The notes below the pieces were generated by a model. It saw only the letters and a list, made by a program, of their open reading frames with translations, was not told where the DNA came from and did not search any database. Positions 1 through 64,000 of a DNA stretch of 64,000 nucleotides are shown one piece after another. Where the stretch lies: assembly GCF_030464365.1 (NCBI RefSeq), contig NZ_VCYI01000002.1, forward strand, positions 62,001 to 126,000, in the 5' to 3' direction. The translations under genes and the position numbers were made by a program. Within the stretch, counting starts at the first letter, position 1. Each line of letters starts with the position of its first letter. Origin of the DNA: Methanoculleus methanifontis. Lineage in GTDB: Archaea > Halobacteriota > Methanomicrobia > Methanomicrobiales > Methanoculleaceae.

Positions 1-1
1 A

Positions 2-802
2 GGCGGACCGAAACGGATCATCTTCGCCTGTGCCGGCGCATCGAAGGCCGGACAGCTCACAAACGAGGCCGCTGTCCGGTTGACGAAGGAAGGATACGGG
101 AATATCGCCTGCACGGCCTCCCTCGCCGTCTCTACACCCTCGATCACGAAGAAGGTCGAGGCGGCGGACGAGGTGATCGTCATCGACGGCTGCCCGGTCG
201 GCTGCGCCCGGCGGATTGCCGGGCGGGCCGGGGTTGCGCCCGACCAGGAGATCGTGGTCACGGACCTCGGGATCGAGAAAGGCGGGGGCCTCGACCTCTC
301 CGAAGAGGACGTCGAGACGGTTGTCTCCGCCGCCTGGGAGGGACGGGGAAGAGAGAAGCAGGAGCAGAAGGCTGAGGACTCCGGTGGATGCGGCTGTGGT
401 TGCGGGGGCTCGATGGATACTCTCGTCATCGAATGGCGGCATATCGGGAGCGATATCGAGCATACCTGCGAGCGGTGCGGCGTGACCGGGAAGGCGGTGA
501 TGGACGTCGTCGAGCAGATCCGCCCCATCCTCGAGGAAGAAGGCATCGCGGTCCGGGTTGTCGAGACGGTTCTCGAGAACGAGGCGATAACGGAGTCGAA
601 CAGCATCCTCTTCAACGGCGTGGCGCTCGAGATCCTCATCGAAGGCATGGAGGTTACCAGCACGCCCTGCGCCTCCTGTGCCTGCATCACCGGGCAGGAC
701 GACGTCGAGTGTCGTGCGGTCGAGTATAACGGCGAGCGTTACGAGTCGATCCCGCCGGAGCTGATCGCCCGGGCGGCGCTGAAGGCGCTCGGGCTGGAGT
801 GA
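2..802 (+). CDS. DGC-domain / DUF2703 fusion protein (5' end outside window)
   Basis: The reading frame is open from the first bases of the window, so the true start lies upstream. The TTG at 80 is internal, because the frame before it reads as a normal DGC beginning (KRIIFACAGASKAGQ). The N-terminal half is a DGC putative zinc-binding domain with the family motif DGCPVGCARR. A Cys/Gly linker (GGCGCGCGG) leads into a DUF2703 domain with a CASCAC cluster near its end. DUF2703 could also be translated alone from the ATG at 413, which follows a GGGGG stretch. The DUF2703 half resembles the stand-alone protein at 5160-5552. Both families commonly occur near arsenic or thiol-metabolism genes, and the ArsC-like gene starts 4 bases downstream. 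A role in binding a soft metal or metalloid is inference. Confidence 0.8.
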   Translation, partial: GGPKRIIFACAGASKAGQLTNEAAVRLTKEGYGNIACTASLAVSTPSITKKVEAADEVIVIDGCPVGCARRIAGRAGVAPDQEIVVTDLGIEKGGGLDLSEEDVETVVSAAWEGRGREKQEQKAEDSGGCGCGCGGSMDTLVIEWRHIGSDIEHTCERCGVTGKAVMDVVEQIRPILEEEGIAVRVVETVLENEAITESNSILFNGVALEILIEGMEVTSTPCASCACITGQDDVECRAVEYNGERYESIPPELIARAALKALGLE

Positions 803-806
803 TACC

Positions 807-1214
807 ATGAGAAAGAAAGTCCTCTTCGTCTGCACCCATAATGCCGCCCGCTCGCAGATGGCGGAGGGCTACATGAACGCCCGCTACAGCGACCGTTACG
901 AGGCGTTCTCGGCCGGCACCGCGCCGGGGACCCTGAACCCCCATGCCGTCCGGGCGATGGCCGAGCTTGGGATCGACATCTCCGGCCACCGCTCAAAGGA
1001 CCTCGGCGAGTTCGACGAACAGGAGATGGACTTCCTTGTCGCCGTCTGCGAGGGCGGGATCCGCCCCTTCTTCCCCCGGGCGAAGGGGGAGATCCACCGG
1101 GAGTTTCCCGATCCGTTGAATCTCGCCGGCACCGGTGATGAGATCATGGCCGACGTCCGGCGGATCCGGGACGAGGTCACCATCCGGATCGATACGGCGT
1201 TCGGGGCGGTCTGA
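807..1214 (+). CDS. ArsC-like low-molecular-weight phosphatase-fold protein (arsenate reductase family)
   Basis: 135 residues, the usual length for the LMW-PTP type arsenate reductase family. The P-loop is intact: CTHNAARSQ near residue 9 supplies the nucleophilic Cys and the Arg. The second redox position holds a Cys (AVCEGG), but the third Cys of thioredoxin-coupled ArsC enzymes is replaced (IRPFFP where relatives have a Cys before the Pro). A classical three-cysteine relay is therefore incomplete, and the protein may use another thiol or act as a phosphatase. GGAGTGAT sits just before the ATG. The gene is sandwiched between two DGC-domain genes with almost no spacing, which indicates one operon. 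Confidence 0.85.
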   Translation: MRKKVLFVCTHNAARSQMAEGYMNARYSDRYEAFSAGTAPGTLNPHAVRAMAELGIDISGHRSKDLGEFDEQEMDFLVAVCEGGIRPFFPRAKGEIHREFPDPLNLAGTGDEIMADVRRIRDEVTIRIDTAFGAV

Positions 1215-1562
1215 ATGGCGTTCACCGTCATCACCTGTTCCGGGGTCTCGAATACCGGGAAACTGACGGCCCAGACCGGTGCGATGCTCCTCCGCTGCTC
1301 CTGCGGGATGATCGAGGCCTGTATCGCGGCAACCCGGCCGACGGCGTCTCTGGAGGCTTTCGTCCGGCACGCGGATCGCATCCTGGTGCTGGACGGGTGC
1401 GGCGATTGCTGCGGGAGGAAGAAGTTACAGGCGCTCGGGGTCGAGCCGCACCTGCACATCGTCGCGACCGACTGCGGCATCGCAAAGAACGGGATGGCCG
1501 AACCCCGGTTCGACGAGATCGAGCGCCTCTCGGCCGCCGTTATGGATGCGATCAGGGGATAA
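1215..1562 (+). CDS. DGC-domain putative zinc-binding protein
   Basis: The ATG directly follows the ArsC stop codon, so translation is probably coupled. 115 residues with a DGC core: CSGVSNTGKLTAQ at the N-terminus, RCSCG around residue 28, and the family motif DGCGDCCGRK around residue 60. The high Cys content suggests metal or thiol chemistry. The catalytic activity of DGC proteins is not established. It is shorter than the fusion protein at the window start and lacks a DUF2703 part. Confidence 0.8.
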   Translation: MAFTVITCSGVSNTGKLTAQTGAMLLRCSCGMIEACIAATRPTASLEAFVRHADRILVLDGCGDCCGRKKLQALGVEPHLHIVATDCGIAKNGMAEPRFDEIERLSAAVMDAIRG

Positions 1563-1720
1563 ATGCTGGCTCCAGACCTCTTTTGCTGGCAGGTTTCTGA
1601 CCGGCTCTTTCGCTCTCTATGCAAGATCGGGCAGGCTGCTTTCCCACCGGCGGCGATCACCTCCCCGGTGCCCACCCGAATGAATTATATCTCCGGTTGA
1701 ACAACAGGTCAGCGTCATTT

Positions 1721-1732
1721 CAAGATATCTTG
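1721..1732. promoter_or_regulatory. Perfect 12-base palindrome upstream of the ArsF/ArsG-like operon
   Basis: CAAGATATCTTG is a perfect palindrome about 30 bases before the ArsF-like start. It extends imperfectly as ATTnCAAGATATCTTGnAAT. Its position over the expected promoter and its symmetry fit an operator for a dimeric repressor, possibly ArsR-type. No ArsR gene is visible in the window, so the regulator is unknown. Confidence 0.5.
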
Positions 1733-1763
1733 TAATGATGTCCCGGCACCGGGGGTGTCCCTG

Positions 1764-2303
1764 ATGAGACGAACACACATGAGTAACTCCGAACCCGGGC
1801 GCACACAGGAACAGTTCCCCTGCAGCGCCCCCGCCCGGAAGATCCTGCCGATCGCTGCGCTGTCGGTCATCCTGGCGTTGACCGCCCTCTCTGCAGGATG
1901 CATGACAGCACCCGGCGGAGCGGATGCCGCATCAGTCTCGCCGCTCAACGGCACCGTCACGAAAGTCGAGGTCATCCACTTCACCGCGCCGAGCCAGTGC
2001 TACTCCTGCGTGGTGCTAGGCGACTACGCCGAGGAGACCGTGAAGACGCACTTCCCCGAAGAACTCGGCTCCGGGAAGGTGATCTTCGACCACATCGATA
2101 TCGCCGACCCGGGAAAGAAGGAGATCGTCGAGCGCTATGGTGCGACCGGCTCGTCGCTCTGGCTCGGCACCTACGACGACCAGGGTGGATTCTACAAAGA
2201 AGAGGATACCCGGGTCTGGTACAGACTCAACGATAAACCCGGATTCATGCAGTACCTCAATGCGCTGATCGAGATGCGCCTTGCAGGGGACTTCTCGCAA
2301 TGA
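1764..2303 (+). CDS. ArsF-like secreted thioredoxin-fold protein
   Basis: About 179 residues. A charged N-terminus is followed by a hydrophobic segment ending in LSAGC, which suggests a membrane-anchored lipoprotein. The body has a thioredoxin-like motif QCYSC in the position of a CxxC and resembles the ArsF family described next to ArsG-type arsenical transporters. A GTG at 1755 is in frame, but the ATG at 1764 is better placed: GGGGGTG lies 6 bases before it. The gene overlaps the downstream permease by 4 bases (ATGA). A thiol-redox partner role for the permease is inferred from this pairing. Confidence 0.7.
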   Translation: MRRTHMSNSEPGRTQEQFPCSAPARKILPIAALSVILALTALSAGCMTAPGGADAASVSPLNGTVTKVEVIHFTAPSQCYSCVVLGDYAEETVKTHFPEELGSGKVIFDHIDIADPGKKEIVERYGATGSSLWLGTYDDQGGFYKEEDTRVWYRLNDKPGFMQYLNALIEMRLAGDFSQ

Positions 2304-3016
2304 GCCTGATGGGGTTCATGGAGACGATGGGGACGAGCAGCGTTCCTCTCGTCGCCGCGTTCTTCATCGGGCTGATGATGGCCCTCTCGCCCTGCCCGCT
2401 CGCGACGAACATTGCCGCGATCGGTTATCTCTCCCGCCGGATAGGGAGCCCGGGGCAGACCCTCCTCGCCGGGTCGCTCTACAGCGCGGGGAGGATGGTC
2501 GTCTACGTCGGGCTCGCGGCGTTGATCGTCATCTTCGGCCTCTCCGTCCAAGGGATCTCGCTCTTCCTCCAGTCCTGGGGGGAGATGCTGGTCGGCCCAC
2601 TGCTGATCGCCATCGGGGTCGTGATGCTCGATCTCGTCCCGCTCCCCTCATGGGGCGGCGGCAGCAGGCGGTTTGCCGCGTTCAAGGAGCGGATCGCCGA
2701 CCGGGGGCTCGCAGGGAGTTTCATCCTCGGCGTGCTCTTCGCACTGACCTTCTGCCCGTTCTCGGCGGTTCTCTTCTTTGCGATGCTGGTCCCGCTGGCG
2801 CTCCGAACCTCCGACCCACTCGGGGTGCCGGCGGTCTTTGCCGTCGCGACCGCTCTGCCGGTGATCGCGTTCTCGCTGATCATGGTGACCGGGATCGCGA
2901 AGGTGGGGAATGCGATGAAGGCGGCGGAGACGTTCGAGTACTGGACGCGGCGCATCGTCGGGGTGCTCTTCATCGGGATCGGGGCCTATCTTCTCGTGGC
3001 AATGCTGGTCGCGTGA
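2300..3016 (+). CDS. ArsG-like permease (CcdA/DsbD-type membrane fold)
   Basis: 238 residues with about six hydrophobic segments and the LSPCPLATN motif in the first one, typical of the cytochrome c biogenesis transmembrane (DsbD/CcdA) superfamily. A second FCPFSAV motif lies near residue 150. Cys-Pro pairs in these positions carry electrons across the membrane in CcdA relatives. Members next to ArsF are annotated as ArsG-type aromatic arsenical efflux permeases. Whether this one moves an arsenical or transfers reducing power is open. Start and stop overlap both neighbours (ATGA, GTGA), so the three genes form one unit. Confidence 0.75.
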   Translation: MSLMGFMETMGTSSVPLVAAFFIGLMMALSPCPLATNIAAIGYLSRRIGSPGQTLLAGSLYSAGRMVVYVGLAALIVIFGLSVQGISLFLQSWGEMLVGPLLIAIGVVMLDLVPLPSWGGGSRRFAAFKERIADRGLAGSFILGVLFALTFCPFSAVLFFAMLVPLALRTSDPLGVPAVFAVATALPVIAFSLIMVTGIAKVGNAMKAAETFEYWTRRIVGVLFIGIGAYLLVAMLVA

Positions 3017-3144
3017 CAGGCGGGAGCGAGAAAAAAGACGAAGGATGCACCGGCTCAGGAGTAAAGAAACTCTTTTCTTCCGGCTGCGGTTGCGGAACAT
3101 GGATCGTCCCGAAGACGGAAGTATCCGAGCCGAAAGAGGAGTAG
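3013..3144 (+). CDS. Small Cys-rich peptide
   Basis: A 43-residue reading frame beginning with GTG, whose GTGA overlaps the permease stop codon, the same coupling style as elsewhere in this operon. It has a Lys/Glu-rich start, one Cys early on (EGCTGSG), then SGCGCGTW and an acidic tail. Three closely spaced Cys resemble the Cys/Gly linker of the DGC-DUF2703 fusion. It may carry a metal or metalloid to the permease. I recognise no family, and the coding call rests on coupling and composition. Confidence 0.5.
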   Translation: MTGGSEKKDEGCTGSGVKKLFSSGCGCGTWIVPKTEVSEPKEE

Positions 3145-3303
3145 ACGGGTAGTGCGGGGTCGAGGGCACATCCCTCCTCTCCGCAGTCTTTGAGCGGAAG
3201 ACCGTGCGAACGCTGGCGGCCTCAGTGGGCCGGAATACCCTGACAGTTCCATGGCATCACCTACGGCCCGTATTCGCCTGATAACGTGTGTTTTTATATT
3301 TCA

Positions 3304-3313
3304 ACTCTAGAGT
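3304..3313. promoter_or_regulatory. Promoter region with 10-base palindrome before the ABC exporter
   Basis: A TTTTTATATTT stretch around 3289-3299 looks like an archaeal TATA box. It is followed at once by the perfect palindrome ACTCTAGAGT. The arrangement suggests a repressor site over the transcription start of the ABC genes that begin at 3425. Confidence 0.4.
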
Positions 3314-3424
3314 ATTCTCCAGGTTGGGTCCCGCCGTGACCGGGGAGATCGTTAACGAAATACTGAGCTGCGCACAGACGTCCGCGTCTTTCGCCGGCGG
3401 CCGGGCTGGTCGGGAGGAGATGGC

Positions 3425-4354
3425 ATGCCGAACGTGATCGAGGCCGCCGCCCTCACGAAGACTTTCGGCGCCGTCACCGCCGTGGACCGCGTCTCGTTCG
3501 AGGTTCGGCGGGGCGAGATCTTCGGGTTCCTCGGGCCGAACGGCGCCGGGAAGACCACCACCACGCGGATGCTCACCGGCGTCGTCCCGATGGACGGCGG
3601 GAGCGTGAGGATCTTCGGCCACGATATCCTGAAGGAACCGGTCCAGGCGAAGCAGCGGTTCGGCGTCGTGCCCGAGACCTCGAACGCCTATGTCGAGCTC
3701 ACCGCGTGGCAGAACCTCATGCTGATGGGCGACCTCTACGGGCTCGACCGCGCCCACTCGGAGCGGCGTTCCCGCGACCTCCTCGAGACCCTCGGTCTCT
3801 ACGGGAGGAAGGACCAGAAGGTGCAGGGCTACTCGAAGGGGATGAAACAGCGGCTTATCCTCGCCATGGCACTCCTCCACGAGCCCGAACTCCTCTTCCT
3901 CGACGAACCGACGAGCGGGCTTGACGTGCAGAGCACGCAGATGATCCTCGTTCTCCTGCGCGACCTGAACACGGACGGAACCACCATCTTCCTCACCACC
4001 CACAACATGGAGGAGGCGAACCGGCTCTGTGACCGCATAGGCATCATCCGGGCCGGCAAGATCGTCGCGATCGATGCTCCCGAGAGGCTGAAGACGGCGA
4101 TCGACCGCATGCACCGGCTTGAGGTGAGCTTCGACCGGCCGGTCTTGGCCGACGCCCTCGTGGGACTTGACGGCGTGGCCGAAGCGTACCGGACGGGGGA
4201 CAAGTGGCAGATCGTTACGGAGGATCCGGATCTCGTCATCCGGTCGCTCGTGGCCTTCAGCGGCGATTGCGGTGCGGCGATCCTCACCTTAAATACCCTC
4301 GCCCCGTCGCTCGACGAGGTCTTCCTGCGGCTGACCGGGGAGGAGCAACCGTGA
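3425..4354 (+). CDS. ABC exporter ATP-binding protein (DrrA/CcmA type)
   Basis: 309 residues. Walker A is GPNGAGKTTT (about residue 38), the signature is YSKGMKQRL (a variant of LSGGQ), Walker B is LLFLDEPTSGLD and the switch His is in TTHNME. The C-terminal 80 residues form the DUF4162-like extension usual in DrrA-type ATPases. It pairs with the membrane gene immediately downstream, overlapping by GTGA. The pair would form a two-component exporter. The substrate is unknown; the thiol/metalloid neighbourhood hints at detoxification. Confidence 0.9.
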   Translation: MPNVIEAAALTKTFGAVTAVDRVSFEVRRGEIFGFLGPNGAGKTTTTRMLTGVVPMDGGSVRIFGHDILKEPVQAKQRFGVVPETSNAYVELTAWQNLMLMGDLYGLDRAHSERRSRDLLETLGLYGRKDQKVQGYSKGMKQRLILAMALLHEPELLFLDEPTSGLDVQSTQMILVLLRDLNTDGTTIFLTTHNMEEANRLCDRIGIIRAGKIVAIDAPERLKTAIDRMHRLEVSFDRPVLADALVGLDGVAEAYRTGDKWQIVTEDPDLVIRSLVAFSGDCGAAILTLNTLAPSLDEVFLRLTGEEQP

Positions 4355-5106
4355 ACCCGGCGGCATACCGGGAACAGGCACGGCGGGCGTGGGCGATTGC
4401 GAGGAAGGACATCCGCGTCTACTACCTCAAGGGCCCGGTGCTCATCTTCGGGATCTTCATGCCGGTCTTCCTCTTCCTCGCCTTCTTCCTGGGCGGCCGG
4501 GACCTCCCGCTCGCGTTCCTCCTCTCCGGGCTCGTAGGAATGACCCTCTTCTTCACCGCGACCGCCGTCTCGCCGGCGATCTTCCCCTGGGAAGGGCAGG
4601 CAAGGACGCTCGAACGCCTTGCCACCTGCCCCGTCACCATCGAGGCGATCGTCCTCGGGGACATGATTGCCTCCGTCCTCTTCGGCATCGGGGTCACGGC
4701 GGTCACCATCCTCCTCGCGCTCGGGCTCGGCCTGCCCCTCCTGCACGGCATCGTGCTCGGTCTGGCAATCCCCATCGCCGCGTGTTGCTTCTCGGCAATC
4801 GGCGTCCTCCTTGCCGTCCCCCCGACGAACGTGCCCTCGAACATCATGATGCTCTCCACTCTCCTGAAGTTCCCGCTCGTCTTCATATCCGGTATCTTCG
4901 TCCCCCTGGAGCAGATGCCGGCGTGGGGGCTCATGCTTGCGGCCTGCTCGCCGCTCACCTACTTCACGGACGTCGTCCGCTACGCTTTCTCCGGCGCACA
5001 CCACTTCCCGGTGGTGGTCGATATTGCGGCGCTCACGCTCTTTGCCCTGGTCTTCACCGCCGCCGCGATGTACCTGCACAGGCGGAGCATGCCGCGGAGG
5101 ATCTGA
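4351..5106 (+). CDS. ABC-2 type exporter permease
   Basis: 251 residues with about six membrane spans after a basic N-terminus, in the order and length typical of ABC-2 (DrrB-like) permeases. The GTG start overlaps the ATPase stop and is preceded by AGGAG. The last loop before the final span carries the usual polar stretch (LTYFTDVVRYAFSG). It works with the upstream ATPase as a homodimeric exporter. The DUF2703 gene follows 53 bases downstream, which suggests shared transcription. Confidence 0.88.
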   Translation: MNPAAYREQARRAWAIARKDIRVYYLKGPVLIFGIFMPVFLFLAFFLGGRDLPLAFLLSGLVGMTLFFTATAVSPAIFPWEGQARTLERLATCPVTIEAIVLGDMIASVLFGIGVTAVTILLALGLGLPLLHGIVLGLAIPIAACCFSAIGVLLAVPPTNVPSNIMMLSTLLKFPLVFISGIFVPLEQMPAWGLMLAACSPLTYFTDVVRYAFSGAHHFPVVVDIAALTLFALVFTAAAMYLHRRSMPRRI

Positions 5107-5159
5107 TCCGGTGCAGCGACAGGAAGATGTCGGGTCGGTGCCAATAGTGGAGGTGCACC

Positions 5160-5552
5160 ATGAAGAAGGAACTCGTCATCGAATGGAAGCACGCCGAAGG
5201 GAACGTCGAAAAGACCCCTGAAGAGTTCGAGGAGACCGGGATGACGCTCGCGGCCGTTCTCGCGGAAATCCGCATGCTCCTCGAGATGGAGGGAGTCGGC
5301 GTCCGGCTGATCGAGACGGTCCTCCCCGACGATGCCGCCGCAGAGTCGGAGTCCCTCCTCTTCAACGGGATCCCGGTCGAAGAACTCCTCGAAGGGGTCG
5401 AGGTGACCGCGACGGCCTGTGCCTGCGCATCCTGCGACTCCTGCGGGGGAGACGCGGAGTGCCGGACGCTCCGCTACAACGGCGAGGAGTACGAGGCGAT
5501 CCCGCCGGAACTGATCGGGCGGGCCGCCGCAAAAGCGCTTGAGGTGGAGTGA
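5160..5552 (+). CDS. DUF2703 protein
   Basis: 130 residues, with a perfect GGAGGTG ribosome binding site 4 bases before the ATG. The whole protein matches the C-terminal half of the fusion protein at the window start: LVIEWKHAEG at the beginning, LIETVL in the middle, SLLFNG, and a Cys cluster ACACASCDSC before PPELIGRAA at the end. The Cys cluster (five Cys in about ten residues) suggests metal or metalloid binding. Function is not established for this family. Confidence 0.8.
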   Translation: MKKELVIEWKHAEGNVEKTPEEFEETGMTLAAVLAEIRMLLEMEGVGVRLIETVLPDDAAAESESLLFNGIPVEELLEGVEVTATACACASCDSCGGDAECRTLRYNGEEYEAIPPELIGRAAAKALEVE

Positions 5553-5695
5553 GGCGGGGCGGTCGGGCCGCCGTCGCCGGTTCCCTCTCATGCCGGGAGC
5601 CGGAGGTTTCCCGAACGCCGGAGTACACGGGGCCGGTTCCCGTAGCGGGGCGGGGGAGACTTTTTCAATCTGTTTTCAATGTATTGTACTTAACA

Positions 5696-5710
5696 TTAAC
5701 ATAAAGTTAA
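5696..5710. promoter_or_regulatory. AT-rich inverted repeat before substrate-binding protein 1
   Basis: TTAAC-ATAAA-GTTAA lies in an AT-rich promoter region about 90 bases before the GTG start, in an otherwise GC-rich sequence. Comparable TTWAC/GTWAA pairs precede the other transcription units of this locus, which suggests a common metal-responsive regulator. The spacer length differs between sites. Confidence 0.4.
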
Positions 5711-5800
5711 ATGACTATTTTTAATAAGGGCCGCGTTCCAACCACGATACCGTAAGCCTCCGATACCTCCCCGGAGCGTACCGGAGAGGACCGAACGGAC

Positions 5801-6883
5801 GTGGTAGTCATTACAAGACGTTGTCATCTTCTGCTCACCCTCCTCTGCATCTGCGGGGTGCTCCTCTGCACCTCCGCCGCCTGCACGACCGTCCGGGGGA
5901 CGGATTCCCCTGCGGAAAGCCGCACGATCACCGATATGGCGGGCCGGACCGTCGCCGTCCCGTCGGAGATCGAGAGCATCGCCTGCACCTCGCCGCCGTC
6001 GACGATGCTCGTTTACATGGTCGCGCCCGACCGGCTTGCGGGCTGGAACTTCGCGCCCGAAGAGGGCTACATCCCCGAGCGGTACATGGCACTCCCGGTC
6101 GTCGGGGGCTGGTTCGGGAAAGAGACCGGCAACTACGAGACCTTCATCTCGATGCACCCCGACATCGTCGTCGAGGGCTACACCACCGGCGGTGGGGCGG
6201 CGCACGTCACCGTCGCGGAGCGACAGCAGAAGATGGGTTCCATCCCGGTCGTCGCCGTCGAGGACACCACCAACGCCACCCGCTACTCGGGTCCCATCAG
6301 GTTCATGGGCGGCCTCCTCGGGGAAGAGGAGCAGGCCGAAGCGATGATCGCCTTCTACGAGGGCGTGCTCGCCACGGTGACGGAGCGGGTGGCCTCGATC
6401 CCCGACGACGAGCGGGTGGGGGTCTACTATGCCGAGGGGCCGAAAGGGCTCATGACCGACCCCTCGGGTTCGCCCCATGCCGAACTCATCGACCTCTGTG
6501 GCGGGAGGAACGTCGCCGAATGCGCGATTACGCCGGGAATGGGGATGACGGAGGTCTCGATGGAGCAGGTCATCGCCTGGAACCCGGACGTCGTTCTGGT
6601 CCACGACCCGGGATTCTACGCCACGGTCCGGACCGACCCTCTCTGGCAGGAGATCACCGCCGTGAAGACGGGCCGGGTCTACCTCATCCCGCAGACGGCG
6701 TTCTGCTGGTTCGACCGTCCGCCCGGGATCAACCGGATCGTCGGGATCCCCTGGACCGCCAAAGTCCTGTATCCGGACCTCTTCGCAGATATGGATCTCG
6801 AATCCCTCGTCCGTGAGTACCACGAGACCTTCATTCACGTATCGCTTTCCGACGACCGGATCCGGGAGATCCTGAACCCCTGA
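5801..6883 (+). CDS. Iron-complex/corrinoid-type ABC transporter substrate-binding protein 1
   Basis: 360 residues with a signal sequence ending in a likely lipobox (TSAAC), placing it on the outer face of the membrane. The fold signals are those of TroA/BtuF-like proteins: TDMAGRTVAVP at the first strand, then a hinge helix, VSMEQVIAWNPDVVLVHD, and the late WFDRPPG motif shared with the two other binding proteins here. GGAGAGGA lies upstream of the GTG start. No permease follows. It probably feeds the FecCD permease at 10098-11285. The ligand is unknown; a chelated metal or corrinoid is the family norm. Confidence 0.85.
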   Translation: MVVITRRCHLLLTLLCICGVLLCTSAACTTVRGTDSPAESRTITDMAGRTVAVPSEIESIACTSPPSTMLVYMVAPDRLAGWNFAPEEGYIPERYMALPVVGGWFGKETGNYETFISMHPDIVVEGYTTGGGAAHVTVAERQQKMGSIPVVAVEDTTNATRYSGPIRFMGGLLGEEEQAEAMIAFYEGVLATVTERVASIPDDERVGVYYAEGPKGLMTDPSGSPHAELIDLCGGRNVAECAITPGMGMTEVSMEQVIAWNPDVVLVHDPGFYATVRTDPLWQEITAVKTGRVYLIPQTAFCWFDRPPGINRIVGIPWTAKVLYPDLFADMDLESLVREYHETFIHVSLSDDRIREILNP

Positions 6884-6890
6884 GGTCAAG

Positions 6891-7532
6891 ATGGGATACG
6901 TACCAGGCAGATTCGACCGCGACGGGGCGGAGGATATGGACCGGATTGCAAAGACGATCTTCGCCCCGATCTATCCGGTGATTGCGCAGCAGATAATCGA
7001 GCGGTGCGGGATCTCCCGCGGCAGGTGCCTTGATATCGGCAGCGGCCCCGGCTCGCTCGGGATCGCCCTTGCGCAGGCGAGCGCGTTAGCGGTCACGCTC
7101 CTCGACTCCTCCCCGGAGATGATCGCCATTGCCGGAGGGAACGTCCGGGAGGCCGGGCTTTCGGGGCGCGTCGCGCTTCTATCGGGCGACGTTCACGACA
7201 TCCCGCTTCCCGATAGGTCCGTCGATCTCGCGGTCAGCCGCGGTTCGCTCTTCTTCTGGGAGGATCTCCCCCGTGCGTTCTCCGAGATCCACCGGGTTCT
7301 CGCACCGGGCGGGACGGCCTACGTCGGGGGCGGGTTCGGTACGGCCGAACTCCGGGACACCATCGCAGCCACGATGGAGAGGGCGAACCCGGACTGGAGG
7401 AGTTTCCGGGACAGGAACCTCGGCGCGGATAACCGGGAGCGGGTCGCCGGGATCCTCGAGAACCTCGGGTTCCGTCACCGGCTCGTCAGCGACGACTCGG
7501 GGTTCTGGGTTGTGATGGAGAAGGAGGGTTGA
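6891..7532 (+). CDS. Class I SAM-dependent methyltransferase
   Basis: 213 residues. SAM-binding motif I is LDIGSGPGSLG (about residue 45), followed by the acidic post-I position in LLDSSPEM and the motif DLAVSRGSLFFWED. The gene starts 7 bases after binding protein 1 and is followed directly by the radical SAM gene, so the three are one operon. Its small-molecule substrate cannot be read from the sequence. In this context it may act on the imported chelate or its ligand. Confidence 0.85.
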   Translation: MGYVPGRFDRDGAEDMDRIAKTIFAPIYPVIAQQIIERCGISRGRCLDIGSGPGSLGIALAQASALAVTLLDSSPEMIAIAGGNVREAGLSGRVALLSGDVHDIPLPDRSVDLAVSRGSLFFWEDLPRAFSEIHRVLAPGGTAYVGGGFGTAELRDTIAATMERANPDWRSFRDRNLGADNRERVAGILENLGFRHRLVSDDSGFWVVMEKEG

Positions 7533-7534
7533 GC

Positions 7535-9271
7535 ATGCGCTGCTCAATCTGCGAGAACCGCTGCGCCGTCCCGCCCGGGGGCGTCGGGCGGTGCAGGATG
7601 TATACGAACGAGGACGGAGCGATCGTCGAGCGGTTCCCCGACCGTTACATCGCGGCCATGCCGATCGCGATCGAGACGATGCCGATGTGCCACTACCACC
7701 CCCGTGGGACGTTCCTGCAGGCGAGCGGCATCGGGTGCACCTTCTCCTGCGGGGGGTGCATATCCGAGACGATCGCCTTCCACGCGGAGGCGGTCTCCGG
7801 GGCCCTCAGGCATATCCCGCCCGGCGCTCTGGTCAAGCGCGCCTTAAAAGAGGGGTGCCGGGGGATAGCCTTCTGCCTCAACGACCCGACCGCCATGCAC
7901 CGGACCTTCCTCGGGGTGGCCCGGGCTGCGCACGACGCCGGCCTCCTCGTCGGGTGCGCGACGAACGGCTATTACACGGAGGAGTCCCTCCGCGACATCG
8001 CGCCCGCCATCGATTTTGCGAACATCGGGCTGAAAGGAGCGTCGGATGCGCGTTACCGTGCGTGCGGTGCGCTCTCGGCGGAACCGGCCTTCCGGACGGT
8101 GAAGACCCTTCACGAAGCAGGCGTCCATGTCGAGGTCTCCTGCATCCACGCCCGGGGGTGCGACGACGAGATCCGGGCCGCGGCCGCCCGGGTCGCGGGG
8201 ATATCTCCCGATATCCCGTTCCTCGTCATGCGGTTCATCCCGTTCGGCGACGAACCGCCGGAGAGGGAACCGACGATTGCGGAGTCGGAGCGGATCTGCG
8301 ACGATCTGCGGCGGAAACTCCGCTACGTCTACCTCTTCAACTCGCCCGGGACCGGGTACCTCGATACGGCGTGCCCGTCCTGTGGAGAGACAGTCGTCCG
8401 GCGGGAGTTCTTCGGGCCGATGGGAGCGCGGACGATCGCGATCCCGCCGGACGCCCGGTGCTCCTGCGGTTGTTCTCTCCCCGTGACCGGGAGCGTCGCG
8501 GAGACGCTGTACGCCGAGCCGGGGATGATGGGCGGCTACCGGTTCACCCGGGCGCTGGAGATGGTTCACGCCGTCCTGGTCTGCCTCGGTGTCGAGTCCG
8601 ATGCCGACCTCGCCCGTATCTGGGCCGGGGTCATCCGGGACGACTACATCCGGGACCTCCACGGGAAGATCCAGACAATAGACGGCTACCTTGATCTCGT
8701 CCGTGAACTCGGGGAGCGGGCCGGCCGCACCGGGGCGGCGGAGAGGCTGGCCGGCTACATCGGCGACCGGGTGGCGGCGGTCTCGTCGGCGGTCGAGGGC
8801 TGCCGCCGGCCCCGGGTCTACTACTCAATGGGGTCGCCGCTCTTTGCCCTGAACGCCGACCGGTTCGAGATGGACCTCGTGGAAGCGGCCGGCGGCGACC
8901 CCGTTAACCGCGGGATCGTCCGGGCCGGAAAACCGGGCGTCAACATAACGCCGGAAGAGTTCGCCGCATTCAACCCCGAATATATCTTCGTATCCGGGTT
9001 CCTCTCGGCACCGGCCTCCGATTACATCGCGGCGTGCCGGAGGATGGGGCTCTCTGCCGACGCCGTCGAACACAGCCGTGTCTACACCCTTCCGCCGGGC
9101 TGGGACTTCGGCAACCCCCGCTGGGTGCTCGGCCTCTCTGCCATCGCAGGCACCCTCCACCCGGAGCGTGCCGTCTTCGACCTTGCCGCGGAGCAGGATC
9201 GGTTCTACCGGACGTTCTACGGGACCGATGCGGCCGCGATCACGGGGAACCGGTCGTTCTACCGTCCTTAG
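7535..9271 (+). CDS. Radical SAM enzyme fused to the C-lobe of a substrate-binding protein
   Basis: 578 residues. The N-terminus has a Cys cluster (CSICENRC, then GRC) like PflA/AmmeMemoRadiSam-type radical SAM proteins. The radical SAM cluster motif GCTFSCGGC follows near residue 70, then a TIM-barrel-like stretch to about 300, a further Cys set (CPSCGE, CSCGC), and a helical linker. From about residue 425 the sequence matches the C-terminal lobe of TroA-type binding proteins (RVYYSMGSPL, FNPEYIFVSG, GNPRWVLGLSAIAGTLHPE), closely parallel to the binding protein at 11648-12733. No signal peptide is present, so this lobe works in the cytoplasm. GGAGGGT precedes the ATG at 7535. It overlaps the convergent ATPase gene by 4 bases. 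Action on the imported compound is inference. Confidence 0.85.
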   Translation: MRCSICENRCAVPPGGVGRCRMYTNEDGAIVERFPDRYIAAMPIAIETMPMCHYHPRGTFLQASGIGCTFSCGGCISETIAFHAEAVSGALRHIPPGALVKRALKEGCRGIAFCLNDPTAMHRTFLGVARAAHDAGLLVGCATNGYYTEESLRDIAPAIDFANIGLKGASDARYRACGALSAEPAFRTVKTLHEAGVHVEVSCIHARGCDDEIRAAAARVAGISPDIPFLVMRFIPFGDEPPEREPTIAESERICDDLRRKLRYVYLFNSPGTGYLDTACPSCGETVVRREFFGPMGARTIAIPPDARCSCGCSLPVTGSVAETLYAEPGMMGGYRFTRALEMVHAVLVCLGVESDADLARIWAGVIRDDYIRDLHGKIQTIDGYLDLVRELGERAGRTGAAERLAGYIGDRVAAVSSAVEGCRRPRVYYSMGSPLFALNADRFEMDLVEAAGGDPVNRGIVRAGKPGVNITPEEFAAFNPEYIFVSGFLSAPASDYIAACRRMGLSADAVEHSRVYTLPPGWDFGNPRWVLGLSAIAGTLHPERAVFDLAAEQDRFYRTFYGTDAAAITGNRSFYRP

Positions 9272-10101
9272 GTGCCGTGGGGTTTTGTCCCGGCGGTATT
9301 CGCCCTTCCCCCGCCACGGCAGCCGCACGGGTTCATCGGGATGCAAACCGTCCGCCCGGCCTCCTTGATGTAGTGGACGCAGATATCGATCCCGTAGGCT
9401 TCACGGAGGTTCTCCTTCGTGATGACGTCTTCGGCCCGGCCCTGTGCGATCAGCCTGCCTTTCTCGAGGATGGCGACCGTGTGCGAGACCAGGAACGCGT
9501 GATCCGGGAAGTGGGTGCACATCAGGATGGCGATCCCGTCGGCGGCGAGCCGGTCGATCGTTGCCATCGCCGTTGTCTGGTTGCCGATATCGAGGTGCGA
9601 CGTCGGTTCGTCGAGGATGAGCAGCGACGGCTCCTGGGCGAGGGCGCGGGCAATCATTACCATCTGTGACTCCCCGCCCGACATCTCGGAGATGCACTTC
9701 TCCCGGAGATGGGTGATCCCGATCCGCGCAAACGCCTCCTCCGCCTTCTTGTAGTCCTCCTCTTTCGGGACCGCGAAGGTCGCGATATGCGGCGCTCGTC
9801 CCATGAGGACGAAGTCAAGTGCCGTGAACGGGAAGACGGCGCGGTGGGCCTGGGGAACGTAACCGACCTGCTGCGCGATCTCCTCGGTCCGCATATCGTC
9901 GACCCGGCGGCCGCCGATCTCCACCGTCCCGCCCTGGAGCCTGAGGATGTTTAAGATACACTTGATCAGGGTCGATTTTCCCGTCCCGTTCCTCCCGAGG
10001 AGGGAAAGGATCTCTCCTTGCCGGAGAGAGAGGGAGACGTCTTCGAACTGTTTTGTGATGCCGTCGTACGAGAACGAGGCGTTGTTGACGTTTAGAATCA
10101 T
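9268..10101 (-). CDS. FecE/BtuD-type ABC transporter ATP-binding protein with Cys tail
   Basis: 277 residues from the ATG at 10101; the longer open frame upstream is overlap with the permease. Walker A is GRNGTGKS, the signature MSGGESQM, Walker B LLILDEPTSHLD, and the switch His is in CTHFPDHA. The start overlaps the permease stop (ATGA), as in FecCDE/BtuCD importers. The C-terminus is unusual: after the normal end it carries CIPMNPCGCRGGG, a small Cys cluster that could bind metal or sense it. It energises uptake by the permease at 10098-11285. Confidence 0.92.
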   Translation of the reverse strand: MILNVNNASFSYDGITKQFEDVSLSLRQGEILSLLGRNGTGKSTLIKCILNILRLQGGTVEIGGRRVDDMRTEEIAQQVGYVPQAHRAVFPFTALDFVLMGRAPHIATFAVPKEEDYKKAEEAFARIGITHLREKCISEMSGGESQMVMIARALAQEPSLLILDEPTSHLDIGNQTTAMATIDRLAADGIAILMCTHFPDHAFLVSHTVAILEKGRLIAQGRAEDVITKENLREAYGIDICVHYIKEAGRTVCIPMNPCGCRGGGRANTAGTKPHGT

Positions 10102-11285
10102 GATATCCAGCCTACTTTTTTGCGTGTCAGGAGGTATGCGAAGAACGGCGCCCCGATGAGTGCCGTCAGGATGCCGAGAGGGATCTCGGCTGCGGTCAGG
10201 GTTCTTGCGATGTCGTCGACGACGAGAAGGAACGAGGCCCCGAGAACGGCCGATACGGGGATGAGCTTGCGGAAATCCGGGCCGACGAGCATCCTTCCTA
10301 TGTGGGGGACGACGAGACCGACCCAGCCGATGATCCCGCTGATGCAGACCGCGGAGGCGGTGACGATCGTCGAGGCGATGACGAGCACTATGGTCATCCT
10401 CTTTGTGTCCACCCCGAGCGCCCGCGCCTCCTCTTCGCCGACCGCGAGGAGGTTGATCCGCCACCGGATGAGGAAGAGACAGATGCTCCCGAGAAGGATC
10501 GGTGGGGCAACCGCGGTGATGTCGGCGTTCGAGACCGCGGAGAGGCTTCCCATCAGCCAGAAGACGATTGCAGGCAGGGTGTCGTACGGGTCGGCGACGT
10601 ATTTGGTGAGGGATATGAAGGCGGAGAAGAGCGACCCGACGATGATCCCCCCGAGGACGAGGACAAGGGTCGAGCTCTTGCCGACGGTGTGACCGATGCC
10701 GTAGGCGACGGCGACCGCGAGGATCCCGAAGAAGAAGGCGGAGATCTGGATGACCATGGGGTTGCCGGAGAGGAGGATCCCGACGGCCGCCCCGAACCCT
10801 GCGCCGGCGGAGACGCCGAGGATATCGGGCGAGACGAGGGGGTTTTTGAAGAGGCCCTGGAACGAGGCCCCGGCGATGGAGAGTCCTCCGCCGACGAGCA
10901 TCGCCGCGATCACCCGGGGGAGCCTGATCCGGAAGACGACCGTCTGTTTCGATGCCTCCCAGGTCTGCTCGAAGGAGGGGAGGAGGACCTGGTGGCCGGA
11001 GACGGTTGAGAGCAGGGATGACGCACCGTCGAGGAACGCGTTTATGGTTCCTACGGTGAGGATCCGCAACGTCTCCACCGGGTCCATCACGTACCTCCCG
11101 AAAAAGAGAGAGAAGAAGAAGAGGATGATTGGGAGGAGGTAGATTGCCTTCCCTGCCGGGATCAGCCGGAGAACGGCTTCATGGGCCGGTGTGCCGTCCC
11201 GAAAGACCGATCGCCAAAAACCGATCGCAACATTCTTCCTGGGTTCCTGTCCGATCTCTATAATCGGTTCTTTCCTATGGGTCAT
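10098..11285 (-). CDS. FecCD/BtuC-type ABC transporter permease
   Basis: 395 residues, about 60 longer at the N-terminus than usual FecCD permeases, followed by some ten membrane spans. Family motifs are visible: RLPRVIAAMLVGGGLSIAGA, FQGLFKNPLVSPDILGVSAGA, and GFVG-type loop GIIGWVGLVVPHIGR near the end, where the ATPase docks. With the downstream ATPase it forms the importer core. The three binding proteins in the neighbourhood (5801, 11648, 15921) could all deliver to it, since no second permease is present. A perfect 9-base inverted repeat covers its start codon region. Confidence 0.93.
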   Translation of the reverse strand: MTHRKEPIIEIGQEPRKNVAIGFWRSVFRDGTPAHEAVLRLIPAGKAIYLLPIILFFFSLFFGRYVMDPVETLRILTVGTINAFLDGASSLLSTVSGHQVLLPSFEQTWEASKQTVVFRIRLPRVIAAMLVGGGLSIAGASFQGLFKNPLVSPDILGVSAGAGFGAAVGILLSGNPMVIQISAFFFGILAVAVAYGIGHTVGKSSTLVLVLGGIIVGSLFSAFISLTKYVADPYDTLPAIVFWLMGSLSAVSNADITAVAPPILLGSICLFLIRWRINLLAVGEEEARALGVDTKRMTIVLVIASTIVTASAVCISGIIGWVGLVVPHIGRMLVGPDFRKLIPVSAVLGASFLLVVDDIARTLTAAEIPLGILTALIGAPFFAYLLTRKKVGWIS

Positions 11286-11308
11286 CCGGTATACCGTCCA
11301 TACCGGAT
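11284..11308. promoter_or_regulatory. Perfect 9-base inverted repeat over the permease start
   Basis: ATCCGGTAT, a 7-base spacer, then ATACCGGAT. It lies immediately upstream of, and touching, the permease ATG at 11285. It could be an operator, or in the transcript a hairpin that hides the start. Confidence 0.45.
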
Positions 11309-11391
11309 ATGTTTATTTGTTTTACTTAATATTATGGCAATGTAAATGGCATAACCTTTACAACAACAATAAAAAGGTTCGGCGGATCCCG

Positions 11392-11450
11392 CCGTGTTGC
11401 ACAATTTCCCGGGGTTTCCCTCACGGATCTTCCTGCGGTAGTTTCACTCA
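11392..11450. repeat. Copy 1 of a decayed 59-base repeat
   Basis: Begins CCGTGTTGCACAAT and runs to ATCTTCCTGCGGTAG..ACTC. It matches 17072-17130 in the same orientation at roughly three quarters of positions by eye. Read on the minus strand, both copies give a short RRKxRE-type peptide in which the frames no longer agree, so it may be a relic of a coding sequence. The two copies bracket the segment that carries binding proteins 2 and 3. Confidence 0.5.
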
Positions 11451-11580
11451 GGCCACCGCCGCAACCAGCGTGTTGCAACAGTTCACCTGTGCCTGGTCTG
11501 AGATCACCGTGAGGGGCGGGCAGACAGGTTCGGGGATAGGAATATATCTCCAGCTAATATGTAAATATATTTTATTTGAT

Positions 11581-11596
11581 TTTACTGAAAAGTAAA
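11581..11596. promoter_or_regulatory. AT-rich inverted repeat before substrate-binding protein 2
   Basis: TTTACT-GAAA-AGTAAA, perfect 6-base arms, about 50 bases before the start at 11648 and just after a TATTTTATTTGA promoter-like run. It resembles the repeats before the other two binding protein genes. Confidence 0.45.
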
Positions 11597-11647
11597 TGAT
11601 TATAGATAAATATGCGCGACGTCGCACTATTGTACGGTGTAGTCGGT

Positions 11648-12733
11648 ATGAAGAAAGATACTCGCCATCTGGTTCTCGCCATCGTGGCCGTCTGTGCCGT
11701 CCTGACTCTTGCTTTCGTCCTTGCAGCGCCCGGGACTGCCGGTGAAGAATCTGCTGCAACGGTCCGGACGATCACGGATATGGACAACAGGACAGTGACC
11801 ATCCCGTCCGAGGTCAGGACCGTGGTCATCACCTGTTGCGGCGGCGCGGCGCAGGAACTGGCGGCCCTGGGAGTCGGCGACCGGGTCGTCGCCCAGCCGC
11901 AGCAATGCACTACGGAGCGCCTGTATGTTGTCGTCCCCGGGTACCGTACCACACCCGACGTCGGTTCCTTCGACAACGCCAACGTGGAGGAGATCCTGAA
12001 ACTCAACCCCGACATTGTTATCGGGAGTTATTATGCAGAAACAGGCAACGCCCGCATTGAAGCAGCCGGGATCCCGGTCGTGCGGGTGCTCACGGGGCGT
12101 GCCGGAGTCGAGGAACTGAAACAGGAGTTCCGCATGCTGGGTCAGGTCTTCGGGCGCGAGGAGCGTGCCGAACGGCTGGTTGCGTACTGGGATGAAACGC
12201 TCGCGCGGATCGAGGCGAAGATCGCCGATCTCCCCGAGGGCGAGCGGAAACGGGTCTATTACATGATGAGCACCCCACTCAAGACGGAAGGCCACAGTGC
12301 GTGGGGTAACGATATGATCCGCGCTGCAGGCGGGATTAACGTCGCCGGAGGGATCGACCAGAAGGTCATCCGTGGGGGCTATGAGATCTCTGCCGAAGAG
12401 CTCGTCCGGTGGGATCCCGAGGTCATCTACGTTGCATCGAACATGAAGGACTACTCGAGCCCGGCCGGTGCGTTTGTAGCCAACCCCCAGTTTGCGACCG
12501 TCACGGCGGTCCGGGACGGGGCGGTGTATCCGTGTCCCGTAGGAACGTTCTGGTGGGATCGCCCCGCACCGGAGAGCCCGCTCGGGATCCTCTGGCTTGC
12601 ACAGAAACTCTACCCGGACCGGTTCGCCGACGTCGACCTCGCAGACGAGACAAAGAAGTTTTTCCGTGAGTTCTACGACTACGACCTTACGGACCAGGAG
12701 GTAGAGAGCATCCTCCACCCGACACCAATTTGA
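11648..12733 (+). CDS. Iron-complex/corrinoid-type substrate-binding protein 2
   Basis: 361 residues from the ATG at 11648, chosen because MKKDTRHLVLAIVAVC starts a normal signal sequence; the ATG at 11612 would add an unlikely leader. No lipobox is evident. TroA/BtuF-type features are TDMDNRTVTIP, LNPDIVIGS, WDPEVIYVAS and FWWDRPAPESPLGILW. A vicinal Cys pair (ITCCGGAAQE) lies where relatives contact ligand, and another Cys follows (QQCTTE), hinting at a soft metal. It starts the operon with the methyltransferase, the DUF364 protein and a second methyltransferase. Confidence 0.85.
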   Translation: MKKDTRHLVLAIVAVCAVLTLAFVLAAPGTAGEESAATVRTITDMDNRTVTIPSEVRTVVITCCGGAAQELAALGVGDRVVAQPQQCTTERLYVVVPGYRTTPDVGSFDNANVEEILKLNPDIVIGSYYAETGNARIEAAGIPVVRVLTGRAGVEELKQEFRMLGQVFGREERAERLVAYWDETLARIEAKIADLPEGERKRVYYMMSTPLKTEGHSAWGNDMIRAAGGINVAGGIDQKVIRGGYEISAEELVRWDPEVIYVASNMKDYSSPAGAFVANPQFATVTAVRDGAVYPCPVGTFWWDRPAPESPLGILWLAQKLYPDRFADVDLADETKKFFREFYDYDLTDQEVESILHPTPI

Positions 12734-12750
12734 ACGGATGTGGTTACACC

Positions 12751-13857
12751 ATGACAAGACAGACAATCCAGCTCCGGCAGGTCATGCCGGCGGTAGAGGG
12801 CGTTGCACGCCTGGATGCAGCCCTGTCCGGGTACCAATCGTACCAGGTCATCTCGGCAGCGCTCGAACTCCGGTTCTTTGACTGGCTCTCGGAGCGTGGC
12901 CCGACCGCAAGAAACGACGTCACTGCAATCGGCATAAACGGGATGTTTACCCGGGGTTTCCTGACGGCGCTCGCCGATATGGGATATATCACGTTCGAAG
13001 AGAACGTGTGTGCAAACACCCCAATCGCCGAAGAACTCCTGGTCAGCACCAGTCCCACCTACCAGGGCGACCTGATTCTCGCCGCCGGCAGGGAGACGTC
13101 ATCGTGGTCCCACCTGGCCGCAACGCTCAGGGACGGCATGGAGACGCCGAAAACCGGTCCCCGGCCGACGCACGATCACCTCAGGGCGGTCGCTCAGCGG
13201 TGCACCCGGGGCGAACTGCAACACGTCGTCGGCCTGATCGGCCAGCACTCCGGGTTCAGGAACGCCCGGTCCATGCTTGATGTTGGCGGTGGACACGGCC
13301 TCTACGCCGTCGCCCTCTGCCAGGAGAACCCGAACCTCCAGGCAACCGTCTTCGATCTCCCGCATGTGGTACCGCTGACCCGGGAGTACATCGGCAAATA
13401 CGGTATGGGTGGACGGATCTCCGCCCGGGGAGGAGACATCCTCGTCGACGATCCGGGCAGGGGGTATGACCTCATCATCGTCTCGCACCTCCTCTACACG
13501 TTCCGGGACCGGCTGACGGACGTCCTCGGCAAGATCACGGAATCTCTTGCCCCTGGTGGCCTTCTCGTCCTCAACCATCTCTTCTGCTCACCGGGCTGCA
13601 CCATATCCCCGGGGAGTGGGACTGCAGAACTCGATCGGGCACTCATGAGCGCCGGGCATCCGCTCTGCCACCCGGAAGGCCTTGAGGCCGTGCTCAAGCG
13701 CCTGGGATACATCGACATCACCAGTTCCCCCCACGAGACCGGAATGGGCTATGGCGTCCTCTTCTGTGCGACGAAAGATGGCGGCGAGACCGTGCATTGC
13801 CGGGACGGCTCCTCGTCTTCCGGGTGCAGCTGCGGGCCGGGCGGGTGCGGGAACTGA
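12751..13857 (+). CDS. O-methyltransferase-like SAM enzyme with Cys-rich tail
   Basis: 368 residues from the ATG at 12751; the TTG at 12730 would add seven residues. The N-terminal third is a winged-helix dimerisation region (SYQVISAALELRFFDWL), as in plant-type and hydroxyindole O-methyltransferases. Motif I is MLDVGGGHGLYAVA, followed by TVFDLPHV and a late FCSPGC stretch. The last 20 residues are a Ser/Gly/Cys tail with CSCGPGGC, which is absent from normal family members and probably binds metal. Its stop overlaps the start of the DUF364 gene. Substrate unknown. Confidence 0.85.
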   Translation: MTRQTIQLRQVMPAVEGVARLDAALSGYQSYQVISAALELRFFDWLSERGPTARNDVTAIGINGMFTRGFLTALADMGYITFEENVCANTPIAEELLVSTSPTYQGDLILAAGRETSSWSHLAATLRDGMETPKTGPRPTHDHLRAVAQRCTRGELQHVVGLIGQHSGFRNARSMLDVGGGHGLYAVALCQENPNLQATVFDLPHVVPLTREYIGKYGMGGRISARGGDILVDDPGRGYDLIIVSHLLYTFRDRLTDVLGKITESLAPGGLLVLNHLFCSPGCTISPGSGTAELDRALMSAGHPLCHPEGLEAVLKRLGYIDITSSPHETGMGYGVLFCATKDGGETVHCRDGSSSSGCSCGPGGCGN

Positions 13858-14696
13858 TGGGTGACAGTACAGTCCTCGACGCGACTGTCCGGATTCTCAA
13901 GGAGCGCCTCGGGGAGAGGATGGATGACGTGAGGGTCGATCGCGCGGTTGTGGGAGTCTTTTTCACGGGAGTCAAACTCAGCACGGGCCATGGGGGTATC
14001 TGCGCCACGCCCATAAAGTCGATCCCGGAAGCCGTCTGCTGCCCGAGTTCGGCAAAGGCGCTGCCGCACTCGGGGAGGCTCCGGGAGCGGAGAATCGAAG
14101 CCTACCTTGCCGACGCTCTTGGAGACCGGCCGATGCGCAAGGCGCTCGGGATCGCGGCCGTCAGCGCATTATCGGCGCTCTGTGACGATGTATGCCCCGG
14201 GCCGGATCACCCCGTCGTACGCGGCGTCGATGCGGTCGATCTCCTCACGATACAGGAGAGCGGGAATGTCGTGGTCGTCGGGGCGCTGACCCCGTATCTG
14301 CGTGCCCTCAAGCAGGCCGGTCAGCCGTTTCGTGTCCTCGAGATGGATCCCCGTACGCTCAAGCCCGACGAGCTGCCGTTCTACACGCCGGTCGAGGAGA
14401 CGGATATGGTCGTTCCCTGGGCTGACACCCTGGTCATCACCGGCACCACGCTGATCAACGGGACGCTCGACCACCTGCTCGAACTCGCCCGGCCGGAGGC
14501 CACGGTGGTCGTGCTCGGCCCTTCGGTGAGCATCCTCCCCGACGCTCTCTTCTCGCGCGGCGTGGAGATCGTCGGTGGAAACCAGGTGACCGACCCCGAC
14601 CGCCTGCTGGATATCCTTGCCGAGGGCGGTTCCGGCTACCACTTTTTCGGGAAGGGGGCCGACCGGATCGCCGTCCGGCGGTCCCAGGAACCGTGA
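13857..14696 (+). CDS. DUF364 protein (putative heavy-metal chelation family)
   Basis: 279 residues; the ATG overlaps the previous stop (TGATG), so earlier in-frame starts are unlikely. The N-terminal part is DUF4213-like with CATPIKSIPEAVCC, the C-terminal part is a Rossmann-like DUF364 domain (VVVVGALTPYLRALK, LEMDPRTLKPDELPFY, ADTLVITGTTLINGTLD, VVLGPSVSILPD). The family is named for a proposed metal-chelating role from its structure and its frequent occurrence beside iron-complex transporters. It lies between two methyltransferases in one operon. Metal insertion into, or removal from, the imported chelate is a plausible but untested role. Confidence 0.85.
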   Translation: MGDSTVLDATVRILKERLGERMDDVRVDRAVVGVFFTGVKLSTGHGGICATPIKSIPEAVCCPSSAKALPHSGRLRERRIEAYLADALGDRPMRKALGIAAVSALSALCDDVCPGPDHPVVRGVDAVDLLTIQESGNVVVVGALTPYLRALKQAGQPFRVLEMDPRTLKPDELPFYTPVEETDMVVPWADTLVITGTTLINGTLDHLLELARPEATVVVLGPSVSILPDALFSRGVEIVGGNQVTDPDRLLDILAEGGSGYHFFGKGADRIAVRRSQEP

Positions 14697-15571
14697 ACGC
14701 ACGAATGACACAGGATAATAATGTGAAATGCTGGATCGACTGCTGGAAAGCATCGGCACAGCACAGCAAGATAGTCAGTGACGACCTCCAGGCGACCCAA
14801 TGGGACGAGCGGGCTGACCGCTTTGTACAGAACATGGATGAGGAAAGGCACCGGAAACGAGTTGGCGATGTTTTTGCAATTCTGGAGGAGGCCGGTTTCT
14901 CACCCGAGGGCGCACGCGTCCTCGACATCGGGTGCGGACCGGGCACCCTCTCCCTCCCCCTTGCCCGGGCCGGGGCGGACGTCACGGCCCTCGACATCTC
15001 GACGAGGATGCTCGACCACCTCAGGGAAACCGCGCAAAATGAAGGCTTGCGTGTTAACGCGGTCGAATGTTCCTGGTGGTCGGCCGATATCGACAAACTT
15101 GGGTTCCGGGAGAAGTTCGATCTCGTGATCGCGTCGATGACGCCGGGAATCAGGGACGTCGAGACCTTCGACCGGATGATGGCGTGTTCAAGGCAGTTCT
15201 GCTATTACAGCCGCTTCGTCGGGAGGGTGGGCACAGACGGGGCTCGCCGGGAGATTTTCAGGAAAATCCTGGGTGAGGAACCCGACAACCCCGGGCCGGA
15301 TATGCTGTATCCGTTTATGTACCTCTACGTTCTTGGTTACCGGCCGCTTGTGAGACTCAGCCATGTTTCAAGGACCCAGGAGCGGGACTGGGCCGAAGCA
15401 GCGGAAGAGACGATCAACGATCTGAGATGCACCCGCGATGTTTCCAGCGATGTCGAGGAAAAGATCAGGGAGTATTACAAAAATGCGTCGCCAGACGGCA
15501 AATATCGTTCCGAAACAGAGAGTTGCAGCGGCATGATGGTCTGGTCTGTCACGGCCGGAGATGGGGTATAA
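14693..15571 (+). CDS. Class I SAM-dependent methyltransferase
   Basis: 292 residues from a GTG whose GTGA overlaps the DUF364 stop; the ATG at 14705 is the alternative. Motif I is VLDIGCGPGTLSLPLARAGA, followed by VTALDIS, then DLVIASMTPGI. It is related along its length to the methyltransferase at 45343-46185 (same region LSLPLARAGA/LALPLARAGA). It closes the operon with binding protein 2, the O-methyltransferase-like gene and DUF364. Substrate unknown; an action on the transported ligand is inference from context. Confidence 0.85.
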   Translation: MNARMTQDNNVKCWIDCWKASAQHSKIVSDDLQATQWDERADRFVQNMDEERHRKRVGDVFAILEEAGFSPEGARVLDIGCGPGTLSLPLARAGADVTALDISTRMLDHLRETAQNEGLRVNAVECSWWSADIDKLGFREKFDLVIASMTPGIRDVETFDRMMACSRQFCYYSRFVGRVGTDGARREIFRKILGEEPDNPGPDMLYPFMYLYVLGYRPLVRLSHVSRTQERDWAEAAEETINDLRCTRDVSSDVEEKIREYYKNASPDGKYRSETESCSGMMVWSVTAGDGV

Positions 15572-15764
15572 GCGGGCTGAAACGATCGATGCTCTTCAGT
15601 TCGGCATGGGCGGGGAAATTAACGGAGAACTCCTCGCATCCCCTCTCCCCATCCTGTCGCCGAACTTCGGGGTTTACCGGAGTATAACCCATCAGAGATC
15701 TCCCAACCGGGTTCCGTACCAGGGGGTGCCCCGGCGAACTCACCGACCTCGCAACACGGGACAA

Positions 15765-15782
15765 TTAACAATAAAATGTTAA
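15765..15782. promoter_or_regulatory. Inverted repeat A before substrate-binding protein 3
   Basis: TTAACA-ATAAAA-TGTTAA, perfect 6-base arms, about 140 bases before the start. It is of the same TTAAC/GTTAA type as the site before binding protein 1. Confidence 0.5.
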
Positions 15783-15786
15783 CATG

Positions 15787-15803
15787 TCTATTTTGTAAAT
15801 AGA
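15787..15803. promoter_or_regulatory. Inverted repeat B before substrate-binding protein 3
   Basis: TCTATTT-TGT-AAATAGA, perfect 7-base arms, starting 4 bases after repeat A. Two adjacent palindromes suggest either two regulators or cooperative binding. A TATA-like AATATTAAA follows. Confidence 0.5.
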
Positions 15804-15920
15804 AAATATTAAATTCCCGGCGTTAAAGACGTTACATCACACCTGTGAGGCGATATGCCGGAACGCCTGAAGGGCTACCCGTACGGGACCTGCGTATGAG
15901 GCCTGCAGGGGGTGTTAATG

Positions 15921-16976
15921 ATGAAAGAGACGAGTACAGTCCTGAAAGCGTTCATAACCCTATCATTTATAGCACTTCTGGCGTTCACCTGCGGCTGCAC
16001 CGGGCAGGGACAGGCGACCGACAGCGGGACAACAGTGGTCACGGACATGGCGGGTCGGGAGGTCGTCGTCCCGAAAAATATCGATAGTATCGTGACGATC
16101 GGTTCCGTGCCGGTGCTGAACAGTTTCATGTTCGCCATGGGGCAGGGGGGCAAGATCGCCAATGACCTGCCGGAGTCATTCATCAAAGGAGGCAGACACA
16201 AGTACCAATACGTGTTCGAGCCCAATTTAAAGAACAAATTAACGATCCAGACCACGACCGGGGACTTCAATCTCGAGGAACTCATGAAGATCAACCCGGA
16301 CGTTGCATTTACCATGAGCATGCCCTCGGTCGATAAACTCGAGAAGAACGGTATCCCAGTCGTTTATCTCTCCTGGACGGATGCTGAGGACGTGAAAGAC
16401 CTGCTGCTGCTGCTCGGGGAGGTCTTCGGTGAGCAGGAGAAGGCCGGGAGGTACGTCAGGTACTTCGACGAGGCCACCGCCCGCCCGGGTAAGGCGGTCG
16501 CATCCTTGCCGGACGACCAGCGGCCAAGGGTGTTGTGTTGTTCATACAAGGGCATGTCTGTGGGCCACAAGATAGCCGAGTGGTATATCGAGAAAGCGGG
16601 TGGGATAGCTGTCGCTAAGGAGGCCCATGTTGCGGAGAGCCTGCAGTTTGATCTGGAGCAGTTACTTGCCTGGGATCCCGACGTGCTCATTCTTAGCAGC
16701 CATGATGAGATCCCCCTGGTTTACAACGATACACGGCTCAGCGGCGTAAGTGCAGTAAAGAACGGGAAGGTGTATGCGACGCCCGCGGGAGCGCATTACT
16801 GGATCCAGCGTACAAGCGAGACGCCGCTGATGGTGCTCTGGGTAGCGAAGACAATCTACCCCGAACAGTTCAAGGACTTCGATATGGAGGCAGAGGTCAT
16901 AGCCTTCTACAAAGAGTTCTACAACTGCGACATAACACGGGAGCAGGCAGCGGAGATACTCAGCGGAACGGCATAA
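15921..16976 (+). CDS. Iron-complex/corrinoid-type substrate-binding protein 3
   Basis: 351 residues. The ATG at 15921 is chosen because GGGGGTG lies 6 bases before it. The signal sequence ends in a lipobox (TCGC), so it is a membrane-anchored lipoprotein. TroA-type features: TDMAGREVVVP, KINPDVAFTMS, LEQLLAWDPDVLILSS, and HYWIQRTSETPLMVLW. It has a vicinal Cys pair in RVLCCSYKGMSVGHK, in a different place from that of binding protein 2. It stands alone on its own transcript, and a decayed copy of its 5' end lies just downstream. Confidence 0.87.
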   Translation: MKETSTVLKAFITLSFIALLAFTCGCTGQGQATDSGTTVVTDMAGREVVVPKNIDSIVTIGSVPVLNSFMFAMGQGGKIANDLPESFIKGGRHKYQYVFEPNLKNKLTIQTTTGDFNLEELMKINPDVAFTMSMPSVDKLEKNGIPVVYLSWTDAEDVKDLLLLLGEVFGEQEKAGRYVRYFDEATARPGKAVASLPDDQRPRVLCCSYKGMSVGHKIAEWYIEKAGGIAVAKEAHVAESLQFDLEQLLAWDPDVLILSSHDEIPLVYNDTRLSGVSAVKNGKVYATPAGAHYWIQRTSETPLMVLWVAKTIYPEQFKDFDMEAEVIAFYKEFYNCDITREQAAEILSGTA

Positions 16977-17028
16977 GCACCGCCGAATGTTCCGTGCCTC
17001 TAAATTCGCATAGAGGGAGTTGTTGCGG

Positions 17029-17070
17029 GTGAAAGAAAAACTACGGTCTGAAAAGCGCTCATAACGATAT
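17029..17070 (+). pseudogene. Relic of the 5' end of a substrate-binding protein gene
   Basis: The bases from GTGAAAGAAAAACT to CACTCATAAT align with the first 50 bases of binding protein 3 (from 15921), roughly two thirds identical by eye, including the shared CATAAC and TATCA stretches. The frame is broken within a dozen codons, and the similarity stops where the 59-base repeat begins. This is best explained as a truncated, decayed paralogue. Confidence 0.5.
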
Positions 17071-17071
17071 C

Positions 17072-17130
17072 ACTCATAATACCGTGTTGCACAATCTCCA
17101 AGGATTTCCTCGCGGGTCTTCCTGCGGTGG
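17072..17130. repeat. Copy 2 of a decayed 59-base repeat
   Basis: Same orientation as 11392-11450, beginning CCGTGTTGCACAAT and containing GTCTTCCTGCGGTGG. On the minus strand it reads HRRKTREEILGDCATR before the frame is lost. It abuts the relic of the binding-protein gene, which suggests past recombination at this element. Confidence 0.5.
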
Positions 17131-17323
17131 CTTTGCTCGGGGTAAGGCCGTTCCCAACGTTCTTTCTTGGGCATGAAGGCCCGGAATGGACGACCGTCGT
17201 CATCACGTTTGCGGTTGGGCAACCTGAATATGCGACACGGCAGGCAGATCCCGTTTTTCAGCTGCAATCGAGGGCCGGAAGTCGTGGTCGTTCTGCTCTC
17301 TTCTGGATCAGAGGAGGGCCCCC

Positions 17324-18013
17324 TCACCCCTCCGGGCCGTAGCACCGCCGGAGGATCACCGGGGTGCTCCGTGGCGCCCCGGTGACCGTATCCGCAAAGA
17401 GCACTGGAGCGGCGATGCGATCCCCCGGAACCGGCGCCGCCGTGATCGGGGAGAACGTCTGTGCTTCGCGCCACTCCCAGACGGCGTCCATCACGGCGTC
17501 CGCCGTCGCCATGGCGCTCGCGGTCCCGACGTCCACCACGACAGGGTTCGTGATATTCCACCGTTCGACGACCGTGTCGAGGAGCCTGCGCCGGACCGTC
17601 CAGACCATCGGGGGGTGCGGGTGCGCGGTCAATCGGTCGAGCTGCTCCGCCCAGACCGCACCCTGGAGCTCGAACCTCCCGACTTCGTCGATGACCACAA
17701 GGTCGGTCTCCCGCGGATCCGGCGGCGCGAGCGCCCGGCGGCCGAACACGAGCCCCTCGGGGCGGAAGTAGAACCGGCCGTGGGCCTCGCACCGCGGGTC
17801 GGGGTCGATCGAACAGAGTTCCTCGTGCTCGCCGGTGGCGAGGTCGACCAGGGTGAACCCCGACCTCCGCCCGTCCCGCACGTGTCCGGGGGCGATGACC
17901 CCGCGGACCCGGACGTTCAGCCCGACGATGAGCCCGAGAACCAGGTGCAGGAACGTCGTCTTGCACTGGCCCTGCCCGCCGGTGATGATGAAGACCGGTG
18001 CCCGGTGGTTCAT
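17324..18013 (-). CDS. THEP1-like P-loop nucleoside triphosphatase
   Basis: 229 residues from the ATG at 18013, with GGAGGGGT about 8 bases before it. The fold is that of the THEP1/NTPase_1 family: a P-loop at residues 9-17, then GVIAPGHVRDGRRSGF, the Walker B VVIDEVGRFEL, and WTVRRRL. The P-loop reads GGQGQCKTT, with Cys where the last Gly of GxxxxGKT is expected, which may alter or abolish hydrolysis. It is divergent from the DUF5714 gene. Family members are found in anaerobes beside molybdenum or iron transport genes; its role here is unknown. Confidence 0.75.
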   Translation of the reverse strand: MNHRAPVFIITGGQGQCKTTFLHLVLGLIVGLNVRVRGVIAPGHVRDGRRSGFTLVDLATGEHEELCSIDPDPRCEAHGRFYFRPEGLVFGRRALAPPDPRETDLVVIDEVGRFELQGAVWAEQLDRLTAHPHPPMVWTVRRRLLDTVVERWNITNPVVVDVGTASAMATADAVMDAVWEWREAQTFSPITAAPVPGDRIAAPVLFADTVTGAPRSTPVILRRCYGPEG

Positions 18014-18147
18014 CCGTGGACCCCTCCGCTGCCGGAGACCGGATGAGGGGCTACCGGTCTGTCCCGGTCTCCTCCGGGGAGGGAAACCCTGGAGACGTTC
18101 ACTCGGGAGTACATGGGTATACATTGCGACCTCGGGTATAAAACACT

Positions 18148-18168
18148 TTTACTAATTTGATTTGTTAA
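18148..18168. promoter_or_regulatory. AT-rich divergent promoter with TTTAC/GTTAA half-sites
   Basis: The bases from 18135 to 18180 are AT-rich between the NTPase gene (minus) and the DUF5714 gene (plus). TTTAC (18148) and GTTAA (18164) are spaced by 11 bases, similar to half-sites before the binding proteins. A shared regulator is possible. Confidence 0.3.
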
Positions 18169-18240
18169 TATCGAAACATTTACCGTGTGGCTACCGCGGG
18201 GCCCGCAACCCTTATGCGAGGTCCGGTGCCTGGGGTGCCC

Positions 18241-18882
18241 ATGAACCAGGAGAGGGCCTGTTCAGCCTGCAGGAAGAACCTCGTCCCGCGTGAGAGGGAA
18301 CCGGAGCCGGCGCCGCTGGGAGAGGAGACGCTCTCGAACCTCGACCTGATCGAGCGGGTCTGCCTGACGACGACCGAGACCGATCCGCTCGCCCTCGCCT
18401 GCACGATCATGCGGCACCCACAGATCAGCCTCCACGGCCCGGAGTACCACTTCCTGGTGCCGGCCGTCCTGCTTGTGGCGTACTACAACCACCGCGGGAG
18501 CCCGGAGAAGAAGGAACCGGCGCTCCGGCAGGCGAGAAAACGGGCCGAGGCCGTCCAGCCGGCCTTCTGCGGCACGCACGGGACCTGCGGTGCGGCGATC
18601 GGCACCGGGATCTTCATGAGCCTCATTACGCACTCCGGCCCGCTGAAGAAGGAGGGGTGGTCGCTCTCCAACCAGATGACGGCGCGGAGCCTCACGGCGA
18701 TCGCCGTGAGCGGCGGGCCGCGCTGCTGCAAACGCGATTCGTGGATCGCGATCGGCGAGGCGGTGAAGTTTCTCGCCGAGAAGTGCGATATCCGTCTACC
18801 GGTGACGGAGCATATCGCGTGCGAGTACGCGACCGTGAACCTTGAGTGCACGGGATGCGAGTGCCCGTTTTACCCCCGCTGA
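18241..18882 (+). CDS. DUF5714 Cys-rich protein
   Basis: 213 residues from the ATG at 18241, preceded by GGGGTG; the frame is open from 18187, but the extra residues look like leader. The protein has a CSAC pair at the start, then FCGTHGTCGAAIGTGIF, GGPRCCKRDSW and CTGCECPFYP at the end, the Cys pattern of the DUF5714 family known from methanogens and other anaerobes. The Cys sets suggest a metal or Fe-S site. It sits just outside the importer locus and may belong to it. Function not established. Confidence 0.75.
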   Translation: MNQERACSACRKNLVPREREPEPAPLGEETLSNLDLIERVCLTTTETDPLALACTIMRHPQISLHGPEYHFLVPAVLLVAYYNHRGSPEKKEPALRQARKRAEAVQPAFCGTHGTCGAAIGTGIFMSLITHSGPLKKEGWSLSNQMTARSLTAIAVSGGPRCCKRDSWIAIGEAVKFLAEKCDIRLPVTEHIACEYATVNLECTGCECPFYPR

Positions 18883-18951
18883 GGAGTCCGGCCCGCGCCC
18901 TCCATCAGTATAAGTAGAAAAACGGGACAATACCATACGGAGTTAATGATT

Positions 18952-19437
18952 ATGGCAGAGAAGAACGTCGTGCTCCACACGACCATGGGAGACATCACGA
19001 TCCGCCTCTACGACGACATGCCGGTGACCGCGGGGAACTTTGAGAAACTCGCAAAGTCCGGGTTCTACGACGGCACGATCTTTCATAGGGTGATCGCGAA
19101 CTTCATGATCCAGGGCGGCGATCCCACCGGCACCGGGACGGGAGGACCGGGCTACACCATCACCGACGAGTTCGTGAAGGGCCACTCGAACAAGCGGGGA
19201 ACGATCGCTATGGCGAACACCGGACGCCCGAACTCCGGCGGCAGCCAGTTCTTCATCAACCTGGTGGACAACACCTACCTCGACTGGGACAACCCGCAGA
19301 CGCCGAGTGCCCACCCGGTCTTCGGCGAGGTGGTGGAGGGGCTCGACATCGTCGACAAGATCGGGAAGGTGAAGACGGGCTCCGCCGATAAGCCGAAGGT
19401 CCCCGTCCGGATCGAGAAGGCGGAAGTTCTGGAGTGA
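18952..19437 (+). CDS. Peptidyl-prolyl cis-trans isomerase (cyclophilin type)
   Basis: 161 residues; ATG at 18952 preferred over 18946 because of the spacing to GGAG. Cyclophilin core motifs are all present: FHRVIANFMIQGGDP, the RGTIAMANTGRPNSGGSQFFINL block with the catalytic Arg/Phe/Gln set, and HPVFGEVVEG. It catalyses proline isomerisation in the cytoplasm and helps protein folding. There is no signal peptide. The RNase III-like gene overlaps its stop (TGATG). Confidence 0.95.
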   Translation: MAEKNVVLHTTMGDITIRLYDDMPVTAGNFEKLAKSGFYDGTIFHRVIANFMIQGGDPTGTGTGGPGYTITDEFVKGHSNKRGTIAMANTGRPNSGGSQFFINLVDNTYLDWDNPQTPSAHPVFGEVVEGLDIVDKIGKVKTGSADKPKVPVRIEKAEVLE

Positions 19438-19907
19438 TGAACCGTAACGAGACCGGTCACCGTGACCCGGGCGTGATCGAGGAGCGGATCGGCTATACCT
19501 TCAAGGATCGCTCGCTTCTCGAGCGGGCGCTCACCCGCCTTGCCTACACCCTGGAGGCGGGCTCCCCCCCCGATGCCCACATGGACGCCCTCGCCACCCT
19601 CGGCGATGCGGTCATCAACGTGGCCGTCGTGGAGGCGGTGATCGCGGAGGGAGCGCACGAAAAGGGCGCGATCAGCAACCGCAAAATGAACCTGGTGAAC
19701 ATGACCCGGCTCAGGGGGCTCGCCGAAGACCTCGTTCTCGCCGACTACGTCCGGTGGGGGAAGGGCGAGGCCGCCCAGAGGGTCTGGACCTCCGGCCGGG
19801 TTCTCGCCGAGTGCCTGGAGGCGCTCGTCGGCGCCGTCTACCTGGACGGCGGGATGGAGGCGGCCGCGGGCGTGCTCCGGCGGCTCGGGCTTACGGAGAG
19901 CGTGTAA
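19437..19907 (+). CDS. RNase III-domain protein without dsRNA-binding domain
   Basis: 156 residues; ATG overlaps the cyclophilin stop. The sequence follows an RNase III catalytic domain: IGYTFKDRSLLERALT at the start, LATLGDAVINVAV in place of the signature ERLEFLGDAVL, and LAECLEALVGAVYLDGG near the end. Of the usual acidic metal ligands, the signature Asp and the late Glu pair remain, but the two signature Glu residues are replaced. No dsRNA-binding domain follows. It may cleave a restricted substrate or be inactive, as in some mini-RNase III proteins. The pairing with cyclophilin is only positional. Confidence 0.75.
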   Translation: MNRNETGHRDPGVIEERIGYTFKDRSLLERALTRLAYTLEAGSPPDAHMDALATLGDAVINVAVVEAVIAEGAHEKGAISNRKMNLVNMTRLRGLAEDLVLADYVRWGKGEAAQRVWTSGRVLAECLEALVGAVYLDGGMEAAAGVLRRLGLTESV

Positions 19908-19975
19908 CCGTTCTCTCCGTCGAATGCTTCACACAACCCCCGGGGAAACCCGTTCGTCAATAGAATGGCAGTAGC

Positions 19976-20055
19976 CTCACGCGAAGTGCGCGAAGCCGCG
20001 AAGGGGAGTTGCTCTCGGATAACCGTTCTTCGCGTCCTTCGCGGCTTCGCGTGAG
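19976..20055. repeat. REP-like palindromic element, copy 1
   Basis: CTCACGCGAAG at one end and its complement CTTCGCGTGAG at the other, with inner GCCGCGAAG/CTTCGCGGC arms, form a long hairpin about 80 bases in total. The same palindrome occurs at 27273-27341. It sits between the convergent RNase III and OFA genes, where it could also end transcription from both sides. Confidence 0.65.
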
Positions 20056-20111
20056 TCAATGATTTAGGATAATTTGAAGGAACTCATCCTTAGCTGAGCG
20101 ATTCCTCTAAG

Positions 20112-21413
20112 TCAATTACCCTGTTCTTCCACCGCCGATCCCGGCAGGGGCTCTCTCGCCGGAGCCGCGGCCGGTGGCCGCATCAGGAGCCAGGCGACGG
20201 CGAACCCCACCGCCGCGAGGGGCGCGACCCACGGGAAGACGCCGAGGTAGGTCCCGGTCGCCGTCCGGATGAATCCCGCGAGCTGCGGCCCGGCGATGGC
20301 GCCTGCGCCGTAGGCGAGGAAGACGACCCCGTAACACCGCGGGTAGTCGCACGTCCCGAAGTAGGACGCCGTCGCCGTCGGCGCGATGGCGAGCCAGCCC
20401 CCGAGGCAGCCCCAGAGGACGGCGAACGCGACGATGTAGGCGGGCACCCCGGGTGCGACCCACATCAGGACGGATGCTCCCGCAATCAGCGCAAACGTCA
20501 GCATCGCCGTCTTCCGTGCCGATATCCGGTCGGCAAGTCCGCCGAACGCCGGCCGGCCCAGCCCGTTGAAGACGGCGAAAAACCCGACGAGGAGCGTCGC
20601 GAGCCCCGCGTCGACCCCGGCGAGCTCGGTCCCGACCGGTTTTGCGATCGAGATCGCCATCAGCCCCGCGAGGCAGCCGACGAAGTAGCAGGCGAAGAGG
20701 CCGTAGAACGTCCCCGTCCGGAGCATCCCTCTCCGGTCGCACTCGCAGACCGGCGCCGTTCCGACCCCGGGCGCGGGCGCCGACCATCCCGCCGGCCGCC
20801 ACCCCTCCGGCGGGAACCGGAGCGGCAGGGCCGAGAGGACCAGCACGGCGATCAGCGCGGCGCCGAAGATCCGGAACGTCGCCATCACCCCGTAGGCGGC
20901 GATCAGGGCACCTGCCGCGTTCGCGGTGACGAAGGCCGAGAACCCGAACCCGAGCAGGGCGAGCCCGACGGCAAGCCCCCGCCGGTCCGGGAACCACCGG
21001 GCCGCGACAGCGACCGGCGCCCCGTAGGCGATCCCGACCCCGAGGCCGCCGATCATGCCGTAGACGACGTAGAGGGCCTCGACCGACGTCGCCGTCGAGG
21101 CGAGGAGCCACCCGAGGCCGGTGAGGAGCCCGCCGACGACCGTCACCCTCCTTGGGCCGTAGCGCTCGATGTACTTCCCGGCGAGCGGCATCGCGATCGC
21201 GAAGAAGGCGAGGAAGACCGAGAACGGGAGGAGGACCTCCGCCGCCGTCACCTCCCGGCCGAGCGTCGCGGTGAAGTGCGCCGCGAGCGGCGCGACGAAG
21301 ACGCTCCAGGAGTAGATGCTCCCGAGACAGAGGTTGACGACGAGCCCGAGGGCGACAAGCCCCCATCGCCCCTTCTCTGCGGGCAGCCCGAAGATCGCCG
21401 GTGTCTCCGTCAT
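20112..21413 (-). CDS. OFA-family major facilitator (oxalate/formate antiporter-like)
   Basis: 433 residues with about twelve membrane spans in two halves split by a loop near residue 220 (CECDRRGMLRTG). The N-terminal half has GSIYSWSVF typical of OFA transporters, the second half has FAVFNGLGRPAFGGLADRIS with the MFS DRxS-type motif. It is encoded 6 bases downstream of acetyl-CoA synthetase on the same strand, so it probably moves a monocarboxylate such as acetate or formate. That assignment rests on the neighbour. Confidence 0.85.
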   Translation of the reverse strand: MTETPAIFGLPAEKGRWGLVALGLVVNLCLGSIYSWSVFVAPLAAHFTATLGREVTAAEVLLPFSVFLAFFAIAMPLAGKYIERYGPRRVTVVGGLLTGLGWLLASTATSVEALYVVYGMIGGLGVGIAYGAPVAVAARWFPDRRGLAVGLALLGFGFSAFVTANAAGALIAAYGVMATFRIFGAALIAVLVLSALPLRFPPEGWRPAGWSAPAPGVGTAPVCECDRRGMLRTGTFYGLFACYFVGCLAGLMAISIAKPVGTELAGVDAGLATLLVGFFAVFNGLGRPAFGGLADRISARKTAMLTFALIAGASVLMWVAPGVPAYIVAFAVLWGCLGGWLAIAPTATASYFGTCDYPRCYGVVFLAYGAGAIAGPQLAGFIRTATGTYLGVFPWVAPLAAVGFAVAWLLMRPPAAAPAREPLPGSAVEEQGN

Positions 21414-21419
21414 GGGTGC

Positions 21420-23309
21420 CTACTCCTCGAGCGTTGAGATGTCTCCCGGGTCCATACCGAGTTCGCGGGCTTTTAAGACCCGGCGCATGATCTTGCCGCT
21501 CCGGGTTTTGGGGAGCCGGTCCATGAACTCGAACTCGGCGGGAACCGCGACCGGGCCGAGGCTCTTTCTGACGTGCCGGGCGAGGTCGTCGGTGAGGCCG
21601 TCGCCGGAGTTCACCCCCACGCGGAGCGTGACGAACGCCTTGATGACGTTCCCTTTCAGGGGATCGGGTTTCCCGATGACCGCTGCCTCCGCCACCGCGT
21701 CGTGGGAGACGAGCGCGCTCTCGACCTCGGCCGTCCCGATGTTGTGCCCGGCGACGACGATCAGGTCGTCGGCCCGGCCGATGATCATGACATAGCCGTC
21801 CTCGTCCTTCACCGCGAGGTCGCCTGCGGTGTAGCACCCCGGGATGGTCTTCCAGTAGGTGCAGTAGCGCTCGTCGTTGCCGTGAACCGTCCGGAGCATC
21901 GCCGGCCAGGGCTCCCGGACGACCAGGAACCCGCCGGTGCCGGGCGGAACGGGTTTCCCCGTCCTGTCGACGACGTCCACGACGGCGCCCGGGATGGGTT
22001 TACCGGCAAACCCCGGCTTCATCGGTTCGCCGACCATCGTGGTGATCATGTGCATCCCGGTCTCGGTCTGCCACCAGGTGTCCACGATCGGGCACCGCCC
22101 GCCGCCGATCGCGCGGTAGTACCACTCGAACGCCTCCGGGTTGAGCGGTTCGCCGACCGAGCCGAGCACCCGGAGCGTCGAGAGGTTGTACTTCGCCGGC
22201 CACTCGTCGCCGTAGCGCATGAACATCCGGATGGCGGTCGGCGCGGTGTAGAAGATCGTCACCCCCAGATCCTGGACCAGCTGCCAGTATGCGCCCGGGT
22301 CCGGGTAATCCGGCGTTCCTTCGGCGAGGACGACGGTCGTGCCGACCTCGAGCGGGCCGTAGACGATGTAACTGTGGCCGGTGATCCACCCGGTGTCGGC
22401 GGTACACCAGTAGACATCGTTCTCCTTGACGTCGAAGACGTGGCGGGTGGTGTAGTAGGTTCCGACCGCATACCCGCCGCAGGTGTGGACGATCCCCTTC
22501 GGTGCGCCGGTCGAGCCGCTGGTATACAGGATGAAGAGCGGGTCTTCCGAATCCATCGCTTCCGCCGGGCAGTCGGGTGCGGCGCGGGCCACCAGATCGG
22601 CGTAATCGACCTCCCGGTCGGGGTCGAGTTCGACGCCCGGGGTCTCGCGCCGGAGGACGACGACCTTCTCGACGCCCGGGGTTTGGGCGAGCGCCTCGCT
22701 TGCGAGTTTGCGGAGCGGGACGGTCTTTCCCCGGCGGTAACCGACGTCCGCGGTGACGAGAACCTTCGCCTCGGCATCGTTGATTCGCATTGCGAGCGCA
22801 TCGGGCCCGAACCCGCCGAAGACCACCGAGTGGACGGCCCCGATCCGGGCGCAGGCGAGCATCGCGACGACCTGCTCGGGGACGAGCGGCATGTAGATGC
22901 AGACCCGGTCGCCCTTGTTGACCCCGAGGCTCGAAAGGCCGTTTGCAAACCGCATCACCTCGCGGTGCAGGGCCTCGTAGGAGAGGATCCGCTTCTCTCC
23001 GCTCTCCCCGTGCCAGACGATCGCCGGCTTATCCTTCCGGCCCCCGGCGACGTGGCGGTCCAGGCAGCTCGTGGTGATGTTCAGTTTCCCGTTGACGAAC
23101 CACTTCGCGTAGGGGTAGTTCCACTCCCTGACCCGGTCCCAGGGCTCGAACCAGTCGAGATCGCGGGCGATCCGGTCCCAGAACCCCTCCGGGTCGCGCA
23201 GGAACTCGCTGTAGGCCCGCGTGTAGTCCGGTGTCCAGGCGGTCGCCCTGCACCGGGGGTCGGGGTAGTAGCGCTTCTCTTCTAGTTTCACGGCGAACGA
23301 CTCAGCCAT
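21420..23309 (-). CDS. acs: Acetyl-CoA synthetase (AMP-forming)
   Basis: 629 residues, close to the usual 630-660. AMP-binding P-loop YTSGSTGAPKGIVHT, adenylate motif DTWWQTETGMH, hinge region GRADDLIVVAGHNIG and the C-terminal catalytic Lys in PKTRSGKIMRR are all intact. It converts acetate, ATP and CoA to acetyl-CoA for carbon assimilation. A hydrogenotrophic methanogen often needs acetate as carbon source, which fits the transporter gene behind it. Two palindromic sites lie upstream (23461-23502). Confidence 0.93.
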   Translation of the reverse strand: MAESFAVKLEEKRYYPDPRCRATAWTPDYTRAYSEFLRDPEGFWDRIARDLDWFEPWDRVREWNYPYAKWFVNGKLNITTSCLDRHVAGGRKDKPAIVWHGESGEKRILSYEALHREVMRFANGLSSLGVNKGDRVCIYMPLVPEQVVAMLACARIGAVHSVVFGGFGPDALAMRINDAEAKVLVTADVGYRRGKTVPLRKLASEALAQTPGVEKVVVLRRETPGVELDPDREVDYADLVARAAPDCPAEAMDSEDPLFILYTSGSTGAPKGIVHTCGGYAVGTYYTTRHVFDVKENDVYWCTADTGWITGHSYIVYGPLEVGTTVVLAEGTPDYPDPGAYWQLVQDLGVTIFYTAPTAIRMFMRYGDEWPAKYNLSTLRVLGSVGEPLNPEAFEWYYRAIGGGRCPIVDTWWQTETGMHMITTMVGEPMKPGFAGKPIPGAVVDVVDRTGKPVPPGTGGFLVVREPWPAMLRTVHGNDERYCTYWKTIPGCYTAGDLAVKDEDGYVMIIGRADDLIVVAGHNIGTAEVESALVSHDAVAEAAVIGKPDPLKGNVIKAFVTLRVGVNSGDGLTDDLARHVRKSLGPVAVPAEFEFMDRLPKTRSGKIMRRVLKARELGMDPGDISTLEE

Positions 23310-23460
23310 TTCTCCTCATTCCTGTCTTCATACTTCTTGCGGGCCTCTCCGTTCGGCCCGTAATCGTGCTACCCATGCATACCGGTCGCCGGGACGGTAC
23401 CGGCCCCCACGGGGGCGTAACCATCGCAGAACTCTTTTCTGCGTGGCCGCTCTGAATTAT

Positions 23461-23476
23461 ACATGATTAATAATGT
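23461..23476. promoter_or_regulatory. Operator-like palindrome 1 upstream of acs
   Basis: ACATGATTAATAATGT: ACAT/ATGT ends around ATTAAT with one unmatched pair. The near-identical site ACACGATTAATAATGT lies 26 bases further on. The pair lies about 150 bases upstream of the acs start. Confidence 0.45.
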
Positions 23477-23486
23477 GGGATTTTTT

Positions 23487-23502
23487 ACACGATTAATAAT
23501 GT
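23487..23502. promoter_or_regulatory. Operator-like palindrome 2 upstream of acs
   Basis: ACACGATTAATAATGT, differing from site 1 by one base in the first arm. Repetition of GATTAATAATGT at a spacing of 26 bases suggests cooperative binding of a regulator. Confidence 0.45.
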
Positions 23503-23672
23503 ATAATATGTGATAAACTTTGTGGTCTCCGGGACAATAGGGCACTCTTCCCCCGGGTGCCGTAAAAATTACCTGAAGTGTTTTCTCGTTCGCAGGCTGC
23601 TTAAAGTAGAAAACGGGGATGGTGATGAAGTCAAACGAGGAGTACGGGAACGGCAGACAAAAAAAGATGAAA

Positions 23673-25697
23673 TTAGACGACCAGGATCAGCGGCGCAAAG
23701 ACCAGCGCGACCATGGACATCAGCTTCAAGAGAATGTTGATGGCGGGGCCCGAGGTGTCCTTGAAGGGATCACCCACGGTGTCGCCGACAACCGCTGCCT
23801 TGTGGGCATCCGATCCCTTTCCGCCGAGGTGGCCCTGCTCGATGTACTTCTTCGCGTTATCCCAGGCTCCTCCGGAGTTCGCCATCGTGACGGCGAGGAG
23901 GAACCCGGCCGCAAGCGAACCGACGAGCAGGCCACCGAGCGCCTCGGGGCCGAGGACGATCCCGACGGCGAGCGGCGCGGCGACGGCAAGGACGCCGGGC
24001 AGGATCATCTCACGCAACGCCGATTTGGTGGAGATGGCGATACAGGAGGCGTAGTCGGGCTCGGCCGTTCCCTCCATGAGGCCGGTGATCTCCTTGAACT
24101 GGCGGCGGACCTCGTGGACGATGCTGTATGCGGCCTTACCCACCGCCATCATCGTGATGGAGCAGAAGAGGAACGGGAGCATTGCTCCGATCAGGACACC
24201 GATGAAGACGTTCGGGACAGAGACGTCGATGACCGAGAGGCCGACCGCCTGAGTGTAGGCGGCGAAGAGGGCGAGCGCCGTCAGCGCCGCAGAGCCGATG
24301 GCGAATCCCTTGCCGATGGCGGCGGTGGTGTTCCCGACGGCGTCGAGCGTGTCGGTGATCTCGCGGACTTCGGGCTTCTGGTGGGACATCTCGGCGATAC
24401 CGCCGGCGTTGTCGGCGACCGGGCCGTAGGCATCGACGGAGAGGGAGATCCCGAGCGTCGCGAGCATGCCGACGGCGGCGATGGCAATACCGAAGAGACC
24501 TGCGACCTGGTAGGCGATGAAGATCGCGACCGAGATGATCAGGACCGGCCAGATGGTGCTCTCCATCCCCTTTGCAAACCCTGTGATGATGGTGGTCGCG
24601 GCCCCGGTCTCGGTCGACTTGACGATGGCGAGGGTCGGGCTCCGGTCAAAGGAGGTGTAGAACTCGGTGATCAGGCCGATGGCGAACCCTGCGACGAGAC
24701 CGGCGACGGTGGCGTAGAAGACCCCGATGTACTCCGCCCCGAGGAGCTGGGTCACGAGGAAGTAGGTGGCGGCGACCGTCACGACCATCGCGGCCAGGAG
24801 ACCCTTGTTGAAGGCCAGGTGGATGGCGCTGCTCTCGGTCTTGTTCGTCCGCACAAAGAGCGAGCCGATGATGGACGCGACGATGCCGACCGCGGCGATC
24901 AGCAGCGGGAGGATGATCACGTTCATGATCTCGGCGTTCGGGAACTGCGTGGCCGCGAAGGCGACGCCGAGGACCATCGCCGATATGATCGCGCCGACGT
25001 AGGACTCGTAGAGGTCCGCGCCCATGCCGGCGACGTCGCCGACGTTGTCACCGACGTTGTCAGCGATGACGGCAGGGTTGCGGGGGTCGTCCTCGGGGAT
25101 GCCTGCCTCGACCTTGCCGACGAGGTCGGCACCGACGTCCGCGGCCTTGGTGAAGATACCGCCGCCGACACGGGCGAAGAGGGCGATCGAACTTGCACCG
25201 AGGCCGAAGCCGGTCACGATGGTGAGGACTTCAGCCTGGGGAAGCCCCGAGAAGGTGCTGATGGCCATATAGGCGATCGTGAGCCCGAGAAGCCCGAGCC
25301 CGACCACGGCCATGCCCATGACCGAACCGCTCGCAAACGAGACTTTGAACGCATCCGCGATCCCACGCCGTGCGGCGTTCGTCGTCCGGACGTTTGCTGC
25401 CGTGGCGGTGAACATGCCGATGTAGCCGGCAGTCGCCGAGAGCGCCGCACCGAGCACGAAACAGGCCGCGGTGAGGGGGTTAATCCAGACGCCGAGGACG
25501 ACGGCAAGTACAATAACAAATATGGCTATAGCGCGGTACTGCCTGTTCAGGTAGACCATTGCCCCTTCATGAATGGCAGCAGCAATCTTCTGCATCAGGT
25601 CGGTACCCGTCCCCTCCCGTCTGATACTCGTGTACGAGTACCCGGCGAAGAGGAGAGCAAGAACGGCACCGATGGGTGCCAGATATACCAGATCCAT
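23673..25697 (-). CDS. hppA: Membrane-bound ion-translocating pyrophosphatase
   Basis: 674 residues from the ATG at 25697, since GGAGGA lies about 9 bases before it; an ATG ten codons earlier is not preceded by one. About sixteen spans. Catalytic motifs are present: [20 protein letters not shown] and the late [14 protein letters not shown]. The stretch [15 protein letters not shown] has Ala at the position that is Lys in K-independent enzymes, which points to a K+-dependent pump. Whether H+ or Na+ is moved cannot be decided by eye. It recovers energy from pyrophosphate, such as that released by Acs. Confidence 0.95.
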
Positions 25698-25787
25698 CTC
25701 TCTACATTCCTCCGGTTGTAGTACCATATACAGAGGGATTCAACATTTTTAAATATGTGGAAAAGATCCGGGGTATCCGGCGGGCAT

Positions 25788-27203
25788 TCAGCTGAAATCG
25801 ATCACTTCGGGCTGAAGCGTCTGGAGATCGACGACAAACGCACGCGCGGGTGTGGGGTGGATGTTCATCTGTTTCTGAAACGCTGTCTGGGCCTGCCAGG
25901 TTCCGGCGTTCACCCCGAGAACACCCCGGTAGCGAGTAATGCCGCAGATATGGACGTGCCCGGTGAGGAGGATCTCGGGGAGCGGATCGATGACGAGCCG
26001 GTCGGTCTTCATCGCGGCGATCGGCGTCCGCATCCCGTAGGGGGCGGCGAGCAGCCGGCGTTTGAGCATCTCATCCATGATCTCGCCGGGCCGTTCGTAA
26101 CTCGCGCCCGGAATCAGCCCGATCATGTCGTCGATCGACCGGCCGTGGTACATCAGGACGCGGACGCCCTGGAGGTTTAACAGGCAGGGGTTCTCGACGA
26201 GGGTGCAGTTTTCGGGGAACTTCGCGGTGAACTCCGGCGGGATCGCCGGCTGCGGTTCGGCCATCCTGACGACGTCGTGGTTTCCCGGTGCGGCGACGAT
26301 CTGGATCCGGGAAGGCAGGTCGCGGAGCATCTCCGCAAAGACGTCGTACTGCTCGTAGATGTTCTTGATTGTCAGTTCCTGGTCCTGTCCGGGGTAGATC
26401 CCGATCCCGTCGACGAGATCGCCCGCGATCAGAAGGTATGCGGCATCGGAGTCCTGGAGCCAGTCGGCGAACCGGTGCCACGCCTCATCGAGGAAGGTGT
26501 CGCTTCCCACATGCACGTCGGAGATGAGAACCGCTTTCCCCGGCCGGTCGCTCTTGAACGGGGCGTTGTTGATGGGGACGTCGGGGCGGAAGAGGTGTTC
26601 GGCGAAGAAGAGACCACCGTCGCTTGAGAGTTTTCCCTTGACCCCGAGCACCTCGTCGGGGAGGATCCGCTCCGCTTCCGCAAACGACTCGTCCCGCCCT
26701 TTGTTGAAGAGCACCCGGATCGTCCCGGTGGGATCCTCCACCTCGATGAGCCGGTGACCTTTTGCGGTCGTCCGGACGTCGGCCACCATCCCGATGATAC
26801 TGCACTCCTCGTCCCGGTAACGGTGGGGCGACTTCACCAGCGCCTCGATCGGCATCGTGGTCATCCGGCTCCGGATCATCGAGGAGAGGCAGTTGTAGCG
26901 GTTCCGGAAGTAATGGACGGCGTCCTCGTGACCGCTAACGCTCCCCGTGGTTCCGGCGCTCCCCATGATCACCTCGAGTTCGGGATCGACCAGGAACCGC
27001 GTCCCGTCCCGGACCTTTTTCAAGCCCGGGATATGCTCTGCGGAGACGACCAGGGTGTCTTCGGGGACCCCCGCCGCAATCTGGTCGATGAGAGCCGGGT
27101 CGTCCTGTTCACGGATGTAACTCACCACGTCGGGATGAACCTGATGCTTCAACTCGAGGAACCGGCGTACGATCTCGGCGTTGGCGAGCATGACCTTCAA
27201 CAT
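25788..27203 (-). CDS. polB: DNA polymerase D small subunit (DP1, exonuclease)
   Basis: 471 residues from the ATG at 27203 (GGGGAG just upstream). After an N-terminal region comes an OB-fold (VADVRTTAKGHRLIEVEDPTG), then a calcineurin-type phosphoesterase with motifs SDVHVGS, AGDLVDG, GNHD, and GHVH, the metal ligands of the 3'-5' proofreading exonuclease. It partners with the large DP2 subunit, not present in the window. This gene alone fixes the organism as a euryarchaeon or relative, since PolD is archaeal. Confidence 0.95.
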   Translation of the reverse strand: MLKVMLANAEIVRRFLELKHQVHPDVVSYIREQDDPALIDQIAAGVPEDTLVVSAEHIPGLKKVRDGTRFLVDPELEVIMGSAGTTGSVSGHEDAVHYFRNRYNCLSSMIRSRMTTMPIEALVKSPHRYRDEECSIIGMVADVRTTAKGHRLIEVEDPTGTIRVLFNKGRDESFAEAERILPDEVLGVKGKLSSDGGLFFAEHLFRPDVPINNAPFKSDRPGKAVLISDVHVGSDTFLDEAWHRFADWLQDSDAAYLLIAGDLVDGIGIYPGQDQELTIKNIYEQYDVFAEMLRDLPSRIQIVAAPGNHDVVRMAEPQPAIPPEFTAKFPENCTLVENPCLLNLQGVRVLMYHGRSIDDMIGLIPGASYERPGEIMDEMLKRRLLAAPYGMRTPIAAMKTDRLVIDPLPEILLTGHVHICGITRYRGVLGVNAGTWQAQTAFQKQMNIHPTPARAFVVDLQTLQPEVIDFS

Positions 27204-27503
27204 ATTCTCCCCGCGGCAATATGGGTTTATCTTTTTCGCGTTCCGTAGAGATACTTCATACAACCGCAGGCCCTCACGCGAAGCCGCGAAATCCAGGGAG
27301 TTGTTGACTGTTCCCTTCGCGTTCTTCGCGACTTCGCGTGAAGCAACGAGACCTCCCGGTGGTTCGCCTGTTGTCGATGAAAATGGTGGTAGTATGACCT
27401 CAAAGGGGGGTATTCTACAGAGCCTTTTTTTCGCGCTCTGTCTCCGGTCCGGGACATCCCGGAGAACCTATGTATATGAAGGGTAGCAATCTCTTTAGAA
27501 CAG
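27204..27503. other. Intergenic region between polB and the signal peptidase gene
   Basis: 300 bases. It holds REP-like copy 2 (27273-27341) and a T-rich run around 27423-27432. No gene seen. Confidence 0.5.
27273..27341. repeat. REP-like palindromic element, copy 2
   Basis: CTCACGCGAAGCCGCGAA followed by a loop and then TTCGCG..CTTCGCGTG. It shares the outer arms with copy 1 at 19976-20055 but has a different loop. It lies between divergent genes, so it is not simply a terminator. Confidence 0.6.
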
Positions 27504-28172
27504 ATGTCGGATACCACCTGGCTGCAGCGTGCAGTATCGGCCCTCACGGCGTTCCGGGAGAGCGACCGCCCGGTCGTCTCGCTCGCCCGCGACCTCCTCT
27601 GGGTCGTCGCGGTCGTGGGCGGTATCGCCCTTGTTCTCTACCTCTTCGCCGGCACCTGGCCGGCGGTGGTCACGATCGAGTCGGAGAGTATGGTCCCGAA
27701 CATGAACGTCGGCGACCTGGTGCTCGTCGTCGACGAGGACCGGTTCGGCGAACTCACGACCTGGGCTGAAGGGCAGCGAACGGGCCAATCGTCCTTCGGA
27801 AACTACGGCGACGTGATCGTCTACCGCCCCAACGGCGCCGACTCCGTCCACCCGATCATCCATCGCGCGATGACCTACGTCGATACCGCCGCCGTAGTTG
27901 AGTCGGGACTCGGGGCCTACTACGACGACCCGCACGGCGGCTACATCACCCAGGGCGACAACAACCCCTACACCGACCAGCCGAACCTCCGGCTCGCGGG
28001 CGTCGGGATTGTCGAGCCGGTGGAGAAGGAGTGGATTATCGGCAAAGCCCTCTTCGCGGTGCCGCTCGTCGGCTACCTTCCCCTGCACCTCGCGGAGTTC
28101 GCCGTCGTCGTCATCCTCGTCATCCTCATCCACGACTTCGTCCTTGCGCGCCGAAAAGAGAAAAACGAATAA
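27504..28172 (+). CDS. Signal peptidase I (archaeal S26B type)
   Basis: 222 residues. A transmembrane segment near residue 30-50 is followed by the catalytic Ser in ESESMVPNM, the His in HPIIHRAM (instead of the bacterial Lys) and the Asp in ITQGDNN. A second span lies at the C-terminus (VVVILVILIHDFVLA) with a basic tail. It cleaves signal peptides of secreted proteins on the outer side of the membrane. The cofH gene follows after 28 bases, possibly cotranscribed. Confidence 0.92.
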   Translation: MSDTTWLQRAVSALTAFRESDRPVVSLARDLLWVVAVVGGIALVLYLFAGTWPAVVTIESESMVPNMNVGDLVLVVDEDRFGELTTWAEGQRTGQSSFGNYGDVIVYRPNGADSVHPIIHRAMTYVDTAAVVESGLGAYYDDPHGGYITQGDNNPYTDQPNLRLAGVGIVEPVEKEWIIGKALFAVPLVGYLPLHLAEFAVVVILVILIHDFVLARRKEKNE

Positions 28173-28200
28173 ATCCGGGACTACAAGAGAGCTGTTTACG

Positions 28201-29289
28201 ATGTCCAACTCGCTGCATACCCTGCTCGACGACACACTCGCCGGCCACCGGCTCACGGAGGAGGAGGCCGTCCTCCTCCTCGCGACCCGCGGCCGGGACG
28301 TCTGGGCGATCGCCGCCGCCGCGGACGAGCTCCGCGAACGCAAAGTCGGCAACGTCGTCACCTACGTCCGGAACCAGAACATCAACGTGACCAACCTCTG
28401 CGTGAACGCCTGCGGGTTCTGCGGATTCTCCCGCAAACCGGGTGACGCCGACGCCTTTTTTTACGGCGAGGCCGCGGTGCGGGAGAAGGCGCGGGCGGCG
28501 CGTGAGCGCGGCGTCACCGAGGTCTGCACGGTGAGCGGGCTCCACCCGGAGTTCGACGCCCAATCCTATGCCGACATCTACTCCTGGATACGGGACGAGA
28601 CCCCCGGCGTACACATCCACGCGAGCAACCCGATGGAGGTGGCGTATGCCGCGGAAAAGAGCGGCATCTCCACCTGGGAAGTCCTCGGGATGATGAGGGA
28701 CGCGGGTCTTTCCACCCTCTGCGGAACAGCGGCCGAGATCCTGGTCGACGATGTCCGGCGGGTGATCTGCCCGGGCAAGATCGACACGGAAACCTGGGTC
28801 AGGATCATCAAGGCGGCGCACGGTCTCGGCATTCGGTCGACGGCGACGATCATGTACGGCCACTGCGAGAACGAAGCGGATCGCGCCCGGCATCTTGCAA
28901 TTCTGCGTGAGATCCAGGACGAGACCCGCGGGTTCACGGAGTTCGTCCCCCTCTCATTCATCCACAAAAACACCCCTCTCTACCGGAAGGGCCTCGCCCG
29001 GCCCGGGGCGACCGGCCGCGAAGACCTCCTGCTCTTTGCGGTCTCACGACTCTTCCTCGACAACTTCGATCACATCCAGGCTTCCTGGGTGAAGGTCGGG
29101 ACGAAGATGGCGCAGCTCGGGCTTCTTTCGGGCGCAGACGACCTCGGCGGGACGCTTTTTGAGGAGAGCATATCCCGGGAGGCGGGCGCCCGGGATACCG
29201 ATTATCTGGCTCCGGCGGAGATGCAGCGGATGGCCGGGGATCTCGTCCGGGTGTTCCGGAAGCGGACGACGACCTACGATCCTGGATGA
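28201..29289 (+). CDS. cofH: FO synthase subunit 2 (CofH)
   Basis: 362 residues. The radical SAM cluster motif CVNACGFC lies near residue 68. TVSGLHPEF, HASNPMEV, and STLCGTAAEIL match subunit 2, which transfers the hydroxybenzyl part of tyrosine onto ribitylaminouracil in the first FO-forming step for coenzyme F420. CofG is not in the window. The region between 28400 and 29200 keeps the family pattern without breaks. F420 is the electron carrier of hydrogenotrophic methanogenesis, consistent with the host. Confidence 0.9.
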   Translation: MSNSLHTLLDDTLAGHRLTEEEAVLLLATRGRDVWAIAAAADELRERKVGNVVTYVRNQNINVTNLCVNACGFCGFSRKPGDADAFFYGEAAVREKARAARERGVTEVCTVSGLHPEFDAQSYADIYSWIRDETPGVHIHASNPMEVAYAAEKSGISTWEVLGMMRDAGLSTLCGTAAEILVDDVRRVICPGKIDTETWVRIIKAAHGLGIRSTATIMYGHCENEADRARHLAILREIQDETRGFTEFVPLSFIHKNTPLYRKGLARPGATGREDLLLFAVSRLFLDNFDHIQASWVKVGTKMAQLGLLSGADDLGGTLFEESISREAGARDTDYLAPAEMQRMAGDLVRVFRKRTTTYDPG

Positions 29290-29414
29290 GCATTGGGCTG
29301 GGCCGGAACGATTCACCGGGTCTCTCGAACAATATCCGGAAAATTATAAATACTCGTGGATAGAGTGTGGCTCCTCAACGTCGGCCGGGTGCTGGCGATT
29401 GGGAGGAGAACGCT

Positions 29415-29576
29415 ATGCTTGGTGGTGGCCTTGTAGGTCTTGCAATCCTCTTCTTCGTACTGGCACTTATCTTCGCCATACTCGGGGCGCGAGGCGTTGC
29501 AGGAATGTCCATGTCGGTCGCGAAGTGGCTGGTTATCATCTTTATCGTCCTCGCGATCATATCGCTGCTGCTCTGA
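29415..29576 (+). CDS. Small DUF1328-type membrane protein
   Basis: 53 residues, starting at the ATG behind GGGAGGAG. Two hydrophobic helices with Gly-rich starts ([29 protein letters not shown]) match the DUF1328/YtjA family of small membrane proteins. A promoter-like AAAATTATAAATA lies at 29339-29351. Function unknown, often stress-linked in bacteria. Confidence 0.8.
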
Positions 29577-29717
29577 CTGCAACCGGGCGGGGAAGATCAC
29601 GGGCAGCCGGCAGGGTGAATACCCCGCCCTTCCCTGAGGCACCCTGCTCGTGAGGGCTGAGGGTCAGGAGCACGATTCTTGAGAGGAAGCCATGGAAAGG
29701 CACGGGGATTCGGGTTC

Positions 29718-30269
29718 TCAGTCCTCGGGCTGGAGGTACCTGACGATCGTATTCGCGACTGTTCTGGCCTTCTTCATCGCCTGTTCGTCTTTGCGGATAT
29801 CCCCCGGCGCGTAACCCTTTCCGCAGACGTAGCCGAGGTACGAGAACTCGTGGGTGTTCAGGAACCCCTCCATGGTCTCGAGGGCGCGCTCGCACCCGCG
29901 GTCGGCGCAGACGGCGACGGCGACGGCTCTCCTCCCCGACAGCCTCCGGTCATGGTAGAGCGAGTAGGTCCGGTCGATCAGGTTCTTCGTCTGGCCGTTG
30001 ATGTCGTAGTAGTAGGTCGGGGCGCCGAGGACGAGCACCTCGCAGTTGATCATCTTCTCTGCAACAAGGCCCCAGTCGTCGTCCTCCGTCACGCACCACT
30101 TCGCGTCCTTGCAGGCTTCGCACCCGGTGCAGGGCTGGATATCCATATCGGCAAGCGAGAGAAACTCGGTCTCGATGCCCGCCTCCCGCACCCGATCAAG
30201 GATGGTGGTGACGAGAACCGCGGTATTGCCGTTCTTGCGCATGCTTCCGGAGATACCGAGAACGTTCAT
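29718..30269 (-). CDS. Iron-sulfur flavoprotein (flavodoxin-fold NADPH-dependent FMN reductase family)
   Basis: 183 residues. N-terminal GISGSMRKNGNTA binds FMN phosphate; CTGCEACKDAKWC in the middle is the compact Cys motif of archaeal Isf proteins that binds a 4Fe-4S cluster; GAPTYYYDINGQTKNLIDR follows. It would transfer electrons between ferredoxin or F420H2-linked donors and oxidants such as oxygen or peroxide. The upstream DUF123 gene overlaps its start by 4 bases (ATGA). Confidence 0.9.
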   Translation of the reverse strand: MNVLGISGSMRKNGNTAVLVTTILDRVREAGIETEFLSLADMDIQPCTGCEACKDAKWCVTEDDDWGLVAEKMINCEVLVLGAPTYYYDINGQTKNLIDRTYSLYHDRRLSGRRAVAVAVCADRGCERALETMEGFLNTHEFSYLGYVCGKGYAPGDIRKDEQAMKKARTVANTIVRYLQPED

Positions 30270-30721
30270 ACCCTATGCTCGCTCCTCTCGTTCTTGATTC
30301 TTGTGATCCGGGCATCGAGATCAAGACCGCGGAATGCCTCGACGACCTCAGGAACCGGGTCGCCGGGACGGTAGAAGAGGTGGGAAGGGCAGCCGCAGTC
30401 GCTGCACCCGAACCCCCGGACGGAGGATCCGGCGACGGCACGGGCAAGATCGCATTCGCAGTCCCGACCGGTGGCGGCGGTGACGACGGCGGCGGGGAAG
30501 AAGTGCGGGTCGAGGAGGAGGTAGTCGATGTGCCACCGGGGCGGGCGGTCGCGGCAAAGGGCGAGCCTCACGTGCCGGTCAACCCGGGCAAGCCCCCCGC
30601 TCCCCCGGGCGGAGCCCACGTAGATGTGCCGACCCGGCGCGAACTCCCTCTCCCCGAGGGCGCCGATCCGGACGATGCAACCGGTATTCTCGAGGATAAG
30701 GGCGTAGACCCCTTTATCCAT
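30266..30721 (-). CDS. DUF123 / GIY-YIG-like protein
   Basis: 151 residues from the ATG at 30721. It starts KGVYALILE and has HIYVGSARGSGGLARVDRH, a GIY-YIG-like core with Tyr and Arg, then WHIDYLL and a Cys set (GCSDCGCPSHLF), which is the pattern of the DUF123 family. The biochemical role is not established; nuclease activity is suggested only by the fold. The start overlaps the metallo-hydrolase stop by 8 bases and the stop overlaps the flavoprotein start, so the three genes are one operon. Confidence 0.8.
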   Translation of the reverse strand: MDKGVYALILENTGCIVRIGALGEREFAPGRHIYVGSARGSGGLARVDRHVRLALCRDRPPRWHIDYLLLDPHFFPAAVVTAATGRDCECDLARAVAGSSVRGFGCSDCGCPSHLFYRPGDPVPEVVEAFRGLDLDARITRIKNERSEHRV

Positions 30722-31316
30722 AGAGCCGGAGCGCCTCCCGGGCACCCGCGATATGCCGCCCGCCACCGCGGACGACGGGTTCGCCGTGGCCGGGGTAGAG
30801 TCCCTCGACATCGAGGGCGCTGAGGCGTTCGATGGATGCCGCGAGCGCCGTCCGGTCGCCGCCCGGGAAGTCGTAGCGCCCGAAGGACCCGCCGGTAAAG
30901 ACGGTGTCTCCGGAGAAGAGCAATTTTTCCGCCTCGTCATAGAGGCAGATCCCGCCCGCCGTGTGCCCGGGGGTGTGGATGACGCGGAGGTTCCCTACCC
31001 GGTCGCCGTCATGGAGGACGATGTCGGGGACGATCCCGGGCGAGTGGGCCCCGAAGTGCATCGCGAGGCTCCGGGTGTCGTCGGCGAGGCCGGGCGCGTC
31101 GGCCTCGTGGACGCATACGGCAGCATCACCGCAAAGGCGCGCGATCTCCTTCACGTGGGCGATATGGTCGTAGTGGGCGTGGGTGATGACGATCGTATCG
31201 ATCGCGGCGGCATGCGGTTCCACCGCCATCGGGAGAACGCCCGCGTCGATGAGAACGTTGCCGTAAACGAACGAATTGGCGTAGATTGTATTGCTCGCGA
31301 TCCACCGGACTGGCAT
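30714..31316 (-). CDS. MBL-fold metallo-hydrolase (glyoxalase II-like)
   Basis: 200 residues. The zinc-binding motif HAHYDH (residues about 52-57) with HTPGHTAGG, FSGDTVF and GHGEP form the two-metal site of the metallo-beta-lactamase fold. It resembles hydroxyacylglutathione hydrolases but the substrate is not known. It begins the operon with the DUF123 and flavoprotein genes and is divergent from thiC with a very short gap (10-34 bases, depending on the thiC start). At least one of the transcripts therefore starts within the other gene, or both are leaderless. Confidence 0.88.
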   Translation of the reverse strand: MPVRWIASNTIYANSFVYGNVLIDAGVLPMAVEPHAAAIDTIVITHAHYDHIAHVKEIARLCGDAAVCVHEADAPGLADDTRSLAMHFGAHSPGIVPDIVLHDGDRVGNLRVIHTPGHTAGGICLYDEAEKLLFSGDTVFTGGSFGRYDFPGGDRTALAASIERLSALDVEGLYPGHGEPVVRGGGRHIAGAREALRLYG

Positions 31317-31326
31317 GCAGACTAAT

Positions 31327-32631
31327 ATGGCTTCCGGGCAAATGGTTCTTATGCATACCCTGATCTCCGCGTGCCTGCGCGGGGTTCCTCCCGAGGTGGA
31401 GACGATCGCCCGGGAAGAGGATCTCGCCCCCCATGCCGCCGCGCGGGCCGTCACCCGCGGCCGGATAGTCATTCCCGCAAACCCTGTTAGGCCGCACCGG
31501 CTCTGCGCCATCGGGGAGGACTGCAGGGTGCGGGTCAACGTGAACGTCGGGACGTCGGGAACCCGGTGCGACGAGAACCTCGAGGTCGAGAAGGGCAAAG
31601 CGGCCCTCCGGGAAGGTGCGGACGCGCTGATGGATCTCTCGACCGGCGGCGATCTCGCCCGCATCCGGCAGAAGATCCTGAAACTCGATGCGCCGGTCGG
31701 CACCGTCCCCGTCTACGAGGCGGTCAGGCGGGCGGGGAATGCGGCGGATGTCGACGCCGATCTGCTCTTCAAGGTCATCCGCGAGCACTGCCGGCAGGGT
31801 GTGGACTTCCTGACGTTGCACTGCGGCGTGAACCGCGATGCCCTCGCATCGCTCAAGGCCGACCCCCGGACGATGGGCGTCGTTTCCCGGGGCGGGGCGT
31901 TCCACGTGGCGATGATGGCCGCGACGGGTGAGGAAAACCCCCTTTACGCGGAGTACGACTACCTGCTCGAGATCCTCGCCGAGCACGACGTCGTCGTGAG
32001 CCTCGGCGACGGGATGCGGCCGGGCGCGCTCGTGGACGCCGGCCGTCTCGCGAAGTCGACCGAGTACCTGACACTCGGCCACCTCGCAAAGCGGGCGCTC
32101 GCCGCCGGGGTGCAGCGGATGATTGAGGGCCCGGGGCATATCCCGGCCGATCAGGTCGGCTACAACGTCCGGATGATCAAGGAACTTACCGGCGGCGCTC
32201 CGCTCTACCTGCTCGGCCCGCTCGTGACCGACGTGGCGCCGGGTTACGACCACGTCGTGGGGGCGATCGGCGGCGCGATCGCCTGCATGAACGGCGCCGA
32301 CTTCCTCTGCATGGTCTCACCGAGCGAGCACCTGGCGCTGCCGGACGTCCGCGACATCGTGGAAGGGACGCGGGTGGCGAAGATCGCGGCGCACGTCGGG
32401 AGCCTCTCCCGTGCCGCCGCACACACGAAGAACCGCGAGATCCGGATGGCGGAGGCGCGCCGGGCGCTCGACTGGGAGAAGCAGTTCGAGGCGGCGCTCG
32501 CCCCCGAGGAGGCCCGGCGGATTCACGAGCGCGACGGCGAGCTCGAGACCTGCTCGATGTGCGGCGACCTCTGCGCCGTGAAGATGGTGCGGGATATCCT
32601 CCCGGTGCCGGAAGAACGGATGGAGCCGTGA
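31327..32631 (+). CDS. thiC: Phosphomethylpyrimidine synthase (ThiC)
   Basis: 434 residues from 31327; the ATG at 31351 (MHTLISACLRG) aligns better with relatives and may be the true start. Motifs RVNVNVGTS, DALMDLSTGGD, EGPGHIP and the C-terminal CSMCGDLC (4Fe-4S cluster, CxxCxxxxC) define ThiC. It converts aminoimidazole ribotide to the pyrimidine moiety of thiamine. Archaeal proteins of this length lack the N-terminal domain of bacterial ThiC. No THI-box riboswitch is seen upstream. Confidence 0.93.
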   Translation: MASGQMVLMHTLISACLRGVPPEVETIAREEDLAPHAAARAVTRGRIVIPANPVRPHRLCAIGEDCRVRVNVNVGTSGTRCDENLEVEKGKAALREGADALMDLSTGGDLARIRQKILKLDAPVGTVPVYEAVRRAGNAADVDADLLFKVIREHCRQGVDFLTLHCGVNRDALASLKADPRTMGVVSRGGAFHVAMMAATGEENPLYAEYDYLLEILAEHDVVVSLGDGMRPGALVDAGRLAKSTEYLTLGHLAKRALAAGVQRMIEGPGHIPADQVGYNVRMIKELTGGAPLYLLGPLVTDVAPGYDHVVGAIGGAIACMNGADFLCMVSPSEHLALPDVRDIVEGTRVAKIAAHVGSLSRAAAHTKNREIRMAEARRALDWEKQFEAALAPEEARRIHERDGELETCSMCGDLCAVKMVRDILPVPEERMEP

Positions 32632-33184
32632 AGGGGTGACCCTTCAGAGTTTCTCTCTCAGATTCTTGTGCATAGAGCCCCAAAAACCCCCTATCCTTAA
32701 TATTGTGGAGTTTGCATGCAATTTACGAGCAAACCAGCTCTGTATTCTACACCTGCAGTAGAACTACTCTGACCATTACACATACCCATCCACGGCTTTC
32801 CACGGATATCGCATTTTGGGGTGGGGCTGACGGGGAGTGCGATGGGCGGAATGCGACCGGTCGCCAGAGCGGGAGCATGAGCACCGAAGGTGCGAACACC
32901 CGGAGCTCGAGCACCCGAAGGGTGCGGAGTGCGAGCGTAGCGAGCTTGAGCACCGGAGGTGCGAGTGCGATGTTCCGCAGGAACGGAGCTCGACCACCGT
33001 CAGGTGGGGAGGGGGGATGCTCCCCCCTATGGCGATACCCCCACGGTCCACTGCACTGGGCTTTTCGTTCGTCTAAGTTGTTCGGTGGTCAAACCCGGGG
33101 ATCTCCAGCCATCCCACCTCCGACCAGCCATTGCCCACGGAACTGCACCGCAGCCAGAATCTCCCAAACTTTAGAAGGGCCTCG
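32632..33184. other. Gene-poor region with hairpin array between thiC and the ArsC-like gene
   Basis: About 550 bases without a supported gene. Short frames here are low-complexity Glu/Arg/His repeats caused by the palindromes. The first 150 bases are AT-rich; 32853-33028 is the hairpin array described separately. Confidence 0.6.
32853..33028. repeat. Tandem array of short hairpins
   Basis: At least seven perfect short palindromes in about 175 bases: GCGACCGGTCGC (32853), GCACC-GAA-GGTGC (32881), GCACCC-GAA-GGGTGC (32911), GCACC-GGA-GGTGC (32950), GTTCC-GCA-GGAAC (32972), CCACC-GTCA-GGTGG (32994), and AGGGGGG-ATGCT-CCCCCCT (33010). They are joined by short GAG/CGAG spacers. Different stems with similar loops imply compensating changes, that is, selection for structure or a copying mechanism. 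A similar motif (GAGCACCCCCGGGTGCG) lies on the other side of the ArsC-like gene near 33635. Confidence 0.65.
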
Positions 33185-33592
33185 TCACTTCACCCCGAAC
33201 CGCTCGTCGATCCAGGCGATTACCGCGTCGCGGCTCCGTCGGTAGGCTGCGAGCACCCTGTCGGGGCTTCCGGTAGCCCGGCCCGGATCCGGGAAGTCGA
33301 CGTGGATCGTCTCCTTCGTCCAGGGAAACATCGGGCAGACACCGCCGGCGCAGAGCGCGACGGCGTAGTCCATCTCTTTTCCGTCGAAGAGCGTGAGGTC
33401 CTTTGCCTGTTGTTTCGAGATGTCTATCCCGATCTCGCCCATCACCCGGACGGCGAGGGGATCGAGAGCGGTGGGAGCGATCCCGGCGGAGCAGGCCTCG
33501 TAGTGGTCGCCGTAGCGGGCGCGGAGGTAACCCTCCGCCATCTGGGTGCGGGCGGCGTTGTTCGTGCCGATGAAGAGCACTCTCTGCTTCAT
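33185..33592 (-). CDS. ArsC-like protein lacking the catalytic Cys
   Basis: 135 residues, paralogous to 807-1214 over its whole length. The P-loop reads GTNNAARTQ: the nucleophilic Cys is Gly (codon GGC instead of TGC), which should remove arsenate reductase or phosphatase chemistry by the normal mechanism. Yet the later Cys pair is intact (LCAGGVCP), unlike in the paralogue. It may bind rather than reduce an oxyanion, or work with a partner thiol. The frame is otherwise undamaged, so it is not an obvious pseudogene. Confidence 0.82.
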   Translation of the reverse strand: MKQRVLFIGTNNAARTQMAEGYLRARYGDHYEACSAGIAPTALDPLAVRVMGEIGIDISKQQAKDLTLFDGKEMDYAVALCAGGVCPMFPWTKETIHVDFPDPGRATGSPDRVLAAYRRSRDAVIAWIDERFGVK

Positions 33593-33722
33593 GCCTCTCC
33601 CTGCACGGCCGGGTGGAAAAAAGTTGCCGGGGCTCGAGCACCCCCGGGTGCGCGCCCGGGGTTCGAGAAGGCCATGGTGCTCCGGGCGTGTGAGGCCGGC
33701 GCCCCCGGCCCGGCAGGAGTTC

Positions 33723-34115
33723 TCAGGCGCGCCCTGCCTCGAGGATCCGGATCGCGAGCAGGGCGGCGTTCACGCCGTTGTCCACCCCGACGCAGGCCAC
33801 CGGCACCCCTCTCGGCATCTGGACGATTGAGAGGAGGGCGTCGAGACCCATCAGTGTCCCGCTCACCGGGACGCCGATCACCGGGCGCTTCGTCTTCGAG
33901 GCGATCACTCCCGGGAGGGCCGCCGAGAGCCCGGCGATCGCGATGAAGACCCGGGCGGTGCTCGCCTTCACGTACTCGTCCAGCCGTTCGGGATCGCGGT
34001 GCGCCGAGATCACCTTGTAGTCGTAGTCTACGCCGTGCTCTTTCAGGGTCTCAAACACCTTCTCCGCGACGGGGCCGTCCGAGGCGGAACCGCAGATAAC
34101 CGTGACGTCTGCCAT
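33723..34115 (-). CDS. purE: N5-carboxyaminoimidazole ribonucleotide mutase / AIR carboxylase (PurE)
   Basis: 130 residues from the ATG at 34115; a TTG four codons earlier is in frame. The conserved [26 protein letters not shown] with the catalytic His, [14 protein letters not shown], and [20 protein letters not shown] are present. It catalyses a carboxylation step in de novo purine synthesis. No purK is adjacent; many methanogens use PurE with high CO2 directly. Confidence 0.93.
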
Positions 34116-34250
34116 ATCCAGCTTCAATTGCGCCCCGCCTCTTTTTCACCCTGTCGATATCGCACGGTGGTGAGGTTGATATGAAACCACATCCAAGTTT
34201 CTTGCAGGAACAGCGTCTGTCCTCGACGAGACGATACGGACTGATATCTT

Positions 34251-35839
<1,589 letters not shown>

Positions 35840-35896
35840 CGCAAAAAGTGAGGATTATCAACAACCGGTGCGAGTAGTACCACAGGAAGGATTAAC

Positions 35897-36304
35897 ATGA
35901 CGATAAAACTTGGATTCGTCGTCGCGGAGTTCAACCGCGACATCACCTACATGATGGAGATCGAGGCCCGGGAACACGCCGGCTTCCTCGACGCGGAGGT
36001 CGCCGATACGATCTATGTCCCCGGCGCCTACGATATGCCGCTCGCGATCAAGAAGCTGCTCGAACGCGACGAGATCGACGCGGTCGTCACCATCGGCTGC
36101 GTCATCGAGGGCGCCACCCAGCACGACGAGATCGTCGTCCAGCACGCGGCGCGTAAGATCATCGACCTCTCCCTGGAGTTCGGGAAACCCGCAGCCCTCG
36201 GCATCTCTGGGCCGGGGATGACCCGGATGGAAGCGACTGAGCGGATCGATTACGCGAAGCGCGCCGTCGAATCGGCCGTAAAGATGGTTCAGCGATTGGG
36301 ATGA
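35897..36304 (+). CDS. ribH: 6,7-dimethyl-8-ribityllumazine synthase
   Basis: 135 residues. [12 protein letters not shown] with the ligand-contacting residues, [30 protein letters not shown] (His proton donor), and [13 protein letters not shown] identify the fold. It joins ribitylaminouracil and dihydroxybutanone phosphate. Ribitylaminouracil is also the substrate of CofH encoded at 28201, linking flavin and F420 synthesis. AGGAAGG precedes the start, and it overlaps the downstream aminotransferase. Confidence 0.95.
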
Positions 36305-37431
36305 GGCCCCTCTCGGAGAAGGTTGCAGCCATCGCCCCCTCCGCGACGATCGAGATCTCAAACGCCGCAAAGCGGATGGCGCAGGAAGGCGTCGACGTCA
36401 TCAGCCTCTCCATCGGGGAGCCGGACTTCGATACCCCGCAGCATATCAAGGATGCCTGCATCGGCGCCCTCCGCCGTGGCGAGACACATTACGCCCCGAG
36501 TGCCGGGATACCGGCGTTGACGTCCGCGATCGCGGAGAAGATCTCCCGTGAGAACGGGTTTGCCGCAGAGCAGGACGAGGTGATCGTCACCTGCGGGGCG
36601 AAAGACGCCATTTACGAGGCGATGGAGGCCGTCCTGAACCCGGGCGACGAGGTGCTCATCCTCGATCCGGCGTGGGTCTCCTACGAGCCCTGCGTGGAGC
36701 TTGCAGGCGCCGTCGCCCGGCACCACCCCCTCTCTCCCGAGACCTTCCAGGTCGACGACACCCTTCTCGAGGCCGTCGGCCCCCGGACGAAGATGATCGT
36801 GGTCAACTCCCCTTCGAACCCCTCCGGCGCGGTGCTCGATGGAGACTCGCTTGCGCTCATCGCTGACATCTGCCGTGACCACGACCTCTACGCGCTCTCC
36901 GACGAGATCTACGAGAAGCTGGTCTACGGGAAGGAGCACGTCTCCCTTGCCTCCCTTCCGGAGATGGCCGAGCGGACGATCACGATCAACGGGTTCTCGA
37001 AGGCCTACGCGATGACCGGGTGGCGGATCGGCTACGCGGTTGCTCCCCGCCCGATCCTCCGGCAGATGGAGAAGGTGCAGCAGCACACCATATCGCACCC
37101 GGCGACGTTTGCGATGTTCGGCGCCGTCGCGGCGATCGAGGGCCCCCAGGACTGCGTTGAGGCGATGCGCTGCGAGTTCGAGCGCCGTCGCGACTACCTC
37201 ATTCCGGCTCTCCGCGACCTCGGTTATGCCACTGCCCCGGCCGACGGCGCCTTCTACGCATACGTGCAGGTCGAAGGCGACGATATGGCGGTTGCCCGGT
37301 CGTGGCTCCGGGACGTCCATGTGGCGGTCACCCCGGGAACCGCGTTTGGCACCCCCGGTTGGCTCCGCGTCTCTTACGCGACCTCGATGGAGAACCTCAA
37401 GGAAGCAGTCGAACGGATAGCGCGGGTCTAA
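36301..37431 (+). CDS. Class I aminotransferase (aspartate aminotransferase family)
   Basis: 376 residues; overlaps ribH (ATGA). [49 protein letters not shown] and the PLP Lys in [15 protein letters not shown] are typical of fold-type I class I enzymes. Most likely aspartate or aromatic transamination. Its stop overlaps by 3-4 bases the stop of the convergent TPR gene. Confidence 0.93.
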
Positions 37432-39122
37432 TACACCTTTTTCTTTTCCGAAATCCGTTCTCCCTTCCGCTTCCATTCCGGCAGCCGCTGCAGCCTCTCG
37501 TAGTATTTGATCGCCTCGGCGGGGCGGTCGAGATTGATGAGGGCTACCGCCTTTCCGTTGAGTGCTTCGATATCGTCGGGACTCGTGGCGAGCACCCGGT
37601 CGTAGCAGGCGATTGCCTCCTCGCAGCGGTCCAGGAGCACGAAGGCGTTCCCTTTTGCGGTCCAGACCTCAACTCTCGTGGGATCGATCTCGAGCGCGTG
37701 TGTATAACAGGTGACGGCCTCGCTGTACCGCGCGAGGACGAAGAGCGCGAGCCCTTTATTATACCAGGCGTCCGCGTTCCTGGGATGCGCCCGGAGTTCC
37801 TGGTCGTAGCAGACGAGCGCTTTGTCGTAGTGCGACAGAACAGAGAGAACGCTCGCTTTGTTGTTCCAGACACGCCGGTTGTCAGGATCGACCTCGAGCG
37901 CCCGTTCGTAGCAGATGAGCGCCTCCTCGTACCGCTCGAGGTGATAGAGTGTGTTGCCGTAGTTGTTCCAGGCGATGACGTTCTCGGGGTTCGTCCTGAC
38001 CACGGCCTGGTAGGAGTCAATCGCGGCCTCGCAGTCCCCGAGGGCGTAGTAACTCTCGCCCCGGTAGTACTCTGCGTCAGTGTGGCCGGGCTGGAGTTTG
38101 AGCGCCTGGCCCAGACACTCTATTGCATCCTCGTATCGCCTCAGGATAAAGTAGAGCAAACCTTTCTGGTACCAGATCTCCGCGTCGACGGCGTTCACCC
38201 GGAGCGCGCGGTCGAAGCAGGCGAGCGAGAGGTCGTAGCGCTTCAGTTTCTTCAGCACCAGAGCCTTCTGATACCAGATATCGGGATAGTCGGGATTGAC
38301 CCGGAACGCCCGCTCGTAGCAGTCGAGCGCCTCTTCGTAGTGTTCCAGGTTCTGCAGTGCCCGGCCCCGGTTGTACCAGGCCTCGGCGTCGTCGGGACGG
38401 AGGGCGAGCGAGCGGGCGAAGCATCCGATTGCTTCATCGTAGCGCTGGAGCGCCGAAAGCGTGCACCCTTTGGTATACCAGGTGTCGGCGTGGTTTGGGT
38501 CGATGGTGACGGCCTGGTCGTATGATGTGAGCGCGTCTTCGTAGCGGGAGAGGAGGGTCTCGATGGTTCCTCTGGCGTACCAGGCGTTTGCGTTCTGCGG
38601 TTCGAGCGCGACCACCCGGTCGTAACACTCGATCGCCGCATCGTACCGGCGTTCGCTGGCAAGCGCCGTGCCACGGGCGAGCCAGGCATCGACCCGGCCC
38701 GGATCAAGCGTGACCACCCGGTCGTAGCATGCGATCGCCTCCCGGGTAAGCCCGATCTTTCGGAGGGCGTGGCCCCGGATGAGCCAGGCGTTCATAGCGT
38801 CCGGCGCGAGTTTCACCGCCTGGCCGCAGGAGCCGGCCGCCTCCCGATACTCCCCGAGGTCGTACATCGCCTGCCCCCGGGCCTCCCAGAACCGGGCGCA
38901 GGTCGGGTCGAGCCTGATGGCCTGGTCGAAGCATTCGATTGCATCCCGGTGGTTCCGGGCGGCGGTGAGGGCGAGCCCTTTATGGTACCAGGCGGCCCCC
39001 GTGCCGGGGCTCTGCTGAATCGCCCGATCGTAGCACTCGACGGCCCGGTCGTACTGCCCCTGCTCGGCGTATGCCCGTCCCTTCCTGCACAAGGCGTCGG
39101 CGTTCTTCCAGGGGAGTTCCAT
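37428..39122 (-). CDS. Tetratricopeptide-repeat protein
   Basis: 564 residues made almost entirely of about sixteen 34-residue TPR units (AWYNKGLALxxLxRYxEAxxCYDRALELDP pattern in many variants). There is no signal peptide or membrane span, so it is cytoplasmic. The repeats form a superhelix for protein-protein contacts. Its partner is unknown. TPR-only proteins of this type are numerous in Methanomicrobiales. It starts at the ATG 39122, with nothing upstream in frame to suggest a longer protein. Confidence 0.9.
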   Translation of the reverse strand: MELPWKNADALCRKGRAYAEQGQYDRAVECYDRAIQQSPGTGAAWYHKGLALTAARNHRDAIECFDQAIRLDPTCARFWEARGQAMYDLGEYREAAGSCGQAVKLAPDAMNAWLIRGHALRKIGLTREAIACYDRVVTLDPGRVDAWLARGTALASERRYDAAIECYDRVVALEPQNANAWYARGTIETLLSRYEDALTSYDQAVTIDPNHADTWYTKGCTLSALQRYDEAIGCFARSLALRPDDAEAWYNRGRALQNLEHYEEALDCYERAFRVNPDYPDIWYQKALVLKKLKRYDLSLACFDRALRVNAVDAEIWYQKGLLYFILRRYEDAIECLGQALKLQPGHTDAEYYRGESYYALGDCEAAIDSYQAVVRTNPENVIAWNNYGNTLYHLERYEEALICYERALEVDPDNRRVWNNKASVLSVLSHYDKALVCYDQELRAHPRNADAWYNKGLALFVLARYSEAVTCYTHALEIDPTRVEVWTAKGNAFVLLDRCEEAIACYDRVLATSPDDIEALNGKAVALINLDRPAEAIKYYERLQRLPEWKRKGERISEKKKVY

Positions 39123-39320
39123 TTCGTGATAAATAGTGCCACCTGTTTAAATGGGTTCCGATAGCGTTCGCAAGGTTTTCTCCGGCAGAGAAAAAATATT
39201 TCGTTTCGCAACTTCTCTCTCCGGGTTCGGGTCCGCCCGGTGCACCGGAGCGATTGGCAACGTATACATGCCTTAGGATCTAAACGAGGAATCGAGGTAA
39301 CCCGTTCGGGCCGGACAGGC

Positions 39321-39992
39321 ATGAGAAAGAGGATGCGCGACACCCCGAACCGCGATCGTCCACGCGAGAGGCTGGCAGCACGCGGACCGCAGGCGCTCAC
39401 CGACACCGAACTGATCACCCTTCTCCTCGGGCGCGGTACGGCAGGACGGGACGTCTGGCAGGTCGCGGGTGATGTCGAACGGTGTCTGAAGCGTGCCGAA
39501 CGTTCCCCTTCCTATGATGATCTCCTTGAAATAGACGGGATCGGGTCGGCGAAAGCCTGCGAGATCATGGCCTGCTTCGAGCTCGGCCGGAGATACTTCG
39601 GGGATGACGGGGTCTCCGGGAGCCGGATCACCCGCCCTGAGGACGTGCTCCCGCTGGTTGCGGAGTGGCGGGACAAGAAACAAGAATACTTCGTCTGCAT
39701 CACACTCAGCGGTGCCGGGGAGGTGATCGAGCGCCGGGTGGTCACCATCGGGATCCTGAACCAGAGTCTCGTCCACCCCCGGGAGGTCTTCTCCGAGGCG
39801 ATCACCGACCGTGCGGCTTCGGTCATCCTGGTCCACAACCATCCTTCGGGTACCCTGGACCCCTCCACACAGGATCTCGGCATCACCCGGCAGCTCGTCG
39901 AGGCCGGGTCGATCCTCGGCATACGGGTGCTCGACCATATCATCGTCACGAAGAACGGCTACGCGAGTTTAAAGGAGCTCGGGCACCTGTAA
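39321..39992 (+). CDS. radC: RadC-like JAB-domain protein
   Basis: 223 residues from the ATG at 39321; the frame is open earlier from 39240. The N-terminal part has a helix-hairpin-helix (LLEIDGIGSAKACEI), the C-terminal part a JAB/MPN+ metalloprotease-type motif HNHPSGTLDPSTQD with the zinc ligands. The RadC family name comes from DNA repair, but its activity remains uncertain. It is clearly intact. It sits alone on its strand between the TPR gene and the membrane gene cluster. Confidence 0.9.
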   Translation: MRKRMRDTPNRDRPRERLAARGPQALTDTELITLLLGRGTAGRDVWQVAGDVERCLKRAERSPSYDDLLEIDGIGSAKACEIMACFELGRRYFGDDGVSGSRITRPEDVLPLVAEWRDKKQEYFVCITLSGAGEVIERRVVTIGILNQSLVHPREVFSEAITDRAASVILVHNHPSGTLDPSTQDLGITRQLVEAGSILGIRVLDHIIVTKNGYASLKELGHL

Positions 39993-40191
39993 CTCCCGGG
40001 CGCGTCGGTGGCACGTGCAGGATGCCATGCTGCGCGCGATGTCCGGGGGATTAATCGTCCCATTTCCCCGATTTTAGCCGAATATCGCCGGAGGATTCCG
40101 GAAATCCGGTGGCTGCTCCGGCATTCGGCATCACGGTCCTGAAAAAGTTTATCCCTTCTCGTCGGCCAAGAGTATACGAGGCGTACTTACC

Positions 40192-40848
40192 ATGGATACT
40201 GGGTTTCTCCGGGTGCTGCTCGACCCCGGACATTTCTTTGAAGCGCGCATGCAGGGCGAACCGAGCCTGAAGGTACCGGCGCTGATCGCGCTCGTCATCG
40301 GGCTGATCGGTGCGGTCTCGGCGATACCTATGGCAGATTTTACCATGGCCATGCTTCCTGCGGAGATGCAGGGTCTCGGGGTGCTGATGACGGTCTTCTC
40401 CGCCGGCGTTGCCTTCGTCGGCGGGCTCCTGGCCTGGGCCATCTACGGCTTCGTCTTGTACTTCGTCTCGATGATATTCAAGGGTCAGGGCGATCTCAAG
40501 CGGACGATGGAGTTCACCGGCTACGGTCTCATCCCCCAGATCTTCGGAGGTATCATCGGGACATACTTCACCTATCAGCTTCTCTCGGGCCTGAACGTCC
40601 CGCCCGTGACAAGCCCCGAGCAGATGGTGGAGTTTTCCGAGAATCTGGTGACCATTCTCGCGACCGATCCCCTTGCGCAGATCGCCGGGCTCGTGACCAT
40701 CCTCTTCCTGATCTGGAGCGCGAATATCTGGATATTCGGTATGAAGTACGCACGGAACCTCTCCACACGGGATGCGGTTCTCACCGTCGGGATACCCGTG
40801 GGGCTCTATATCCTCTATCTGCTCATCACACTTGCCGGATGGCTGTAA
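40192..40848 (+). CDS. YIP1-family membrane protein
   Basis: 218 residues with five hydrophobic segments and the YIP1 pattern: LLDPGHFFEARM at the start, FTGYGLIPQIFGG in the middle, and a final span to the C-terminus. The function is unknown. It lies 1 base before a surface protein gene and upstream of a MacB-like ABC pair, an arrangement that recurs in methanogens, so it may assist envelope transport. Confidence 0.8.
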   Translation: MDTGFLRVLLDPGHFFEARMQGEPSLKVPALIALVIGLIGAVSAIPMADFTMAMLPAEMQGLGVLMTVFSAGVAFVGGLLAWAIYGFVLYFVSMIFKGQGDLKRTMEFTGYGLIPQIFGGIIGTYFTYQLLSGLNVPPVTSPEQMVEFSENLVTILATDPLAQIAGLVTILFLIWSANIWIFGMKYARNLSTRDAVLTVGIPVGLYILYLLITLAGWL

Positions 40849-40849
40849 C

Positions 40850-41989
40850 ATGAAACCACTCAACGTTTTGATTATATCACTCCTCTGTGCCGCGATAGCG
40901 TTCACCGCACCGGCCAGTGCTGCTCCTGCGGACGTCACCGTGGTCTCCTCGTCGCTCGATCCCCCGGTCCTGATGAAGGGGGACACCGGGACACTGACGG
41001 TGGTGATCCAGAACACCGGTGCCGATACCGTGGCGATCCGGAGCGCCCGGCTCTACGGCAGCGGGGTCGTGCCGCTGAGCGACCCCTACCCCTCGGTCGG
41101 GGAGCTCGGCGCCGGGAACAGCAAGACGTTCACCTTCACCGTCCGGGCGGGCAACCGTGAGGGGACGTTCTACCCGACGTTCGTGCTCGACTTCCGTGAC
41201 GCTGCCGGCAGCCTGCGCTATCCGGTTCCGGTTCAGGTCGAGAACACCCCCCTCAGCACGTCGGTGATCAGTAAGCCGGACGCTTTCGCCGAATCGCGGA
41301 CGGCCGACATCACCGTCCGGGTGGGTAACCCGCGGCCGAACGCCGCGTCCGGCGTCCAGGTCGTCCCGCAGGGGAGCGGGTTTGCCGTAACCCCGACCGG
41401 GGGGTTCATCGGCACCCTTGTCCCTGATGCGTCCGGGACGGTCACGTTCAACCTGACCCCGGCCGCGGAGACGGACGTCACGTTCCAGGTGGTCTGGCGC
41501 AACGGGATCAACACCCATACTACGGATCTCATGCTGCCGGTCGCGTTCGGCGAGGACAAGCGGCAGGCCGACCCTGTCATCACCAACGTCGAGGTCACGC
41601 CGATCGCCGGCGGCTACCGGATCGTGGGCGATGTCATGAATGCCGGCCTCGAGTCCGCCCGGTCGGTGCTGATCACTCCCGGCGCGCCCGCGACGCCCAC
41701 CGACCCCTTCCGGGTCTACGTCGTCGGGACGCTTGATTCTGATGACATCTCGTCGTTCGAGGTGACGTTTACGGCTGACGGAACCGTGGAAGAGATCCCG
41801 GTCGTCGTCGAGTACCGGGACGGCGACGGGAACCGGTACGAGGCGACGACAATGGTCGGGCTCGGCAGCACGGCCGCCCCGCTCGAGGAGCGGGAAGACG
41901 GCGGGTTCCCGGTCACCGGAATCATTGTCGTGGTGCTGGTCGCGCTCGGGGTCGCCGGAGCAATCTACTACTCGTGGAAGCGGACGTAA
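40850..41989 (+). CDS. COG1361-like surface protein with C-terminal membrane anchor
   Basis: 379 residues from the ATG at 40850, which overlaps nothing but follows the YIP1 stop by 1 base. Signal peptide (LIISLLCAAIAFTAPASA), then three beta-sandwich (CARDB/NEW3-like) units with DTGTLTVVIQNTG, and a C-terminal transmembrane helix followed by WKRT. It would sit on the outer face. Followed at once by an ATPase and a FtsX/MacB permease, it may be the periplasmic partner of that ABC system, a known gene neighbourhood in methanogens. Confidence 0.82.
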   Translation: MKPLNVLIISLLCAAIAFTAPASAAPADVTVVSSSLDPPVLMKGDTGTLTVVIQNTGADTVAIRSARLYGSGVVPLSDPYPSVGELGAGNSKTFTFTVRAGNREGTFYPTFVLDFRDAAGSLRYPVPVQVENTPLSTSVISKPDAFAESRTADITVRVGNPRPNAASGVQVVPQGSGFAVTPTGGFIGTLVPDASGTVTFNLTPAAETDVTFQVVWRNGINTHTTDLMLPVAFGEDKRQADPVITNVEVTPIAGGYRIVGDVMNAGLESARSVLITPGAPATPTDPFRVYVVGTLDSDDISSFEVTFTADGTVEEIPVVVEYRDGDGNRYEATTMVGLGSTAAPLEEREDGGFPVTGIIVVVLVALGVAGAIYYSWKRT

Positions 41990-41994
41990 CGACG

Positions 41995-42666
41995 ATGCCG
42001 GTCATCTCTTTCGAGAACGTGACAAAGGTCTACCCCCTCCCGGCGGGCGACGTCGTGGCGCTCGCCGGCGTCGATATCGCCATCGAGGAGGGGGAGTTCG
42101 TCTTGGTCATGGGCCCCTCGGGGTCGGGGAAGTCGACGCTCCTCAATATCATGGGGTCACTCGACGTCCCGACCTCGGGCGAGGTCATGATCGCCGAAAA
42201 GAGGATCGGCGGGATGGACGATGATGACCTGACCCTGCTGCGGCGTGACCACATCGGGTTCGTCTTCCAGCAGTTCAACCTGATCCCGCTCCTCTCGATC
42301 GTCGAGAATGTCGAGTATCCCCTGATCCTGAAGGGCCGGCAGAACGGCACCCGGGAACGGGCGGAAGAAGTCCTCCGGGCGGTCGGGATCGAGAAGACCC
42401 ACTTCACCCATAAGCCGGGCGAGCTCTCCGGTGGCCAGCAGCAGCGCGTGGCGATCGCGAGAGCGCTCGTCAACGACCCTGATTTCCTCCTCTGTGACGA
42501 ACCGACCGGAAACCTGGACTCAAAGACCGGCACCGCGATCATGACCCTCCTCGAGCGGATGAACCGCGAGGAGGGCAAGACCGTCGTCATGGTGACCCAT
42601 GACCCACGTATGACCGAATACGCCGACCGCACGATCCGCCTCGTCGACGGGAGGGTAGTGGAATGA
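41995..42666 (+). CDS. MacB/LolD-type ABC transporter ATP-binding protein
   Basis: 223 residues; the ATG at 41995 is preferred over a GTG at 41974. Walker A GPSGSGKSTLLN, Q-loop QQFNLIPLL, signature LSGGQQQRVAIARAL, Walker B LLCDEPTGNLD and the His in TTHD-type MVTHD are all canonical for the LolD/MacB ATPases. It overlaps the downstream permease by 4 bases. With it, it powers mechanotransmission or export in the envelope. Confidence 0.94.
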   Translation: MPVISFENVTKVYPLPAGDVVALAGVDIAIEEGEFVLVMGPSGSGKSTLLNIMGSLDVPTSGEVMIAEKRIGGMDDDDLTLLRRDHIGFVFQQFNLIPLLSIVENVEYPLILKGRQNGTRERAEEVLRAVGIEKTHFTHKPGELSGGQQQRVAIARALVNDPDFLLCDEPTGNLDSKTGTAIMTLLERMNREEGKTVVMVTHDPRMTEYADRTIRLVDGRVVE

Positions 42667-43808
42667 CGTTCTTCGACCTCGCCCGCCGGAACGTCGTCCG
42701 TCACTGGCTCCGGTCATCCCTTGCGGTCATCGGGATCGTCATCGGCGTCATCGCGATCGCCTCCCTCGGCATCATGGGCAACAGCATCGGTCTCATGTTC
42801 AACGATATGGTCAGCGACGTCGGTGACACCCTCATCGTCTCCCCGGCGATGGGTGTGGGCGGCGGCAAACTCACCGAGCGGCAGGTCTCTGATATCAGCC
42901 GGGCGGTCGGTTCCAACGACGTTATACCGTTCTCGAGCACCGGCGACAGGGTAGCCGTGGGCGATAGGGAGAGCACCGCGATGATCTACGCGATCCCTGC
43001 CGAGGATATCCCTTCTCTGCTCGATATGGAGTCGGGGGGTTTCCCGAGGGATACGGGCGGCGGGTGCCTGATCGGGAGCCAGCTTGCCGCGAACAGCAGG
43101 GAGAACGGTCTGAAACTCGGTGCCCGGGTCAGGATCGGGGACGAGACCCTGCGGGTTGTGGGCGTACTCAAGGAGCGGGGGATGGGGTTCGACATCAACC
43201 CGGACTACGCCATCGTCGTACCTTACTCCTGGTACTCGAACCACTACGACGAGGACGATTACGATCAGGTGATCGTGAAGGTCAGGGACGTCAATGATAT
43301 CGATGCGGTCAAGGAGTCGATCGAGCAGAGGATGAACCGCCGGGAGGATACCGTCAACGTCATGGATACCCGGGGAATCCTCGAGAGCGTCTTTGCGGCG
43401 ACCGAGTCGATCACGGTATTTCTCGCAGGAATCGGCGCGATATCACTCCTCGTCGCCGGGGTCTCGATCCTGAACGTGATGCTGATGTCGGTCACCGAAC
43501 GGATCAAGGAGATAGGTGTCCTCCGGAGCATCGGCACCCGCCGGGGCGAGGTGATGCGGATGTTCATCTATGAGGCTCTCTTCCTCGGCCTTGCGGGCGC
43601 CCTCATCGGGGGCGTGCTCAGCTTCTGCGCCGGGTATCTGGTGACCGTGGTCTTCGCCGGGAACGCGGACTACCTCTTCGACCCGGCGAGCCTCCTCTAC
43701 ATCGTCTTCGGGATGGCTTTCGGCGTCATCACAAGCGTGGCATCCGGTCTCTACCCGGCCTGGAAGGCGGCGCACTTAAACCCGATCCAGGCCCTGCGCC
43801 ACGAGTGA
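42663..43808 (+). CDS. MacB/FtsX-type ABC transporter permease
   Basis: 381 residues. One N-terminal span (SSLAVIGIVIGVIAIASLG), a large outer MacB periplasmic-core domain (about residues 50-240), then three spans of an FtsX domain with LNVMLMSVTERIKEIGVLRSIGTRRGEV. The end NPIQALRHE is typical. Together with the ATPase it forms a MacB-like homodimer. A run of seven T (43831-43837) behind its stop could end transcription. Confidence 0.93.
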   Translation: MTFFDLARRNVVRHWLRSSLAVIGIVIGVIAIASLGIMGNSIGLMFNDMVSDVGDTLIVSPAMGVGGGKLTERQVSDISRAVGSNDVIPFSSTGDRVAVGDRESTAMIYAIPAEDIPSLLDMESGGFPRDTGGGCLIGSQLAANSRENGLKLGARVRIGDETLRVVGVLKERGMGFDINPDYAIVVPYSWYSNHYDEDDYDQVIVKVRDVNDIDAVKESIEQRMNRREDTVNVMDTRGILESVFAATESITVFLAGIGAISLLVAGVSILNVMLMSVTERIKEIGVLRSIGTRRGEVMRMFIYEALFLGLAGALIGGVLSFCAGYLVTVVFAGNADYLFDPASLLYIVFGMAFGVITSVASGLYPAWKAAHLNPIQALRHE

Positions 43809-43814
43809 CGGTCT

Positions 43815-44078
43815 TCAACCCGTACATCTCTTTTTTTCCTGCTCGATAGGGTCACGGAGCGTCTCGAGGAGATCGTTGATCGTTTCAGGCGCACCCGGGA
43901 GGAGGGCAAGGTATTCTCGCTCCCCTTCGGTGAAGAGGAGTGCAACCGGGGTCAGGCTGACCGTGGCGACTCCCCCCATGCAGAGCGTGAACGTCCTGAT
44001 GATGGGGATGACGCACCGGCCGCCTACCATGCGGCCGCCGCCGACGACGAGATCGGTCACTTCAGGCACCCGGAACAC
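43815..44078 (-). CDS. Small hypothetical protein downstream of the DUF2953 gene
   Basis: 87 residues; its ATG overlaps the end of the DUF2953 gene by 17 bases. It reads VVGGGRMVGGRCVIPIIRTFTLCMGGVATVSLTPVALLF then an acidic end with two Cys-free helices. The VALLF..EGE..Y stretch resembles small proteins seen beside DUF2953/GerW genes, but I do not recognise a family. Overlap and strand suggest it is the third gene of that operon. Confidence 0.55.
   Translation of the reverse strand: MFRVPEVTDLVVGGGRMVGGRCVIPIIRTFTLCMGGVATVSLTPVALLFTEGEREYLALLPGAPETINDLLETLRDPIEQEKKRCTG
43831..43837 (+). terminator. Oligo-T run after the MacB-like permease
   Basis: Seven consecutive T, 22 bases after the permease stop, typical of archaeal termination. 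It lies inside the 3' end of the convergent small gene, so it is assigned with caution. Confidence 0.35.
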
Positions 44079-44739
44079 CTCTTCCCGATACCTGGCGGAG
44101 CCGTTCTCTCACCGGTTTTTTCAGAAGGGCCTTTGTGACCGCGATGAGGATCAGGAGCGGGCGGCGGATCTGCATCCGGAGCGAAAACGCGCCTTCGAAG
44201 ACCTCGCGGTCGAAGACCGGGGTCATCGCGAAGTCGATCGCCTCCGCCGGCCAGAGTGCGTAGCGGAGGGCGGTGCAGTAGCCGTAAACAACGCCGGTGT
44301 CGGCAGGGCTCTCGAGGCCGAGGGTGATATCTCCCCGGAGCGATTCAAGGTAGAGCGACCGATAAACGGTCTTGAGGATCCTCCGGATATGCGGCCAGAG
44401 GTCGCCGGCGGCGTCGAGATACTCCCGCACCGGCCGGGCCGGCCGCTTCTCCTCGACTCTCTCCTCTTTCTCCTCCGGTTTTTCCGCCATCATCTCCCCG
44501 AGATCCCGGGCTATGATCCGGCGTCCGGCGATGAGGATCTCGAGCACCTGCACCTCGTCGGCGACCCGGACCCTCGCTCCCGCGATGCCCCAGGCTACGG
44601 TTGCCGTCGCCCGGGCTCTCTCCCGGCTGCAGTCGGCGACCGCCGAGACGGTCACCGGAACCAGGTAGAGGGCCAGCAGAAGAGCCAGGATGAGGACGGC
44701 GGCGACGAGCAGGATGAAGAAAAGAAGGGTCGCGGCCAT
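44062..44739 (-). CDS. DUF2953 protein (YtfI-like)
   Basis: 225 residues. A hydrophobic N-terminal span (LLFFILLVAAVLILALLLALYLVPV) is followed by a domain with DLGEMMAEKPEEKEE, then the DUF2953 core (SLRGDITLGLESPADTGVVYGYCTALRYAL). In Bacillus, YtfI (DUF2953) and GerW/YtfJ are adjacent, as here. Function in archaea is unknown. It lies 15 bases behind the GerW-like gene on the same strand. Confidence 0.85.
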   Translation of the reverse strand: MAATLLFFILLVAAVLILALLLALYLVPVTVSAVADCSRERARATATVAWGIAGARVRVADEVQVLEILIAGRRIIARDLGEMMAEKPEEKEERVEEKRPARPVREYLDAAGDLWPHIRRILKTVYRSLYLESLRGDITLGLESPADTGVVYGYCTALRYALWPAEAIDFAMTPVFDREVFEGAFSLRMQIRRPLLILIAVTKALLKKPVRERLRQVSGRGVPGA

Positions 44740-44754
44740 GGGATGGAGAGAACC

Positions 44755-45204
44755 CTACGCCTCTCCTTCACCGCCGACCGGGATCTCCGTTCCACCTTCG
44801 GGTTCCGGGGTCGTTTTGCCGCCCTTGCGCTGCTGCATCATCTCGGAGCCTTTCTCGAGCACCCGCTCGACGTGAGGGCCGACAGCCTCACCGATTGTCG
44901 AGATGACCTCGGCGATCTCGCTCTTCTTCTTCAGCGACACCACCTGGATGCCCTCGGGACCGGGGACACCCCTGGTGATGATGATCAGGGCGACGGCCGA
45001 TATCCCGCCGCCGCCGGCACTCCCGGAGCCGGATCCGCCGGCAGGGCCGCCTTCCTTCTTCTCTCCGGAGCCTTCTCCGGCGCCGAACCCGAGCCCGAAC
45101 TCGGCGACTGGTATGATAACCCGCTCGCCGGCCTCGATCGGGGCACCGAGGACGGCGCTCGCGCAGAGTGTTCGTGCAAGTTGATCGACAGTTATTTGAA
45201 GCAT
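44755..45204 (-). CDS. GerW/YtfJ-family protein
   Basis: 149 residues from the ATG at 45204; a GTG at 45231 would add nine residues. The core is LARTLCASAVLGAPIEAGERVIIPVAEFGLGFGAG, then a Gly/Ser-rich low-complexity stretch, then AVALIIITRGVPGPEGIQVVSL, the GerW pattern. Named for spore germination in Bacillus, yet widespread in methanogens, where no spores exist. It shares an operon with DUF2953, as in bacteria, which points to an ancient partner relation. Confidence 0.85.
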   Translation of the reverse strand: MLQITVDQLARTLCASAVLGAPIEAGERVIIPVAEFGLGFGAGEGSGEKKEGGPAGGSGSGSAGGGGISAVALIIITRGVPGPEGIQVVSLKKKSEIAEVISTIGEAVGPHVERVLEKGSEMMQQRKGGKTTPEPEGGTEIPVGGEGEA

Positions 45205-45342
45205 CGATTCGCCAGTCAAACTGTTCACCACAGGTAATCCACTATCCGGCCTCGTATATAATGGTTGGGGTTTACCGGCGCCCGCAGGGTGCCCCTACGA
45301 GGGTAGATACCTACTTACGCCCGTAGGGAGACCGAATGGTTG

Positions 45343-46185
45343 ATGGAAGATGCTGCTGCCCTGGACTGGAACCAGGTCTGGAAGAGGAGGTTTGCCCTGA
45401 ACCAATCGACTCCGGCGTTCCGGGAAGGAGCCGACCTCTGGAGGGGACGGGAGCAGGCCCGGCGGTATGCCGTCCGGTCGGAGGCCAACCGGCATGCCCG
45501 GGTCGCGGAGGCGGTGAAAGATCTCGATATCTCTCCCGGTGACCGGGTGCTGGATATCGGGTCGGGCCCGGGAACGCTCGCCCTGCCGCTTGCCCGGGCC
45601 GGTGCATCGGTGACGGCGGTCGATCCGGCAGAAGGGATGCTTGCCGAACTCCAGGCGGCGTCGGAGCGGGAGGAGGTTACCGGTATCACCACCATACAGG
45701 GCCGCTGGGAGGAGATCGATCCGGTCCGCGACCTGGAGCCGCCCTATGATCGGGTAGTCGCCTCGTTCTCGCTTTCGATGCCGGAGATCCGATCGGCCCT
45801 TGCCGCGATGGATGCGGTTGCCTCCGGGTCAGTTCACCTCTACTGGTTTGCCGACGAGCCGCTCTGGGAACGGCTCTACCTTGCGCTCTGGGAGGATCTG
45901 CACGGGGCACCGTACCACCCGAAGCCGAAGGCCGACTGCCTTTTCAACGTCCTCTACGGTATGCGGGTCTACGCAAACGTCTTGATGCGGCCGCTTGACG
46001 GCACGATCACGTTCGCGACCGTTGAGGATGCGGTCGAGCATTTCGCTCCCCGAATGAGTGTGGAGACACCGGAGCAACGGAGGATCCTCCGGGACTATGT
46101 CCGCGAATACGTCCGGCGGGACGGCGGGGTTTCCCTCACCGGTTCTTCGACCTATGCCGCGATCTGGTGGCGGAAACGGGGGTGA
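45343..46185 (+). CDS. Class I SAM-dependent methyltransferase
   Basis: 280 residues from the ATG at 45343; a TTG directly before it is in frame. Motif I is VLDIGSGPGTLALPLARAGA, then TAVDPAEGM, and a long C-terminal part. It is related to the methyltransferase of the importer locus at 14693-15571 (same motif block and similar size), although here it stands beside a membrane hydrolase gene. It could be a displaced member of the same system or a general enzyme. Substrate unknown. Confidence 0.82.
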   Translation: MEDAAALDWNQVWKRRFALNQSTPAFREGADLWRGREQARRYAVRSEANRHARVAEAVKDLDISPGDRVLDIGSGPGTLALPLARAGASVTAVDPAEGMLAELQAASEREEVTGITTIQGRWEEIDPVRDLEPPYDRVVASFSLSMPEIRSALAAMDAVASGSVHLYWFADEPLWERLYLALWEDLHGAPYHPKPKADCLFNVLYGMRVYANVLMRPLDGTITFATVEDAVEHFAPRMSVETPEQRRILRDYVREYVRRDGGVSLTGSSTYAAIWWRKRG

Positions 46186-46190
46186 CTACC

Positions 46191-46766
46191 TCACAGCAGG
46201 AGCCGCCAGGCCACGGCCAGCGCGGCGAGGCCGAGCGCGGCGACGAGCGCCATACGGAAGGAGAGGTTTACGAACCGATTGAGGACGGCCGCGAGTTCCC
46301 GGCGGTAGATGTAGGCGAACAACCCCGCTATCAGGAGGAAAAAGAGCCACTCGCTCGGCTGGGCGAGCTCCCGGAGAACCGACTCCCAGAAGTAGTCTTC
46401 CGGGTAGCCGTGCTGCGGGAGAGGGCCGAGGAACGGCCAGAACCACTCGACCGGGTGCCGCCACATCCCGTCGAGGAACTGGTGGCTCGCCATCCCGGCG
46501 GCAACGGCGAGGAGATCGAGCCGCCGGCGGTAGTGGTAGAGGATGAGGCCGGCGATGACGACCAGGAAGAGGATGGTGAGGCCGTGGAAGTAGATCCTGC
46601 CGTAGTCCAGGGTTCCGGCGAGGACGATGTGCCCGAGCGGCTTGTCGATCAGGTCGGGAAGCACGGCGCCCAGCACGGAGAGCGCGAGAACCCGCCTGTC
46701 GCCGACGATCGCCGCGAGCACGACGCCTATGAGGAGACCCACCATGGCGTGGGCGAGGAGGTACAT
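46191..46766 (-). CDS. Membrane-bound metal-dependent hydrolase (YdjM/DUF457 family)
   Basis: 191 residues with about five spans. Metal-ligand motifs are HAMVGLLIG, GAVLPDLIDKPLG and GMASHQFLDGMWRHP, where His and Asp line up near the membrane face, as in the DUF457/YdjM family. The substrate is unknown. Convergent with the methyltransferase gene, 5 bases apart. Confidence 0.82.
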   Translation of the reverse strand: MYLLAHAMVGLLIGVVLAAIVGDRRVLALSVLGAVLPDLIDKPLGHIVLAGTLDYGRIYFHGLTILFLVVIAGLILYHYRRRLDLLAVAAGMASHQFLDGMWRHPVEWFWPFLGPLPQHGYPEDYFWESVLRELAQPSEWLFFLLIAGLFAYIYRRELAAVLNRFVNLSFRMALVAALGLAALAVAWRLLL

Positions 46767-46839
46767 CGCTATCTCGTGGCGGGGTGTGCATATACTCTTT
46801 TCTCGTGCGGATCGGGCAGGAATCGGGCCCGCGGAGCAC

Positions 46840-46859
46840 TAAGGTGATCTAAGGTGATC
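46840..46859. promoter_or_regulatory. Tandem 10-base repeat upstream of trpB2
   Basis: TAAGGTGATC occurs twice in a row, that is, one helical turn apart. A TATA-like stretch ATAATGTATATATG begins about ten bases downstream. The two boxes would place a regulator on the same DNA face just before the trpB2 promoter. Confidence 0.4.
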
Positions 46860-46906
46860 AATACTGTTTGATAATGTATATATGTGTGCAGAGTACACCG
46901 TGATGC

Positions 46907-48265
46907 ATGCAGACGAAGATCCTCCTTGACGAGGGGGAGATGCCGAAACGGTGGTATAACATCCAGGCAGACCTCCCGACGCCCATGGACCCGCCCCTTC
47001 ACCCGGCTACCGGGAAACCGGCGGTCCCCGACGATCTCCGCCACATCTTCCCGATGGAACTGATCCGGCAGGAGATGAGTACCGAGCGCTACACCGATAT
47101 CCCCGAGGAAGTCCGGGATATCCTGACCCTGTGGAGGCCGAGCCCGCTCTACCGGGCAAAAAAGCTCGAGGCGGCCCTGAAGACCCCGGCGAAGATCTAC
47201 TTCAAGTGGGAGGGTGTGAGCCCGCCGGGTTCGCACAAGCCCAACACCGCCATCCCCCAGGCCTACTACAACCGCGAAGAGGGGATCGAGCGGCTCGCGA
47301 CCGAGACCGGGGCGGGACAGTGGGGGTCGTCGCTCGCGTTTGCAACAGGTCTCTTCGATATGGAGTGCACCGTCTACATGGTCCGGTCCTCCTACGACCA
47401 GAAGCCCTACCGCAAAAGCATGATGCAGGTCTACGGCGCCGAGTGCATCCCGAGCCCGTCCGAGAAGACCCGGTCAGGCCAGGCCATCCTCGACCGCGAC
47501 CCGGATACGCCGGGCTCTCTCGGGATCGCCATCTCCGAGGCGGTCGAGGATGCGGCTGCCCACGAGAACACGAACTACGCCCTCGGCTCTGTCCTCAACC
47601 ACGTCTGCCTCCACCAGACGATCATCGGCCAGGAGGCACAGCAGCAGCTCGCGACCGTGGACACCTACCCCGACGTGGTGATCGGGTGCGTCGGCGGCGG
47701 CACGAACTTTGCCGGGCTCTCGTTCCCGTTTGCGGGCGCGAAGATGACCGGGAAGCATCCCGAGACCGATATCGTCGCGGTGGAGCCGGCCGCCTGCCCG
47801 ACCCTGACGAAGGGGCTCTACGCCTACGACTTCGGCGACGTCGCGGGGCTGACCCCGCTCATGCGGATGTTCACCCTCGGCCACGACTTCGTCCCGCCGG
47901 CGATCCATGCCGGAGGGCTCCGTTACCACGGGGCGTCACCGCTCGTCTCCCGGCTCGTCCAGGATGGGGTCGTCCGGCCGGTCGCCTACCGGCAGAATGA
48001 GGTCTTCGAGGCCGCCGTGCTCTTCGCCCGGACGGAAGGCATCGTCGTCGCGCCCGAGGCCGCCCACGCGGTGAAGGCCGCGGTCGATGAGGCCATCAAG
48101 TGCCGGGAGACCGGTGAAGAGAAGACGATCCTCTTCAACAACTCCGGGCATGGCAACTTCGACTTTTCCTCCTACGAGGCCTACTTTGCAGGAATGCTCG
48201 TCGACTACGAATACCCGGCGGAGCTGATCAAAGAGTCGCTCTCCCGGCTGCCGGTGACGGGGTGA
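46907..48265 (+). CDS. trpB2: Tryptophan synthase beta chain-like protein (TrpB2)
   Basis: 452 residues, longer than TrpB1. The PLP Lys lies in [38 protein letters not shown] and NNSGHGNFD match the TrpB2 group, which works without a TrpA partner on free indole or O-phosphoserine. No trpA is nearby. The ATG is only about 30 bases behind the TATA box, so the message is almost leaderless. Translation from 46907 fits the family start. Confidence 0.92.
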
Positions 48266-48275
48266 GCCTGGCGGC

Positions 48276-49376
48276 GTGACGACCGTTGGGTTCCTGGTCA
48301 ACCCCATCGCCGGGATGGGCGGTGCTGTGGCGCTCGCGGGGACGGACGGGCAGTCGGCCGAAGCCCTCCGGCGGGGCGCCGTCCCGCGGGCCGCCGACCG
48401 TGCGGTGCAGGCCCTCTCCGCCCTCCCGGGTCAGGATGTCGAGTGGTGCACCTGTGCGGCGCCGATGGGCGAAGACGTCCTCGCGGCGGCGGGGATCGAC
48501 CATTACACCGTCCTCTACCGCCCCGCTGTCCCGACGGGTGCGGCCGACACGAAGGCCGCGTGCCGGGCGTTCCTTGCGGCCGGGGTGGATCTCGTCGTCT
48601 TCTGCGGCGGGGACAGGACGGCCCGGGACGTCTTCGACGCCGTCGGTCGGGAAGTCCCGATCCTCGGCATCCCCGCCGGGGTGAAGATGTACTCGGCGGT
48701 CTTCGCGGTCAACCCGGCGGCGGCGGCCGACCTCATCCACCGGGCGGGGGAGGTCCCCTGCCGCGACTCCGAGGTGATGGACGTCGACGAGGAAGCCTAC
48801 CGCTCGGGGCGGCTTACCGCCCGGCTCTACGGCTACGCATGCGTCCCCTACATCGCGGAGCGGACGCAGGGCGGCAAGCAGGTCTTCGAGCAGCAGGACG
48901 AGGAGCGGGCGAAGAACGATATCGCGGCGTTCATCGCCGAGATCATGATCCCGGATGCCCTGTATATCATCGGCGCCGGGAGCACGACCGCCCGGATCAT
49001 GGAGCGGCTCGGGCTTCTCCCCACGCTCCTCGGTGTCGACGCCGTCAGGAACGGGGAGGTCGTCGCCCGCAATGCCGACGAGCGGACGCTGCTCACCCTC
49101 CTCGACGAACACCCGCGGGCAAAGATCGTCGTGAGTCCCATCGGCGCCCAGGGGTTCGTCCTCGGGAGGGGGAACCAGCAGATCAGCCCCGCGGTGATCC
49201 GGAAGGCCGGGCTACAAAACCTGATCGTGGTCGCCACGCCGGGGAAGCTCGCCGCAACTCCCCTCCTCTACGTCGACTCGGGGGACGTGGCCCTCGACCG
49301 GGAGGTCGGCGACTCTCTGCAGGTCGTCTCCGGCTACCGGATTGCGCAGAGAAAGCGGATCGTCCACCCGGAATGA
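48276..49376 (+). CDS. ATP-NAD kinase family protein
   Basis: 366 residues from a GTG. VGFLVNPIAGMGGAVAL at the start, FCGGDRTARDVF (a GGD motif variant), and ILGIPAGVKMYSAVFAVNP identify the ATP-NAD kinase-like fold; the long C-terminal half with IGAGSTTARIMERLG differs from standard NadK. Such proteins are common in methanogens and may act on a different substrate. Located 10 bases behind trpB2, likely cotranscribed. Confidence 0.85.
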   Translation: MTTVGFLVNPIAGMGGAVALAGTDGQSAEALRRGAVPRAADRAVQALSALPGQDVEWCTCAAPMGEDVLAAAGIDHYTVLYRPAVPTGAADTKAACRAFLAAGVDLVVFCGGDRTARDVFDAVGREVPILGIPAGVKMYSAVFAVNPAAAADLIHRAGEVPCRDSEVMDVDEEAYRSGRLTARLYGYACVPYIAERTQGGKQVFEQQDEERAKNDIAAFIAEIMIPDALYIIGAGSTTARIMERLGLLPTLLGVDAVRNGEVVARNADERTLLTLLDEHPRAKIVVSPIGAQGFVLGRGNQQISPAVIRKAGLQNLIVVATPGKLAATPLLYVDSGDVALDREVGDSLQVVSGYRIAQRKRIVHPE

Positions 49377-49404
49377 TGCGGTCGTGGGGTTCGTCCGTGA
49401 ATCT

Positions 49405-49998
49405 TCACGCCGCTTTCTCCTCGACGGGCATTTGCCGGCAGGCGAGGGAGAGGAACAGGACGCCGAGGAGCCCGAGCCCGGCGTAGACGTAAGCCGTCCC
49501 GGCGAACTCGTAGAGCGACGGGGAGTGGATTATGATATTCTCCGGGAGCGGCGGGGCGAGGAAGAGGCCGTATGCCCAGACCAGGCCGAACAGGCTGATA
49601 ACCCCCGCTTCGATCGCCGAAAACCACGCGAACGTTCCCCTCCTGACCGGGAGCGCTCCGAGCAGGAGGATGAGGATTGTCGGGGCGAGGAGCGCGATCG
49701 CGAGCTGGCTCGCCCCGGATGGCCAGGGCGACGGTTCGAGGACGGCGAGTGCGAGGAAGAGTGCTGCGAGAGGCACTGCTGCCCACCACCTGCCGCCTTC
49801 CTCCCGCACTGCTGCAGTAAAAAGCACCGCTCCCGCGAGGGAGAGGATGCAGAAGAGGAAGAGCACCGGCGCGAGTTCTGTGACCCGGTGATCGAACTGA
49901 CCGTCGTAGACGAACCGGGCATACACCCCGGTCACGGGAACGGCGATGAAATACGCCGCGGTGAGGGCGAGCGCGATCGAGGATCTCTCCGGCGCCAT
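49405..49998 (-). CDS. Multi-pass membrane protein, second gene of the E1-controlled pair
   Basis: 197 residues from the ATG at 49998, which follows GGAGGGGTGA; the longer frame is read-through of the upstream gene. About six hydrophobic segments. No family recognised. It lies 2 bases behind the gene at 50001-50561 and shares its promoter with the GTGTAGA element. Role in the envelope is likely. Confidence 0.75.
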   Translation of the reverse strand: MAPERSSIALALTAAYFIAVPVTGVYARFVYDGQFDHRVTELAPVLFLFCILSLAGAVLFTAAVREEGGRWWAAVPLAALFLALAVLEPSPWPSGASQLAIALLAPTILILLLGALPVRRGTFAWFSAIEAGVISLFGLVWAYGLFLAPPLPENIIIHSPSLYEFAGTAYVYAGLGLLGVLFLSLACRQMPVEEKAA

Positions 49999-50000
49999 TC

Positions 50001-50561
50001 TCACCCCTCCTCCTCGGCGCGCCCCTCTCCCTCCAACCCCGGGACGGCGATCAGGCGGAGAACGGCGTAGAGTATGGTTGCGACCAGCACACACTCGAGG
50101 TAGAACCCGAAGACCCCGAAGGCGGAGAAGAGCAGGCTATACGCGAGGGTGCCCGCGGTGAGGGGGAGGACGTTCATGATCCCGTCGAAGAGCCACCCGA
50201 ATACCGGCACGCTGTCCACGAGGAGCGGGAGGGCGTCGCCTCGTTCCCACTGGCCCGGGTTTATCAGGAGGGCGGCGACGAACGGAACCGAGGCTGCAAC
50301 GGCGACGAGCATCGCCTGCCGCTCTCTCCTGATCGGGACGGCGCCCGAGATAAGCGGAAGCGGCGTCGCGGCTCCCGCGACCGCAAGGGTGACCATCACG
50401 AGAACGAAGACGGGGAGGACGAACGGTGGCGCCGGTCCGATGATCCCGGAGGCGGTTCTCGCAGTACCCGCCCAGATCACGCATGCGACGACCGCAACGA
50501 GCGGGGGGATGGCCGGCGAGAACCGGCTCCGGGGGAGCGAGGCGACGATCTTACCTGACAT
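50001..50561 (-). CDS. Multi-pass membrane protein, first gene of the E1-controlled pair
   Basis: About 186 residues from the ATG at 50561. An ATG at 50609 lies only about 25 bases behind the TATA box of element E1 and would give a leaderless message with 16 more residues. Five or six hydrophobic segments (PPLVAVVACVIWAG, PFVLPVFVLVMVTLAVAGA and others). No family recognised. The stop sits just before the downstream membrane protein gene. Confidence 0.75.
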   Translation of the reverse strand: MSGKIVASLPRSRFSPAIPPLVAVVACVIWAGTARTASGIIGPAPPFVLPVFVLVMVTLAVAGAATPLPLISGAVPIRRERQAMLVAVAASVPFVAALLINPGQWERGDALPLLVDSVPVFGWLFDGIMNVLPLTAGTLAYSLLFSAFGVFGFYLECVLVATILYAVLRLIAVPGLEGEGRAEEEG

Positions 50562-50933
50562 ACTGCACCGTCCGGGACGCGGTTCGGCTTCCGGGTCCTG
50601 GAAATCCATGGGAAAAGTCAACATTCTTCTATAAACGATTTCTGTCACGATCCTCTACACGTCGGGGTGAGTCAACCCGTTCTGCTCATGGAGCGGGTTG
50701 CAAACGGCCGGGACATACAGTCCCGCGGATCCCGTCATGCGGGGTGATACCCCTCCCTCAGAACATGCAGGTATTATCGCCGGGAAAAACGGTTTCGCCG
50801 GTTCATTGAGGATAAGGTGCAGGTTAATCGTGTTTTTTGATCGAAGAAGCCCTGCCGGCAAATAACAAATTATTTTAAGTTTAAACAAATGTACCTTATC
50901 TGGACTAATTACAATTTACCAAGGTGTATTTGC
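50562..50933. other. Divergent intergenic region before the PGF-CTERM gene
   Basis: About 370 bases. It contains regulatory element E1 (50617-50667, for the minus strand) and an AT-rich plus-strand promoter near 50865-50900 (AATAACAAATTATTTTAAG). No gene seen. Confidence 0.5.
50617..50667 (-). promoter_or_regulatory. Shared promoter element E1
   Basis: On the minus strand: GTGTAGAGGATCGTGACAGA, then AATCGTTTATAGAAGAATG. GTGTAG starts 25 bases before the TATA box (TTTATA). The six copies in this window keep that distance. It serves the membrane gene pair 50561-49405. Confidence 0.8.
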
Positions 50934-51587
50934 ATGAACCACGATGGAAAAGTTCTCAAAGCATGTGCCGCGGCACTGTTTCTGTTTGCACTCATCTGCA
51001 TGCCGGCATCGGCAAGCCAGAACACAATCGAGACCGAGGTCGCCGGGATCATCGAGCTTGCAGACGCTCTGTACGATGATGCGACGACCATTCTCGAAGA
51101 GACCAGGGTCATCAACAGGGATGCAAACGTCTCCGATGAGGTAAAACAGGTATCGAAGCCGATTCATATGGCTTCGCACGAACTTGAGCATATTGCGGAG
51201 CACATCCAGGACGATGCCCTCGAGCTCCAGACCCTGGTCGCCGACCCGGTGGCCAACCGGGCTGCGATTGACGGGGTCGTCGCCGATATCGGAGTGAATG
51301 TTGGAAATTACACGGCGCTCCTGGAATCTCAACACGAGAATGTCCACGAACTGGAGGAGATTGTACCCGCGTCTCACAAAGGGAACGCTGAAGGAGTCCA
51401 TGACGCCGCACACCAGGCGGAGCGTGACGCAAAGAACCTGCTCAGGACCACGGACGTGCTCGTTGCAGCCCTTGACGCAGGGACCGCCGCACCGGCACCG
51501 TCTTCATCCGCAGAGAGCCCCGGATTTGGCGCGGTTGCAGCCCTTGGCGGGCTTGCTGCGGTTGCATATGCCGCACACAGGAGGTAA
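50934..51587 (+). CDS. His-rich secreted protein with PGF-CTERM anchor
   Basis: 217 residues from the ATG at 50934, behind AAGGTG. Signal peptide (LFLFALICMPASA), then long alpha-helices with many His and acidic residues: HELEHIAEHIQDD, ESQHENVHELEEIV, SHKGNAEGVHDAAHQAE. An Ala/Pro/Ser linker and a PGF-CTERM tail (PGFGAVAALGGLAAVAYAAH, Arg end) mark it for archaeosortase processing and lipid attachment. It directly precedes the nickel/cobalt transporter operon and may be a surface metal-binding protein for it. That role is inference. Confidence 0.8.
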   Translation: MNHDGKVLKACAAALFLFALICMPASASQNTIETEVAGIIELADALYDDATTILEETRVINRDANVSDEVKQVSKPIHMASHELEHIAEHIQDDALELQTLVADPVANRAAIDGVVADIGVNVGNYTALLESQHENVHELEEIVPASHKGNAEGVHDAAHQAERDAKNLLRTTDVLVAALDAGTAAPAPSSSAESPGFGAVAALGGLAAVAYAAHRR

Positions 51588-51680
51588 GGGCATGCAGGGG
51601 GGAATTCTCCCCTTCGGTCCCTTTATTCTCAGCGATAGCCGTTCTCTGAAATTCAAACCAGTATCAGGAGAGTAGCATCC

Positions 51681-52310
51681 ATGCACATATCAGACGGTGT
51701 TCTGCCCATGCCGGTGATCGTCGCCGGGTGGGTGATCACCATCATCCTGCTGGCCGGAACACTCCGGTGGGCGGCCAAAAAGGGCGATATCGCCAGAGAG
51801 ATCCCGAAACTCTCGGTGATGGCGGGAGCATTCTTCGTCGCTTCGCTCATCCACATCGACATCCCGCCCTCAAGCGCCCACCTCATCTTAAACGGGCTCG
51901 TCGGCGTCGTGCTCGGGCCGCTCAGTTATCTCGCCCTCTTTATCGGGCTTACGCTGCAGGCGCTGCTCTTCCAGCACGGCGGCATCACGGTCATCGGGAT
52001 CAACACCGTGAACGTGGGCATACCCGCCCTCATCTGTTACCTGGCTTTCCTGGCCGGCTCAAAGCGAGGAATCCCGCTCCCCGCGATCGGCGGGGTCTGC
52101 GGAGGGCTCGGCGTCCTTCTCACGGTGGTCCTGCTGGTGCTGGTTCTCGTTGTCTCGGGAGACCAGTTCTTTGCGGTAGCCGGGCTTCTCGCCGGTGCCC
52201 ATCTCCCGATCGCCGTTGCCGAAGCAATTGTGACGGGGGCGGTGGTCGGGTACCTCGTACGGGTAAAACCCGAATTACTTCCCATTCCACTCAAAGGAGA
52301 GAAAAAATGA
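51681..52310 (+). CDS. cbiM: Nickel/cobalt ECF transporter substrate-binding subunit (CbiM/NikM)
   Basis: 209 residues; CAGGAGAG precedes the ATG. It starts MHISDGVLP, the conserved N-terminus whose amino group and His2 bind the Ni2+ or Co2+ ion, followed by HIDIPPSSAHLILNGLVG, LQALLFQHGGITVIGIN and about six spans. Nickel and cobalt cannot be told apart by sequence here; a methanogen needs both (F430, hydrogenase, corrinoids). It overlaps the next gene by ATGA. Confidence 0.92.
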   Translation: MHISDGVLPMPVIVAGWVITIILLAGTLRWAAKKGDIAREIPKLSVMAGAFFVASLIHIDIPPSSAHLILNGLVGVVLGPLSYLALFIGLTLQALLFQHGGITVIGINTVNVGIPALICYLAFLAGSKRGIPLPAIGGVCGGLGVLLTVVLLVLVLVVSGDQFFAVAGLLAGAHLPIAVAEAIVTGAVVGYLVRVKPELLPIPLKGEKK

Positions 52311-52780
52311 AGAGAAACATACTGCTGCTCGGCCTGGTCGTCCTCCTCCTCTCTACCGCATGCATCGCCCCCGTATCGGCGCACAGGGCCTTTGCCGGTG
52401 CGTTCATGACGGGCGATGTAGAGGACGAGGTCATGATCCGGGCATGGTACGAGGGGGGAGCCCCCATGGCCGATGCCGATATTACCATCTATGCCGTCCG
52501 GGACGGTGAAGAAGAGGTCTACATCGAGGACGTAACCGACGAACTGGGCTTCTATTCGTTCGAACCCGAATGGAGGGTGACGGAGTACCGTATCCTCGTC
52601 GAGCAGACGGGGCACCGGGCAGAGATCGACCTCGACCTTGAATCCGGGACCTCGACGGGGTCGGAGAGTGCGGAACTCCCGCTTGTAGCGCGGATCATCG
52701 CCGGGTTCGGCTACCTGCTCGGGCTTGCCGGCATCGCGATGATCTACTCGGCAAAGATGCAGAACAGGGGCCCGGAGTGA
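52307..52780 (+). CDS. Nickel/cobalt transport accessory protein (NikL-like)
   Basis: 157 residues. Signal peptide (LGLVVLLLSTACIAPVSA), a mature N-terminus starting HRAFAGAF, a beta-rich outer domain (ADADITIYAVRDGEEEVY) and a C-terminal membrane anchor. That order matches NikL/CbiL-type accessory components, in which an outer domain serves the CbiM subunit. His-1 of the mature part may bind metal. Its position between cbiM and cbiQ supports the assignment. Confidence 0.8.
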   Translation: MKRNILLLGLVVLLLSTACIAPVSAHRAFAGAFMTGDVEDEVMIRAWYEGGAPMADADITIYAVRDGEEEVYIEDVTDELGFYSFEPEWRVTEYRILVEQTGHRAEIDLDLESGTSTGSESAELPLVARIIAGFGYLLGLAGIAMIYSAKMQNRGPE

Positions 52781-52806
52781 CCCGCTCCGGATGAGTACGG
52801 TGACTC

Positions 52807-53571
52807 ATGCGCTACCCGGACATCGATAAGTACGCATGGCTGGACTCTCCGATCCACAGGCTTGAGCCGCGGATCAAGATCCTGTCGTTCACCGTCCTCA
52901 TCTTTTCTGCGGTCTTCGTCGGAAATATTCCCGCCGCGCTCCTGGCGCTTGCGGTAGCCCTGCTGATCCTGATCCTCTCGCGCCTGCCGGTGCGGTTCGT
53001 CCTGCAGCGCTCGACGCCAATCCTGGTCTTCGTCCTCCCGATCCTTCTTCTGATGCCGCTTACCGTCCCCGGAACCCCTATCTGGTCGGCTGGCCCGGTT
53101 GCTTTTACGGAGGAGGGCCTGTCGTATGCGGTTCTCATAACGATCAGGGCCGTCGCGGCGATCGTGCTCGTCCTCACCCTCCTTGGAACGCAGCGCATTG
53201 AGGCGACGCTTCGGGCGCTCTCGCTGTTGCGGGTTCCGGGGGTCATCATCCAGATGCTGTTCTTTACCTATCGCTACATATATGTCATGATGGATGAATT
53301 TCTCAGCATCTGGAGCGCGATGCGGGCGAAGGGCTACACGTTGCGGCCGAACAGGTACGGGCTCTCCATCATCGGGAACCTTGTCGGTATGCTGCTGGTG
53401 AAGAGTTACGAGAGGGCTGAGAGGGTCTATTGCGGCATGGAGGCGAGGGGGTATCGCGGAAAGCCGATCACCGTCGCCCCCTTCTCGATCACCGCAGCCG
53501 ACTATTTCGCCTGTCTCCTCCTCATCGGCATCGCCGGGGGACTGCAGGTCTATCCGCTGGTGGCGCTATGA
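52807..53571 (+). CDS. cbiQ: ECF transporter transmembrane protein (CbiQ)
   Basis: 254 residues. DKYAWLDSPIHRLEPRIKIL at the start and a helical pair with FLSIWSAMRAKGY and RVYCGMEARGY, the coupling helices that dock to the ATPase, are typical of CbiQ. About five or six spans. It overlaps cbiO by ATGA, and forms the energy-coupling module with it. Confidence 0.92.
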   Translation: MRYPDIDKYAWLDSPIHRLEPRIKILSFTVLIFSAVFVGNIPAALLALAVALLILILSRLPVRFVLQRSTPILVFVLPILLLMPLTVPGTPIWSAGPVAFTEEGLSYAVLITIRAVAAIVLVLTLLGTQRIEATLRALSLLRVPGVIIQMLFFTYRYIYVMMDEFLSIWSAMRAKGYTLRPNRYGLSIIGNLVGMLLVKSYERAERVYCGMEARGYRGKPITVAPFSITAADYFACLLLIGIAGGLQVYPLVAL

Positions 53572-54476
53572 ACGAAGCCGTGACGATTCGAGACCTCAGC
53601 CACCGGTACCCGGACGGCACCGTATCGCTCGAGGATGTCTCTCTTACGGTGCATGGGGGCGAGCGGCTCGCGATCGTCGGGCAGAACGGGGCCGGGAAGA
53701 CGACGCTCTTCCTCCACCTGAACGGCTCCATCAAGAGCCCCGACAACGTGTTCGTCTTCGGCGAGAGCGTCCGATCCATGCCGATCGAGGAACGCATACA
53801 GAAGGTCGGCGTCGTCTTCCAGGACCCCGACGACCAGCTCTTCATGCCCACCCTCTACGACGATGTGGCGTTCGGCCCGATCAACATGGGGCTTTCGCGG
53901 GACGAGGTCGACCGGCGCGTCAGGGAGGCCCTTGCGACCGTCGGACTCTCCGGATTTGAGGATCGCGTTCCCCACCACATGAGTTACGGCGAGAAGAAGC
54001 GCGCCGCGCTGGCGGCGGTTCTCTCCATGGAGCCCAGGATCCTCGTCCTCGACGAACCGACCGCAAACCTCGATCCGAAGAACCGGGCCCATCTCATCGA
54101 TCTCATCAACAGGCTGAACCGGGAGAAGGGGATCACCACCATCGTCGCCATGCACGACGTCAACGCCGTCTCCCACCTGGCGGACCGGGTCGTCGTGCTC
54201 AACACCACGATCGTCGCGGACGGGGATGTCCACAGCATCTTCTCGGACAGCAAATTGCTGAAGGAGAACAACCTCGAAGCGCCGGACGCCTATAAACTCT
54301 TCCGTATCATGGGCTGTTACGGCTATGCCTGCTGCAATGCTCTTCCTCTCTCGGTCGCGGACGCTCCCGGTGCTCTTGATGCGTCGCTCGAGGAGAACGG
54401 GGGCGCGATCAGCCTGAGGCGGGACGGCCGGACCGCGGAAGAACTCCGCGAGGTGTTCGAGCGGTTCGAGTACTGA
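53568..54476 (+). CDS. cbiO: ECF transporter ATP-binding protein (CbiO) with C-terminal extension
   Basis: 302 residues from the ATG at 53568. Walker A GQNGAGKTTLF, signature MSYGEKKRAALAAVL (a variant), Walker B ILVLDEPTANLD and the His in AMHD are present. Beyond the normal end near residue 240 it has about 60 more residues with a Cys stretch CYGYACC and then an acidic helix. That tail could sense metal. It completes the CbiMLQO-type importer. Confidence 0.92.
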   Translation: MNEAVTIRDLSHRYPDGTVSLEDVSLTVHGGERLAIVGQNGAGKTTLFLHLNGSIKSPDNVFVFGESVRSMPIEERIQKVGVVFQDPDDQLFMPTLYDDVAFGPINMGLSRDEVDRRVREALATVGLSGFEDRVPHHMSYGEKKRAALAAVLSMEPRILVLDEPTANLDPKNRAHLIDLINRLNREKGITTIVAMHDVNAVSHLADRVVVLNTTIVADGDVHSIFSDSKLLKENNLEAPDAYKLFRIMGCYGYACCNALPLSVADAPGALDASLEENGGAISLRRDGRTAEELREVFERFEY

Positions 54477-54541
54477 GCGGCTTGAACTGCCCTTTTCTCC
54501 GGGTAAACGACCGTATCCCCGTTCCGGCCGGTGCGGAACCG

Positions 54542-55090
54542 TTAGAGGGCCAGCCAGGGGCCGACGGTCCACCGATGGAGGTAGAACGCGAGGATCGCAT
54601 CGGTTGCCAGAGCGACGAAGACGGCCCGGTCCTTCGACTTCTCGTGGAATATCCATACGCCGAAGTAGGTCGAGAGGCAGAACCAGGCGAGGAGGAGCAG
54701 GCCGGCGAACGAAACCCCCAGGAGGACCGCCCGGGAGAAGAGGATGAGCGGCGCGAGAGCATAGACCGCCGATTTCATCGTCTTCTCGAACTCCCGGTGG
54801 ACGTCGACGAAGAGCAGGAAGAAGTGCTCGACGAGGCTGACGGCGAGGAGGGCGACGGCCCCGGTTATCAGGCCCTGCACGAGGACGATCAGGGTGCCGG
54901 CTACGATGAACCAGGCCCGGTGCATCCCGTCAGTCTCCGCTGCCTCTCCCGTAAGGAGGGGTAACGCCATGAATAGGACCGACGCGACTGCGATGATCGC
55001 GAAGTAAAATATGAGATCGTCGCGCAGCGGTTTTTCGTTGAGTTGCCGGAAACGGTGCCGTAGACCGGTGATGATTGTTCCTGTCGACAT
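54542..55090 (-). CDS. Multi-pass membrane protein under element E2
   Basis: 182 residues with about five hydrophobic segments and a basic N-terminus (HRFRQLNEKPLRDD). No family recognised. Element E2 lies 60 bases upstream with a TATA box that puts the transcript start at about 55140, leaving a 50-base leader. It is convergent with cbiO. Confidence 0.75.
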   Translation of the reverse strand: MSTGTIITGLRHRFRQLNEKPLRDDLIFYFAIIAVASVLFMALPLLTGEAAETDGMHRAWFIVAGTLIVLVQGLITGAVALLAVSLVEHFFLLFVDVHREFEKTMKSAVYALAPLILFSRAVLLGVSFAGLLLLAWFCLSTYFGVWIFHEKSKDRAVFVALATDAILAFYLHRWTVGPWLAL

Positions 55091-55151
55091 GCACTTCTCC
55101 TCCCGGAATGACTGCAGTCATCCGTCCGGTTCCGGTATCGATGCGGGAGAG

Positions 55152-55202
55152 GTCAACGTTCTTCTATAAACGATTTCTGTCCGAACCGTCTACACGTCGG
55201 GG
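55152..55202 (-). promoter_or_regulatory. Shared promoter element E2
   Basis: On the minus strand: CGACGTGTAGACGG..CGGACAGAAATCGTTTATAG. GTGTAG to TTTATA is again 25 bases. It drives the membrane gene 55090-54542. Confidence 0.8.
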
Positions 55203-55268
55203 TTTCGATCTATTTTCTCTCGATATTACGAAGGGGCCGGGGCGCACGGTCCCCTCTCTCACGAGTGG

Positions 55269-56237
55269 TCACCGGATATCCATCCGCATGAACCTTGTAT
55301 ACGCGACGGCGAAGAAGGCGACGGGATAGATGGTCAGGGCCGCAACGCTCGACCATATCTCGCCGAGCGTATCCTCAAGGGTCGCCCCTGATGTCGGGGC
55401 GTTGGCGATCCCCTGGATGAGGGCGTTGGTCGCCATCTGCGGTGATGCGAGGTTTCCGATGCTCTGGATCAGGTCAAACTGACCGTAATACGCCGTGATC
55501 GCTGCCTGGAATTCTTTCGAAGAGATATCCCCGCCGTATGCCGCCGGATCGGGCTCCTCCATCATGAAGGCCATCCCGATATGTGTGGTGGCGTAGGGGG
55601 CCAGGAAGACGAGGAGGATGAAGACGACCACGGAGAGGAGCAGGGCGCTGCCGCTCTCCCGGCAGAGGGTGGAGAAGGCGAGCGCGATGGAGAAGAACGT
55701 GATGAGGAAGAGGAGGGTGACGCCGGCATAGGTCAGGATCATCCACAGATCGCCGGGGGCGGGCACGATCGAGAAGACGAGGAGGAGCGCGGTGGATATG
55801 GCGAGCACGCTCCCGACGACGAGGGCCAGCAGCGCAACGCCCCCGAGCGCCTTGCCGTTGATGATCTCGTCGCGGTAGACCGGGTGGGAGAGCAGGCTTT
55901 TGAGCGACCGGGACTCCTTCTCCCCGGAGACCAGGCCGGACCCGACGGCGATGGCAAGGAGGCCCCCGTAGGAGACCAGCGTGAGGAACATCGAGGAGTA
56001 AACGCCCTCGACCGGGGGTTTTGCGGGCATCATCCCGGCCGATCCGTCATTCTGGTTATCCATCGCGGCCAGTTGCTGGGAGTATCTATCCAGTTCTCTC
56101 TCGTAGCTCACGACCCCGCTGTAGGTTCCCACCAGAGCGATGGCGAGGAACAGGGCGAGGATCACCAGAAACCGCCAGCCCGTGATCTGGTCGGTGAACT
56201 CTTTTTGGGCCACGGTGAAGACCCGTTCCGCCGTCAC
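55269..56237 (-). CDS. ABC-2 family permease (NosY-like)
   Basis: 322 residues. After VFTVAQKEFTDQI, a span with LVILALFLAIALVG, an outer loop with Gln/Asn stretch (DRYSQQLAAMDNQND), then VSGEKESRSLKSLLSHPVYRDEIINGK, typical of ABC-2 permeases of the NosY/multicopper maturation group, and five more spans. There is no ATPase gene next to it. The partner must be encoded elsewhere. Element E3 lies about 200 bases upstream. Confidence 0.85.
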   Translation of the reverse strand: MTAERVFTVAQKEFTDQITGWRFLVILALFLAIALVGTYSGVVSYERELDRYSQQLAAMDNQNDGSAGMMPAKPPVEGVYSSMFLTLVSYGGLLAIAVGSGLVSGEKESRSLKSLLSHPVYRDEIINGKALGGVALLALVVGSVLAISTALLLVFSIVPAPGDLWMILTYAGVTLLFLITFFSIALAFSTLCRESGSALLLSVVVFILLVFLAPYATTHIGMAFMMEEPDPAAYGGDISSKEFQAAITAYYGQFDLIQSIGNLASPQMATNALIQGIANAPTSGATLEDTLGEIWSSVAALTIYPVAFFAVAYTRFMRMDIR

Positions 56238-56608
56238 CTGCTCTCACCGGTCAGTGTACATACATCTATCTTCATGCTCGTTCTCCGTCCGTGGTCGCAA
56301 GAGTGCCGCAGGCCCGCGACAATACGCGGTATCGCCCCTTAAGTGAAAACCGAGGTTTTTCCGCCGCCCGGAACAGGCAAGGGTTACTCAGATGCACTTT
56401 CACGGGTGTTGCCGTCTTGAGACTGGATCGTTACTCCATATACCTTTTCTCTCACATTCCTCTACACGTCGGGGCGTGAGAGGAGTGAATCCGACCAGTG
56501 GCCGTGGTAAACCGACGATACTCTGTACCGGTCACTTTTCGGAAACTTCAAGCCCGGCCGGTCCCATACTGACTTTAACCACGCCGGTTCCATCGGCCCG
56601 GAACTACC
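56238..56608. other. Divergent intergenic region upstream of the ABC-2 permease
   Basis: About 370 bases. It holds element E3 (56436-56474, minus strand). The rest, on both sides, shows no gene. Confidence 0.5.
56436..56474 (-). promoter_or_regulatory. Shared promoter element E3 (divergent copy)
   Basis: On the minus strand: CGACGTGTAGAGGAATGTG, then AGAGAAAAGGTATATGG. Here the TATA box is TATATGG instead of TTTATAG, but the distance from GTGTAG is the same 25 bases. It points to the ABC-2 permease gene. Confidence 0.7.
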
Positions 56609-57292
56609 ATGAGACGACCGATCCTTGCCGTTATCGTCGGAGTAATAACTGTCTACGCCTGCATGCACTTCTTCATCTTGCCGGAGGCCCCGGACGTCAC
56701 CCGTATCGAGAATATCACCCATCTTGAGTCCCCGGCATACCATCCGGCCATCCTGGACCTCTGGGAGATCGCCGTCGAGAGCACCGGCGTTGAGAACGAG
56801 TCGGCTGTGCTGCGGAAGTTGGAGGTCGATCTCGCCGGGGATGGCGCGGCTCGGGTGATGTGGCTCTACTTCTACGGTGATAAGGACGGCGAACAGCACG
56901 GCTACGAGGCGTATGTGGGGCCGGGCGGAACAGTATCGGCCAAATCGCAGAAGTTCAATTTTTCCGTGCAGGGGGTGCATCCCCTCGAACTCTTACGGGA
57001 GATCGACGCTATCGCTCTGGAGGATATTCCCTTTCGAGACCGGGGTATGACCATTCTTTTGGGCCCGAACGCGTACGGGGATCAATACAACGAGACCCGG
57101 GGAAGGCTCTACCAGGTCTCGGGCGGAATATTCTGCCCGGTGAAAGAAGTAACGTTCGGTCCGGACGTGCGCTGGTACACCATCACGATCGCTTCCCACC
57201 GGAGCCCGGGATCCCCGCCGTCTCCAGAAGAGGTTCTTATTGCGTTCACCCGGCAGGATCTCGCGGCAGCCGAGTCCGTAGTCTACGGGTAG
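56609..57292 (+). CDS. Membrane-anchored hypothetical protein
   Basis: 227 residues. One N-terminal span (LAVIVGVITVYACMHFFIL), then an outer soluble domain with no family I recognise (ESPAYHPAILDLWEIA, EAYVGPGGTVSAKSQKF, IASHRSPGSPPSPEE). It is flanked by the ABC-2 permease and the regulator gene. It has no GTGTAGA element upstream in its own direction. Confidence 0.7.
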   Translation: MRRPILAVIVGVITVYACMHFFILPEAPDVTRIENITHLESPAYHPAILDLWEIAVESTGVENESAVLRKLEVDLAGDGAARVMWLYFYGDKDGEQHGYEAYVGPGGTVSAKSQKFNFSVQGVHPLELLREIDAIALEDIPFRDRGMTILLGPNAYGDQYNETRGRLYQVSGGIFCPVKEVTFGPDVRWYTITIASHRSPGSPPSPEEVLIAFTRQDLAAAESVVYG

Positions 57293-57333
57293 GTGAGCGT
57301 CGAGAACCGCAGCCCAAACCGCCCCCGGGCGAC

Positions 57334-58068
57334 CTAACCGGTTGCGTCTGCGCTCCTATCCGCCCGGAATACGATATCCCGCCTTGGGAAATAGCGCACC
57401 ATCCTCCCGTCCCTCTCGCTCCGTATGGCACCGTCCCGGATGAGCAGCCCCGTATGCCAGGTCACTGATGCGCCGGAGATCCCGAGTGCGGATGCGACCT
57501 CTTTTCGCGCTATCCCTGGGTTCCGTGCGAGGAGATCGAGGATCTGCTTCCGTGTCCCGTTGATGGGGTACCCCTCTCCCTCACTGGCCGGTCTGCCGTT
57601 CGCATAGTACCGCAAAAATCCGTGATCGTGCTCGGATACTATCTGTCCGGTCTCGCAGAGGGTTGCAAGGTGGTACCGGAGCGTCCCGACGTTAACCCCC
57701 AGTGTGCAGGAGAGGGTCGAGTGGTTGATCCCGGGGTTCTCCCGAATGCAGAGGTATGCCGCACGGCGGGTGTCGTGTTCGAGAACATTCTTTCTGGAGA
57801 TCCTCCTCTGACCGAGAACGAGCCATACGGCTACTGATATGAGGAACTGGACCGGGAGGAAGAGCAGGGGGGCGATCATGAAGACGAAGTCAAGCAGGAC
57901 CAACTTCAGGGGCACATTCCAGATGTATATTGCGGCAGGATCGCCTGGTACCAACTCCGGAAACTCCCCCTCGCTCATTATGGTGCTGGCAGCGCTCCCC
58001 GTGGGGATGAGCAGCATGAGAGTGATGAAGAGCAGGGTGCTCCTTGCGGCAGGGGTTCGGTTCGGCAT
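57334..58068 (-). CDS. Membrane-anchored transcriptional regulator with two winged helices
   Basis: 244 residues from the ATG at 58068. Two hydrophobic segments: one at the N-terminus (STLLFITLMLLIPTGSA) and one near residue 55-75. Then a winged helix (RRAAYLCIRENPGINHSTLSCTLGVNVGTLRYHLATL) and a second (QILDLLARNPGIARKEVASALGISGASVTWHTGLL). The TATA box TTTTTATATCC is about 25 bases upstream, so the message is leaderless. It lies in the middle of the genes carrying elements E1-E6, and may be their regulator (inference). Confidence 0.85.
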   Translation of the reverse strand: MPNRTPAARSTLLFITLMLLIPTGSAASTIMSEGEFPELVPGDPAAIYIWNVPLKLVLLDFVFMIAPLLFLPVQFLISVAVWLVLGQRRISRKNVLEHDTRRAAYLCIRENPGINHSTLSCTLGVNVGTLRYHLATLCETGQIVSEHDHGFLRYYANGRPASEGEGYPINGTRKQILDLLARNPGIARKEVASALGISGASVTWHTGLLIRDGAIRSERDGRMVRYFPRRDIVFRADRSADATG

Positions 58069-58108
58069 TGGGAAGATCAAGTGGCTGGGGATATAAAAAA
58101 GATGTGAT

Positions 58109-58543
58109 TTATTCTGCCGTGGCCTCGAAAGTATAAGCCTGCGTATCTTGCACGACTTCCCCATAGACCTGAAACTGCCACATTCCAGCCTCTGGCGAAG
58201 AGATCCACGTGCGGATCTGTGCATTCTTGTAACCATCGAGATCGATGTCGTGATAGTAGGCGTAGGTGCTTCCATCCGGCGAGATGATCTCCAGCGTCAG
58301 CGATTGCTGGGGGATGAACCAGTTCAGGTTCACAAACAGCGTTGAGCTTCCGGGAGGCACGTATGCGCTGTGGCCGTTCGTCTCCCCCTGCTGTATAGAA
58401 TAAAAGGCACAAATACCGGTGTCGTTTTCCAAGGCATTCTCTCCCGGAGCGATGTTCACACCACATTCGTTGCCTCCGGCAAAAACCGGCGGCACAATCA
58501 GGACCAGTGCCAGCACCAGTGCGAAGATGCGGTTGTATGTCAT
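58109..58543 (-). CDS. Secreted beta-sandwich protein (PPC-like)
   Basis: 144 residues from the ATG at 58543; a GTG at 58576 would add 11 residues but overlaps the TATA position of E4. Signal peptide (IFALVLALVLIVPPVFA), then a beta-rich domain with SLTLEIISPDGSTYAYYHDID and AGMWQFQVYGE, like pre-peptidase C-terminal domains. Likely an outer-surface binding protein. With E4 immediately upstream it is a member of the proposed regulon. Confidence 0.75.
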   Translation of the reverse strand: MTYNRIFALVLALVLIVPPVFAGGNECGVNIAPGENALENDTGICAFYSIQQGETNGHSAYVPPGSSTLFVNLNWFIPQQSLTLEIISPDGSTYAYYHDIDLDGYKNAQIRTWISSPEAGMWQFQVYGEVVQDTQAYTFEATAE

Positions 58544-58571
58544 TATATCACAGGAGAACTTCTCAAATACC

Positions 58572-58606
58572 TTCACTTAAGTTTTCTGTCGATCCTCTCT
58601 ACACGT
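58572..58606 (-). promoter_or_regulatory. Shared promoter element E4
   Basis: On the minus strand: AACGTGTAGAGAGGATCGAC, then AGAAAACTTAAGTG. The TATA position holds the weaker TAAGTG, again 25 bases from GTGTAG. It serves the secreted gene at 58543-58109. Confidence 0.7.
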
Positions 58607-58841
58607 TCTCTGGTTGGGGCAGGCTGGCCGTCCGGGAATCAGTGTCAAGCAATGGCAGAGAGGGCCTGTCGTGCAGGGTGGGCGCTGGTGTTGGGCCCTC
58701 CTGCAAAATGGGTGCTTGTGACAGAGACACGATATCCGGTATCGATTTTCCTTTGCCGCGTGGGTTTATTATCGGTCGACGCAGTGTGAGTTTCCGGTCG
58801 ACTGCGGGATGTTTTCGGAAGTAAAATGGATCGAACTGCCT

Positions 58842-58889
58842 CAACGTGTAGAGAGGATCGACAGAAATCGTTTATAGAAGAACGTTGAT
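58842..58889 (+). promoter_or_regulatory. Shared promoter element E5
   Basis: CAACGTGTAGAGAGGATCG, then ACAGAAATCGTTTATAGAAG, AACGTTGA. It drives the secreted paralogue pair that starts at 59063. Confidence 0.8.
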
Positions 58890-59062
58890 TTCTCAACCGT
58901 GGGTACCGGGACCGGTATCCCGAAGCGCGGGGGTCCACCCGGCCAAGAGCGAATCGGATGGGTGAACGTCCCGCATGCCCGGAGGCAATGGGAATGTGTG
59001 CTCTTCCCGTACTTGAAGGTATGCCTCTTCGCCCTCCGGGAAAAGAAACTGGAGGAAAACAC

Positions 59063-60196
59063 ATGAATAGGAAAATTGGAATGCGGGCATTTTCTACACT
59101 CCTGGCAGTTATGCTGGTGAGTGTGATGATGGTGCCGGTGATGGCCGCCGAAGAAGTGTGGCCGTCTCAGGGTAATGAACAAAATGTGCAATATGACCTG
59201 GAAAAATATACTGTACGTCTTGTTGATTCTGAAATACCCAAGGATCTGATCAGCGCCAGGACTCAAGCAGCAATGAGTTCCTTTGAGGAGGAATTTAAGA
59301 GTGTCCCTCCGAGATATATCGGCACGGCTGAAGTTGATATTTCTGAAGATGAGAAAGTCGTTGCGTACGTGTTTCGTGTTCTTCCAAATGGAGAGAGTGT
59401 CTCCTATGCGGAGGTAGTTACATCTGAAGAGAATCCCTCGCTGGAAGAAGTATCTTCTCGTGCAGACGCCTGGATCGATGGGCCACTGAAGAGCAAAACA
59501 GCTGAGTCCCTCATAGAAAGTGATATTGGACTTCTTTCATATGGACCGACCCCGATTCATACTGCGACGATAAGCAGAACCTACACCTGGATCGGCCGGG
59601 CGTATCTTACAACGACATGGTACTGGGATAATCAAGAGACTAACTCGAATCTGGATTATTTCTTCACAAAGACAACCCTGAGAACCGATCCCGGTTTTGA
59701 TATATCCGGTTACGATCCGTATGTAAACTGTCGGTTTGATGTGGAGATAGACTCTGATTACTCTGTCCCAGGTTATTATCAGCATTTGCCGAATGTTTGT
59801 GTAAGCCAGAATAATCCACAGACTACGACCGGGTATACGACTGTCGGCCTCTCTCTCGGTACCGGTGGTTGTGCTCTTCAGTGGTCAACAGCTATTCCCG
59901 ACACACGTGTTGAGCTCCACCATCCGGATGGCAACACCTATTACTGGCATGAGGAATTCGGTTTCTTTGCCGGTTGCGCAGCCACTACATTTGAGTTTAC
60001 CCCGGGTCAGCACTCATACTGTTCGCAGCCATCTGCACGGGATGGGAGTACGTATATTATTTCCCGGGCGATGGCAGATGTTTCAAATGGGTGGGTGAAA
60101 ATCGTGGACGGTGTCCCCTATTTCGCTCCTTCTGGAACGAACTCCTGGGGCCATCTCTGTAAGGTTAAGTGGAGTGGGGGATATGTTCATACCTAA
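59063..60196 (+). CDS. Secreted protein 1 of a tandem paralogue pair, AT-rich
   Basis: 377 residues from the ATG at 59063, chosen for GGAGG about 7-11 bases before it. The signal peptide (RAFSTLLAVMLVSVMMVPVMA) is followed by a soluble domain with RVLPNGESVSYAEV, three or four Cys and a WGHL motif near the end, shared with the next gene. The family is unknown to me. Its codons are clearly richer in A/T than those of its neighbours (many AAA, GAA, TCT, ATA), which suggests recent transfer. Confidence 0.75.
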   Translation: MNRKIGMRAFSTLLAVMLVSVMMVPVMAAEEVWPSQGNEQNVQYDLEKYTVRLVDSEIPKDLISARTQAAMSSFEEEFKSVPPRYIGTAEVDISEDEKVVAYVFRVLPNGESVSYAEVVTSEENPSLEEVSSRADAWIDGPLKSKTAESLIESDIGLLSYGPTPIHTATISRTYTWIGRAYLTTTWYWDNQETNSNLDYFFTKTTLRTDPGFDISGYDPYVNCRFDVEIDSDYSVPGYYQHLPNVCVSQNNPQTTTGYTTVGLSLGTGGCALQWSTAIPDTRVELHHPDGNTYYWHEEFGFFAGCAATTFEFTPGQHSYCSQPSARDGSTYIISRAMADVSNGWVKIVDGVPYFAPSGTNSWGHLCKVKWSGGYVHT

Positions 60197-60209
60197 CTGG
60201 AGATAGCCT

Positions 60210-61331
60210 GTGTCGACACCACTAACATTTCTCTCCTTTTTGACGCCTGAACCGAAGGAACAGATTCGGATTAAATGCCTGTCTTTCATAGCGCTATTTT
60301 GTTTCTTCGCTGCAGTGATCGATGTGGCCTACGCGCTTCCCGGGAACCCATCCTATGACGATTTCACCGGTTTGAATACTGGTTCGCTCTACCTGTCTCA
60401 TGAGAACATCTCGCCGCGTGAGGCAACTGGCTGGAGAGATCGCATGCCCGGTATCTCCTCCGTCCCTTCGAACCTGGAGTGCGCTTTCCGGTACGAGGCG
60501 GTCTTCTTCCCGGATATCCCTCCTGACGCAGAACTCGCTGGATACTACGCTCGTGTCCTCCCCGACGGTGTCGCGGTATCCTACGCCGAGGTGACTGACA
60601 GAGCAACCCCGGCACCGGACGGTTTTCCGGCCCGGGCGGAGGGCTGGATATCCGGCGGGGAAGCCTGTGCAGTACGTGAGCGGCTCCGTGATGCGGCCGG
60701 TTTGTCCGATGAGTATGTCGAGGTTGCACGCCACACAACCGTCCGGAGATACCCGGGTGTCGGGCAGGTGATCGCAACAACGGCACTGTACCAGCATTCT
60801 AATGACTACGATCCGGGGCACGAGTATTTCTGTTTCGGGTCTCACATCGTCATGACGCCGGAAGGTGACTGGAGAAACTCGGGATTTTGCGCGAGTTACG
60901 ACCTGGACACGGCGTATTACTCCTTGAAGCCTCTTGGTGGATTTTTCGGCCAGTCCAGTCCCCAGACTTCCCCGCGATACCCGGTGTCCCCGGGAGGCGT
61001 TGGCGGTAAACTCCTGAACACCTTCGATATCTTCGGCATATTCTCCGGGTTGTTCGGCCACCAGGTCGGGTTTCACGCTCACGACACGACAGGTGTCGCC
61101 TGGGTTACTGAATGCGGATACTTTACCCCGGGTGCCACCGGTTTGCTCAATCTGACTCCGATCTCGGAGGTCATAGGGAAACAGCCCGCCGTGGATGACA
61201 CCGCGTGGCACGTTCTGGCGGGCATCAAGATCGATACTAAACCTGGCTGGTCACGGCCCGGGGAGCAACCGCCGTCGTCCTGTCCCTGGGGTCACCTCGC
61301 CTTCACCCGTAAAGCAGCGGGAGCGGCCTGA
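60210..61331 (+). CDS. Secreted protein 2 of a tandem paralogue pair
   Basis: 373 residues from a GTG 13 bases behind the first gene, preceded by GGAG. Hydrophobic N-terminus (CLSFIALFCFFAAVIDVAYA), then a domain that shares RVLPDGVAVSYAEV and WGHL with secreted protein 1, so they are paralogues. Its base composition is as GC-rich as the surrounding genome, in contrast to the first. Function unknown. Confidence 0.75.
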   Translation: MSTPLTFLSFLTPEPKEQIRIKCLSFIALFCFFAAVIDVAYALPGNPSYDDFTGLNTGSLYLSHENISPREATGWRDRMPGISSVPSNLECAFRYEAVFFPDIPPDAELAGYYARVLPDGVAVSYAEVTDRATPAPDGFPARAEGWISGGEACAVRERLRDAAGLSDEYVEVARHTTVRRYPGVGQVIATTALYQHSNDYDPGHEYFCFGSHIVMTPEGDWRNSGFCASYDLDTAYYSLKPLGGFFGQSSPQTSPRYPVSPGGVGGKLLNTFDIFGIFSGLFGHQVGFHAHDTTGVAWVTECGYFTPGATGLLNLTPISEVIGKQPAVDDTAWHVLAGIKIDTKPGWSRPGEQPPSSCPWGHLAFTRKAAGAA

Positions 61332-61890
61332 TGCCGGAGGGCTGTGCGGCGGCTCCTTTCCTGCGGCTCGGGTCCTGTTACCTGGAGTTTGTCCGTGTTC
61401 CGCCCCGTTGTTCGAGGATTGAAACCTGGAGAAAATGGCATGACGTAAACTACATAGGAGGCTCCGCCCTTTGGCATGCTTGCTCGTCAAGAGGGCCACG
61501 GCTGCTCTCCCGCGGAGAATGCGTCCGTCATCCACCCGATGGACCTGGACTTAAAGCAGCACCCGGCGCTTGCCTCCGCGATTCGGGATGCCGGCAGGCA
61601 TGGATCCCGGCCCCGGTTCTCCCCGACAAGGCCTCTCCTATCAACCGGTGCAGCAGACGTCCCTGATTGACTGGGGCGAATCTCCCGGAGCAAAACGAAC
61701 GGATCCGGCTCGACGTGTAGACGATCGTGACAGAAATCGTTTATAGGGGAACGTTGAGTTCTCATGCATAGATCCCGGAAGGCGGGGCCCACCCGGCCGG
61801 GCGGTGGTGAGGAGATGGACGGGCGGCGTAGCAATACCTGGAAAACTGCCGGACGAATCTGGGAGAGAGCGGTTCTATCGATTGAAAAGC
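61332..61890. other. Intergenic region upstream of the beta-propeller lipoprotein gene
   Basis: About 560 bases. E6 lies at 61711-61757. Frames at 61331-61666 and 61476-61670 have no ribosome site or family match and are not called. After E6 the leader of about 120 bases contains GGGGCCCACCCGGCC, similar to GGGGGTCCACCCGGCC in the leader behind E5. Confidence 0.5.
61711..61757 (+). promoter_or_regulatory. Shared promoter element E6
   Basis: CGACGTGTAGACGATCGTG, then ACAGAAATCGTTTATAGGGG, AACGTTGA. GTGTAG to TTTATA is 25 bases. It points to the lipoprotein gene at 61891. Confidence 0.8.
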
Positions 61891-63054
61891 ATGCTTGTTG
61901 ACGGCAAAACTCATGCAGTCCGTAAAATGGCGATCTCTCTTGCCTTTTTATCTCTCGCCATCCTCACTGCCTCATCAGGATGCCTATCGAGCGACGTTGT
62001 CGCCGACCGCCATGCTCTCTCCGTCACCCGAACCGACGCCGCCGGTATCGAGATCTGGCACGCCGTCTTTGATGGAGGGGGCGACGAATACGGCACCGTC
62101 ATCGTGCCGGTTTCGGACGGCGGCCTGATTGTCGGAGGGTCGGTCAAACAATCTCCGGGAAGCGACGGGCACGCCCTGCTGCTCAAGATCGCGGAGGACG
62201 GCCGGATCGAGTGGAACCGGTCTTTCCCGGCACGGTACGGCGTTGAGGCAGTCGCCGCCCATGCTGACGGCAGTTTCACCGCCGGGACGGGTGACGGGTC
62301 TCTATTCCGGGTGGCCGGCGATGGGACACCGCTCTGGAGCAGCCGGGTTTCGGGGTCTGTGCCTGGAGTCTCCGGTCTGCCGGACGGGGGCATCGTGGCT
62401 GCAGGGAGCAAGCACGAGAGGGATATCTGGGTGGCGGTCGCGAACGATACCGGGTCGCTGCTCCGGGAAGAGACCTACCCGGATCTCGGACGGGGACGGG
62501 CTCTGGGGGTCGCTTCGGCATCGGGCGGGGGATGCATCGTTGCAGGGACGACGGATAGCCATCCGCTCTGGGTGATGCGGCTCGATGGGGAAGGCAACGT
62601 CATCTGGAGCCGCACCTTCGAGGAAGGCCCTGAGTTTATCGGGGTCATGCTTCACCGTATATACTCGGTGCGAGAGAAGCCGGACGGTAGCGTGGAACTG
62701 CTCTATAAGGTCGGCCGGGCCCTGAAGGGAGAGGAAGCCGGAGGATCGATTACGGTCGACCTGACCCTCGCCCGGGACGGCTCTGATATGAGCGTGACGG
62801 AGTTTTATATGCCCTGCCCGGTTGTCCGGGCCTCCGGCGGGGGTTACGCCTGTGCCGCCCTCGAGAGTTCCGAGGGCAACGGTTACACCATGGGGAACCA
62901 TCTCGGGTCGCCGATTCACGTGATGAAATGTGACGATCGCGGTGAGATTGTCCGGGTCAGTGCCGGCACGGAGGCGGAGGTGGAAATCGTCACGGACATC
63001 TTGCAGACCCCGGATGGGGGGTTTGCGGTTCTTGGCGGGTCTACGAAGACCTGA
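61891..63054 (+). CDS. Beta-propeller repeat lipoprotein
   Basis: 387 residues from the ATG at 61891; the frame is open from 61804 and also has an ATG at 61927. A hydrophobic segment ends in a lipobox (LTASSGC). The rest consists of repeats of the SDGGLIVGGSV..DGHALLLKI..DGRIEWNRS type (about six blades), as in surface beta-propellers. It would be lipid-anchored outside. With E6 it is part of the proposed regulon. Confidence 0.78.
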   Translation: MLVDGKTHAVRKMAISLAFLSLAILTASSGCLSSDVVADRHALSVTRTDAAGIEIWHAVFDGGGDEYGTVIVPVSDGGLIVGGSVKQSPGSDGHALLLKIAEDGRIEWNRSFPARYGVEAVAAHADGSFTAGTGDGSLFRVAGDGTPLWSSRVSGSVPGVSGLPDGGIVAAGSKHERDIWVAVANDTGSLLREETYPDLGRGRALGVASASGGGCIVAGTTDSHPLWVMRLDGEGNVIWSRTFEEGPEFIGVMLHRIYSVREKPDGSVELLYKVGRALKGEEAGGSITVDLTLARDGSDMSVTEFYMPCPVVRASGGGYACAALESSEGNGYTMGNHLGSPIHVMKCDDRGEIVRVSAGTEAEVEIVTDILQTPDGGFAVLGGSTKT

Positions 63055-63108
63055 ACCTTCGAGAGCCCGTATGCTCTCCCGGTGCCGACTGCTATCATAA
63101 CCTTTATA

Positions 63109-63128
63109 GTTAGGTCAAACCAAACTAA
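63109..63128. promoter_or_regulatory. Operator 1: MarR gene promoter
   Basis: GTTAGGTCAAACCAAACTAA starts at the end of the TATA box (CTTTATAG, 63102-63109), 13 bases before the ATG of the MarR gene. Nearly the same sequence precedes the Lon gene. Confidence 0.65.
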
Positions 63129-63140
63129 TCAGTATCAACC

Positions 63141-63560
63141 ATGGCGGCGAGACACGAGCACCTGTTCGAAGTGTTTGATCGCCTGATCGCCATCAAGAAC
63201 GAATGCTCCTCCGAGATCTTCTCCGAATGCGGGCTTGTCGACGTGACGGTGAAGCAGGTCGCCTACCTGAAGACGATCGACGAGCACGGCGACGTGACGT
63301 TCAGCAGACTCGCCGAGATCACCAGGAACTCGAAACCCACCGTGACGGAGATGGTTAATCGGTTCGTCCGGATGGAGTGTGCCTACCGCCAGAAGTCCCC
63401 CGACGACGGGCGGGTCACCTACATCCGGCTGACCGAGAAGGGCCGGATGCTGGCAAACGCCGAGCGGAACGCGCTGAACCGGATGATCGAGAGGGTGGTG
63501 CGGACGCTCGATGAGAACGAATTGGATCTCCTGGTGGAGATCTTGAAGAAGGTCGGATGA
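63141..63560 (+). CDS. MarR-family transcriptional regulator
   Basis: 139 residues. A winged helix in the middle (VTFSRLAEITRNSKPTVTEMVNRFVRMECAYRQKSPDDGRV) between helical dimerisation ends is standard for MarR. Its own promoter carries the operator-like 20-mer that recurs before the Lon gene, so autoregulation plus control of the protease is likely. The effector is unknown. Confidence 0.9.
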   Translation: MAARHEHLFEVFDRLIAIKNECSSEIFSECGLVDVTVKQVAYLKTIDEHGDVTFSRLAEITRNSKPTVTEMVNRFVRMECAYRQKSPDDGRVTYIRLTEKGRMLANAERNALNRMIERVVRTLDENELDLLVEILKKVG

Positions 63561-63578
63561 TTTTTGCCCGGCAAAACA

Positions 63579-63598
63579 GTTAGGTAAATGCGAACTAA
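63579..63598. promoter_or_regulatory. Operator 2: Lon gene promoter
   Basis: GTTAGGTAAATGCGAACTAA matches operator 1 at 15 of 20 positions: GTTAGGT, AA and AACTAA are conserved. It lies 16 bases before the ATG of the Lon gene. Confidence 0.65.
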
Positions 63599-63614
63599 AC
63601 AATCCGGAGTCACC

Positions 63615-64000
63615 ATGCACTCACAACCAGACACCAGCAAAGAGCACATCGTCATACCGCTCTTCGAGACCGTGGTCTACCCCGAGACCCGGACGAAGCT
63701 CCAGGTCGAGACGGCCATCGGGGAGGCGCTGATCGCCGCCATGAAGAGCGACGGATCGGCATATGCGGTCGGGCTGACCGCGAAGAGCGAGGCGGAAACC
63801 CCTGGGGATCCGGCCGACGCGCTCTATACGACCGGAAACCTCCTTACGATCGCGCACGTACAGCCTGCAGACGACGGCTACCTGGTCTTTGCGCACGCAA
63901 CCTCCCGGGTGAAGGCCGTAACGCTCTCGGAGAAGGGCGGGCTGTTCTATGCGATCTCCGAACCCCTCCCGGACATACCGGATCTCGACGAGGAGACCCG
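63615..64000 (+). CDS. lon: ATP-dependent protease Lon, N-terminal part (3' end outside window)
   Basis: The frame is open from the ATG at 63615 to the window end, 128 codons. The sequence VIPLFETVVYPETRTKLQVE, then GLTAKSE, TTGNLLTIAHVQP and GYLVFAHATSRV follows the Lon N-terminal substrate-recognition domain. In archaea a soluble LonA-type protease with this domain is found in some methanogens. AAA+ and protease domains would lie outside. The MarR operator in front suggests control by the preceding gene's product. Confidence 0.8.
   Translation, partial: MHSQPDTSKEHIVIPLFETVVYPETRTKLQVETAIGEALIAAMKSDGSAYAVGLTAKSEAETPGDPADALYTTGNLLTIAHVQPADDGYLVFAHATSRVKAVTLSEKGGLFYAISEPLPDIPDLDEET

Follow-up and report, generated by a model that had tools for sequence, protein, structure and literature searches.

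A radical SAM domain fused to a transporter-type binding lobe: a candidate processing enzyme for molybdenum or tungsten acquisition

What use would a cytoplasmic radical SAM enzyme have for part of a transporter's binding protein? The question is raised by a locus in a 64,000-nucleotide stretch of the Methanoculleus methanifontis genome (the window), in which positions 7535..9271 of the plus strand form a single stop-free reading frame of 578 amino acids (ORF translation) encoding a radical SAM domain, a helical linker and the C-terminal lobe of a binding protein. A preliminary description had proposed that the two parts are joined in one uninterrupted frame, that the product carries no signal peptide and that the lobe holds an imported compound for radical chemistry, with cobamides, haem and metal chelates named as candidate ligands. 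No paper describing such a fusion was found in the open-access PMC literature.

Architecture of the fusion protein

The N-terminal part of the fusion (residues 1-320; 7535..8494, plus strand) is a radical SAM domain of the AmmeMemoRadiSam/pyruvate formate-lyase activase type. The AmmeMemoRadiSam radical SAM model TIGR04337 covers residues 1-319 (E 4.5e-28), placing the two enzymes in the same domain family, but at 98.1 bits the fusion falls below the cut-off of 220, and it is further set apart by its attached lobe and by the absence of linkage to Memo, which lies on a different contig from the fusion in the same genome. The cluster motif C68-x3-C72-x2-C75, invariant across 48 aligned homologues, falls within a predicted radical SAM fold, the combination by which radical SAM membership is recognized. 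Further cysteines form an N-terminal group (C3-C6-C10-C20) and a second site (C280-C283-C309-C311); in the same alignment no variation occurs at the four N-terminal cysteines or at most of the C-terminal ones, those of the domain as a whole being invariant or nearly so. No HemN-type model in NCBIfam matched the fusion at E 0.01, which places it outside the HemN-like class C.

An AlphaFold2 model computed from the alignment of 48 fusion homologues has a pLDDT of 92.7 and a pTM of 0.92, with no low-confidence stretch. In a Foldseek search of the PDB, the N-terminal part matched the pyruvate formate-lyase activating enzyme (3c8f, TMt 0.76). This closest fold would suit a reading in which the target of the radical SAM part is a protein, such as the binding protein or a partner enzyme, that it activates or modifies, with the lobe serving only as a docking module; however, no glycyl radical enzyme was recognized among the recurring neighbours and conservation of the lobe falls in its ligand-facing loops, and we consider such a role most improbable.

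The C-terminal part corresponds to two elements of a TroA/Peripla_BP_2 protein, the backbone helix and the C-terminal lobe (residues 399-566; 8729..9232, plus strand). Its Foldseek matches are binding proteins, with iron, haem, B12 and molybdate among their ligands; they include 4hn9, 4ovk, 4pag, CeuE and, among the top matches, the Haemophilus molybdate binding protein 3psa, in agreement with the TroA-type lobe originally proposed. The chain 4hn9 also matched residues 392-565 in a phmmer search of the PDB (E 5e-10), where 4pag was matched as well, and none of the 50 Foldseek matches listed is described as a protein containing both parts of the fusion. The PF01497 profile spans residues 381-521 with its positions 91-233 only, scoring just above the gathering threshold (28.3 against 27.5 bits), such that the fusion has the C-lobe half of a Peripla_BP_2 domain and neither the two lobes nor the secretion signal of that family. 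The N-lobe is absent, its place in the model being taken by helices of a small fusion-specific linker (residues 325-395; 8507..8719, plus strand) that carries an invariant GGY at 333-335 and joins the radical SAM part to the lobe. In both fold and sequence the backbone helix and C-lobe resemble those of class III (TroA/FecCD-type) binding proteins, including the H. influenzae HI1470/71 molybdate protein (3psa), from which the fusion differs in having no N-lobe and no signal peptide and in being joined to an enzyme. The best 19-residue hydropathy within its first 45 residues is 0.69, compared with 2.0-3.1 in the three secreted binding proteins of the window, and the lobe is thus predicted to be cytoplasmic, as first described.

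Positions conserved at 90% or more are concentrated in the loops of the lobe (18 of 35, compared with 24 of 105 elsewhere; Fisher p 0.0025), a test that is suggestive only, as the loops were picked after viewing the conservation and the predicted strands. The most conserved lobe residues would thus appear to lie in loops that follow strands, the ligand-facing side in such proteins. Within the window, the closest relative of the lobe is the secreted binding protein BP2 (11648..12733, plus strand), with 35% identity over 188 residues (E 1e-22), the best match among the binding proteins of its own genome that were compared, and the two remaining window binding proteins are related at E 8e-9 and 3e-6. 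The likeness to BP2 that was reported earlier is therefore upheld, but the binding protein belonging to the operon itself is BP1, at 5801..6883.

Operon context and distribution

BP1, a secreted iron-complex-type binding protein (plus strand; PF01497, 1.5e-24) that heads the same operon in Methanosarcinaceae-type genomes, is followed by the class I methyltransferase MT1 (6891..7532, plus strand; PF08241, 8e-22), which lies directly upstream of the fusion. The minus strand encodes the ATPase (9268..10101) and permease (10098..11285; PF01032, 2.8e-84) of a FecCD-type ABC importer. BP2 is followed on the plus strand by an accessory module comprising the O-methyltransferase MT2 (12751..13857; PF00891, 2e-14), a DUF4213/DUF364 protein of putative heavy-metal chelation function (13848..14696; PF04016, 3.3e-46) and the methyltransferase MT3 (14705..15571), then by a third secreted binding protein, BP3 (15918..16976, plus strand; PF01497, 1.1e-17), and a PF03266 NTPase on the minus strand (17324..18013).

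Much of this context recurs. MT1 lies within 300 bp and on the same strand in 54 of the 62 clade A loci not at a contig edge, and within 6 kb of clade A fusions the permease is found in 40 of 62 and the ATPase in 46 of 62, while the 12 clade B loci have no MT1 and instead DUF364 in seven, MT3 in six and the NTPase in four, all of these counts including close relatives and hence not being independent. In Methanosarcinaceae-type genomes the operon is compact, with one or two binding proteins, MT1, the fusion, permease and ATPase. The five-gene arrangement binding protein, MT1, fusion, permease, ATPase occurs in Methanosarcina-, Methanolobus- and Methanohalophilus-type genomes, and the same five genes, rearranged, in Methanoculleus, Methanospirillum and Solidesulfovibrio. 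The Desulfobacter operon has an inserted TonB receptor of haem/siderophore/B12 type; together with the type of importer, this receptor suggests that the cargo is a metal complex and not a bare oxyanion such as free molybdate. The same transporter family also includes chains of about 640-660 residues that unite two binding proteins (L036:5244-7172, L037:7134-9074 and L136:248-2239).

Several of these neighbours would fit a corrinoid or other tetrapyrrole as the substrate, the lobe holding a cobamide or haem while the radical SAM domain carries out a B12-dependent or ring-modifying reaction. The best models for the permease are BtuC (below cut-off), MT2 resembles BchU, the TonB receptor in Desulfobacter has matches to haem and B12 families, and a corrinoid-adenosyltransferase-like gene, identified by inspection of its sequence, is found upstream in two loci of Methanoculleus type (L021 and L053). 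However, this corrinoid-type gene is confined to one sub-branch, no corrinoid gene is prominent among the recurring neighbours, a cobalamin riboswitch is absent from the bacterial loci (with no Rfam match of any kind in 14 loci and the first 24 kb of the window), and the operator described below is common to mod and fmd genes, making a tetrapyrrole substrate quite unlikely. Cobamides and haem are thus not favoured as ligands, and regulation and neighbourhood point instead to molybdenum or tungsten.

Full-length fusions are present in at least 25 of 61 related genomes, and a GTDB scan yielded 62 loci, nearly all with a fused gene, adding representatives from Methanospirillum, Methanoregula, Methanohalophilus, Desulfobacula, Desulfobacter, Solidesulfovibrio and Desulfosporosinus. 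The fusion is thus old and conserved in methanogenic archaea (Methanomicrobiales and Methanosarcinaceae) and in some sulfate-reducing bacteria (Desulfobacterota and Desulfosporosinus), bearing out the single frame first described, and its occurrence at full length in many genera rules out an assembly join or an accident of two genes. A phylum sample gave matches at E 1e-60 in 32 of 247 genomes, at least two of which have only a stand-alone radical SAM gene. The M. methanifontis genome itself holds a second fusion copy on another contig (56% identity), and a more divergent paralogue (about 40%) lies back to back with the first copy in some Methanoculleus genomes.

In a tree of 80 lobes, the fused lobes form one clade (support 100/98) separate from the binding proteins, which rules out the lobe being a recent copy of BP2; three seeming exceptions are broken fusions. 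Apparently broken copies, with a frameshift or stop, occur in several genomes (loci L025, L012, L035/L076 and L096). We set aside the possibility that frameshifted copies represent a truly split system, as the halves at L025 are in different frames near the junction and L079 contains a run of N, and we read these cases as decay or gaps. In Desulfobacula and some genomes of one other genus, a stand-alone radical SAM gene (31-38% identity) is accompanied by a transporter of this kind, by MT1 and by a 390-residue protein, and so the fusion may not always be needed for function. The protein of about 390 residues is encoded between the stand-alone gene and MT1 (L068:4148-5329, L036:8255-9415, L037:4922-6088, L071:6499-7692 and L072:6300-7472); the one member tested had no Pfam or NCBIfam match, and an AlphaFold2 model from 6 sequences reached a pLDDT of 42.

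A ModE-like palindrome and molybdenum or tungsten genes

Upstream regions of the Methanosarcinaceae-type fusion operon contain a palindrome, CGTTATGTT-N6-AACATAACG, in most cases about 50 bp before the start. A search of 14 genomes allowing up to 2 mismatches returned 43 sites in 13 genomes, compared with 1 for the control, and all 13 have the palindrome before the fusion operon. Sites were assigned to the fusion operon (13), modA (16), fmdEF (4), fmdDB (1), an S-layer protein (5), another binding protein of the family (1), a gene pair with a modD/nadC-like member (2) and nothing clear (1). Of the modA targets, some were scored against a model and the unscanned ones were recognized by BLAST similarity to modA genes at other loci. 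Thirteen of the 14 genomes belong to one family, probably Methanosarcinaceae, a name given on the operon arrangement, which is shared by the Methanohalophilus loci L056 and L057; the 14th, from another family, has the fusion and no palindrome site.

With its modA and fmd targets, the palindrome has the same CGTTAT...ATAACG arms and N6 spacing as the E. coli ModE consensus, ATCGNTATATA-N6-TATATANCGAT (PMC545781), and differs in its inner three bases, which are GTT and not ATA. Judged from these sites, the fusion operon of this family is very probably part of a molybdenum or tungsten regulon, which does not prove that either metal is the substrate. A surface protein is an unexpected member of such a regulon: an S-layer-family protein of about 425 residues has the same palindrome at L144, L146, L151, L207 and L208, and in one genome (G163) its gene lies directly 3' of the fusion operon.

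The same sites bear on iron. Because the lobe and transporter are of iron-complex families, the fusion could be an anaerobic siderophore-processing enzyme, its molybdenum neighbours merely co-located as metal uptake genes cluster. We regard this as very unlikely, as the other targets of the operator are mainly molybdate transport and molybdenum-enzyme genes, and no iron-uptake gene was recognized among the sites inspected.

The gene neighbourhood adds to the regulatory evidence. The fetched stretches of 50 GTDB loci (0.79 Mb) include modA in eight cases, compared with about 0.5 expected from its density in 61 genomes, the modA-adjacent loci being phylogenetically clustered into about five or six arrangements from few lineages. 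In Methanomicrobiales the fusion often adjoins modABC, moeA, molbindin or fmdE, and modABC/wtpC-like genes recur. In Desulfosporosinus, MT1 is separated from the fusion by nifDK-like and nifH-like genes, and the Fe-only nitrogenase genes anfHDGK come after the fusion; alternative nitrogenases are believed to be used under molybdenum limitation (PMC9147875). This nifD-, nifK- and nifH-like insert is seen at L078:5193-8902 in Desulfosporosinus fructosivorans. The shared operator together with the mod, moeA, fmd and nitrogenase neighbours indicates that the fusion system probably serves molybdenum or tungsten. In Methanoculleus no palindrome was found (none within 5 mismatches in window positions 1-20000) and no mod gene lies near the fusion there or in the window; the molybdenum or tungsten role is thus carried over to this genus by homology, and we infer the identity of the metal in the window organism on that basis.

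Possible release or synthesis of a metal complex

We tentatively propose, as something close to an even call, that the fusion acts in the cytoplasm as the processing enzyme of a molybdenum or tungsten acquisition system, releasing the metal from an imported complex. A secreted binding protein and the FecCD-type importer would bring the metal-bearing complex into the cell, where the lobe, drawn from the importer's own binding-protein family, would offer the radical SAM domain either the complex or its ligand. This domain and the adjacent MT1 would then alter the ligand so that the metal is freed and passed to molybdopterin enzymes (formylmethanofuran and formate dehydrogenases) or to nitrogenase. 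For a radical enzyme that is cytoplasmic and carries a binding lobe, processing of an imported complex would seem to be the most economical role. The earlier idea that the lobe holds imported cargo for radical chemistry stands as regards a TroA-type lobe that is predicted to be cytoplasmic, is operon-linked to an importer of its own family and has conserved ligand-facing loops, and is not favoured as regards cobamide or haem. We infer that the lobe holds a molybdenum or tungsten complex, and the direction would be release and not ligand synthesis; the missing partner lobe counts against this reading, as does the fact that no molybdenum or tungsten chelator is known from the organisms that bear the fusion.

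A parallel exists in ChuW, HutW and HmuW, anaerobic haem-degrading radical SAM methyltransferases that occur with haem importers and process their cargo intracellularly (PMC10404700). As there, a radical SAM enzyme is encoded together with an importer of metal chelates, but the fusion belongs to another radical SAM subfamily, has a molybdenum or tungsten and not a haem context, and carries a fused lobe that is unrecorded in ChuW, HutW and HmuW.

The serious rival to release is synthesis, in which the fusion and MT1 would build a molybdenum or tungsten chelator (metallophore), the lobe holding the growing or loaded ligand and the importer retrieving the loaded chelator. With its radical SAM enzyme, as many as three methyltransferases and DUF364, the window locus looks like a small cluster for biosynthesis, and the same regulon evidence is in favour of synthesis. 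DUF364 has been tied to tungstate, molybdate and vanadium transport genes and proposed to act in chelator synthesis (PMC2954201). Against this, the minimal operon contains neither an exporter nor any other biosynthetic gene, and we consider synthesis rather unlikely.

It may be, though this is somewhat doubtful, that anaerobic archaea and bacteria import molybdenum or tungsten bound in an organic complex, a molybdophore or tungstophore, which is processed by a radical SAM enzyme with its own cytoplasmic lobe, a new architecture and a new route beside ModABC, WtpABC and TupABC. Methanogenesis from CO2 and nitrogen fixation both need molybdenum or tungsten, which are scarce in sulfidic sediments, and a dedicated, regulated importer with a cargo-handling radical enzyme would help to explain competition for these metals. 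It would also add a radical SAM architecture whose substrate-holding part is borrowed from a transporter family, and a radical SAM subfamily with no assigned function would gain a testable one.

Elsewhere in the window, part of the model for MbdU, a metal-binding double-selenoprotein, matches the protein at 18241-18882 with E 4e-23, a score well short of the model's cut-off. Upstream of the fusion operon, positions 807-5552 encode an ArsC-like reductase, an ArsG-family arsenical permease (2300-3016), a thioredoxin-like lipoprotein and DUF2703-like proteins, a group that is probably concerned with arsenic or thiol handling and separate from the fusion, and a second ArsC-like reductase is encoded at 33185-33592.

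Follow-up and report, generated by a model that had tools for sequence, protein, structure and literature searches.

The window analysed here, the whole stretch of 64,000 nucleotides from Methanoculleus methanifontis, contains an operon of five plus-strand genes in the order His-rich gene, cbiM, NikL-like gene, cbiQ and cbiO. The features of the locus are presented in Table 1. CbiM, CbiQ and CbiO encoded together (PF01891, PF02361, PF00005) identify a Group I ECF importer of nickel or cobalt. The third gene product scored below the NF058648 cut-off of 100 and was for this reason called NikL-like only. CbiN (PF02553) was not found among the operon proteins of the window. The His-rich gene lies directly before cbiM on the same strand, as stated in the first-pass annotation, with a gap of 93-94 bp, and from cbiM onward the junctions are short or overlapping. 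The consensus scan gave no terminator-like site between the His-rich gene and cbiM; across the window 3 such sites were observed vs 2.4 expected. A sigma-70 promoter scan was discounted since this consensus is not applicable to archaea. The Rfam search over 49400-55200 was empty and hence gave no riboswitch hint at the cargo.

Table 1. Features of the operon and of its first gene, in window coordinates.
Feature	Position	Strand	Evidence
Exported His-rich protein of 217 aa with PGF-CTERM tail, encoded first in the operon	50934..51587	+	ORF, profile matches, synteny
Predicted signal peptide, residues 1-27 (...MPASA/SQNT)	50934..51014	+	cleavage site judged by eye
Predicted four-helix domain, residues 28-183 (model helices 25-62, 68-101, 109-143, 146-184)	51015..51482	+	structure model, alignment
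His ladder of helix 2: H78, H82, H86, H90, spacing i, i+4	51165..51203	+	alignment
H138 (helix 3), H156-x3-H160 (helix 4), H148	51345..51413	+	alignment
PGF-CTERM archaeosortase tail, residues 191-217	51504..51584	+	PF18204 and TIGR04126 above cut-off
cbiM, S-component	51681..52310	+	PF01891 177 bits; NF004905 above cut-off
NikL-like exported protein, C-terminal membrane helix (by eye)	52307..52780	+	NF058648 55.9 bits, E 5e-15
cbiQ, T-component	52807..53571	+	PF02361 and TIGR02454 above cut-off
cbiO, ATPase	53568..54476	+	PF00005 above cut-off; ECF ATPase models below their cut-offs
Terminator-like hairpin overlapping the cbiO end	54461..54490	+	consensus match only

The ORF of the His-rich protein was translated from the ATG at 50934 to the stop codon at 51585-51587. 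An in-frame alternative ATG is located further 5', at 50889; the start at 50934 yields a normal signal peptide, and a comparable N-terminus could be read by eye in 19 homologues encoded 5' of cbiM. The initial description of the protein as rich in His and acidic residues agrees with its composition, 11 His (5.1%) and 15.2% Asp+Glu. The median His content of the non-overlapping window ORFs of at least 150 aa was 2.67%, and 3 of these 56 ORFs reached 5% or more, in a ranking that took the longer, 232-aa reading of the His-rich ORF; the protein is not uniquely His-rich within the window. The gene is under purifying selection, with dN/dS values of 0.33 and 0.26 determined against two relatives. 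The corresponding values of cbiM were 0-0.02, i.e. the constraint on the His-rich gene is looser and its evolution faster. No fitting curated family was found for the domain of the window protein in Pfam, NCBIfam or PADLOC. The coiled-coil matches of longer homologues, a few of which exceeded the Pfam cut-offs, were set aside as they look compositional.

The C-terminus has the layout of a PGF motif, a hydrophobic stretch and a basic end. It scored 21.7 bits against PF18204 (cut-off 18.8) and narrowly passed TIGR04126 with 24.8 bits (cut-off 24.5). Archaeosortase A (TIGR04125) is encoded in the genome of the window, at G000:C28, with a score of 316 bits against a cut-off of 75. The archaeosortase tail noted at first reading was confirmed by these results. 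The tail and the presence of the enzyme together suggest that the His-rich protein is lipid-anchored by archaeosortase A.

The mature protein consists of about 155 residues of helix followed by a short linker and the PGF-CTERM tail. In a structure model built from three close sequences, the domain was predicted as a confident four-helix bundle with 145 residues at a pLDDT of at least 90 and a mean pLDDT of 91-99 in each ten-residue block of residues 31-180, which is consistent with the helical character proposed earlier. The Foldseek search with the bundle model resulted in nothing at E 0.001 or better, and the matches of both this search and a sequence-profile search of the PDB with the domain were confined to designed bundles and helical proteins of a generic kind. 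With VIA-align, designed maquettes were matched at Z 17-18 and copper storage proteins (Csp) at Z 11-12, where matches under 13 may reflect merely a common helix arrangement; sensor domains were also among the fold matches.

The conservation was determined from an alignment of 18 domains out of 11 genomes. D63, H78, H138, H156 and H160 (numbering of the window protein) were invariant in all of them, H82 was present in 17 and H148 in 14. The window protein lacks His 42, 54 and 168 of some relatives, and its mature form begins with Ser where many relatives have His. A crude calculation from the helix boundaries, made without atomic coordinates, placed the conserved His on the non-buried faces of helices 2, 3 and 4, as HxxxH pairs in helices 2 and 4 and H138 in helix 3. 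Due to this placement, the conservation of the invariant His is stricter than folding alone would lead one to expect. By the same rough bundle arithmetic the His pairs of helix 2 and helix 4 are 17-20 Å apart, and the clustering of the five His was marginal compared with random picks, 0.065 and 0.075 of the draws being equally close or closer. This rough calculation favours exposed sites of two or three His over one common pocket. A buried metal site in the core was rejected, as in the rough model from helix boundaries, with 3.5 residues per turn, the conserved His pointed 88-165 degrees away from the buried side.

The link to cbiM was determined with a single-sequence search of the 232 genomes of the order, which was the unbiased linkage test. 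Strong homologues (E 1e-26 or better) were found in 8 genomes; the search listed 11, the remaining 3 at E 0.01-0.08. With a threshold of E 1e-40, the window-type cbiM was detected in exactly these 8 genomes of the 232, and the homologue was located directly 5' of it in 8/8. The linkage of the His-rich gene with this cbiM type exceeds chance. Second copies of this cbiM type in two genomes (G141, G079) are without the His gene and have an HWH-type protein 5' instead. Within the genus, the His-rich gene was present in 3 of 35 genomes. At E 0.001, the profile of the 18 domains (A1) had matches in 24 of the 392 genomes of the phylum, in three of them weak ones (E 4e-4 to 7e-4, long proteins). Since 9 of the 18 domains (L051, L055, L056, L059) had been collected by looking 5' of cbiM, the ranking of this profile favours cbiM-linked members. 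The other 21 genomes hold 30 genes, from which 17 are directly 5' of cbiM, 1 is inside the operon (cbiM-nikL-His-cbiQ-cbiO in G256), 2 are with FeoA/FeoB and 10 are elsewhere. The number of domain copies per homologous protein varies from one to three. The distances of the His protein and of CbiM correlated with a rho of 0.61, and 0 of 5000 permutations were as high (Mantel test); shared descent alone suffices for this correlation. In G220:C51:273518-274141 (L085), an in-frame TAG stop interrupts the cbiM that directly follows the His gene; it may reflect decay, a sequencing error or read-through.

The two homologues in FeoA/FeoB ferrous-iron clusters (by Pfam; G124, L128 1406-6337, and G260, L133 6612-9683) are distant, PGF-tailed His bundles. 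Among the 10 genes outside the cbiM and feo contexts, one (G254) adjoins a cobW-family gene and one (G124) is directly 3' of a DUF4198 gene. Four are in G074 (L125, L126) and encode proteins of about 600 aa or fragments at contig ends; the one G074 protein that was scored had weak sulfotransferase-like matches.

The slot 5' of cbiM was surveyed at 74 cbiM loci, comprising 72 matches, G009 and G013, with the two near-identical copies of G282 counted apart. The His four-helix protein was found in the slot at 19 of the 74 loci, with a PGF tail in all 19; the gap to cbiM was 19-145 bp in 18 loci and 376 bp in one. Orthologues remote from nickel and cobalt transport genes had been named at the outset as a refuting outcome; adjacency in every one of the eight order genomes and at these 19 loci speaks for the link. 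A DUF4198-type protein, whose domain we take to be that of NikK, was in the slot at 45 loci, 36 of these with a PGF tail, as assigned by a profile from four members, three of the family being confirmed with Pfam. A third, His-rich protein of HWH type with a PGF-like tail was detected at 2 loci; the one tail scored, of L086, was below both PGF cut-offs. Of the remaining 8 loci, four, two of which are at contig ends, showed no ORF reaching 80 aa over a distance of 700 bp, and the other four differed in what they had: G256 with the His gene inside the operon, the second copy of G041, G249 and G204. The slot proteins of G249 and G204 are DUF4198-like by eye and were missed by the profile. Judged by this gene order, the His-rich protein occupies the NikK slot. 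The His cluster and a DUF4198-type unit occur together in seven genomes (G050, G121, G126, G186 in tandem, G190, G282, G328). In G141 and G186 (loci L086, L139), there are two tandem cbiM-nikL S-units, each with its own exported protein 5' and only one beside cbiQ/cbiO, a pattern that links the exported protein to the CbiM-NikL unit.

The replacing proteins have features of their own. The HWH-type proteins (L086 4597-5610, L088 4844-5872) contain repeated HWH and HGDHVHV motifs, a tandem repeat and a PGF-like tail; they were without a Pfam or NCBIfam domain match, and their genes stand between B12 biosynthesis genes and the second cbiM. The mature N-terminus of the PGF-tailed DUF4198 proteins 5' of archaeal cbiM (36 loci, e.g. 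L058 420-1379, L064 448-1485) begins by eye with His, like that of the bacterial nickel binder.

ECF importers have been described as working without a substrate-binding protein (PMC7689651), and the first-pass annotation held that no nickel or cobalt importer of this kind was known to use a cell-wall-linked capture protein. The latter claim was too strong. NikK and NikL are reported as established extra components of the NikKMLQO nickel importers (PMC2667541), and DUF4198 is described as a secreted nickel binder with a Kd of 18 nM, the crystal structure of which has the nickel site in a cleft built on the N-terminal histidine (PMC12537917). The 2009 survey reports archaeal systems of the NikMN type only (PMC2667541). 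The novelty of the locus lies in the unrelated four-helix fold in the NikK slot and in the predicted archaeosortase anchor, whereas an extracytoplasmic extra component in itself was already known. What appears to be new is a putative NikK-like role in an unrelated, anchored fold. A literature search by title and abstract, with subscription journals mostly outside its coverage, gave no paper on an ECF metal operon that encodes a His-rich PGF-CTERM protein.

The similarity with NikK lies in export, in the position at the start of a CbiM/NikM-NikL-Q-O operon, in presumed metal capture and in the PGF tail that archaeal NikK proteins often have. In contrast to NikK (DUF4198, PF10670), the window protein had no PF10670 match (up to E 5) and is a predicted helical bundle. 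CbiM, CbiQ and CbiO are shared with the cobalt importer CbiMNQO, but the window operon has a NikL-like protein and a predicted-anchored His protein in place of CbiN, which sits in the other cluster of the genome. PGF-CTERM anchored ABC substrate-binding proteins (TIGR04281) are comparable in anchoring through the same tail and in presumed substrate delivery; the window protein scored only 15.5 bits against their cut-off of 325, over residues 138-217, and pairs with an ECF importer. Csp proteins are metal proteins with a four-helix bundle and were matched amid generic bundles. They bind Cu(I) via Cys inside the bundle, whereas the conserved His of the window protein are on outer faces. Anglerases (Ang-1/Ang-2 on HupE/UreJ-2) are comparable in the proposed supply of a nickel permease by an extracytoplasmic domain that binds metal; this domain is described as permease-fused with an N-terminal His (PMC12537917), unlike the separate, predicted-anchored window protein with His on the helix surface.

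We consider that the His-rich protein probably captures metal at the cell surface, as a subunit of an ECF importer similar to NikKMLQO. The protein would be exported, cut and lipid-anchored by archaeosortase A, which would leave the four-helix bundle outside the membrane. Ni(II) or Co(II) would be held, easily released, on the outer-face HxxxH pairs and other His of helices 2, 3 and 4 and passed on to the NikL-like protein and to CbiM, at its N-terminal MHI, a feature known from NikM; CbiQ/CbiO would then energise the inward transport. Counting against a capture role, most cbiM loci do without the His four-helix protein.

The exposed stripes of His without a defined pocket, the one to three domain copies per protein, resembling a capacity device, and the orphan homologues without a transporter would also fit a surface buffer or sink that binds Ni, Co or Fe outside the cell to damp excess or to store metal, with no direct hand-over to CbiM. 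This is unlikely, as the gene is the first of an importer operon at 19 of the 74 cbiM loci and the slot is shared with DUF4198, which binds nickel and is linked with uptake operons (PMC12537917). Somewhat less probable still is an extracytoplasmic subunit for assembly or gating that acts mechanically on CbiM/NikL like the CbiN loop and uses its His for contacts instead of metal. CbiN is reported to be required, with its loop over the metal pocket of CbiM (PMC7689651), and the absence of CbiN from the window operon is in line with this explanation, as is the distance correlation between the His protein and CbiM, though the latter is explicable by shared descent. However, the homologous domain adjoins FeoA/FeoB, an unrelated transporter, and the invariant set is dominated by His over other residue types.

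A surface protein travelling with the operon as a passenger, with no part in transport, could explain the faster evolution compared with cbiM, and the three related genus genomes may stem from one acquisition. We regard it as very improbable, since the same position is kept in several families within and beyond the order, the His are invariant and other exported metal-type proteins replace the His protein at the same position. A sensor or signalling protein reporting external Ni/Co has the least to be said for it and is hardly to be expected: helical bundles are frequent in sensors and sensor domains were among the fold matches, but no regulator was found among the operon proteins with Pfam, and the C-terminus is a sorting tail, after processing of which no transmembrane signalling helix would be left.

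Methanogens need nickel and cobalt in quantity, and nickel must be imported. A PDGLE (NikN) match was found in 28 of 35 genus genomes, in 27 of them stop-free and over nearly the full profile. In the genome of the window, it covered profile positions 36-100 only and contained an internal stop. The match was absent in G009, G013 and five incomplete genomes (G014, G020, G021, G023, G024). The remnants in G000:C28:62900-63260 (L217 about 8950-9260, minus strand) consist of the N-terminal part of nikM and the C-terminal half of nikN, while nikQ and nikO are whole and 88-89% identical to those of G004. Compared with G004, a single stretch of about 650 bp has been deleted, and with it most of nikM and the beginning of nikN. 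The other cbiM of the genome is followed by CbiN, with a CbiA-like gene alongside, and NicO is absent from the genome. Due to the decayed nikMN, the CbiM-CbiN pair by the CbiA-like gene and the absence of NicO, the strongest candidate for nickel import among the ECF-type and NicO systems compared is the window operon, and its cargo in this genome is most likely nickel. Cobalamin genes flank 4 of the 16 His-type clusters examined (of 19) vs 0 of the 20 DUF4198-type clusters examined (of 45), which suggests a cobalt cargo in the relatives flanked by B12 genes. The assignment of a cobalt importer because of B12 genes was rejected as too simple, as the surroundings of the window operon showed no such gene and the other CbiM-CbiN lies by the CbiA-like gene. 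The evidence for nickel and for cobalt conflicts. G127 and G399 have one CbiM each, and in these genomes the sole CbiM may serve both metals.

More tentatively, and short of an even chance in our estimate, archaea may possess a class of metal antennae that are anchored by archaeosortase and can be exchanged: the CbiM-NikL slot would be shared by three or more unrelated types, among them the His bundle, DUF4198 and the HWH-type, likely of strands, and the four-helix antenna would also serve FeoB, with the capture specificity evolving apart from the permease. In the genome of the window, the gain of the unit would have accompanied the loss of NikM/NikN. If true, surface metal capture has been solved several times in archaea, with different folds and the same anchoring. 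With one soluble domain, five His that are nearly invariant and a link to one S-unit, such a protein would also offer a handle on the metal specificity of CbiM-type S-units.

Two unusual arrangements were observed among the relatives. In G186 (L139 1490-8666), three CbiM/NikM-type genes are neighbours. One is a NikM accompanied by PDGLE, one belongs to a His-type unit that includes Q and O, and the third, split over ORFs, is the cbiM of a DUF4198-type unit. In G254 and G041 (L137 6252-7610, L138 1990-3348), the cbiM-nikL-cbiQ operon is without an adjacent cbiO, and just 5' of it the opposite strand encodes a protein of 452 aa that contains an ABC ATPase domain.
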